A model generated the notes under the pieces. That model was not told the DNA's origin and made no database searches. It saw only the letters and a list, made by a program, of their open reading frames with translations. From a virus: a stretch of 30,610 nucleotides of DNA. The stretch covers positions 1-30,610 of the IMG/VR virus record IMGVR_UViG_3300010885_030133; one strand, given 5' to 3'. The translations under genes were made by a program, and so were the position numbers. Shown here one piece after another: positions 1 to 30,610 of this stretch (the stretch's first letter is position 1; each line of letters begins with the position of its first letter).

Positions 1-808
1 ACGTGATAAAGCTGGCAATGCAACTGCAACAATTCGTTTCTTACCACGTACTGAAGGTGATGAATTACCATGGGTTAAAATCTTCTCGCATGGCTTTCAA
101 GGTCCTACAGGCAAATGGTACATCGAAAACTCATTAACAACTCTTAATGAGGCAGATCCAGTTGGTGAACTAAACAGTAAACTATGGGCTACTTCAACTG
201 ATGATAACTCACCAGGTCGTAAGCAAGCTCGTTTACAAAAACGTCGTTTAAATTATACATCTAACATTTTGGTTATTGATGATCCTAAACACCCAGAAAA
301 TAATGGTCAAGTTAAATTGTTCCGTTACGGTAAAAAGATCTTTGACAAACTAATGGATAAAGCTCGTCCAACCTTTGAAGATGAAGAACCAGTAAATGTA
401 TTTGATTATTGGGAAGGTGCTAACTTTAAACTTCGTATGAAGACTGTTGATGGTTATCCTAACTATGATACATCTTCATTTGGTGATGTGCAAGCATTAT
501 CAGATAATGAAGACAAAATTTTGTCTGTAGCAAATGCTCAGTACAAATTGTCTGAGTTCTTGGATAAGAAAAACTTCAAAACTTATGCTGAGTTAAAGGC
601 TAAGTTGGAAAGTGTACTTAGTGATGAGTATGTTGGTATGTCTGCAGCAGAGATCTCTGAACAAGAAGATCGCCCTGTAGCAGCAGCTCCACAACCAGTT
701 GCTAAAGCAGCTCCAGCTCCTGCAGCAAAAGCAGCTCCGATTCCAGAAATTAACGAGGATGAAGATGATGTAATGTCATACTTCCAATCAATCGCTGATT
801 CTGATTAA
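1..808 (+). CDS. 32: gp32-like single-stranded DNA-binding protein, 5'-truncated by window edge
   Basis: The frame is open from base 2 to TAA at 806-808; the true start lies outside the window. The protein coats single-stranded DNA during phage replication, recombination and repair. Recognisable T4 gp32 landmarks in order are IRFLP, HGF...GKWYIE, NILV(I)DDP..PEN.G and the core FRYGKKIFDK...WEGANFKLRMK. The C-terminus has an Ala/Pro-rich linker (about 30 residues) followed by an acidic tail rich in Glu and Asp ending in IADSD, the part that in T4 recruits replication proteins. The T4 zinc motif CPVC is replaced by DPVG in the matching place, so the zinc knuckle appears absent although the first His (HGF) is kept. 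A TTG at 269 is internal and not a start. The gene stands alone on the plus strand and is followed by a strong terminator. Confidence 0.95.
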   Translation, partial: RDKAGNATATIRFLPRTEGDELPWVKIFSHGFQGPTGKWYIENSLTTLNEADPVGELNSKLWATSTDDNSPGRKQARLQKRRLNYTSNILVIDDPKHPENNGQVKLFRYGKKIFDKLMDKARPTFEDEEPVNVFDYWEGANFKLRMKTVDGYPNYDTSSFGDVQALSDNEDKILSVANAQYKLSEFLDKKNFKTYAELKAKLESVLSDEYVGMSAAEISEQEDRPVAAAPQPVAKAAPAPAAKAAPIPEINEDEDDVMSYFQSIADSD

Positions 809-824
809 TTAGAGTAGGTAAGAC

Positions 825-850
825 AAAGGGACCGCAAGGTCCCTTTTTTT
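825..850 (+). terminator. Rho-independent terminator of gene 32
   Basis: A perfect 9-bp stem, AAAGGGACC (825-833) with GGTCCCTTT (838-846), closes a GCAA tetraloop and runs into T844-T850. It begins 16 bases after the gene 32 stop codon. It lies between convergent genes. On the minus strand the hairpin is also preceded by A residues and followed by only three T residues, so it may weakly stop tape-measure transcripts too. Confidence 0.93.
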
Positions 851-851
851 G

Positions 852-2651
852 TTATATGTACCGTGATTTGAAGTAAGAAGATACTGTATTATCAGTATTT
901 CTAATAGGAGTCTTAAAGAATCCTTGTTGATTTGTTTTATTATTGGTAACAGGTGCACTAACTACTATTGGTGCTGATGGAGCAGATTTATTTTCAGCTT
1001 TAGCTTCGGCATTTTTTCCTGATTGGTTATAGACGTTTGCTGCTGTGGTAGGGGCAGGTGGAACTACAGAACCATTAGATACTATAGGATTGCCTGCTGC
1101 TGTGGTAGGGGCAGGTGGAACTACAGAACCATTAGATACTATAGGATTGCCTGCTGCATCTGTTGCTGGTACTACTGCAGGAAGAGGCTCAATTGCTGTC
1201 ATAGGAGCTTTAGTTTCTGGTATTGCTGCATTAGAAGTAACATTAGAGTTTTTATTTGTTACTGCAGGAGGTGCACTAGCAGAAGATCCTGCTGATTTTT
1301 CATCACCAGCAAATGGATGCCATGGTCCAGCTCCAAATTTCTTCCCAAAAACTTCAAACCCAATTGCTGGAATTTCAATTCCTTTAAAGAAATTAACAAC
1401 AGAGCTAAACATGTCTCTAATCATTTCAATAGGACTAAAGATGGCGTCAACAAAACTCTTAAATATATCTTCAAGACTAAATGACTTTAATAGATCTTTT
1501 GCTTTATCAAATCCAAATATTCCTAGGATCCAAGCAATAGCATCTTTAATCATATCAAGTGGGCCCATAATTAAAGAATTAACCAATCCAGTAATTGCAC
1601 CCTTAATTCCACCAATAATACCATCCTTGGCAAAACCTTCCATTGTACCTTTTACGGTATCCCATAAGGTCATAATAATAGTAATAGGTAAAAACAGTTT
1701 ACCAACAATACCAGCAACTTTACCAATACTCTTTGCAAATGTACCAAAATATTGGCCGATTGCAGAAAATGTACCTTTAATTCCTTCTACGGCTTTACCT
1801 ACAGGTCCTGCAAACATCTCTCCAATTATCTTAAAGGCATCAGTAAATGCATTCACAAATGGCATAACAAATTTCATTACACCGTCTTTAATTGCTTTAA
1901 GCTTACTGACTACTGCTTTAAATCCTTCTTCAATAGCATCAAATACAGCGCCTGCTTCTCCGCCTGAAAATGCTTTGAACGCCCCTTTAATCTTGTCAAA
2001 TGTTCCTGTGAAGAACTTGACTACTCCTTCTAATGCCATTCCTATTCTATCTTTTACAATATTTACTAAACCGCCAAAGAATTCACCAACTTTAAGCAAT
2101 CCACCTTTAACTGCTCCAATTAGTTTATCAACTCCTAATGCTTCTGAAAATAATTTAATAGCTTTAACTTGAGCCCTGATGACACCAATAAATGTACCTA
2201 TAACCACTGCCACACCAGTCATTATACCACCAAGTCCACCAAAATCCGGTAAATTAGAAGCAGCTGCGGCATCCGGTTTAGGTGTAGTATTTTCAGCAAT
2301 TTGATTTAATAGTTTAGTTTGCTCATCTTGTATTTTTTTATTTTCTATATCTGCTTCAGATACATCAGTTTGCTTAATTGGGCTAGAAAGAATCTTTGTA
2401 TTATTGTCTACTGCTTGTGTTAATTTAACTAGATTATTTGCTGTTTGATGCGTTGCTTGATTAATACCTTGTAATTCAACTATAGATTGTTCAGTTAAAT
2501 CGCTGGAAATTTCCTCTATTTTAATAGATTCTTTTTCAGCTTTTTCAATAGCACTAAGTTGGGCAAGAACAAATGCACTCATACCGCCAGTCTTATTGGC
2601 TTCCTGAGACTTAATAATATCCTGTAAGGTGATTTGTTCTGTTTTTGCCAT
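852..2651 (-). CDS. 29: Tail tape measure / baseplate hub protein (gp29-like)
   Basis: This 599-aa protein is almost the length of T4 gp29 (590 aa), which sets tail length and leaves the tail on injection. Residues 1-125 are polar and helical (coiled-coil like). Residues about 135-425 are a long run of amphipathic and hydrophobic Gly/Ala-rich helices (for example VIGTFIGVIRA, FLPITIIMTLW, AIAWILGIFGF), typical of tape measures. Residues 450-599 are low-complexity Ser/Ala/Pro/Asn-rich. The tail contains two perfect 19-residue copies (AAGNPIVSNGSVVPPAPTT, about 499-536). It starts at ATG 2651, overlapping by one base the stop of the 46-codon ORF, and is last in the minus-strand operon behind gp26, as tape measures usually follow their chaperones. 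Assignment rests on composition, length and position; direct sequence similarity to T4 gp29 is not evident by eye. Confidence 0.75.
   Translation of the reverse strand: MAKTEQITLQDIIKSQEANKTGGMSAFVLAQLSAIEKAEKESIKIEEISSDLTEQSIVELQGINQATHQTANNLVKLTQAVDNNTKILSSPIKQTDVSEADIENKKIQDEQTKLLNQIAENTTPKPDAAAASNLPDFGGLGGIMTGVAVVIGTFIGVIRAQVKAIKLFSEALGVDKLIGAVKGGLLKVGEFFGGLVNIVKDRIGMALEGVVKFFTGTFDKIKGAFKAFSGGEAGAVFDAIEEGFKAVVSKLKAIKDGVMKFVMPFVNAFTDAFKIIGEMFAGPVGKAVEGIKGTFSAIGQYFGTFAKSIGKVAGIVGKLFLPITIIMTLWDTVKGTMEGFAKDGIIGGIKGAITGLVNSLIMGPLDMIKDAIAWILGIFGFDKAKDLLKSFSLEDIFKSFVDAIFSPIEMIRDMFSSVVNFFKGIEIPAIGFEVFGKKFGAGPWHPFAGDEKSAGSSASAPPAVTNKNSNVTSNAAIPETKAPMTAIEPLPAVVPATDAAGNPIVSNGSVVPPAPTTAAGNPIVSNGSVVPPAPTTAANVYNQSGKNAEAKAENKSAPSAPIVVSAPVTNNKTNQQGFFKTPIRNTDNTVSSYFKSRYI
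1038..1157. repeat. 57-bp perfect tandem repeat (about 2.1 copies) in the tape-measure gene
   Basis: Copies begin at 1039 and 1096 with period exactly 57 bases and no mismatch seen; the match dies a few bases into a third copy near 1157. The period is a multiple of three, so the reading frame is kept and the protein gains a second 19-residue Pro/Val/Asn-rich unit. Identity at third codon positions points to a recent duplication. Confidence 0.95.
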
Positions 2652-2791
2652 TACCTGTTACTCTCTATTCGTTGTTTTTCTTCTTCTAAATATTGTACTA
2701 ACATTGCAACATAAACTTCTCTCTCAAATGGTATCATATTTTCTATATCAGCTAATGAATAATTATGGTATTGCATCAGCGCAAAATTCAT
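2651..2791 (-). CDS. 46-codon ORF between gp26 and tape measure; probable -1 frameshift extension of gp26
   Basis: The ORF reads MNFALMQYHNYSLADIENM then PFEREVYVAMLVQYLEEEKQ and RIESNR, stopping at TAA 2653-2651, which overlaps the tape-measure ATG by one base. The ATG at 2791 has no Shine-Dalgarno sequence. The same frame is open upstream without a stop to the T-run at the end of gene 26 (2833), adding LINLSHESLYNFYK. It therefore most likely reaches the ribosome by -1 frameshifting, giving a gp26 fusion of about 297 residues. Helical, acidic and basic short extensions like this just before the tape measure are usual in the tail-assembly chaperone pairs of other phages (lambda G/GT, P2 E/E+E'). 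It sits where T4 has gene 51, but similarity to T4 gp51 is not claimed. Independent initiation at 2791 remains possible. Confidence 0.8.
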   Translation of the reverse strand: MNFALMQYHNYSLADIENMIPFEREVYVAMLVQYLEEEKQRIESNR

Positions 2792-2829
2792 CTTATAAAA
2801 ATTATAAAGTGATTCATGAGAGAGATTAA

Positions 2830-3543
2830 TTAAAAAAAACTGTTAAGGCCCTCTAACACTTTATGGTGTTCTTTATTACATACTGGACACTTATAATCAA
2901 TTGCATGCTTTAACTTTGGCATGGTTTCAAAAAATGTTTGAATTTTTTCAAATTGATCAGATGTTAAGTTATTAAGAAATTCAGTTAATTCTGTTTTGCT
3001 TTGATCCTTAGCCGCAAATACTTCTGTTGAATTGTAGATATAATCAATACATTCAACAACGATATTAAATACTGAATCTATATCATTTGTATTTAATGAC
3101 TCTAGCTTTTTTACAACTTCCATTGTAGGATATTTCATTGTAATACCTACGTCATCAAACAATTCAATTTTAGTAGTATGATTTTCTGGTGTTTGTACGT
3201 TTAACTTAAGCAGATCAATTTTTACTGGAGTTATAGCTTTTTCATCTACGCATGTATCACATTTAAGAGTAAGATCAATAACTTCTCCTACAGATCTAGC
3301 TCTAATTTGAGTAAAAACATACTCTAAATCGAATGTAGCAAGAGCATTAACATCAATGTCATCCTTTACGCATGATTTAATTACTTCTTTAAGAGAATCA
3401 ACCATAACAGTTGCATCTTCAGATTGCTGTGCAATCAATAAAGCTTTCTCTTCTTTAATCAAAAAGGGTCTAAATTTTATTTGCTTCTTAGTTGAAGGAA
3501 CTGTTAAGCTATAAATTGGTGTACTATTAATTGGTAATGCCAT
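2830..3543 (-). CDS. 26: gp26-like baseplate hub assembly protein / tail-assembly chaperone
   Basis: The 237-aa product has the characteristic N-terminus of the T4 base plate protein family (PF12322 type): MALPINSTPIYSLTVPSTKK then FRPFLIKEEKALLIAQQSED. The middle is helical; CDTC sits near residue 131 and CPVC near residue 220, giving four cysteines that could bind one zinc. T4 gp26 (208 aa) is needed to build the baseplate hub. The ATG at 3543 is preceded by GGGAGA and lies one base after the gp16 stop. The protein ends GLNSFF at a slippery T-run, and a -1 shift would add 60 residues. Position directly before the tape measure fits a chaperone of the tape measure. Confidence 0.92.
   Translation of the reverse strand: MALPINSTPIYSLTVPSTKKQIKFRPFLIKEEKALLIAQQSEDATVMVDSLKEVIKSCVKDDIDVNALATFDLEYVFTQIRARSVGEVIDLTLKCDTCVDEKAITPVKIDLLKLNVQTPENHTTKIELFDDVGITMKYPTMEVVKKLESLNTNDIDSVFNIVVECIDYIYNSTEVFAAKDQSKTELTEFLNNLTSDQFEKIQTFFETMPKLKHAIDYKCPVCNKEHHKVLEGLNSFF
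2833..2854 (-). promoter_or_regulatory. Candidate programmed -1 ribosomal frameshift site at the end of gene 26
   Basis: On the minus strand the zero-frame codons are AGT TTT TTT TAA. This gives the slippery heptamer T_TTT_TTT at 2839-2833 directly before the stop codon. An SD-like AGAGGG lies at 2854-2849, nine bases upstream of the heptamer, similar to the stimulator spacing known for E. coli dnaX. A slip of -1 leads into TTA ATT AAT and on through the 46-codon ORF without a stop. Only a weak AT-rich hairpin is visible downstream. The run of eight T residues could also permit polymerase slippage. Confidence 0.75.
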
Positions 3544-3544
3544 A

Positions 3545-3982
3545 TCATTCTCCCGAATTCAGTTTTTGAATCATTTTATTGAGTTCGCTGGTTGACCCAA
3601 CGAATATCGCGTTATTATTTGTTACATTTTTAGCTGGATCTGCGCTATCTTTAGCACTAGGTGTATCCAACTTTTGTTTCTGTTTATGCAACTCAAGTAA
3701 TTGACTATTTATGTCACTTAACTGTTTAATTAAATTGCCAACTACTTCAAAGGCTCTAGGATGTTCAGAAGATTTTGCAACCTCTAAGGCATGCATTAAA
3801 GCTTCTTCACCTGTCTGTAATAATCCATGTAGGTTACTTCGAGTCTTGTCATAGTCATGTTCAATCTTTTCAGATTGTTTATCCGTATGAGGTAATACAA
3901 CCTCTCCTGTTCGCATAATGACTTCACCTTCTTTCACAGGTTCCATATCAAATACCTGTGACAAATTATTATCAATTTTCAT
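3545..3982 (-). CDS. 16: Terminase small subunit (gp16-like)
   Basis: The 145-aa protein matches T4 gp16 (164 aa), the DNA-recognition part of the packaging motor that regulates the gp17 ATPase/nuclease. Matching pieces are DYDKTRSNLHGLLQTGEEAL (T4: DYGVVRRNMHFQQQML), AKSSEHPRAFEV, the helix SDINSQLLELHKQK, and the C-terminal NNAIFVGSTSELNKMIQKL (T4: QNATVFMGSPTELMDEI). The central part is two helices expected to form the antiparallel coiled coil of the oligomeric ring. It lies between the holin and gp26 on the minus strand, apart from any gene 17, which is absent from this window. In T4 genes 16 and 17 are adjacent, so the placement is a rearrangement. Confidence 0.9.
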   Translation of the reverse strand: MKIDNNLSQVFDMEPVKEGEVIMRTGEVVLPHTDKQSEKIEHDYDKTRSNLHGLLQTGEEALMHALEVAKSSEHPRAFEVVGNLIKQLSDINSQLLELHKQKQKLDTPSAKDSADPAKNVTNNNAIFVGSTSELNKMIQKLNSGE

Positions 3983-3983
3983 T

Positions 3984-4277
3984 TTATTTTTCTTGTTCCT
4001 CTGAACTAGTTAAACCCATCATTTTTTCTTGGCCTCTACTCCAAGCAGTAATACCTAACACAGCACCCATTGCCATATGGAATAAACCAGCGCCCTGTAG
4101 AGTTAGTGGATTCCATGCTGTTATTGGTTGCACATGTACATAAGCTTGAAATACTGCCCAAGCAATAGGAAATAACATAAAGTCGCAAATACAAATTGCC
4201 ATGTACATCCATGCCATAGCAGGACGCCACTTACTGGTTAACCAAGTTTCTTGATTTAATTTTTTACTTGTAACCAT
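3984..4277 (-). CDS. Putative holin (small membrane protein, 3TM/GTA-type)
   Basis: The 97-aa protein has a basic N-terminus with KWRPAMAWMYMAICICDF, a hydrophobic segment at about 19-45, a second hydrophobic stretch at about 61-78 (GLFHMAMGAVLGITAW) and a charged C-terminus (RGQEKMMG...EEQEK). The WRP motif followed by a membrane helix is typical of the 3TM/GTA-type phage holins that permeabilise the inner membrane at lysis. It starts one base after the stop of the tail-tube gene and ends one base before gp16, so it is in the late minus-strand operon. No separate endolysin is present in the window. T4 holin (gene t) is unrelated. Function is inferred from topology and motif only. Confidence 0.72.
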   Translation of the reverse strand: MVTSKKLNQETWLTSKWRPAMAWMYMAICICDFMLFPIAWAVFQAYVHVQPITAWNPLTLQGAGLFHMAMGAVLGITAWSRGQEKMMGLTSSEEQEK

Positions 4278-4278
4278 T

Positions 4279-5001
4279 TTAAGTAAATACGCTTCCTAGT
4301 GCAGTTGTAACATTAGAAGGTTCTGTTTGATATAAATTTGCTCGAGCATTTTCAAATGAGTTTACGCTTCCTTGATAATTAGGAAAGTCAGTAAAATAAT
4401 CATTAGGTATAGCTGCATTTTCTAATTGTTTTTCATTTACATCAACTTCATTTTTAGGATCAGTTGTGTATGATAGCCAATATTTGTAATTCATTGAAAC
4501 TTGTAATTTCATTACTTCTTTTGCTGAATAATCCATGGTGATTGCACCAATAGATTTTGGATAGCATTCATATAAATCTACTTGATATCTTTGTTGAGAA
4601 TTAATATCAAATACCTTTAAAGATATATCTGTTGTGTATCCAGTTGGGCCTTTATAATAATTAAATTTTCTAGTAAATGGATTTTGTATAGAGTTAATCC
4701 AAGTATCAAAGAATAGTTTAGTATGCATTCCATTATCAACATAAAAATTCATTGTTACATTATCAAACAACCTTTCATATGGCATTTCTCTGATTTCGCC
4801 AAATGTTCTAGCTTGCGTTGTGGAAATATTCATTCCTGGTAAAGTAATACTATCGCAATACAATAAAATTTTACGTAAATCCCCAACATAGAAATTATTA
4901 GCCTTAATAACATTTGGCATACCTATTTCTACTTCAAATTTTGAGGATCCCATTAACCCTTCAGCGGCTACTGATCCAATAAAATCGTTTAATGTACTCA
5001 T
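4279..5001 (-). CDS. 54: Tail-tube family protein, probable baseplate tube initiator (gp54-like)
   Basis: The 240-aa protein has a tail-tube fold signature (T4 gp19/gp54 type): an N-terminal SSKFEVEIGMP strand, LLYCDSITLPGMNISTTQAR, REMPYERLFDNVTMNFYVDN, FFDTWINSIQNPF, then YECYPKSIGAITMDYSA and a closing strand VSMNYKYW. These proteins form hexameric rings; gp54 sits on gp48 and starts tube polymerisation. Its length lies between T4 gp19 (163 aa) and gp54 (320 aa). The C-terminal 50 residues are polar and extended. It overlaps the preceding gene by ATGA (5001-4998). A true tail tube (gp19) cannot be excluded, but the setting among baseplate genes rather than beside a sheath gene favours gp54. 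Confidence 0.72.
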   Translation of the reverse strand: MSTLNDFIGSVAAEGLMGSSKFEVEIGMPNVIKANNFYVGDLRKILLYCDSITLPGMNISTTQARTFGEIREMPYERLFDNVTMNFYVDNGMHTKLFFDTWINSIQNPFTRKFNYYKGPTGYTTDISLKVFDINSQQRYQVDLYECYPKSIGAITMDYSAKEVMKLQVSMNYKYWLSYTTDPKNEVDVNEKQLENAAIPNDYFTDFPNYQGSVNSFENARANLYQTEPSNVTTALGSVFT

Positions 5002-5597
5002 GAGTTTATCGCTCTCTTAGAATCTGACCATACTACTTGTTTTCTGGCACCTACAAATGATTCAACTGGAAGTAACATTGCTGTTGCCCAGTCATTTGCT
5101 TCTACTTTTCTAAATGTAGACCTAACATGTTCATCAAGGTATTGTTTAATACATGGTTCTGCTGCTTTATATTTTGATACTCCATTAATTAAATCCCATG
5201 AGTATCTTATTTTTGTAGTAGCATCCATTTTATCATTTGTTTGAAATTGCATTAATCTATCAAGTAAAACAACACGAAGTTGATACGGTAAATAATGCAT
5301 GTTTAAACCAATAAAACCACCTGGTGTTTTCTTATATGGAAATACTAAAGGAAACTTATCCCAGTACGGTAATGTATCTTTATGCTTGGCATCATAGAAA
5401 AACATATATAAATTACCAGGCATTACACTAGCTTTCATCATGCTAGGATCAGACTTCATGATCTTATTTGGCGTAATTTGTTGACGACTAATCAACAATA
5501 ACTGTTGGTCAAACCATGTCTTGGATTTACGCGCAGCCTTATGCAAATCATATTGATTGCGCTCAAATACATTTATAAGAGTTTCTTGTTTGGCCAT
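4998..5597 (-). CDS. Conserved-looking 199-aa protein of unknown function in the head/tail assembly operon
   Basis: I do not recognise a T4 counterpart. The N-terminus is basic and helical (FERNQYDLHKAARKSKTWFD). A compact middle section contains PGNLYMFFYDAKHKDTLPYW, FPLVFPYKKTPGGFIGLNMH and YLPYQLRVVLLDRL, aromatic and well ordered. A C-terminal part follows with YLDEHVRSTF and WATAMLLPVESF. There is no signal peptide, membrane helix or obvious catalytic motif. I recall similar YDPKHKDTLPY/GLNxHYLP proteins in other marine T4-like phages, also without a function, so a virion or assembly role is the best guess. It is translationally coupled to the gp54-like gene (ATGA) and is the first gene downstream of a late promoter box. 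Confidence 0.85.
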   Translation of the reverse strand: MAKQETLINVFERNQYDLHKAARKSKTWFDQQLLLISRQQITPNKIMKSDPSMMKASVMPGNLYMFFYDAKHKDTLPYWDKFPLVFPYKKTPGGFIGLNMHYLPYQLRVVLLDRLMQFQTNDKMDATTKIRYSWDLINGVSKYKAAEPCIKQYLDEHVRSTFRKVEANDWATAMLLPVESFVGARKQVVWSDSKRAINS

Positions 5598-5683
5598 AAA
5601 AATAGTTTACTTTAATTCCGATTTATGTTACTATAACTATAAGGGGTCGGTTTAGTTATTACTAGTATATATTACTAGTATAT
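5598..5683. repeat. Leader region with 13-bp tandem repeat and a hairpin
   Basis: ATTACTAGTATAT is repeated head to tail at 5658-5670 and 5671-5683; each copy contains the 8-bp palindrome TACTAGTA. Next to it ATAACTA (5633-5639) pairs with TAGTTAT (5653-5659) around a 13-base loop with GGGG. No ORF fits here. The block lies just downstream of a minus-strand late promoter box and upstream of the 199-aa gene, so it would form that gene's mRNA leader. Confidence 0.8.
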
Positions 5684-5688
5684 TTATA
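5681..5688 (-). promoter_or_regulatory. T4-like late promoter box TATAAATA for the minus-strand operon
   Basis: The minus strand reads TATAAATA, the exact T4 late promoter consensus, overlapping the gp4 stop codon (5686-5684). By T4 geometry transcription would start near 5675, giving a leader of about 80 bases before the 199-aa gene and serving gp54, holin, gp16, gp26 and the tape measure. Confidence 0.65.
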
Positions 5689-6124
5689 TACCTAATTCGC
5701 GTTCAGTAATGATCATGAATACCCATCCTCTATCTTTACAGTATTCTTCTGCAGCTTTCCATTTAGATTGATTCTTAATAAATGTCATAGATTCACTAAT
5801 GTATCGTCTTGTCTGTTTTCCTGGGTATTTTGGAGGAACAGTTTGTCCTAATGGTTTTACTTCTACCAAATAAGTTTTAATAGATCCGTCACGTGATCTA
5901 ACTTGAAGCTTAAAATCAACAAAGTATCTATGTAACCTATTGTCTGTACCACACCTATATGGTATTACTGTTTCTTCTGAGGAATACTTTAATACATTAA
6001 CAGATGAATCACACCACCGCATAAATTTTAGTTCCCATGAAGATCTATAGATAATATTTGACGGATCTCCCGAATACTTTTCTGGGTATTTTGGGTTAAA
6101 TTTTCCTTGATGATATGAGGCCAT
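5684..6124 (-). CDS. 4: Head completion protein (gp4-like, PD-(D/E)XK nuclease fold)
   Basis: The 146-aa protein matches T4 gp4 (150 aa), which acts on filled heads before tail joining. The N-terminus YHQGKFNPKYPEKYSGDPSN then IIYRSSWELKFMRWCD mirrors T4 (GFFKPKNPDKYEGNPANIIYRSGWE). A nuclease-like set of acids is visible: Glu31 (SWE), Asp70 (YFVDF) and Glu88-x-Lys90 (LVEVKP), the arrangement of TnsA/PD-(D/E)XK folds. The C-terminal helix KWKAAEEYCKDRGW and final strand VFMIITERELGI complete the fold. ATG is at 6124, preceded by a late promoter-like box at 6166-6159 but no clear ribosome-binding site. It is the first gene on the minus strand, divergent from gp48. Confidence 0.93.
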   Translation of the reverse strand: MASYHQGKFNPKYPEKYSGDPSNIIYRSSWELKFMRWCDSSVNVLKYSSEETVIPYRCGTDNRLHRYFVDFKLQVRSRDGSIKTYLVEVKPLGQTVPPKYPGKQTRRYISESMTFIKNQSKWKAAEEYCKDRGWVFMIITERELGI

Positions 6125-6128
6125 GGTA

Positions 6129-6136
6129 TATAAATA
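6129..6136 (+). promoter_or_regulatory. T4-like late promoter box TATAAATA for the gp48-gp53-gp27-gp5 operon
   Basis: An exact TATAAATA lies in the divergent gap between gp4 and gp48. T4 geometry puts the start near 6142, 37 bases before the gp48 ATG (6179), with an AGG (6168-6170) as a weak ribosome-binding site. Confidence 0.75.
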
Positions 6137-6158
6137 AATGATAAGACATATAACCTAC

Positions 6159-6166
6159 TATTTATT
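6159..6166 (-). promoter_or_regulatory. Late promoter-like box AATAAATA for gp4
   Basis: The minus strand reads AATAAATA, one base from the T4 late consensus. The predicted start near 6153 gives a leader of about 29 bases to gp4. It faces the plus-strand box at 6129-6136, so the two leaders would overlap by about 12 bases. Confidence 0.5.
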
Positions 6167-6178
6167 CAGGTAAAAATA

Positions 6179-7390
6179 ATGCCAACATCAGATCCACAAA
6201 CCGCTCCTAATTTTGCGGCACCGACAAAACCGGTTCCAAGTGCAGGTAACAGCGCGTCAAAATTAAACTATCAACCTAGAAACGCTGCAGGGGTTGGAGT
6301 TGGTACTACTTTCAATGAAAAGAATCAGTATACAATTGAACAATATTCATATCCAAATGATATTATGGATAAACAATATGGATATAATAATGTTATATTT
6401 TATATTAATGTATCATCTGACTCAAAATTACTTAAAGATGGTAAGAATGTAACTGTTGCTGATTTAACTCCTAGAGAACGTGGTGATCTAATTGGATCAA
6501 ACTTATCAAAAGGCCAAGTGATGACTGGTTCTGCCGCTGGAGGAATTGGTGCTGCAGGAGCAGCAGGTACAGCAGGCGGCGTATCAGCTTATGGTACAAC
6601 AAACAACGCTGGAAATACAACTGGTGTTGTTGGAGCGGTTGGGACGGGCGCTAAGACAGCAGCAAAGGTTGCTGCTGGTGCTGGTGTAGTATCTGCTGTT
6701 GGAGTAGAAGCCGTAGGTTTAGAAACTTCTAATTTTTCGCGTCAGCAAAAACGTTTATCTGCAGCAATTGCATTACATGTACCTAATCAAATAAGCATTA
6801 GATACGGTATGAATTACGGTGAAGAAGAAACTAGTACATTTGCTATGGGAGCCGCTGGTGGAGAACAAATTGGTAAAGCTTTAAGTGGTGCAGCGCAAAC
6901 AGATCAAGTCAAAGGTGTTGCATCAGCAATCGCCGCTGCAGTAGCTCTACAAAAGACTCCACAGGCTGGAGCAATCTCAGTTGCATCAGGTTTAGCTGCA
7001 AATCCTAGAAAAGAACAAGTATTCAAATCAGTAGATTTTAGAACATTTTCATTCTCATATGATTTTTACCCAAGAGACGCGGATGAAGCTCAAAATGTAT
7101 TGAATATTATTCAGATGTTTAAATTACATATGCATCCTGAATTTAAAGATGCTTCAAATTTCTTATATATCTATCCATCTGAATTTGATATTTTCTATTA
7201 TCAAGGTGGTAAAGAGAATATGAATCTGCATCGTCATACTTCTTGTGTACTTACAGAAATGACAGTTAATTATGCTCCGCAAGGACAATTTACTACGTTT
7301 GATAATGGCATGCCAACTCAAATTAATATTAATTTAAACTTTAGAGAACTTGCTCTTCTTACCAAAGAGAAAATACAGGACGGATTCTAA
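6179..7390 (+). CDS. 48: Baseplate tail-tube cap (gp48-like)
   Basis: The 403-aa protein (T4 gp48 is 364 aa) caps the baseplate hub and joins it to the tail tube. The N-terminal 50 residues are polar and disordered. A first strand region has YPNDIMDKQYGYNNVIFYIN. Residues about 116-185 are a Gly/Ala/Val-rich insert. The tail-tube domain follows: ALHVPNQISIRYGMNY, NPRKEQVFKSVDFRTFSFSY, DFYPRD.DEAQNVLNIIQMFK, YPSEFDIFYY, VLTEMTVNYAPQGQF and the last strand ININLNFRELALLTKEKI. The NPRxExxF...FxFxYxFxPRxxxE signature is typical of tube-cap proteins. It starts the plus-strand operon and its stop overlaps the gp53 start by one base (taATG). Confidence 0.88.
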   Translation: MPTSDPQTAPNFAAPTKPVPSAGNSASKLNYQPRNAAGVGVGTTFNEKNQYTIEQYSYPNDIMDKQYGYNNVIFYINVSSDSKLLKDGKNVTVADLTPRERGDLIGSNLSKGQVMTGSAAGGIGAAGAAGTAGGVSAYGTTNNAGNTTGVVGAVGTGAKTAAKVAAGAGVVSAVGVEAVGLETSNFSRQQKRLSAAIALHVPNQISIRYGMNYGEEETSTFAMGAAGGEQIGKALSGAAQTDQVKGVASAIAAAVALQKTPQAGAISVASGLAANPRKEQVFKSVDFRTFSFSYDFYPRDADEAQNVLNIIQMFKLHMHPEFKDASNFLYIYPSEFDIFYYQGGKENMNLHRHTSCVLTEMTVNYAPQGQFTTFDNGMPTQININLNFRELALLTKEKIQDGF

Positions 7391-8112
7391 TGTACTTCAA
7401 AGATATGCCACAAATGCTGTACGATTTCGATATGTCACGTACATGGACAAGCGCACAACTTATGATTCCTGGCGAACCATATGCTATTTACTATGTGGGT
7501 GATTCTGATTTTACACTGGCTGGAGCTCCCGCTGATTTTAAAGTAGGTACAGAATTTATAGCAACTACACCAATTCCTGGTACTGGCCAAGTAAGAGCAT
7601 TTACAAATAAAGATGTAACAGGCACTATTAGTTTTTCTGCTACAGCAAGTAATCGTAAAACAATGTTAATGACTGACATTACACATAATGTGCGGTTTAG
7701 AAAAGAGATCTTACAAAATATTAGTTTGTACGATCAATATGATATTAGAGATGGAGAAACACCAGAAATTATTGCTGAAAAAGTGTATGGATCTCCAAGT
7801 TACCATTGGGTAATTATGTTAGCAAATCAACGTTACGACTATGTTAATGATTGGCCTTTATCTACGCATAATTTAGAAGATCATATTACTTTAAAATATG
7901 GAGTTGGTAATGAGTATGATACACATCATTATGTTGATTCTGCAGGATATATAGTAAATTCAGATAATCTTAATCTAAATGAACAATTAGATGCTTATCC
8001 AGTTTCTAATTATGAATATGAAGATAATTTAAATGAAAGTAAACGTAGAATTAATCTTATATCTAAAGAACTATTAAACACTATCCTTAAGAATTATAAA
8101 GATCTTATATAA
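7390..8112 (+). CDS. 53: Baseplate wedge protein gp53 with an inserted beta module
   Basis: The 240-aa protein (T4 gp53, 196 aa) belongs to the baseplate wedge. Core motifs are MYFKDMPQMLYDF at the start, then DITHNVRFRKEILQNISLYD, DIRDGETPEIIAEKVYGSPS, YHWVIMLANQRYDYVNDWPL and a C-terminal helix NESKRRINLISKELLNTILK. T4 has the same GNPQLYWVLLMCNDNYDPYYGW core. Between residue about 17 and 92 lies an extra segment, PGEPYAIYYVGDSDF...VGTEFIATT...GTGQV, which resembles a module in the 1993-aa protein (residues 197-246) and separates the N-terminal strand from DITHNVRFR. The gene overlaps gp48 and the next gene by one base each. Confidence 0.92.
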   Translation: MYFKDMPQMLYDFDMSRTWTSAQLMIPGEPYAIYYVGDSDFTLAGAPADFKVGTEFIATTPIPGTGQVRAFTNKDVTGTISFSATASNRKTMLMTDITHNVRFRKEILQNISLYDQYDIRDGETPEIIAEKVYGSPSYHWVIMLANQRYDYVNDWPLSTHNLEDHITLKYGVGNEYDTHHYVDSAGYIVNSDNLNLNEQLDAYPVSNYEYEDNLNESKRRINLISKELLNTILKNYKDLI

Positions 8113-9404
8113 TGCAACCATCTGAGTCAATAAGATTTGCTGGCGATGTCAGCATTGATAAAATTGAAATTGTGTCAAATAATGGATTCATTCAAAATGT
8201 AACCAATCAAGTCATTGCGATTGAAATGTTTGAAGACATCTTTAATCCACTTACAACTGGTAATGTTGTACTTAAAGATTCTCTTGATCTTGCAAATCTT
8301 TTTCCGTTTACTGGTGAAGAGTTTATTAATTTAATTATTAGAACTCCGACTTATGATGAGCCAGAGAAGATTATTAGCCAACAGTATTATATCTATAAGA
8401 TGACTGATCGTGAATTACTTGGCGATCGTTCAGTAGCTTATATCTTACATTTTATTTCTGTTGAAGGTATTTCAGATTTAAATAAAAAAATTAGTAAGAC
8501 ATTTGGCGGGTTAATTTCAGATATTGCAAAGACTCTTATTACAGATAAGATCAATGGTCTTGAAACTAAAAAGAAAGTGTTTATTGAGCAAACAAGTAAC
8601 AATGTTAATTACATTTCTAATTTTTGGTCTCCTTTAAGAAACTTAAACTATCTTTCAGGCAATGCAGCTAATTCTAATGGTTCAGCAAATTATTTGTTCT
8701 ATGAAAATAGAGCAGGTTTTAATTTTAATTCATTAGAATATTTGTATCAACAACCAATTAGACAAGAATTTGTTTATGATGCTTACTCAAGAGATTTTGG
8801 TGTAGATGGCAGAGCAATAAGAAATGTAGAAGAAGATTATAAACGTGTTCTAGAGATTAGTATACCAGAAGCGTTTAACTATATGGAAAACAACCGTGCT
8901 GGTATGTTTTCAAATAGAATGATTAATTATGATTTAACTACAAAACAATACATTGATAAAAAGTTTGATCTGCTAACTGAATTTCCTAATAGAAAACATC
9001 TTAATGATTATCCTTTGGCATCTAAAAAGAATATCAATAGAGCAAATTCATTAATATTCTTTTATCCAAAATATTACAACAACTTTAATAATTATAAAGA
9101 TGTTACTAATGCTCATACTATTCAATCGCGGATGGCAACTTTAAAGGCTGCTGAAGGTTCAAAAGTACAAATTACGGTTCCAGGTAGAACTGATTATACA
9201 GTTGGAATGAAGGTAAAATTAACTCTTAATAAAATGAATCCTATTACAGCAGATGAAAATTCAAGTGATGTGACTGATAAGTTATTTTCAGGTAATTATA
9301 TTATTTCAGCAGTCAATCATTATATTAATAGACAAAAACATGAATGTTCTATTGAATTAATTAAAGATTCATATGGTATCAATTTAGATCAAGGTGGTAG
9401 ATAA
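8112..9404 (+). CDS. 27: Baseplate hub protein (gp27-like)
   Basis: The 430-aa protein (T4 gp27, 391 aa) is likely the trimeric hub that holds the gp5 spike and adapts its threefold symmetry to the sixfold tube. Evidence is an N-terminal tube-like barrel (VTNQVIAIEMFEDIFNPLTT, GNVVLKDSLDLANLFPFTGE, EEFINLIIRTP), a helical middle (ISDIAKTLITD, FWSPLRNLNYLSG, SLEYLYQQPIRQEF) and a second barrel with KVQITVPGRTDYTVGMKVKL and LFSGNYIISAVNHYIN, like other gp27/gpD hub proteins. Position directly before gp5 with a one-base overlap is the conserved hub-spike order. In T4 itself gene 27 is elsewhere, so assignment relies on fold pattern and neighbours. Confidence 0.75.
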   Translation: MQPSESIRFAGDVSIDKIEIVSNNGFIQNVTNQVIAIEMFEDIFNPLTTGNVVLKDSLDLANLFPFTGEEFINLIIRTPTYDEPEKIISQQYYIYKMTDRELLGDRSVAYILHFISVEGISDLNKKISKTFGGLISDIAKTLITDKINGLETKKKVFIEQTSNNVNYISNFWSPLRNLNYLSGNAANSNGSANYLFYENRAGFNFNSLEYLYQQPIRQEFVYDAYSRDFGVDGRAIRNVEEDYKRVLEISIPEAFNYMENNRAGMFSNRMINYDLTTKQYIDKKFDLLTEFPNRKHLNDYPLASKKNINRANSLIFFYPKYYNNFNNYKDVTNAHTIQSRMATLKAAEGSKVQITVPGRTDYTVGMKVKLTLNKMNPITADENSSDVTDKLFSGNYIISAVNHYINRQKHECSIELIKDSYGINLDQGGR

Positions 9405-12106
9405 TGCAAGTGCATGAAGGAATAGTTGAGAATCGTAATGATCCACTTAAGTTGGGTCGTTGTCAAGTTCGTGTTATAGGTTTACACACCCATGATAAAA
9501 CACAGTTAAAAACTGAAGAATTGCCATGGGCATATCCTATGCAGTCAATTACCTCTGCAGCAATGTCTGGAATTGGTCAAGCACCAGTTGGAGTAGTTGA
9601 AGGCACTGTAGTATTAATTGTTTTCATGGACGATCCGGATAACCAACAACCAATTATTATTGGTTCTTTAGGTGGTATTCCTCAAGCAAAAGCAGTTGAG
9701 TTATATGGTCGCGAAGATGATTCTGTAATTCTTAAGGATCCTACTGGAGCAGAAGTAGAGGCACCAGTTAATACTGAACAAGCCGCTACTGTAGATTCTA
9801 ATAAACCAACACCAACAGTAATAACAACCGATATTCCTACAGTTCCACCTCCTAATTATAGAGGTGATACCGCGGCCGCAGTTGCTGGTATTAAAGCATT
9901 GCTATCAGCATGCGATAAAGTTGGCTTGACAACAAGAGAACAAAAGTGTGCAGTACTTGCTTGCGCTGGTGGTGAATGTGGTTGGATTCCCCAAGAGGAA
10001 GGTTATAGTTATTCTGCTGATGGATTAATGTCAACATTCAAAGCGACATTTGCAGGTAAACCAGATCTTGCTGCTCAATATGCTCGTGCTCCAAAATCTG
10101 GTATGTCAAGAGAAACATTTTTTAATCTAGTTTATGCACCTGAAAATAATGGTAGACAATTAGGTAATACCCAAGCGGGAGATGGCGGTAAATATTATGG
10201 TCGTGGATTTATTCAACTAACAGGTCGCGCCAACTATACTAAATATGGTTCAAAAGCAGGCGTAGATTTAATTAATAATCCTAGTTTAGTAAATACTCCT
10301 TTAGATACTGCAGCTTTAATTGCAGTAACTTATATTAAAGATAGAACATCTTCAGGTGTGTCTGCATCAGATAATCCTGGTTATTTCTATGCGGTTAAAA
10401 GAGGTATTGGTAATGATACTGGAAATGGCGCTGCTACGCGTTTAGAATATTATGAATATTTCTATGGAACTAAAACTGAATCATCTTACACAGAAGAAAA
10501 GTCTCCAACTGCGCCGGCGCCAAGTACTTCAACATCTTCAAATCCTGGTCCATCTACAACAAACCCTGTTTCAATTGGATTTCAAGATCCAAATGGTAAG
10601 TACCCATTAAAGAGTTTTATTAATGAGCCAGATACAAATCGTCTTGCGCGTGGTGTTTCAAGAGGAACTGTAGTTACTATTAAAGAAGCAAATAGAGCGC
10701 GCAGTATTCCTATTGCCCTTGATGGCGGTACTTATGATGAACCATCTTCAGCGTTCAGCGCCAAGTATCCGTTTAATCATGTACTTGAAACAGAATCAGG
10801 TCATATCCAAGAATGGGATGATACTCCAGGATATGAAAGAACTCACACCTATCACCGCAAAGGTACATTTACTGAAGTAGATACAAATGGCTCAGAAATT
10901 CATCATATTGTTGGTGATTCTTATACAATTATTGATCGAAATGGGTGTATATTCATATCCGGTGAGTGTAATCTAACTACCGAAGGTAAGATTAATATAC
11001 TATGTCAATCAGATGCAAACATTGAGGTTGCGCAAGATTTAACCATGCAAGTTGGTGGTGACTTTAAATTAGGTGTTGCCAAAGACTTTACTGTTGCAGT
11101 AGGTGGAACTGTTTCGATGCAAGCAGGTTCTAATATGTTCTTACAGTCAAATTCATCTATGCATTTAAATGCTTCATCTGGATTATACGGTTCTGCTGGT
11201 GGTGATATTCATCTTAAGGCTTCTGGTACTTGGAATGCTGATGGAACGCGTATTGACTTTAATCATCAAACATCAACTAATGCAACTTCATTATCTTTAA
11301 CACCGCCTGCGGTTGGTTCTCCAAAGAATAATATACTTCCATATCTAGTTCCTCCTATGGCGGCTGGTGAAGACACATTCAAGCTAGAGTCAGAAGATGA
11401 TTGGAATACTCCTGAAGGACAAAAAGCTAAAGCAGAAATAGATGCTAAATACGGGGTGCAAACTCCTGAAAATAATCCAGCACAAGATGAAGCTGCTCCA
11501 ACGGGTGGTAGTGATGAAAACACAATAGTATCTTGCCAAGTTATCTATGCAACTGAATCATTTACAAATGACTTTAAGTTATCTGCTAATTTTACGTTAG
11601 GTATGTTAATTGATGGCGGAGTTAATGGTAATAATAAACTGCAAAATCAAGTTGGTTTAACTAAACAACAAATTGTATGTAATCTGTCTCAATTATGTGC
11701 AAACATTCTAGAACCAGCTCTTGCTATTTTACCTGGTGGCATTGGTGGATATAAAAAACAATGGCAAATTAATTCTGGATATAGAAGCTCAAGTAATTCT
11801 ACTTCTACCTCAGATCATCCTACAGGTCGTGCATGTGATATCACGCTATTGCCATATGATGCAACTAAGAAACAACGTAATTTTGATTTAATTCAAAAAT
11901 TAGAAGGAATTCTTCCATATGACCAAATGATTATGGAATACCGTTCTGGTGGTTCTAATTGGATTCATCTTGGTTATCGCGGAGTTAATAAAGGCGATAC
12001 AACAGGCCCAGGTGGTGTTAATCGTAAGATGGCATTCACTATGTTAAATGACCAAGTTTATCAACGTGATTCTTCTGGTAATCCTAAAGGGTTTATATTG
12101 ATATGA
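9404..12106 (+). CDS. 5: Baseplate spike gp5 with GH19-type lysin domain and C-terminal M15-type peptidase domain
   Basis: The 900-aa protein is far longer than T4 gp5 (575 aa). Residues 1-95 are the OB-fold (EGIVENRNDPLKLGRCQVRV...LIVFMDDPDNQQPIIIGSLG). Residues about 156-355 are a GH19 lysozyme/chitinase-type domain with catalytic-type GGECGW (Glu191), EEGYSYSADGL and YYGRGFIQLTGRANYTKYG (264-282). This replaces the GH24 lysozyme of T4. Residues about 385-625 carry the gp5 spike segment: LARGVSRGTVV, HVLETESGHIQEWDDTPGYE and a beta-helix of V/I-x-x-x-x-G repeats. After a disordered linker, residues about 720-870 resemble an M15 peptidase with SDHPTGRACD (His805, Asp812), DQMIMEY (Glu845) and WIHLGYR (His855) as zinc and catalytic residues. 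It should cut both glycan and peptide parts of host peptidoglycan during injection. The stop overlaps the next gene by ATGA. Confidence 0.93.
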   Translation: MQVHEGIVENRNDPLKLGRCQVRVIGLHTHDKTQLKTEELPWAYPMQSITSAAMSGIGQAPVGVVEGTVVLIVFMDDPDNQQPIIIGSLGGIPQAKAVELYGREDDSVILKDPTGAEVEAPVNTEQAATVDSNKPTPTVITTDIPTVPPPNYRGDTAAAVAGIKALLSACDKVGLTTREQKCAVLACAGGECGWIPQEEGYSYSADGLMSTFKATFAGKPDLAAQYARAPKSGMSRETFFNLVYAPENNGRQLGNTQAGDGGKYYGRGFIQLTGRANYTKYGSKAGVDLINNPSLVNTPLDTAALIAVTYIKDRTSSGVSASDNPGYFYAVKRGIGNDTGNGAATRLEYYEYFYGTKTESSYTEEKSPTAPAPSTSTSSNPGPSTTNPVSIGFQDPNGKYPLKSFINEPDTNRLARGVSRGTVVTIKEANRARSIPIALDGGTYDEPSSAFSAKYPFNHVLETESGHIQEWDDTPGYERTHTYHRKGTFTEVDTNGSEIHHIVGDSYTIIDRNGCIFISGECNLTTEGKINILCQSDANIEVAQDLTMQVGGDFKLGVAKDFTVAVGGTVSMQAGSNMFLQSNSSMHLNASSGLYGSAGGDIHLKASGTWNADGTRIDFNHQTSTNATSLSLTPPAVGSPKNNILPYLVPPMAAGEDTFKLESEDDWNTPEGQKAKAEIDAKYGVQTPENNPAQDEAAPTGGSDENTIVSCQVIYATESFTNDFKLSANFTLGMLIDGGVNGNNKLQNQVGLTKQQIVCNLSQLCANILEPALAILPGGIGGYKKQWQINSGYRSSSNSTSTSDHPTGRACDITLLPYDATKKQRNFDLIQKLEGILPYDQMIMEYRSGGSNWIHLGYRGVNKGDTTGPGGVNRKMAFTMLNDQVYQRDSSGNPKGFILI

Positions 12107-12654
12107 GTTTTTTGCCAGTTAGTACAGTATTAGGTGTTACTGATGAATTTAAAAATGTATCTTATACTGTAACATATACTGAAACTACCGCTGGTATTGG
12201 TGGATTACCTGGAGTAACTACCACTTATCCGGTTACTTTAACCGCAATAGATCCCAATGATACTATTACTGTGTCTGGAAATACTATATCAGGATATTAT
12301 TCTGAATCATTTGTAAATGATATTCAATATAGAACTCCTGAACCAAATCATCAATTAGTAAATGTACAAAAGTTTAATCAAATAGACACAACACAGTTAT
12401 CTCAAATAATTTATTATAAAGCTGATACTAATTTAAGTAAAAATTACCAGTATTTAGCAACAGCAAATGGAAATACTCAAACATACACAGTAACAGTTAC
12501 AAATAATTGGAATGCTGGTAGAGATCAATTAATATCTTATGCTAACCAACCTCAATATAAATTACTTACTGTAACATGGATAAATATGAATAATGAACCA
12601 ATTGTTTGGGTTAATAACTCAGGCCTACAAGTAAACTGGATGACTAAACCATGA
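12103..12654 (+). CDS. Unknown 183-aa beta-rich protein downstream of the spike gene
   Basis: I do not recognise this protein. It is rich in Thr, Asn, Tyr and Val, with alternating beta-strand patterns (YTVTYTETTAGIGGLPGVTT, TYTVTVTNNWNAG, LLTVTWINMNNEPIVWV), no membrane segment or cysteine, and no catalytic motif. A mid-protein stretch (IDTTQLSQIIYYKADTNLSK) is helix-prone. It overlaps gp5 by ATGA and the following fibre-like gene by ATGA, so all three are likely translated together, which suggests a baseplate or fibre-attachment part of the virion. Confidence is high that it is a real gene, none for function. Confidence 0.85.
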   Translation: MSFLPVSTVLGVTDEFKNVSYTVTYTETTAGIGGLPGVTTTYPVTLTAIDPNDTITVSGNTISGYYSESFVNDIQYRTPEPNHQLVNVQKFNQIDTTQLSQIIYYKADTNLSKNYQYLATANGNTQTYTVTVTNNWNAGRDQLISYANQPQYKLLTVTWINMNNEPIVWVNNSGLQVNWMTKP

Positions 12655-13637
12655 CATTAGCAATACCTAATTCTTTAACTAGTAAAACCGGACAAGTTCA
12701 GTTAGGGTTGCTTGATGAGAACTTTACTTATTTAATTAATGCAATTACTCCAATGATTCCATTAGTAAATGCAGTAAGTGTTGTTAATACTACAAACTTA
12801 TTATTAGGGTCTATAGAACCTGCAACTGCAACTGCAACACCAGTTAATATAAATTTAGGTGGCACATATAGTTCAGTTGCAGGACAAAAGCCAAAACTAT
12901 CTCTTTGGTCAGATGGGGCAGGCACTACATTTGGTTTAGGCGTATCACTTCATCAACAAGATTATATGGCTCCTTCTGACGCAGCTCACGTATTTTATAC
13001 TGGTACTAATGAAAGTTTAAGAATAGATACTGCTCGTAATGTAGGTATTGGTTCAACAGCACCGACGCAACTTTTAACTTTATCAAGTAGCACAAATTTT
13101 CCATTTATTCATTGGAATAATTCAGCCAATACTACTATTGCTTTTGCAGGATGGCATGGTGGCACAGGTGGCGGTGATGATTTTAGAATTGGTACTCTAG
13201 GTGCAAAAGCAATCACTTTACATACTAATAATAATGAACGTGTGCGTATCGATTCTTCTGGTAACTTATTTGTTGGCGGTTCAACACAAAATACTGCTAA
13301 CTCTCCTGTATATGCTAAAACAACAGCTAAAGCATGGGCTAACTGGGATGGAACTTTGGCTGGTCCTATTACTCCTAGAGCAAACTTTAATATGTCAAGT
13401 ATCACTAAATCGTCAACTGGTACGTATATTGGCAATTTTACAGTAGCCCTTGCCGATGCAAATTACGCAGCAGTATCTTCAAATCAACCAACGTCTATTG
13501 GTAATGTAACTAGCGCAACTCATGCAAATTCTTATCCTAATAATGCATCTTCTGTTAATATATGGCATCGAGCTGGCGGTAATACTTCTAGTGTTCCTGC
13601 AGATGTTGCTCAGATGTCTGTAATCGTCTTTGGATAA
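12651..13637 (+). CDS. Short tail fibre-like protein
   Basis: The 328-aa protein starts with a small helical head (GLLDENFTYLINAITPMI) that could attach to the baseplate. It continues as fibre shaft with two copies of the common fibre unit R-I-D-x-x-x-N-x-x-(I/V)-G: SLRIDTARNVGIGSTAPTQL and RVRIDSSGNLFVGGSTQ. The C-terminal third has AKAWANWDGT...YIGNFTVALADANYAAVSS and ends SVNIW...QMSVIVFG, a pattern repeated in the distal parts of many phage fibres and pyocins that bind surface sugars. It is followed by a chaperone-like gene, a usual partner for fibres. Which receptor it binds cannot be read from sequence. Confidence 0.8.
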   Translation: MTLAIPNSLTSKTGQVQLGLLDENFTYLINAITPMIPLVNAVSVVNTTNLLLGSIEPATATATPVNINLGGTYSSVAGQKPKLSLWSDGAGTTFGLGVSLHQQDYMAPSDAAHVFYTGTNESLRIDTARNVGIGSTAPTQLLTLSSSTNFPFIHWNNSANTTIAFAGWHGGTGGGDDFRIGTLGAKAITLHTNNNERVRIDSSGNLFVGGSTQNTANSPVYAKTTAKAWANWDGTLAGPITPRANFNMSSITKSSTGTYIGNFTVALADANYAAVSSNQPTSIGNVTSATHANSYPNNASSVNIWHRAGGNTSSVPADVAQMSVIVFG

Positions 13638-13640
13638 AAT

Positions 13641-14060
13641 ATGAATAATATTATATGGCTTCAACCTAATAACACTCTTGCAGTGACATCTATATGGAAT
13701 GATGATACTGCAGAAGAACATGCTCAACTATTATTAGATAGAGGTGACGTTCCTTCTGACTGGCAAATTCTTGGTTATAATCTAGAGGCATTTCCATCTT
13801 GGTATAGGCAAGAAGATTGGATATGGGAAAATAATAATATCGTGGTTGATTTTGATAGAGCAAAAGAATCTACTAAAGAAAGATTAAGATTAGAAAGATC
13901 AGGATTACTTTCTGCTCTAGACATACAATTTCAAAGAGCATTAGAACAAAATCAAAGTACAACTGATATTGTTGCAGAAAAACAAAGACTTAGAGATATT
14001 ACTAATTTAGTAGACCAATGCTTAACGCTAGATGAATTATCAAACTTAAAGGTAGAATAA
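13641..14060 (+). CDS. Putative tail fibre assembly chaperone
   Basis: The 139-aa protein begins with a compact aromatic domain (WLQPNNTLAVTSIWNDDTAE, DRGDVPSDWQILGYN) and ends with a charged helical section: ESTKERLRLERSGLLSALD, QFQRALEQ, TDIVAEKQRLRDITNLVDQC. The order 'R-x-x-R...L-x-x-L-D...K-Q-x-L-R-D-I' is seen in many small proteins encoded just after fibre genes (Tfa-like and XkdW-like), which help fold or attach fibres. It starts 3 bases after the fibre stop codon. The alternative is a minor structural protein. Confidence 0.62.
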   Translation: MNNIIWLQPNNTLAVTSIWNDDTAEEHAQLLLDRGDVPSDWQILGYNLEAFPSWYRQEDWIWENNNIVVDFDRAKESTKERLRLERSGLLSALDIQFQRALEQNQSTTDIVAEKQRLRDITNLVDQCLTLDELSNLKVE

Positions 14061-14061
14061 C

Positions 14062-14349
14062 ATGCCAGCAGGAGCTAGATTTGGAGATGTTTGTACAGGA
14101 CACGATGGGTTTAAACCACGCACTTGTGACGCCGGTTCTCCAGATACATTTATAAACGGTTTTGCCGCAAATAGAGTAGGTGATCATTGGATAGAACATT
14201 GTGATCATTCAGGATCTTGCCATGACTCAGTTTTAAAAACGGGTTCAACTACAGTGTTTATTAATGGTATACCAGTTGGAAGAGTTGGTGATTTAATTGA
14301 ATGTGGTTCAGCAATAGCACAAGGTTCTTCAGATACTTTCTTCGGATAG
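14062..14349 (+). CDS. PAAR-repeat spike tip protein (gp5.4-like)
   Basis: The 95-aa protein is a PAAR protein, the sharp zinc-holding cone on the spike end. It begins MPAGARFGDVCTGHDG, has two copies of the (S/G)S-x-x-(V/T)F-(I)-NG-x-x-x-x-RVGD repeat (SPDTFINGFAANRVGD at 26-41; STTVFINGIPVGRVGD at 62-77) and ends with ECG...GSSDTFFG. Likely zinc ligands are His14, His42, a His of 46-54 and Cys81. It is one base past the stop of the previous gene. Its separate coding shows that the tip is not fused to gp5, although gp5 here has a long extension beyond its beta-helix. Confidence 0.95.
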   Translation: MPAGARFGDVCTGHDGFKPRTCDAGSPDTFINGFAANRVGDHWIEHCDHSGSCHDSVLKTGSTTVFINGIPVGRVGDLIECGSAIAQGSSDTFFG

Positions 14350-14350
14350 A

Positions 14351-14358
14351 TATAAATA
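14351..14358 (+). promoter_or_regulatory. T4-like late promoter box TATAAATA directly before gp25
   Basis: An exact TATAAATA sits only 5 bases before the gp25 ATG (14364). With T4 spacing (box at -13 to -6), transcription would begin on the A of that ATG, giving a leaderless gp25 mRNA. Chance occurrence in AT-rich DNA is possible. Confidence 0.5.
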
Positions 14359-14363
14359 TTACC

Positions 14364-14756
14364 ATGGCAAGAAACACTAGAACATTTTCAGATTTAGACT
14401 TAAACTTTATAGCACATCCTGGCACTGGAGATGTGACTTTGAAGTATGACGAACAGTCAATTAAACAGTCACTTAAGAATTTAATTCTTACACAAAACTA
14501 TGAGAGACCATTCCATTCAGAAATTGGTTCCCAGTTACGCGGTCTATTATTTGAAAATGTATCTCCAATGTTAGATATATTGCTTCAAAGAGCAATAGTT
14601 GATACTATTACAAACTTTGAACCTAGAGTAAGATTATTAAATGTAATAGCAAATGTATCTCCAGATAATAATGAAGTATACGTAACAATAGAATTTACAA
14701 TCATTAATACAACTACTCCAATTAAAGTAGATTTAGTACTTAAGAGAACACGATAA
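14364..14756 (+). CDS. 25: Baseplate wedge protein gp25-like
   Basis: The 130-aa protein is almost the same length as T4 gp25 (132 aa), the most conserved wedge part, also shared with type VI secretion (TssE). Motifs are SDLDLNFIAHPGTGDVTLKY, SIKQSLKNLILTQNYERPFH, SEIGSQLRGLLFENVSPM, and NFEPRVRLLNVIANVSPD with the hallmark EPR, then YVTIEFTIINT. The ATG at 14364 is chosen over an upstream in-frame ATG (14301), which lies inside the PAAR gene and adds 21 residues unlike gp25. No Shine-Dalgarno is visible; ATACC precedes the ATG. It overlaps gp6 by one base (taATG). Confidence 0.95.
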   Translation: MARNTRTFSDLDLNFIAHPGTGDVTLKYDEQSIKQSLKNLILTQNYERPFHSEIGSQLRGLLFENVSPMLDILLQRAIVDTITNFEPRVRLLNVIANVSPDNNEVYVTIEFTIINTTTPIKVDLVLKRTR

Positions 14757-16633
14757 TGGCTAATATTAGAATACCTACCACTGATCTAGACTTTGATCAG
14801 ATTAAGACTAACTTAAAAACATTTTTAAGTGGTCAAACTGAATTTAAAGATTATAATTTTGAAGGCTCAGCAATGAATGTCTTATTAGATGTTCTAGCCT
14901 ATAATACTCATTATAATGCGCTATATAAAAATTTAGCAGTTAACGAAATGTTTCTTGATTCAGCTTCTAAAAGAGCAAGTGTTGTATCTCGTGCAAAAGA
15001 AATTGGTTATATTCCATCTTCTGCTACTGCATCAACTGCATATGTTAAATTAACTGTGTCTAACACTTCAACAACACCTGCTACTTTAATTTTACCAGCG
15101 TTAAGCCCATTCTCTAGTACATATGATGGTAACACATATACATTTTATACTACACAAAATATAATTACAACATTAAATGCCGATGGTTCTACATACACGT
15201 TTTCTGGTTTAGATGACCAAGGTATACCTATTAAAGAAGGCACTCCATTACAGTACAAATATAATGTGTCTGATGGTCAACGTTATATTATTCCAAATAT
15301 GGATGTGGATTTAAGTACTCTTACAGTTCGTGTACAAGATAGCGCATCATCAGCAACATTTACAACATTTAATAGAAATGAATACTTGCTTGCTCTTACT
15401 GCAACCGATCCTATTTACTTTATTAAAGAAATAGATAATGAATTATATGAATTAGAATTTGGTAATGGTGTTATTGGTAAAGCACTTCAAACCGGTAATA
15501 TAGTAACATTAAACTATCTAACTTGTAATAAATCAGCGCCAAATGGAGCTCAAACATTTAATTATCAAGGGACAGATTTATTAGGTGGTACTGTAGTAGT
15601 TGAACCAAGAATAATTGCTAGTGACGGTTCAGATGTTGAAGATATTGAATCAATTAGATATAATGCGCCAAGGGCTTATTCAACACAAAATCGTGCAGTA
15701 ACTACTGATGATTATAAAGCACTAATTAATTCAAATTTTTCTAATGCAGATTCTATATCTGTTTGGGGTGGAGAAGATAACTTACCACCAGTATATGGTA
15801 AAGCATTTATTTGTGTTAAACCAAAGAACGCAACTATTCTTACACAAGCAGAAAAAGAATATATTAAACGAGAAATTCTTAAAAAGAAAAATGTTGTTTC
15901 AATTACACCAGAATTAGTTGATCCAACTTATATTGATTTACAAGTGGATGTTACTGCATACTATAATCCACGTTTAACTGTTTACTCAGCAGAACAACTT
16001 AAATCATTAATATATCAAACTATTATAGATTACAATAATAATACATTAAATAAATTTGATGGTATTTTCCGTTTCTCAAAATTATCCGCATTAATTGATA
16101 ATACAGAACCATCTATTGTATCTAATATTATGACTCTTAAACTGCACCGTCAAGTAGAAGTAAAATACAATGCAACTGCAAATTATTTAATAAACCTTGC
16201 AAATCCAATTTATGATTCAGGTGTGCCTGAAGAATCAATAATATCATCTGGATTCTATATACCTAATAGTACAAATATTATGTATCTTGAAGATCTTCCA
16301 GATGTTTCAGCAGTTGGTGGTAAAGCTACTGGTTTTGGCTCACTAAGAATGTTTTATTACTTTAATGATAATAAAGTATACACTTCTGATATTATTGGTA
16401 CGGTTGATTATATAAATGGGATTATAACTATTAATGGGTTAAATATTACTGGTATTGATGGTACTGCATTTGAGTTTATTATTAAACCACAATCAAATGA
16501 CGTTGTAGCTATTCGTAATCAACTTATTAAGATTCCTGCTGAAACATTAAATGTTCAGATTATTCTTGATCGTGTTGCTTCCGGTGATGCAGCAGGTAAT
16601 ACTAATTATATCTTTACTTCTAGTAGAAATTAA
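14756..16633 (+). CDS. 6: Baseplate wedge protein gp6-like
   Basis: The 625-aa protein (T4 gp6, 660 aa) forms the ring that holds the baseplate together; related to gpJ of P2. The N-terminal signature is clear: IPTTDLDFDQIKTNLKTFLS, then EFKDYNFEGSAMNVLLDVLA, YNTHYNALYKNLAVNEMFLD, SASKRASVVSRAKEIGYIPS. The middle has SIRYNAPRAYSTQNRAVTTD and DYKALI, conserved in the gpJ-like core. The C-terminal part (from about 490) is beta-rich and divergent. It overlaps both gp25 and the 593-aa gene by one base, as in a tightly co-translated wedge operon. Confidence 0.95.
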   Translation: MANIRIPTTDLDFDQIKTNLKTFLSGQTEFKDYNFEGSAMNVLLDVLAYNTHYNALYKNLAVNEMFLDSASKRASVVSRAKEIGYIPSSATASTAYVKLTVSNTSTTPATLILPALSPFSSTYDGNTYTFYTTQNIITTLNADGSTYTFSGLDDQGIPIKEGTPLQYKYNVSDGQRYIIPNMDVDLSTLTVRVQDSASSATFTTFNRNEYLLALTATDPIYFIKEIDNELYELEFGNGVIGKALQTGNIVTLNYLTCNKSAPNGAQTFNYQGTDLLGGTVVVEPRIIASDGSDVEDIESIRYNAPRAYSTQNRAVTTDDYKALINSNFSNADSISVWGGEDNLPPVYGKAFICVKPKNATILTQAEKEYIKREILKKKNVVSITPELVDPTYIDLQVDVTAYYNPRLTVYSAEQLKSLIYQTIIDYNNNTLNKFDGIFRFSKLSALIDNTEPSIVSNIMTLKLHRQVEVKYNATANYLINLANPIYDSGVPEESIISSGFYIPNSTNIMYLEDLPDVSAVGGKATGFGSLRMFYYFNDNKVYTSDIIGTVDYINGIITINGLNITGIDGTAFEFIIKPQSNDVVAIRNQLIKIPAETLNVQIILDRVASGDAAGNTNYIFTSSRN

Positions 16634-18414
16634 TGGCAACTAAATTACAAACAGTAATTGACAAACAACTTCCTGAGTTTATCAGAGAGGATTATGACAC
16701 GTTTGTACAATTTTTAAAGGGGTATTATCAATATCTAGATGTTGTAGATAAAAGAGATCTTGAGGATCTAAGAGATATTGATAAGACTTTATACGACTAT
16801 ATTATTTTCATTAATGGAGAACTAGGATTTTCTTCATTTCCAGATGCGACTTCAATAAATATTGATCCAAGATTATTCTTAAGAAAATCAAAGCAATCAT
16901 TTATATCAAAGGGAACTGAAGAGTCATATAAGTTTTTATTTAAAGTTCTTTATAATAAAGAAGCTGAAATAAGTTACCCATGGGATTCAGTATTAAAAAC
17001 ATCTGACGGCAAATGGCAGCAAGATTTATCAATTTTTGTTTCATTTGATCCAGATGAAATGTCTGCTTTAGAAGCGGATCAATTAGCTAATTCATTAGTA
17101 GGAAATAGAGTTATTGTTAATGGTAACTTTACTGCAATTAGCATATATGTACTTAAAATAAAACAAGTAAGAGATTACGTGTATGAGATCTCATTGGATA
17201 AAAATTTCTATGGAAATATTAATCCTGGCGACATTATCACTTACAATAATAGTACAATTACAGTTATTGAAACTACCACTGGCTATACTATTGAAAAAGG
17301 CGGAGCAGGATTTGCTGTAGGTGATTTAATTCTTGGAAATACGGTACTTAATACACAAGTTATTTCTCAATTGCTTAAAGTAGTTAGTGTTGATACAAAT
17401 GGTGCTATTAAAAAATTATCAACATTATCATATGGCGCAGGATATTCGGGTGAATTTTTCTTATTGACATCTAAGCAGAATGTTGTAACTGCTTCAGGAT
17501 CTAATATTGCTTTAAAATCTTCTACTGATGGCGGTGTTACTACTTTTCCTGTATTATCTTTAGCTGATGACACTTCAATCAATAAATATTCTGACTATGG
17601 TTTTATTATTAACCCATCATATTTTCCAATTGCTAGCACTACACCAATTTTAACTGGTACTATTAGTGTTGGTGCTAATAGTAAACTTGTTACTGGTATT
17701 GGAACATTATTTAATAATGGATCTAATGTATCAACTCAACAGGTAAACGTCGGCGATATTTTACAAACAACTACTGGGACAGTAATTGGTACTGTTGCTT
17801 CTATACAATCTGCCACTAGTTTAACTTTAGTCAACAATTCAACATCAACGTACACCAATATTGGATTCCGTATACCTGTAAATAATTATTCTGATCCTAG
17901 CTATGTTGGTGATCAGATTGGTTCATTCTACCAAGACACAATTAATACCGGCACAAGTACTGCAGTTGATAATAATTATGCTTTAATTAGATTTAAAACT
18001 GGCGCTATAGCTAAATACCAAGGGTATTATGTTGCTAATGACGGTTTTATTTCAGATAGTATTAAGATCCAAGATAGTAAATATTACCAAAAATATTCAT
18101 ATCTAATTACAGTTAATGAAAAATTAGATAATTATAGATCATTTGTGAATTCATATATTCATCCTGCTGGTGTTGCAGGATATTCTGAATATCAAATTCA
18201 AGAAGATTATACAATTCCAAATTTAGGTTGTACCCAATCATTAGATGCTTATGTATCTAAGGCCACGTTTAACACTATAAATAAGAATATTATTAATGAA
18301 TTTATATCAATGACTGGCATCGGCGGCTTTATTAAAACAAATCCATATGATTTAGAAGGTTATATTGCAGAAGATTATAACCCAGAAACAATCACAAACT
18401 TTACAGAGGCATAA
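16633..18414 (+). CDS. Baseplate/virion structural protein in the gp7 position
   Basis: The 593-aa product starts with a conserved-looking helical domain (QLPEFIREDYDTFVQFLKGY, YQYLD, LRKSKQSFISKGTEESYKFL, FKVLYN) of a type often encoded after gp6 in marine T4-like phages. T4 has gp7 (1032 aa) here, but similarity to it is not visible. Residues about 210-330 carry beta repeats with G-x-G-(F/Y) turns (KGGAGFAVGDLILGN; SYGAGYSGEFF). Residues about 341-413 hold a module (VTGIGTLF...VNVGDILQTTTGTVIGTV..SATSLTL) that recurs in the gp8-like protein. The C-terminus returns to conserved FVNSYIHPAGVAGYSEYQI. It overlaps gp6 by one base. Confidence 0.8.
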   Translation: MATKLQTVIDKQLPEFIREDYDTFVQFLKGYYQYLDVVDKRDLEDLRDIDKTLYDYIIFINGELGFSSFPDATSINIDPRLFLRKSKQSFISKGTEESYKFLFKVLYNKEAEISYPWDSVLKTSDGKWQQDLSIFVSFDPDEMSALEADQLANSLVGNRVIVNGNFTAISIYVLKIKQVRDYVYEISLDKNFYGNINPGDIITYNNSTITVIETTTGYTIEKGGAGFAVGDLILGNTVLNTQVISQLLKVVSVDTNGAIKKLSTLSYGAGYSGEFFLLTSKQNVVTASGSNIALKSSTDGGVTTFPVLSLADDTSINKYSDYGFIINPSYFPIASTTPILTGTISVGANSKLVTGIGTLFNNGSNVSTQQVNVGDILQTTTGTVIGTVASIQSATSLTLVNNSTSTYTNIGFRIPVNNYSDPSYVGDQIGSFYQDTINTGTSTAVDNNYALIRFKTGAIAKYQGYYVANDGFISDSIKIQDSKYYQKYSYLITVNEKLDNYRSFVNSYIHPAGVAGYSEYQIQEDYTIPNLGCTQSLDAYVSKATFNTINKNIINEFISMTGIGGFIKTNPYDLEGYIAEDYNPETITNFTEA

Positions 18415-18415
18415 A

Positions 18416-19150
18416 ATGAATTTTAAATCCGGAATTAATATGACAGGTAGTTTAACTATTAAGCAATATGATCTTGATGGTAAACTCATTAAAGATTTAA
18501 CCGTACCAAACTTAGTAGTTACCGCTGGTAAAGAATACGTTGCAAATAGAATTGTAAGAAATGATATGACTCCAATGTCTCATATGGCAATTGGGCAATC
18601 TACTACGACATCAGCTGCATCACAAACTGATTTAATATCTAGAGCGCAAACTGTCACAACAACAACTACATTAAATGGAACGTCCATTACTTATTCTGCT
18701 TCATTTCCTGCTTCATCTGCAATTAGTATTCAAGAAGCTGGAATTTTCAACGCATTAGCAAATAAAGCAGTATCATTTGATGGTAATCTAGGTATTACTG
18801 CTTCTTCTAGTTCTATTACCGCAATGACACCATTAACTACTGTTACATCACCAGCAACTCATTCATTTGTTACAGGCGATCAAGTTCGTTACACAAGCAG
18901 TGGTGGTAGTTCTGTTGGTGGACTTAGTGATGGTAATATATATTATATAATTAATTCTAGCACAACAGCAATTAAATTAGCAACCACTTCTGCTAATGCT
19001 AGTGCAGGTACAGCAATTGCAATTACATCAGGTACTGGTACTGGTCATAAATTAACTGCTGGTACTATGATGTGCAGAACAACATTTCCTGCCGTAACAA
19101 AGGGAGTAAATGACACAGTAGTTATTTCATGGACAGTTACAGTAGGTTAA
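18416..19150 (+). CDS. Tail-fibre or neck-type structural protein with an inserted beta module (244 aa)
   Basis: The start is taken at ATG 18416, one base after the preceding stop; an in-frame ATG at 18365 lies inside the previous gene and adds 17 unrelated residues. The N-terminal half (LTIKQYDLDGKLIKDLTVPN, VVTAGKEYVANRIV, MSHMAIGQSTT, QEAGIFNA) and the end (MMCRTTFPAVTKGVNDTVVI) read as one domain common in marine phage tail proteins. Between about residue 118 and 213 it is interrupted by a Ser/Thr/Gly-rich module with HSFVTGDQVRYTSSGG, GLSDGNIYYIINSSTTAIKL and GTGHKL, a widely shared beta unit of phage and bacterial surface proteins. Function is unknown; its position between the gp7-position gene and gp8 suggests a baseplate role. 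Confidence 0.85.
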   Translation: MNFKSGINMTGSLTIKQYDLDGKLIKDLTVPNLVVTAGKEYVANRIVRNDMTPMSHMAIGQSTTTSAASQTDLISRAQTVTTTTTLNGTSITYSASFPASSAISIQEAGIFNALANKAVSFDGNLGITASSSSITAMTPLTTVTSPATHSFVTGDQVRYTSSGGSSVGGLSDGNIYYIINSSTTAIKLATTSANASAGTAIAITSGTGTGHKLTAGTMMCRTTFPAVTKGVNDTVVISWTVTVG

Positions 19151-19153
19151 TAT

Positions 19154-22036
19154 ATGTCAATAAGTTATGCTTTATTTAAGTCTACATTTAAAAAGTCTAT
19201 TACAGAGTCAATCTATAATGAGATAACTAATAAGACTTCTAGATATTATCATTTTCTTGGTAAGGAAAATTCTTGGACAGATTTTTTAAGTCCATTTATT
19301 CCTTCACAGAGTTTACTAGTTGGTGATGTTCCTGGAGCTCCACAAGATAATTTTAGATATGATTTACATGTTAGAAGAGATATTCTATCAGTAAAATCAA
19401 TTACTCCATCTGATGTTGCTTATGTAGTACCTAGAATTGATTGGGTTAAGGATACTGTGTATGATATGTACGATGATAATATTGGTCCATTTTCTATAAC
19501 AGGTACTACTGCACCATCTTATTCTAAAGCAGAAAAATTAGAAGATGCCAGATTCTACGTATTAACTTCAGAATTTAATGTATATAAATGCCTTGATAAT
19601 AACTATAATTCAGCATCTACAATTCAACCTACTGGTACTTCAAGTGATGCCATTGTTTCTGGAGATGGTTATATTTGGAAATTTATGTACACAATTCCTG
19701 TTTCATTGAGAAATAGATTTTTGTCTAGTCAATATATGCCAGTAACAACTGCATTAAAACAACAATTTTATTCTAATGGTGCTATCACATCAATTACTGT
19801 AGAAAGTGGTGGATCTAGTTATGTCTCTGAAGATATTGCTGCTGGTGCTATTAGTACTTCAACCAGTAGCAAAATTGTTACTGGATATTCAACAGCATTT
19901 TTATCAGTAACACAAGACAATATTTCAGTTTTTAGACAAAATTATCTATTAAAGACTCTTACTGGTACAACTATTGGTCAAATTGATACAATAGATAGTA
20001 ATACTCAAATAACATTAAAGGCTAATGCTACAGTAGCTATTTCTTCTGGAGCACCAGCGGGGTTTAAAATTACACCAGCAGATTCTAGTGGTACTGCTTT
20101 AGCAGCAAGATGCGTTATAACTGGTGAAGGAACTCTTGAAAAAAATCCATATGTAATTCAAAGTTCTATTATAATTAATAATCCTGGTGATGGATATGGG
20201 GTTGCTCCAAAAATATATTTTTCAGCGCCTACAATTATTAGCGGTTCACAGATTAATGCAACTGGTAATACTACAGTAAGCGGTGGTTTAATTACTGTTG
20301 CTAGTCTTGATAATGCTGGTTATGGATATGATGCAGCACCAAATGCACCAGTAATTACTATGGATCCTCCTATGGGTTCAGTAACAAATTATACATTTCA
20401 ATATTGGGCAGCTTCTACTACATATACTACAACATATAGTGCACAGGTTGGTACTATATTATATTACTATGATATTCCTAATAAAAAGGGTAATTTTTAT
20501 AAAGTAACGACAGGCGGTACTTCAAGTTCAACTACAGGCCCAACTCACACTAGCGGATCAGCAACTAATGGTGGAGCAACATTATTATGGGTTGGTACTA
20601 ATACTTGGTTAAGACAAACCGCCTATCAACAATATAGTGTTATTCAGTCTGGTAATGCCTTTTATATTAATACTGCAGCATCTGGACAAAGTTCAGGTGA
20701 TACTCCTCCAAGTAATACAGTTAAAGGAGTTGGTGCGACAAATGGTGGTTTAAATTTAGTTTATATTGGAAGCTTAGGTTCACTTAGTCCTGCACTTAGT
20801 AGAACCACAGCTGATATTACACCAATTATTAGTAACGGACAAGTAACTAATTTTATTATTAATGATGGAGGAATTGGTTATACCAATGCTTCTATTTCAG
20901 TATATGATATTAATCATCCAGTAATTGATGCCACTCTTCAAGCTATAGATCCAAAGTACGCAAAAATTACAGCAAACTTTTCTATAGGTAATATTAATAC
21001 ATTACAAGCAAACGTTGAATTACTTGCTAAAAAAGGAACTATTGAATGTATTAAGATGGTAAATCCTGGATCAGGATACAGTGATGCAATCGTTAATATT
21101 ATTGGAGATGGTTCAGGCGCAGTTGCTACACCAATTATTGTTGGTGGTAGAATTACAGCTATTCAAATGGATCAAAATAATAAAGGACTGGGCTATACTT
21201 GGACTGATATTCAAATTACTGGAAATGGAACTGGTGCCTCAGCTAGAGCTATTATGTCTCCTTTAGGCGGTCATGGAAAAAATGCAGTTGATGAATTAAA
21301 TGCAAGTTCTTTAGTTTTTTATAGTTCATTTTCACGCGTTAAAAACCAAGGATTAGTGATAAATAATGATTATAGAAAAGCTGGTTTGTTAAGAAATATT
21401 AATCAATATGGTACATATAAAAGATTTACAGAAGATACTGGTTCTGGTTGCATATTAATAACTGGTACATTTGATGTTACTAAATTAGATTATGACATGC
21501 TTTTATTAAAAAAAGAACAACCAGTGTCAAATGTATTTTTATCAGGCGGAAAGGCTAATAGTAGTACCATAACATTTAATTCTGTATATCAAGGATTAAA
21601 TGGTGCAAAAATTACTGGTGTAGGAATTCCTCCTAATACTTATATTAAGAGCGGCGCAAACACATCTACAGTATATTTGACAAATAAATTAACAGCTCAA
21701 GCGTCAGGTAATTATATTACAACTTCTAGTAATTATAAAAAATATAGAATTGTAGAATTTACCGCGCCAACCGCAACACAATTAGGATCTATTCTTTTAT
21801 CAGTATTTAATAACTTTGATATTTCTCCTAATGATGAATTACTTACTACATCTAAAGTTATTAATCAAGATGGCACTATAACAGAACTACCAAATGGCAA
21901 TACAATTAATATTGCAACTGTTAAACAAAGAACAGTTGATCCTTTTTCTGGTGATTTATTATTTTTAACGGTAAGAGAATCATTTTCACCAACAGCAGAC
22001 CAAATTATTACCTTAAGAACAGTTGTAACGGTTTAA
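19154..22036 (+). CDS. 8: Baseplate wedge protein gp8-like, greatly enlarged by repeats
   Basis: The 960-aa protein has a T4 gp8-like N-terminus (T4 gp8, 334 aa): WTDFLSPFIPSQSLLVGDVP, AYVVPRIDWVKDTVYDMYDD, FNVYKCLDN and VSGDGYIWKFMYTIP (T4: VIPRRDW, VYRCLD, PGDGYVWEYLFEIP). After residue 205 come insertions: a module at 232-305 shared with the 593-aa protein, about six G-x-GY beta repeats (for example PGDGYG, NAGYGYDAAP, GGIGYTN, PGSGYSD, KGLGYTW), two W/Y modules at 417-539 shared with the 352-aa fibre, and a G-x-G-I-P module at 798-860 shared with the 1993-aa protein. The return to conserved sequence (GHGKNAVDELNAS...FSRVKNQGL) at 707-760 shows gp8-type C-terminal parts are split by inserts. 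Confidence 0.9.
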   Translation: MSISYALFKSTFKKSITESIYNEITNKTSRYYHFLGKENSWTDFLSPFIPSQSLLVGDVPGAPQDNFRYDLHVRRDILSVKSITPSDVAYVVPRIDWVKDTVYDMYDDNIGPFSITGTTAPSYSKAEKLEDARFYVLTSEFNVYKCLDNNYNSASTIQPTGTSSDAIVSGDGYIWKFMYTIPVSLRNRFLSSQYMPVTTALKQQFYSNGAITSITVESGGSSYVSEDIAAGAISTSTSSKIVTGYSTAFLSVTQDNISVFRQNYLLKTLTGTTIGQIDTIDSNTQITLKANATVAISSGAPAGFKITPADSSGTALAARCVITGEGTLEKNPYVIQSSIIINNPGDGYGVAPKIYFSAPTIISGSQINATGNTTVSGGLITVASLDNAGYGYDAAPNAPVITMDPPMGSVTNYTFQYWAASTTYTTTYSAQVGTILYYYDIPNKKGNFYKVTTGGTSSSTTGPTHTSGSATNGGATLLWVGTNTWLRQTAYQQYSVIQSGNAFYINTAASGQSSGDTPPSNTVKGVGATNGGLNLVYIGSLGSLSPALSRTTADITPIISNGQVTNFIINDGGIGYTNASISVYDINHPVIDATLQAIDPKYAKITANFSIGNINTLQANVELLAKKGTIECIKMVNPGSGYSDAIVNIIGDGSGAVATPIIVGGRITAIQMDQNNKGLGYTWTDIQITGNGTGASARAIMSPLGGHGKNAVDELNASSLVFYSSFSRVKNQGLVINNDYRKAGLLRNINQYGTYKRFTEDTGSGCILITGTFDVTKLDYDMLLLKKEQPVSNVFLSGGKANSSTITFNSVYQGLNGAKITGVGIPPNTYIKSGANTSTVYLTNKLTAQASGNYITTSSNYKKYRIVEFTAPTATQLGSILLSVFNNFDISPNDELLTTSKVINQDGTITELPNGNTINIATVKQRTVDPFSGDLLFLTVRESFSPTADQIITLRTVVTV

Positions 22037-22042
22037 TAAATA
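22035..22042 (+). promoter_or_regulatory. Late promoter-like box AATAAATA before the 1993-aa gene
   Basis: AATAAATA overlaps the end of the gp8-like gene (stop 22034-22036) in the largest gap of the plus-strand cluster. A predicted start near 22048 leaves a 26-base leader that contains a good ribosome-binding site, GGAAG at 22060-22064, nine bases before the ATG at 22074. Confidence 0.55.
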
Positions 22043-22073
22043 TAATTAATATTAATATTGGAAGAATACAAAA

Positions 22074-25000
22074 ATGGCATATGATTTTAATAAAGAACCA
22101 TACTATGATGACTTTGACGAGAAAAATCAATATTATCGTATATTATTTAAACCGGGTTATGCTGTACAAGCTAGGGAATTAACACAACTTCAAACTGCGT
22201 TACAAGACCAGATTAAGAAATTTGGTACCAATATATTTGTAGATGGTACAACAATAATTGGTGGTGAAAAGGCATTTGAAACATCTCTTATTGCTTTAAG
22301 AATTAATCTATCGATTAATAGTGTTCCTTTAACAGCAGATGATGTTAATTCATTCAACAATACTATAATTACAGGTGCTACTAGTGGTGTAACCGGTGTT
22401 GTTAAACAAGTTATATTTGGTACAGATTATCATACACTAGTAGTTAAAGTTACCTCAGGTGATGCATTTTCTGCGGCAGAAAATATTTCAAATAACGCAT
22501 TAGTTGTTAAAACCGCAACTATTGCTTCTGCAAACCATTATAATAATTGTACATTATTCTCAGTTAAAACTGGTGTGTTCTTTGTTAATGGAGCATTTGT
22601 ATATTCTCCAGCCCAGTCTATTTTAGTTGATCAACTAGTAAGTGTTCCTGATGGTTCATTTGTACCCGGTACATTATATAGAATTTCAAAACTAGGTACA
22701 ACATCATGGTCAACACTTGGTGTGCCATCTGGTCAAACTCCAGCAGTTGGTACTACATTTGTTGCAAATGGAGCAGGTAATTCAAATAATACTGGTACAG
22801 TTTTAAATGTAAGTTCTAAGAATATTGGTTTTGTTGTTAATGAATCTACAGTATCTTCAGAAGAAGATGACAATTTATTAGATAACGCTCAAGGTTCATT
22901 CAATTATTCTGCACCAGGAGCTGATCGTTGGAAGATTGAATTACAATTAACAGTTAAGGGTCTTACAGAATCAGTAGATAATTTTATTGAATTAGCGCGC
23001 GTAGAATATGATCAATACATAATCACGGCACCAAATACAGTATATAATACACTTGGTAAAGAATTGGCTCGTCGTACATTTGATCAAGCTGGCAATTATA
23101 CTGTTTCTAATTTCCCATTAATCTTAAAAGATAATATTGGTGGTGATGCAAATAAGTTTACTGCCGCACTTGATCCGGGTAAAGCATATATTTCAGGGTT
23201 TGAGTTTGAAACTAAAACCCAAAGTTATTTGACTCTTGATAGAGCTAGAACTACTCAAGTAGAAACTAACCCCGCTGTTTCACCAGTATACGGTAATTAT
23301 GTTAATGTAAGCGGAGTTACTGGAGAAATTGTTACAACTAATAATGCAGCAACTGGATCATATTCAACTGTTGAATTACATAGTGTCCTTAAATCAAGCG
23401 TATCTGGCACAACGTATCGAATTGGTACAGCCCAAGTAAGATATCTTAAATACTCATCAGGTACAGTCGGCGGAACATATACTCCTCCTACTGTAACATC
23501 TGGAATATTAACATCTGCTGGTAATACTGCTGCAGTTTATATAATGTATTTGTTTAATGTAAAAATGGATTCAGGTCAAGTATTTGCTTCAACTAAATCA
23601 ATAGTAGTACGTACTGGTACATTATTTAGTGCGGATATTGATCCAACTAGCTCTGTGGCTGGCATTGGTACTGTTTTAGGTGGTAGTGATAAAACTGGTT
23701 TAGTATTTCCGTTAAACCGCGATTTTATAAGTAAAGTTAAAGATGGAAGTAATTTGTCTCAAACAAATTATTACTTTCAAAGAACATATCAAAATCAAAC
23801 GGTACAGTCTAATGGAACTATAATTTTAAATACTGCATCGGGAAGTGAACGTTGGGATGGTGGTAATACTACTTATTCAACACAAAAAGTTAAAACAAGT
23901 TATCATGTAGTAGTTACTACTGGTTCAGGTAGTTTTACTGTAGGACAAGTAATTGATATGACTGCCTCAGGAAGAAGTATTTCTGGTGGTACAATTACTC
24001 CAAATGCACAACAAGCATTAACACTTAATATTACTGGTACTGGCTCAAGCGCAGCTGGTGTAATAGTTACTATTATAGCAACTATAATTGGATCTAATCA
24101 ACCAGAAAGAACTAAAACTCTTTCTGGTTATCAATTAGTTGTAGTTTCTTCTAGCGCTTCTGGATTAGGCACTAGATATTCATTAAATAAAGCTGATGGA
24201 TATGATTTACTTGCAGTATATAATACTGGTACAAATAATGCAAGTGGAGTTACGGTTAATTCCACTACTGGTGTTATTACTTGGGGGGCAGTAACTAGAA
24301 CAGACGTAACCCGTAATTATACATTTGATAATGGCCAACGCGATGATATATACGATCATGCAAGTATTGTTGCTTCATCGGCACCATTACAAACTGCAAA
24401 TGAATATTTAGTTGTAGTATATCGTAACTTTACTCATGCGGGCGGCGGTAATAATAATACTGGATTTTTAAGCCGTGATTCATATTCTATAGCTTATGAT
24501 AATATTCCAAAATTTACATCTCCTACTACTGGTATTACTTATAATTTACGCGATTGTTTAGATTTTAGACCACGTAGAACAGATTCTGCAACAACATTAG
24601 ATTATGGTCAATTGCCGGATCCAAACTCTAATGTTGAATCTACATTTCAATATTATTTGGGCCGCAAAGATGTAATTCTTGCAATGCCAAGTAAACAGTT
24701 TTCAGTTAAAACTGGAACTCCATCAATTAATCCACAAACGCCAGTTGTAGATTCAGATGGAATGCAACTGTATATATTAACTATTCCGCCATGGACTTCT
24801 GATTTAAATTCAGTTTCTGTACAATATGTTGATAATCGCCGTTATACAATGAGAGATATTGGCAAAATTGAAAAACGTGTAGGTAATATTGAATATTACA
24901 CACAATTAAGTATTCTTGAAAAACAAGCAAAAGATGACTCAGTACTTGGTTTAGTTGGTACAACAACCACACAAAAATTTAAAAATGGTATTATTGTAGA

Positions 25001-28000
25001 TCCATTTTCTGGTCATAATATTGGAGATTCTACTAATCCAGATTATCGTTGTGCTATTGATTTACAACGCCAAGAAATGCGAGCCTTTGCTGAGACATAT
25101 AGTTCAGAATTTTCTTATACTCAAACTGGACAAACAACATCAACTAGAAGTGGAGATTTAGTAACATTACCATATACAGAATCTGCATTTGCAATACAAC
25201 CATTTGCAACTACTTCAATGAATATTAACCCATTTAATATTATTTCTTTTGTTGGTAATATTTCTTTAGAACCATCACAAGATTTATGGGTAGATACTCT
25301 TACAGTTCCACCATTAAATATTACTAATGATGTAAGTCAAACAGTTAATGTATTTAAACCAATTCAAACTAGAGTAGTTGGTGGTTGGTGGTGGGGACAA
25401 AATTGGGGTTGGAACGCCGGCTGGGGTTGGGGTGGTTGGGGTTCAGGTTGGTGGGGCGGTTGGAATGGTTTTGGTTGGGGTGGCTGGTGGGGTGGTTGGG
25501 GTAGTACATCACAAAGTGCTACTACAGTAACTTCTACTGCATCAACATCATTAAATACAGAATCATTAGGTACTAATGTAATTGATTTACAATTCTTACC
25601 CTTTATTCGTGCTAGAACAATTTTTGGTAAAGGTTCTTTATTAAAACCTAAGACACGTCATTATCCATTCTTAGATGAAAAATCAATTGGTGGGCAAGTT
25701 CGTCCATTAATGCAAGTTTATATAAACAATATTTCAGGAACATTTAATGATTCTGTTGGTGTTTATGATTCTTTAACCTTTAGAACTGTTTCTGTATCTG
25801 GTACAGTACAATGTACTGCAAGTACTGCACTATATACTCCAGTTACTAAAGCTACTGCATCTAACCCAGATAGTACAAAACAGCGTATTATTTACATCTA
25901 TAATGCAAGTGCTGCTGCAAGTATTGCTGTTGGTCAATATGTAGTTGGACCTAATGGATCTGGTATAGTTACTGCTGTTGGTTATCAAGGTACTAATTCT
26001 GGAACATATGGTTTAGTACCAACTGTTACTACAACATACACATATTCAACTGGTGGCGCAATTGGTGCTACTACAATGACATTAACTGGAACTTATAATG
26101 GTCAAAACGGATACTTTATTAGTGGTGTTGGTGTTCCTATTGGCACACAAATTACTGCTGGAGCAGGTACTACAACCATTACATTAAGCCAACCAATTAC
26201 AATTCAAGCTACTGGTAATTATTCAATTTCAAATATTCCACCAGTTAATACACCACTTTATACTGATGAATTTGGTTTAGTTGCATTTGAATTCCAAATT
26301 CCTGGCGGAACATATCGTTCCGGTGAACGTAAAGTTCGGTTGATTGATAATGTTGATAATAATACAACTACATCACAATCTTCTGGTGATGCAACTTACT
26401 TCGCATTAGGTCAAATTAAGACTGAACGTGAAACACTATTAACTACTAGAACTACTACTACAACTAATACATCACAAACAACAGTTACACAATTTGTTGG
26501 TTGGGGAGATCCATTAGCTCAGTCATTCTTAGTAGATGCAATGGCTTATCCTAATGGTCTATATCTATCATCTGTTGATTTATATTTTAGAACTAAATCT
26601 GTAAATAATATTCCAGTAACAGTTGAATTGCGTAAGATGATTAATGGTTATCCAGAGTCATCATCTACAATAACATTCGGTAGAACAACTTTATTCCCAG
26701 AAAAAGTTAATATTTCTGAAACCGCTGCAACTGCAACTAATTTTAAATTCTCATCTCCTGTGTACTTACCAGCTGGTGAATATTGCTTTGTAGTTATGTC
26801 AAATTGTAATGAATATGAAGCATTTATTTCTGTAATGGGTGAAACAATTGTTGGCACTAATACTCGGGTTACTCAACAACCGTATGCTGGTGTGATGTTT
26901 AAATCACAAAATGGTACTACATGGAATGCAATGCAGGAAGATGATATTAAATTTAGTTTAAATCGCTGCGTATTCTCCTATGCTGGAAATGCAGTATTTA
27001 CTGTTAATGATCCACCAAGTTATTCAACAACAGGTTCTATTAGTGCGGGCCAATATGTAATTTCCAACGTTCCTGCTGCAGCATTTAATAATATTGGTAT
27101 TGGTATGTTAGTAACGGGTACTGGTATACCTAATGGTACAACAATTGCTGCAACAGGTACTGGTGGTGTAGTAACTTCTTATACTATTGGCGCCGCTACT
27201 GGTACAATTGCATTATCTGCTGCAGCAACTGCAACAACTTCTGCATTTACTTTATATGGTCAATATGAATTTGGTACTTTAAATATTAATTCTTCTATTA
27301 TTTCTCCATCAGGAACTAATATTTCATTGCTTGCTAAAACAATGAATAAATCTGATGGTATTTATGATTCTACCGGTGTAGCAATTGTTAATAAAACGGA
27401 TCTTGACTTTTCTTCAATTAAGAAAGTTATTCCAGTTGCACTTACATCTGGTAGTAATACTCCATCATTACAAATTTCTGCCTCATTAGTTACTACATCT
27501 GATGCAGTTTCTCCAGCTATTGATGTTGGTAGATTTACTAGTGTAATGATTAAGAATGTTATTAATAACGATATAACTTCAGAAGGTGCAACAGTTGGTG
27601 TTTCTGGTACAACTTTAACAATTACTAGTCCAGCCATTCAAGGTGGAAATGCATTGTGCAAATATATTACTAAGAAAGTTACACTTGCTGCTGGGTTTGA
27701 TTCATCTAATTTAGTTGCTACTATGACAGTATATAAACCATATGGTACTGATATTAAAGTATATTATAAAACATTACCAACTGAAAAAACATCTCCTATT
27801 GATTCTGAGTCATGGATTCCAATGATTCCAGAGAATAATGCGACAGTTCCATATTCTACATCTACTTCTGATTATAAGGAACATAGGTTCTTTCCACCAA
27901 CTGCATATTCTGCTAATGGTGTATTTAATACTCCTAATAATGATCCTATTCCTGCGCGATTTAATAATTTCCAATTTAAGGTTGTATTAACTAGTATTAA

Positions 28001-28055
28001 TGAAGCAGTAACCCCAAGAGTTAGAGATTTCCGTGGAATTGCTTTGGACCAATAA
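22074..28055 (+). CDS. Giant DUF4815-type virion structural protein with a Trp/Gly-rich tract (1993 aa)
   Basis: The N-terminus (FNKEPYYDDFDEKNQYYRIL, FKPGYAVQARELTQLQTALQ, DQIKKFG) and GSFNYSAPGADRWKIELQL at about 275-293 are typical of the large DUF4815 structural proteins of marine T4-like phages, thought to be baseplate or fibre-base parts near the gp9/gp10 position. Residues 197-246 insert the same small module as in gp53. Residues about 830-1060 are conserved (YNLRDCLDFRPRRTDSATTL, RYTMRDIGKIEKRVGNIEYY). Residues 1103-1144 are a tract of 15 Trp and 19 Gly out of 42. Residues 1323-1388 and about 1649-1731 are G-x-GIP modules. About 1473-1650 hold WGDPLAQSFLVDAMAYPNG...VDLYFRTKS...MVELRK-type beta sandwich with QPYAGVMFKSQNGTTWNA. 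No start alternative is needed; GGAAG precedes the ATG. Confidence 0.88.
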   Translation: MAYDFNKEPYYDDFDEKNQYYRILFKPGYAVQARELTQLQTALQDQIKKFGTNIFVDGTTIIGGEKAFETSLIALRINLSINSVPLTADDVNSFNNTIITGATSGVTGVVKQVIFGTDYHTLVVKVTSGDAFSAAENISNNALVVKTATIASANHYNNCTLFSVKTGVFFVNGAFVYSPAQSILVDQLVSVPDGSFVPGTLYRISKLGTTSWSTLGVPSGQTPAVGTTFVANGAGNSNNTGTVLNVSSKNIGFVVNESTVSSEEDDNLLDNAQGSFNYSAPGADRWKIELQLTVKGLTESVDNFIELARVEYDQYIITAPNTVYNTLGKELARRTFDQAGNYTVSNFPLILKDNIGGDANKFTAALDPGKAYISGFEFETKTQSYLTLDRARTTQVETNPAVSPVYGNYVNVSGVTGEIVTTNNAATGSYSTVELHSVLKSSVSGTTYRIGTAQVRYLKYSSGTVGGTYTPPTVTSGILTSAGNTAAVYIMYLFNVKMDSGQVFASTKSIVVRTGTLFSADIDPTSSVAGIGTVLGGSDKTGLVFPLNRDFISKVKDGSNLSQTNYYFQRTYQNQTVQSNGTIILNTASGSERWDGGNTTYSTQKVKTSYHVVVTTGSGSFTVGQVIDMTASGRSISGGTITPNAQQALTLNITGTGSSAAGVIVTIIATIIGSNQPERTKTLSGYQLVVVSSSASGLGTRYSLNKADGYDLLAVYNTGTNNASGVTVNSTTGVITWGAVTRTDVTRNYTFDNGQRDDIYDHASIVASSAPLQTANEYLVVVYRNFTHAGGGNNNTGFLSRDSYSIAYDNIPKFTSPTTGITYNLRDCLDFRPRRTDSATTLDYGQLPDPNSNVESTFQYYLGRKDVILAMPSKQFSVKTGTPSINPQTPVVDSDGMQLYILTIPPWTSDLNSVSVQYVDNRRYTMRDIGKIEKRVGNIEYYTQLSILEKQAKDDSVLGLVGTTTTQKFKNGIIVDPFSGHNIGDSTNPDYRCAIDLQRQEMRAFAETYSSEFSYTQTGQTTSTRSGDLVTLPYTESAFAIQPFATTSMNINPFNIISFVGNISLEPSQDLWVDTLTVPPLNITNDVSQTVNVFKPIQTRVVGGWWWGQNWGWNAGWGWGGWGSGWWGGWNGFGWGGWWGGWGSTSQSATTVTSTASTSLNTESLGTNVIDLQFLPFIRARTIFGKGSLLKPKTRHYPFLDEKSIGGQVRPLMQVYINNISGTFNDSVGVYDSLTFRTVSVSGTVQCTASTALYTPVTKATASNPDSTKQRIIYIYNASAAASIAVGQYVVGPNGSGIVTAVGYQGTNSGTYGLVPTVTTTYTYSTGGAIGATTMTLTGTYNGQNGYFISGVGVPIGTQITAGAGTTTITLSQPITIQATGNYSISNIPPVNTPLYTDEFGLVAFEFQIPGGTYRSGERKVRLIDNVDNNTTTSQSSGDATYFALGQIKTERETLLTTRTTTTTNTSQTTVTQFVGWGDPLAQSFLVDAMAYPNGLYLSSVDLYFRTKSVNNIPVTVELRKMINGYPESSSTITFGRTTLFPEKVNISETAATATNFKFSSPVYLPAGEYCFVVMSNCNEYEAFISVMGETIVGTNTRVTQQPYAGVMFKSQNGTTWNAMQEDDIKFSLNRCVFSYAGNAVFTVNDPPSYSTTGSISAGQYVISNVPAAAFNNIGIGMLVTGTGIPNGTTIAATGTGGVVTSYTIGAATGTIALSAAATATTSAFTLYGQYEFGTLNINSSIISPSGTNISLLAKTMNKSDGIYDSTGVAIVNKTDLDFSSIKKVIPVALTSGSNTPSLQISASLVTTSDAVSPAIDVGRFTSVMIKNVINNDITSEGATVGVSGTTLTITSPAIQGGNALCKYITKKVTLAAGFDSSNLVATMTVYKPYGTDIKVYYKTLPTEKTSPIDSESWIPMIPENNATVPYSTSTSDYKEHRFFPPTAYSANGVFNTPNNDPIPARFNNFQFKVVLTSINEAVTPRVRDFRGIALDQ
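25380..25505 (+). repeat. Trp/Gly codon tract with nine GGGG runs (G-quadruplex candidate)
   Basis: The segment codes for 42 residues made almost only of Trp, Gly, Asn and Ser. The coding strand has nine GGGG runs (for example at 25393, 25405, 25423, 25429, 25438, 25453, 25477, 25489, 25498), several spaced by 2-8 bases. This is a sharp change from the AT-rich DNA around it. The mRNA carries the same runs. Confidence 0.9.
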
Positions 28056-28056
28056 T

Positions 28057-28269
28057 ATGAATTTAATTAAAGTAGAAAATGAACCATCATTAGTTAGAGA
28101 TCCTAATTCTAATGCAATTCTTTCAATTGATACGGCAAAACTAAATCAAAGCCGTCAACATAGATTTGCATTAGAAAACAAGGAAAATCAATTAAAAGAA
28201 ATGCAAGAAAAGATTAATAAGCTGGAAGAGCTCATTAATTCCCTAATAAATAAGAATGAACATAGTTAA
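28057..28269 (+). CDS. Small coiled-coil protein between structural genes (70 aa)
   Basis: Starts at ATG 28057, one base after the 1993-aa stop; an in-frame ATG at 28033 lies within that gene and is not preferred. The N-terminus (VENEPSLVRDPNSNAILSID) is extended and the rest is a heptad-like helix (RHRFALENKENQL..., MQEKINKLEELINSLINKNE), suggesting an oligomeric coiled coil. I recall small proteins beginning with a similar LVRDPxSxAI motif at the same place in other marine T4-like phages, with no known function. Co-translation with fibre genes suggests an attachment or assembly role. Confidence 0.82.
   Translation: MNLIKVENEPSLVRDPNSNAILSIDTAKLNQSRQHRFALENKENQLKEMQEKINKLEELINSLINKNEHS
28245..28252 (+). 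promoter_or_regulatory. Late promoter-like box AATAAATA before the tail fibre gene
   Basis: AATAAATA lies in the last codons of the 70-aa gene, with predicted start near 28258 and a strong AAGGAA ribosome-binding site at 28268-28273 ahead of the ATG at 28279. One-base mismatch to TATAAATA and AT-rich context keep this tentative. Confidence 0.4.
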
Positions 28270-28278
28270 GGAACTTCA

Positions 28279-29337
28279 ATGGCACTAATTACTCTTAGAG
28301 CAAATACAACTTCAACTGGACCGTCTTCTACCACGGCTAAAACTACACCTCTTACTAATGTTGAGATTGATAATAACTTTATTAATCTAAATACAGATTC
28401 AGCATTAAGAATGGTAGTTGGCACTGCTTGGTCTTCAGGCGGTTCTGCAGTTGTTGGCCAAATTATTTACTATTCAAGTAATTTAACTTCAGCTACACCA
28501 ACAATTAATTATTATCAAGTTACTGCTATAACAACTGGTACATTTTCAACAACTGCTCCTTCTCATACAAATGGTTCAATTGTCAATGGTGGTGTTACAT
28601 TATTGTACATCGTAAAACCAAGTTATCTTGCATCTGAATTATTATCACAAATTAAATTAGTTGATGGATCTAGCTCAGGTTTAGATGCTGATCTTTTAGA
28701 TGGCTTAAGTTCATCTACAACACATGTAGCAAGCACATCAACTATTGTTGCTAGAGATACTTCTGGTAACTTTTCTGCTACTACAATCACTGCTGATACT
28801 GTAGGTATTCATAAAGGTGATATAAAAACAACCAATAATGAAACTGCATTTACTGCTTCTTCAAAAACTTTTACTGGTAATTTTACTGGCATAATTAAAA
28901 ATAGTACTGGTGGTACTGCCATTTATACTGATGATAGTCAAACCGTAACTAATAGCATGCTTTTTGGTTCTATTGCAAATAGCAAACTAACTAATAGTAA
29001 AATTACTATTAATAATACTGATGTTTCATTAGGTGGTAGTATTAATATTCTTAATACTTCAAATATATGGACTGCTCAACAGACATTTAAAGATAATTTT
29101 TTCTCTATTACTGATGATGGTGACAATACTAAAGTATTAACATTCCAAGTTGCCAATATAGCAGCCGGTGCTACTAGAATATTAACTGCTCCAGCAGCAG
29201 ATGGTACTATTGCAACAGAAGATTATGTTCAAACTGCTGGTAAAAATTCTCAAGGTGCTAAAACAATTCAAACAATTAGTTCTGGTGTTCCTTCAAATTC
29301 TTCTGGAAGTAATGGCGACATTATCTATCAATATTAA
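28279..29337 (+). CDS. Tail fibre protein (352 aa)
   Basis: The N-terminus carries TPLTNVEIDNNFINLNTDSA, the attachment-like start seen in many marine T4-like phage fibres. Residues 49-112 hold a W/Y module (GTAWSSG...QIIYYSS...YYQVTAI...PSHTNGSIVNGGVTLLYI) also present twice in the gp8-like protein. The shaft has fibre units: VDGSSSGLDADLLDGLSSST, IVARDTSGNFSATTITADTV, IYTDDSQTVTNSML, SLGGSINILNTSNIWTAQQT and DNTKVLTFQVANIAAGATRI then LTAPAADGTIAT. Such pieces fold as trimeric beta-rich shafts. It precedes the glycine-rich adhesin, giving a shaft-then-tip order. A good AAGGAA ribosome-binding site confirms the start. Confidence 0.85.
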   Translation: MALITLRANTTSTGPSSTTAKTTPLTNVEIDNNFINLNTDSALRMVVGTAWSSGGSAVVGQIIYYSSNLTSATPTINYYQVTAITTGTFSTTAPSHTNGSIVNGGVTLLYIVKPSYLASELLSQIKLVDGSSSGLDADLLDGLSSSTTHVASTSTIVARDTSGNFSATTITADTVGIHKGDIKTTNNETAFTASSKTFTGNFTGIIKNSTGGTAIYTDDSQTVTNSMLFGSIANSKLTNSKITINNTDVSLGGSINILNTSNIWTAQQTFKDNFFSITDDGDNTKVLTFQVANIAAGATRILTAPAADGTIATEDYVQTAGKNSQGAKTIQTISSGVPSNSSGSNGDIIYQY

Positions 29338-29339
29338 TT

Positions 29340-30242
29340 ATGCCAAATTTATATATTAAAGATTCTAATTCTTGGTGTAATGCGCAAAATTTATACGTAA
29401 AAGATGCAGGAGTTTGGAGATTAATCAAAACAGGTTACACTAAAGTTAATGGTGTGTGGCAAAAGGTTTGGGGTAATACTGGTACTGCATCTTATTCTGC
29501 GGGAATTGCTACTACATTTACAGTTCCTGCTGCAGTGTATTCTGTTACATTTACTTTGGTTGGTGGAGGTGGCGGTGCTGGTGGCGGTGATGGCGGTTAT
29601 GGAAGTTACAGCGGAAATTCAGGTCAATATGTAACAGTCACTTATGCAGTTACACCAGGACAACAGTTTAAAATTTCTCCTGGAAGCGGAGGCGGATATG
29701 GCCTTGGCGGAATTAGGGGTTATGGAGGTGGTTCTGCTGGTACTAATGCTTTAGGTGGTGGATGGAATGGTGGTACAGGTGGAAATGCTGGTAGTTATGA
29801 TGGTTCTTCAGGCGCTGGCGGCGGTGGAGGTGCGGCTTCAGTTTTAACTACAGGTGCAGGTGTTGTTTTGGCTGTAGCATATGGTGGAGCTGGTGCTGGC
29901 GGTGCGGGTAGCAGAGGCGCGGTGGTTGGATATTCATATAATCAATATAGTCCAGTTACAGGTCCTAATGGCCAAAATCATCCAGGAGATGGAGGCGGAG
30001 GAGGTGGTGGCGGAGGTGGTTATAGCCAAGGACTAGGTGGATATTATGGTGGTGGATTAGGTAGTTCAGGCGGATATAGTGGCATCCCAACTACTTATTA
30101 TTGGTCAGCAAATGATGTTGGCGGGGCTTATGGTGATAATGGAACTGGTTTAGTCCCAGCTGGAGCGACTTCTGGGGCTATAGGTAATGGTGGCGGAAGT
30201 TCCGCTGCTGGTGGTAATGGTTATATAACTATATCATATTAA
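29340..30242 (+). CDS. Glycine-rich receptor-binding adhesin-like protein (300 aa)
   Basis: Residues 1-45 hold two 'LY(I/V)KD...W' units and a GYTKVNGVWQKVW unit, an attachment domain common at the start of marine phage fibre-tip proteins. After a strand pair (ATTFTVPAAVYSVTFTLV) the rest is glycine-rich: GGGGGAGGGDGGYG, GSGGGYGLGGIRGYGGG, GAGGGGGAASVL, ten consecutive Gly codons near residue 222, and GNGGGSSAAGGNGYITISY at the end. This matches Gly_rich_2-type domains and recalls the polyglycine-sandwich gp38 adhesins of T-even phages, where loops between the Gly runs choose the host receptor. Gly codons are mixed (GGA, GGT, GGC), so the tract is not a simple DNA repeat. The start is 2 bases after the fibre stop. 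Host range is likely decided here (inference). Confidence 0.82.
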   Translation: MPNLYIKDSNSWCNAQNLYVKDAGVWRLIKTGYTKVNGVWQKVWGNTGTASYSAGIATTFTVPAAVYSVTFTLVGGGGGAGGGDGGYGSYSGNSGQYVTVTYAVTPGQQFKISPGSGGGYGLGGIRGYGGGSAGTNALGGGWNGGTGGNAGSYDGSSGAGGGGGAASVLTTGAGVVLAVAYGGAGAGGAGSRGAVVGYSYNQYSPVTGPNGQNHPGDGGGGGGGGGGYSQGLGGYYGGGLGSSGGYSGIPTTYYWSANDVGGAYGDNGTGLVPAGATSGAIGNGGGSSAAGGNGYITISY

Positions 30243-30251
30243 GGAATAAAC

Positions 30252-30563
30252 ATGGAATATAAGATACTTAATTTTAATCAAGAAACTGCAACAATAACTG
30301 TGTTAGTTGAAGGATATCCTGCATTTGGATTAACGCTTCAGCCAGATTTAAACGGTAACGTGCCAACTGGAAAAGAATTAGAACAATATATTACTGATAG
30401 ATTACCAGTTGAAGTTTCTATAGAAATTCCTAAAATAGAAATTAATAATGCTAATGATATTCATTCATTAATAATAGAAGAATTACCAAAAATAGTTGAA
30501 ATGGAAGAAGTTAAAACTAATATTCATCCGTCATTAATTTTTAATCATGAGGTACTACTATGA
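30252..30563 (+). CDS. Unknown 103-aa protein downstream of the adhesin
   Basis: ATG at 30252 follows AAGGAA (30241-30246) that overlaps the adhesin stop. The N-terminal 50 residues look like a small beta domain (YKILNFNQETATITVLVEGY, PAFGLTLQPDLNG) followed by a helix (GKELEQYITDRLP) and an acidic Ile/Glu-rich tail (VSIEIPKIEINN...IIEELPKIVEMEEV). No cysteine or membrane segment. Small acidic proteins right after fibre-tip genes are often assembly factors, but I recognise no family. Confidence 0.8.
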   Translation: MEYKILNFNQETATITVLVEGYPAFGLTLQPDLNGNVPTGKELEQYITDRLPVEVSIEIPKIEINNANDIHSLIIEELPKIVEMEEVKTNIHPSLIFNHEVLL

Positions 30564-30610
30564 TATTACATCAAGCATATAATACAAATATATTAAATTA
30601 TTGCAGTTTA
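30560..30610 (+). CDS. Start of a further gene, cut by the window end
   Basis: ATG at 30560 overlaps the previous stop as ATGA and is open for the remaining 17 codons (MILHQAYNTNILNYCSL). The overlap is the usual coupling in this cluster, so a real gene is likely, but too little is visible to name it. Confidence 0.45.
   Translation, partial: MILHQAYNTNILNYCSL

Follow-up and report, generated by a model that had tools for sequence, protein, structure and literature searches.

Frameshifting between the tail genes G and T is described as conserved among long-tailed phages, with the exception of T4, in the relevant part of a 2016 review (PMC5009743). In lambda, gpG and gpGT come from two overlapping frames between the tail tube and tape measure genes, joined by a -1 shift shortly before the first one ends (PMC5009743). 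For T4 itself, a 2010 review lists gp51 as essential, of unknown function and not a component of the particle (PMC3004832). Vladimirov, Gautam and Davidson (2022, Virology 566:9-15) are cited by two later papers for the identification of tail assembly chaperone genes in T4-like phages: the citing statement in PMC10885494 is that some of these phages have separate genes for a short and a long (fused) form, and that in PMC12846349 is that T4-like short-form genes carry poly-T -1 signals. A poly-T shift at the corresponding locus of phage Adele was itself inferred from a -1 frame that is open in all genomes, according to the part of PMC12846349 concerned with it.

The window analysed here is a whole 30,610-base virus fragment (IMG/VR record IMGVR_UViG_3300010885_030133). 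As in the lambda G/GT arrangement, its gp26-type gene lies directly upstream of the tape measure gene and downstream of the tail tube gene; tube, gp26, extension and tape measure follow one another in that order on the minus strand:

4279..5001, minus strand: tail tube family gene, upstream context (phrog_45, tail tube, E 1e-38).
2830..3543, minus strand: gp26-type gene, 237 aa, the probable short form of a tail assembly chaperone, with profile matches to PF12322 and phrog_150 (T4 baseplate hub subunit family).
2849..2854, minus strand: SD-like element AGAGGG, separated from the heptamer by nine bases, CCTTAACAG.
2833..2839, minus strand: slippery heptamer T_TTT_TTT, within a run of eight T, in frame at the end of gp26.
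2830..2832, minus strand: zero-frame stop TAA, directly after the heptamer, as read from the sequence.
2651..2833, minus strand: -1 frame extension, 60 aa, predicted C-terminal part of the long form and homologous to the gp51 C-terminus.
2651..2791, minus strand: 46-codon ORF that makes up the later part of the extension; it has an ATG of its own (2791), not preceded by a Shine-Dalgarno-like sequence.
852..2651, minus strand: tape measure protein gene, 599 aa (phrog_1272, tape measure, E 3.4e-6).

In profile searches the gp26 product matches PF12322 over residues 9-237 (E 1.6e-66, 224.6 bits against a cut-off of 24.5) and phrog_150 (E 2e-72), and the 599-residue product matches tape-measure families weakly. 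The latter also carries a tandem repeat of about 19 residues, with AAGNPIVSNGSVVPPAPTT present twice (window about 1040-1130, minus strand). Between the tail tube gene and gp26, at 3545-4277, sit a small-terminase-type gene and a holin-like gene; in the cyanophages examined, by contrast with these two intervening genes, gp26 lies close behind its upstream gene.

The end of gp26 reads, on the minus strand, ...GTG TTA GAG GGC CTT AAC AGT TTT TTT TAA TTA ATC.... The first-pass annotation had described a T_TTT_TTT heptamer met at once by the stop, AGAGGG nine bases upstream (2854-2849), a -1 frame open from 2833 to a TAA at 2653-2651 that overlaps the tape-measure ATG, and a 46-codon ORF whose ATG lacks a ribosome-binding site, and each of these descriptions holds. 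The site thus has the in-frame X_XXY_YYZ heptamer of a programmed -1 shift as well as an upstream SD-like stimulator, which is optional in such sites. It is not a chance assembly: the run of eight T is the only one on either strand of the window (8.8 expected in shuffles), GAGG-N10-T7 occurs once, against 0.03 expected, and the heptamer returns in most relatives (82 of 86 clusters, below). As a broader property, this DNA is poor in runs of at least seven T or A, with about a quarter of the number found in dinucleotide shuffles (T7, 7 against 27.9; T8, 1 against 8.8).

The -1 frame begins with TTA at 2833 and its 60 codons consist of LINLSHESLYNFYK followed by the 46-codon ORF; the final stop shares one base with the tape-measure ATG at 2651 (TAATG), and the peptide predicted across the gp26/extension junction is FFLINLSHESLYNFYK. 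Profile searches align the extension, from its third residue onward, with phrog_634 ('baseplate hub assembly catalyst', gp51) at E 3.7e-25, and also with the C-terminal columns 236-277 of phrog_150. Judged from this homology, the extension corresponds to the C-terminal part of T4 gp51 and is not a lineage-specific addition. An independent gp51-type gene, with translation restarting at the ATG at 2791 (reinitiation or coupling) once gp26 has ended, would account for the presence of that ATG, for the annotation of the ORF as a separate gp51 in several cyanophages, and for the separate gp51 of T4. But the ATG is residue 15 of the extension, and homology to gp51 begins 12 residues ahead of it; conserved residues reach upstream of the start codon, and no Shine-Dalgarno-like sequence is found before it, in TTATAATTTTTATAAG. 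Within the window clade, the 13-codon stretch from the gp26 stop to this ATG carries 32, 16 and 91 substitutions at the first, second and third positions of the -1 frame (91 of 139 at the third), and 80 synonymous against 34 non-synonymous codon changes summed over pairs. This third-position bias resembles that of the rest of the extension, and the substitution pattern indicates that the -1 frame is under protein-level purifying selection before the ATG. Nor would an independent gene explain the fixed heptamer, and T4's separate gp51 itself includes the whole gp26-type domain. Together with the number of relatives in which a start codon is missing (38 of 82 clusters, below), these points make an independent gene very unlikely, and the 46-codon ORF is probably not a separate gene.

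The junction was compared across relatives drawn from three IMG/VR locus sets and annotated isolates, which supplied 143 distinct junctions whose flanking sequence was long enough; Stenotrophomonas phage IME-SM1, in which gene 26 overruns its usual end and the junction cannot be placed, was left out of the counts. In 139 of the 143, T_TTT_TTN is present in frame, with at most two codons between it and the gp26 stop. After clustering at 85% nucleotide identity it is found in 82 of 86 clusters, compared with 34.2 +/- 4.3 expected from codon choice, although sequences within a clade are related and the cluster counts are therefore not independent even at this level. The expectation was derived by encoding the same amino acids with each gene's own codon usage, and the maximum reached in 100,000 simulations was 53. 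An SD-like tetramer (GAGG, GGAG, AGGG or AGGA) lies upstream of the heptamer in 68 of the 82 clusters, against 41.5 expected by synonymous recoding, and nearly always starts at -15 to -12 nt from it. The stop (TAA or TAG) directly follows the heptamer in the window clade and comes one codon later in most cyanophages, where the run is only six T long and the T_TTT_TTC phase is kept.

The 16 close IMG/VR relatives all retain the T-run, GAGGG and the open -1 frame. This bears on the reading of the split as a homopolymer sequencing or assembly error in a gene that is really one continuous frame: homopolymers are prone to length errors, but these relatives were assembled independently and have the same length and frames, isolates with six T show the same two frames, and the zero-frame stop is kept throughout. 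We regard an error as having a negligible probability. The proposed -1 shift instead agrees with the wider sample, in which the T-run and the open -1 frame are kept and the SD-like element mostly so, as the earlier annotation had suggested checking. About half of the relatives offer no codon at which a separate small protein could begin: in 38 of 82 clusters ATG, GTG and TTG are all absent before extension residue 18.

The heptamer is not universal, because the enteric Ackermannviridae and Vibrio phages Kuja and K352 lack a standard one although their -1 extension is retained. Vibrio phage Bakedbeans has T_TTT_TTC, and its extension is related to those of the heptamer-less phages. Four Ackermannviridae loci (L024, L113, L217 and L218, set against L219) have the extension following gp26 in the -1 frame with a degenerate slip site (ATT TTC ATT TAA and similar), and Kuttervirus and Taipeivirus share an identical 34-base block that spans the junction. 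The treatment of this region in databases varies. S-PM2 has the same gene order, with gp51 annotated as a separate -1-frame ORF just after the gp26 stop; the records of S-CAM4, S-WAM1 and one ACG-2014d isolate have no annotated gene at the extension; and none of the database records examined annotates one joined gp26/gp51 gene. Gene callers lose such extensions, as these three records illustrate.

The elements flanking the heptamer differ between clades. In several cyanophage clades a stem-loop of up to 16 pairs stands just downstream of the stop, and over the 82 clusters downstream folding has a mean z of -1.54 relative to synonymous recoding, whereas three control stretches give -0.56, -0.42 and -0.03. 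All 18 sequences of the MAH clade share the stem-arm codons GCT, GAG, TCA and TAC but differ in their loop codons. In the FY type cyanophage clade the helix pairs in 88% of cells, against 30-53% when slid, and covariation is weak, with only one pair changing on both sides. Folding for simple stem-loops found no stable downstream stem in the window (MFE -3.1, z -0.09). A downstream stem-loop was accordingly rejected as the stimulator in the window; a stem-loop or pseudoknot is common at programmed -1 sites but optional, and the lack of a stable stem does not disqualify this one. From the sequences, the window clade seems to rely on the eight T and the SD-like element, and perhaps also on the adjacent stop.

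RNA polymerase slippage could also act on a run of eight T, yielding mRNAs one base longer or shorter and a fusion without ribosomal frameshifting; the window clade has such a run, and it is the sole one in 30.6 kb. However, most cyanophages have only six T, in the preserved T_TTT_TTC phase, and polymerase slippage usually needs a longer run. Ribosomes are also indicated by the SD-like element and stem-loops next to the site, and we consider a transcriptional origin of the fusion highly improbable.

The protein predicted from ribosomal slippage is one that another branch of the family encodes outright, because the fusion aligns with natural gp51 across the junction. T4 gp26 and gp51 are two divergent genes, and T4 gp51 (249 aa) matches PF12322 over residues 1-201 (E 7.7e-55) and continues into the extension in one ORF. 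This is the same succession of gp26-type domain and conserved C-terminal extension, in one frame in T4 and in two in the window. A profile of the predicted fusions aligns to natural gp51 proteins over 236 columns (hhalign, E 6e-25), gap-free at the junction, where GLNSFFLINLSHES pairs with DIVDVFKLLVNPDE. Proteus phage PM2 and Aeromonas Aes012 have the same gene pair as T4, whose two genes probably arose by duplication. Vibrio phage Va1 has a second arrangement of the two-gene solution, with short (216 aa) and long (230 aa) gp26/gp51-type genes in tandem before the next large gene (L117:1311-2653).

The predicted structure of gp26 also resembles known chaperones. The AlphaFold2 model of the window protein (pLDDT 87) has as its top match the tail assembly chaperone of HK97, 2ob9 (Z 7.8 over 84 residues at rmsd 3.9, identity 11%), followed by 3fgx (Z 7.6) and 5ir0 (Z 5.2), with unrelated chains from 2.7 down. 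A model of a natural long form, gp51, also gives 2ob9 first (Z 4.8) and has a helical extension. The chaperone match stood out only in a second look with VIA-align; Foldseek against the PDB returned no significant match for the gp26 or long-form model, a sequence-profile search of the PDB yielded no convincing hit, and NCBIfam gave nothing useful. The modelled chaperone fold is supportive and not proof, because Z is just under 8 and the match is confined to the N-terminal 85 residues. It is nevertheless in keeping, along with the identity of T4 gp51 as a natural gp26-plus-extension gene, with the first-pass suggestion that gp26 is the T4-type counterpart of the lambda G/GT chaperones.

Given the conserved heptamer, the selection on the -1 frame ahead of the start codon, the colinearity with gp51 and the HK97-like fold, gp26 and its extension are therefore very probably a T4-type G/GT tail assembly chaperone pair produced by -1 frameshifting; sequence and homology data bear on the same point. 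What we infer is the occurrence of slippage, its rate and the roles in assembly. The gene 26 product would be the short form of the chaperone. A minority of ribosomes would slip back by one base on the last two codons, TTT TTT, within the eight U, where AGAGGG behind the site could pair with the ribosome and the stop codon stands next in line. In ribosomes that slip, translation would continue for a further 60 codons and yield a long form of 297 residues, in which gp26 is fused to a gp51-type domain. On the model of lambda gpG and gpGT, many short and few long copies may cover the tape measure protein, whose gene follows, and the extension may recruit the tail tube subunit.

The route by which the pair is produced may also have changed several times, a tentative proposal to which we give rather less than even weight: several cyanophage clades would slip with the help of a stem-loop; the window clade would do so without one, on eight U accompanied by an SD-like element and an adjacent stop; enteric Ackermannviridae would have the degenerate ATT TTC ATT TAA, and T4 two genes. 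If so, slippage in the window clade would depend on no stimulator beyond the SD-like element and the stop codon just ahead. The family offers a natural series from frameshift to separate genes, along which the ratio of short to long form, critical in lambda, can be compared and tested.

The finding has precedent, because later papers cite Vladimirov et al. (2022) for chaperone genes of T4-like phages, for their poly-T sites and for the two-gene solution. A frameshift-made chaperone is already known in T4's wider family, and on sequence grounds the window is a strongly supported further case. This study adds quantified conservation, clade-specific stimulators and the window member itself; possible novelties are the statistics on stem-loops and SD-like elements and the variant that lacks a stem. 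The T4-like chaperones cited from Vladimirov et al., gp26 and gp51, belong to the same protein family as those of the window (PF12322, phrog_150/phrog_634) and likewise have short and long forms. The overlapping frames and -1 shift between tube and tape measure are shared with lambda, whose slip site is G_GGA_AAG; that of the window is instead poly-T, with an SD-like element. HK97 gp13 (2ob9) is the best structural match to the N-terminal domain of gp26, which has about 150 more residues after the shared domain. The Pakpunavirus/Vandenendeviridae phage Adele resembles the window in its conserved poly-T -1 shift before the tape measure, but belongs to a different phage family, and its motif is given as GTTTTT (PMC12846349). 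In T4, finally, gp26 corresponds to the short form and gp51 to the long form as one continuous gene, whereas the window has one gene with a T_TTT_TTT slip site.

Follow-up and report, generated by a model that had tools for sequence, protein, structure and literature searches.

A tryptophan/glycine tract at a tryptophan-rich loop of a putative phage baseplate protein of the DUF4815/VrlC family

Baseplate genes of a T4-like virus

The window analyzed here is the whole of IMG/VR virus record IMGVR_UViG_3300010885_030133 (30,610 nt, positions 1 to 30,610). By gene content the virus is T4-like, with gp6- and gp8-like wedge genes, a tail tube, a baseplate hub and a tail-tube cap, and the cultured phages nearest to it by gp6 are the Pelagibacter phages HTVC008M (41%) and Mosig and the Methylophilales phage Melnitz. 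The features that bear on the argument are as follows.

14756..16633, + strand: gp6-like baseplate wedge protein (phrog_219, E=8.5e-173; 41% identity to HTVC008M)
19154..22036, + strand: gp8-like baseplate wedge protein, just 5′ of the DUF4815 gene (phrog_438, E=1.5e-80)
22074..28055, + strand: DUF4815/VrlC-like putative baseplate protein, 1993 aa (PF16075, E=1.5e-58; phrog_358, E=0; phi812 ORF65, E=8.5e-50)
25008..25043, + strand: site A, aa 979-990, the position of a Trp insert in a sister clade; no insert in the window (near-relative alignment)
25299..25598, + strand: loop B, aa 1076-1175, the variable segment that links WVDT to PFIRAR (131-homologue comparison; low AlphaFold confidence)
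25380..25505, + strand: Trp/Gly tract, aa 1103-1144, with 15 Trp, 19 Gly and no charged residue (translation; equivalent in contig L188/L291)
25425..25502, + strand: degenerate 33-bp (2.3 copies) and 9/12-bp tandem repeats in the tract (Tandem Repeats Finder)

Assignment of the 1993-residue protein to DUF4815, already made in the earlier note, is borne out by the Pfam and phrog_358 matches listed above. The Pfam score is 199 bits against a gathering cut-off of 30, and DUF4815 is the only Pfam match of the whole protein, no Pfam model of a carbohydrate-binding module (CBM) or lectin matching the tract. Proteins of the DUF4815/VrlC family were matched in 1531 of the phage records searched, and their carriers include phages of SAR11, cyanobacteria, Staphylococcus and Salmonella. 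By sequence, the only relative with a solved structure is ORF65 of Staphylococcus phage phi812/K, a virion baseplate component according to its PDB entries (9euf, 9eui, 9euj). VrlC of pelagiphages and cyanophages has been proposed as a substitute for T4 gp7 in a two-layered baseplate (PMC7029224). In the window, gp6-, gp7-region and gp8-like genes lie directly upstream of the DUF4815 gene, and the locus is syntenic with those of two relatives, L284 and L291. Family match and wedge-gene neighborhood together mark the window protein as a putative baseplate protein.

Three further observations concern these genes and their public records. The gp8-like protein (19154-22036) is 37% identical to that of L284 vs. 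27% to that of L291, while the DUF4815 protein is nearer to that of L291; these opposite affinities suggest mosaic baseplate modules. Close to the contig end, a small protein (29340-30242, + strand) has a Gly-rich stretch, GGGGGYSQGLGGYYGGGLGSSGGYSG, around aa 223, of a type known from phage tail-fiber adhesins. In the record of Pseudomonas phage Cygsa01 (PP179332.1, L078), a complete DUF4815 frame at ~1501-6303 is unannotated, the single feature listed inside it being a tRNA-Ala on the opposite strand that is probably a false call.

The Trp/Gly tract and its counterpart in a second contig

Translated in frame, the tract reads GGWWWGQNWGWNAGWGWGGWGSGWWGGWNGFGWGGWWGGWGS, and its 42 residues, 15 Trp and 19 Gly at 25380-25505 are exactly those given in the earlier note. 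The rest of the protein has 9 Trp in 1951 residues, and the other main ORFs of the window have at most 4 Trp per 42-aa stretch. Such density is indeed as rare as that note had supposed: among the 1674 ORFs of all retrieved loci (1.17 million aa), the next best 42-aa stretch has 14 Trp and the one after it 8. The stretch with 14 Trp lies in contig IMGVR_UViG_3300020147_000021 (L188/L291), found by a DNA pattern scan. Its DUF4815 protein is 46-53% identical to that of the window over aligned segments and carries, at the equivalent position, the 14-Trp tract NGWHWGAQPWAWNNWGWCGYGWGYNNWGWWGGWGTWW, which likewise has no charged residue. A complete scan of the viral collection for GWWGGWG returned 34 matches, among which only that of L188/L291 lies inside a DUF4815 gene.

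An artifact had been considered from the outset, in the form of a tract absent from all relatives and produced by a frameshift or assembly error. The reading frame is intact and homology to relatives continues past both flanks of the tract, which rules out a frameshift; the equivalent tract in an independent contig rules out both an assembly error and a feature unique to one phage. The repeats within the tract DNA are a trace of local duplication.

Alignment of DUF4815 relatives, proposed earlier as a check, shows an equivalent tract in L188/L291 and, in most other relatives, Trp clusters instead of a Trp/Gly tract. Conservation of Trp and Gly spacing had likewise been proposed for testing. 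Composition is conserved between the two tracts and spacing weakly so, with an alignment as good as the real one in ~1.6% of trials when either tract is shuffled (z=2.3).

A tryptophan hot spot in loop B and its exchange with site A

The tract lies in loop B, a linker of ~100 residues flanked by the conserved motifs LEPSxDxWVDT and PFIRAR, whose length and content differ widely among relatives. We compared loop B and site A on an alignment of 131 non-redundant homologues, the window included, with a loop B cluster defined as two or more Trp inside a 20-residue span. By this definition, 118/131 homologues have a cluster in loop B, 4/131 have one at site A only, 9/131 at neither site and none (0/131) at both. 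Most loop B clusters take an ordered form, W-x2-W-x3-W-x-G (90/131 homologues; for example, LGTVWNNWQTNWSG in HTVC008M), and in an alignment of 57 rows the three Trp and the Gly of this triad each reach 90% conservation or more. With the window left out, Trp makes up 3.47% of loop B and 0.47% of the remainder of these proteins, and for 71% of homologues the Trp count of loop B exceeds that of every other equal-length stretch. Loop B is thus where Trp concentrates in this family and, as ~90% of homologues carry a cluster there, the tract takes a shared family trait to an extreme; the earlier description of its host protein as otherwise ordinary does not hold. The segment WGGWGSGWWG within the tract fits W-x2-W-x3-W-x-G, and we do not claim this as proof of descent from the triad, since so Trp-dense a sequence fits easily by chance.

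Clusters of other forms occur in loop B of the sampled Herelleviridae and Ackermannviridae. Taken one by one, and with the caveat that alignment of the variable loop is uncertain between distant families, the annotated phages sampled from Pelagibacter, Methylophilales, Synechococcus, Ochrobactrum, Listeria and Enterococcus have Trp in mid-loop, as do those from Bacillus, Staphylococcus, Salmonella, Klebsiella and Vibrio. The motifs include RWWLHGG (Listeria P200), QWWRHGG (Enterococcus EFP01), RWWRHN (Bacillus phiAGATE), QWWFQGG (Lysinibacillus), RFWRHN (Staphylococcus K), SSSWWTGG (Pseudomonas Cygsa01) and YGTWRTV...GVWWGYR (Ackermannviridae of Salmonella and Klebsiella). Pseudomonas pf16 has one Trp only and Stenotrophomonas DLP6 a pair.

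Site A, normally 12 residues long, lies ~100 residues upstream of loop B. In a sister clade it holds a W-x3-RRWGWWNAWFNG-x3-W insert, and loop B has at most one Trp. The insert, present in L284, L083, L286 and other near relatives, is 37-40 residues long, has six Trp (RRWGWWNAWFNG...W) and is conserved within the clade. In a tree built without the columns of sites A and B, the window and L291 are sisters (SH-aLRT 99) and group with the site-A clade of 12 rows (100), and triad-bearing proteins fall outside this group. The simplest history would have an ancestral Trp cluster in loop B, which one lineage inflated to the Trp/Gly tract and which the sister lineage lost, bearing its Trp at site A. 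This exchange suggests, rather than proves, a function common to both sites, because it amounts to one or two events at most.

Structure prediction gives no confident fold for the tract, and the loop is predicted to be disordered. AlphaFold2 with 74 aligned sequences returned a pLDDT of ~35-40 across the tract (pTM 0.28). Modeling of a triad-bearing homologue brought no improvement, the helix placed ahead of the triad and the hairpin behind it both being of low confidence. Upstream of the loop, the small beta domain matches residues 404-464 of phi812 ORF65 (Foldseek and structural re-alignment; Z 8.4 over 58 residues, rmsd 1.3), and beyond phi812 the re-alignment gave low-Z rows only.

What the tract may do, and its place in the family

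The earlier note had named three candidate roles, a membrane- or LPS-inserting patch, a carbohydrate-stacking surface and a packing core, and had called none established; all three stay candidates here, and the note did not foresee the Trp cluster shared at this loop by most homologues. Our tentative reading, which we put somewhat short of an even chance, sees the tract as an enlarged tip on a family-wide Trp loop that is predicted to anchor by burying its Trp rings, likely on a virion subunit. The loop would be flexible and would act as a hydrophobic anchor, with its Trp rings buried on the surface of a partner. That partner would most likely be another virion subunit, such as an adjoining baseplate or tail-fiber protein, and not a host-specific receptor, given that Trp clusters of some form turn up in phages that infect Gram-positive bacteria, Gram-negative bacteria or cyanobacteria. 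In the clade of the window, the ordered three-Trp element may have given way to many exchangeable Trp contacts, which would keep composition while letting spacing drift. Several observations weigh against anchoring of this kind: nine of the 131 homologues are clusterless and phi812 ORF65 is without the three-Trp element; the tree shows the exchange from B to A only once; an uncharged tract of 15 Trp is more hydrophobic than docking requires; and the tract scores strongly as a membrane-interface binder. A further formulation seems to us possible if rather unlikely. In it, the DUF4815 protein would depend functionally on a Trp cluster that can move between two loops and can give way to a composition-driven, uncharged Trp/Gly tract, which would be a multivalent hydrophobic anchor to envelope or partner subunit of a kind not previously described in contractile tails.

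The main rival to docking on a virion subunit is contact with the cell envelope, in which a cell-facing tract would partition its Trp into the outer-membrane or LPS surface at landing or baseplate opening and so fix the baseplate during sheath contraction. On the Wimley-White interfacial scale, the uncharged tracts of the window and L188/L291 score -26 and -24 kcal/mol, and the former is by far the lowest 42-aa stretch in the window (the runner-up, in a holin-like protein, scores -9). Homologues in Herelleviridae have moreover been grouped with adsorption proteins (PMC11406892). However, phages of Gram-positive hosts, whose cells lack an outer membrane, carry loop Trp clusters too, and the loops of one such phage and of an ordinary triad bearer are far less interfacial (+2.0 for phage K, -4.6 for HTVC008M), and we consider envelope contact unlikely. 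Stacking of Trp rings on sugars is established in carbohydrate-binding modules, and a CBM-like role on LPS or capsule sugars would draw on the same chemistry. Lectin- and CBM-like folds have been described in the C-terminal half of Herelleviridae VrlC (PMC11406892), but these sit in a different part of the protein from the tract. Sugar stacking also requires a fixed geometry, whereas the tract is predicted to be fold-less and its Trp spacing is hardly conserved, which leaves glycan binding improbable.

Alternatively, the tract could be a largely neutral low-complexity expansion, in which a tolerant linker grew by slippage on a TGGGGT-type seed into a sequence with little function of its own. 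The degenerate 33-bp and 12-bp repeats in the tract DNA and the wide variation of the loop among relatives fit this account. However, the L188/L291 tract is just as loaded with Trp although its DNA contains few repeats (one 24-bp array) and its glycine codons are mixed, which argues for selection at the protein level. Base composition offers no explanation for the tracts either, since both genomes are AT-rich (34% G+C in the window and 39% in L188/L291). As the site is moreover a Trp hot spot family-wide, we regard neutral expansion as quite improbable.

ORF65 of phi812/phage K belongs to the same family by sequence, has a matching small beta domain beside the loop, and carries a Trp at RFWRHN in the equivalent loop, at about residues 612-690, and a second Trp further on; it differs in its length (1152 aa), in having neither a Trp/Gly tract nor W-x2-W-x3-W-x-G, and in its Gram-positive host. 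VrlC of HTVC008M, Mosig, Melnitz and cyanophages shares family, gene order after gp8 and a Trp cluster in loop B, but has the ordered W-x2-W-x3-W-x-G in a Thr/Ser/Arg-rich loop. The L188/L291 tract is shorter than that of the window, repeats less and has Asn, Tyr, His and Pro interspersed among its Trp. In the distant lineage of Vibrio phage VAP7 (Ackermannviridae; MK795384.1, L422), a Trp-rich expansion of loop B (8 Trp in 36 aa) has arisen separately and is Arg-rich rather than Gly-rich.

In a limited literature search, we found no description of the Trp loop, of its W-x2-W-x3-W-x-G form, of the site-A counterpart or of the Trp/Gly inflation, and no paper connecting VrlC with tryptophan; DUF4815 was mentioned in unrelated papers only. 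The site-A insert of the sister clade is likewise undescribed. The protein family is known, and the putative conserved hydrophobic anchoring spot to which its Trp loop points seems not to have been described before. Because the Trp loop is kept across DUF4815/VrlC proteins, it offers a precise site to inspect in the solved structure and to mutate, and the tract in the window illustrates how far such an element can drift with its chemistry retained.
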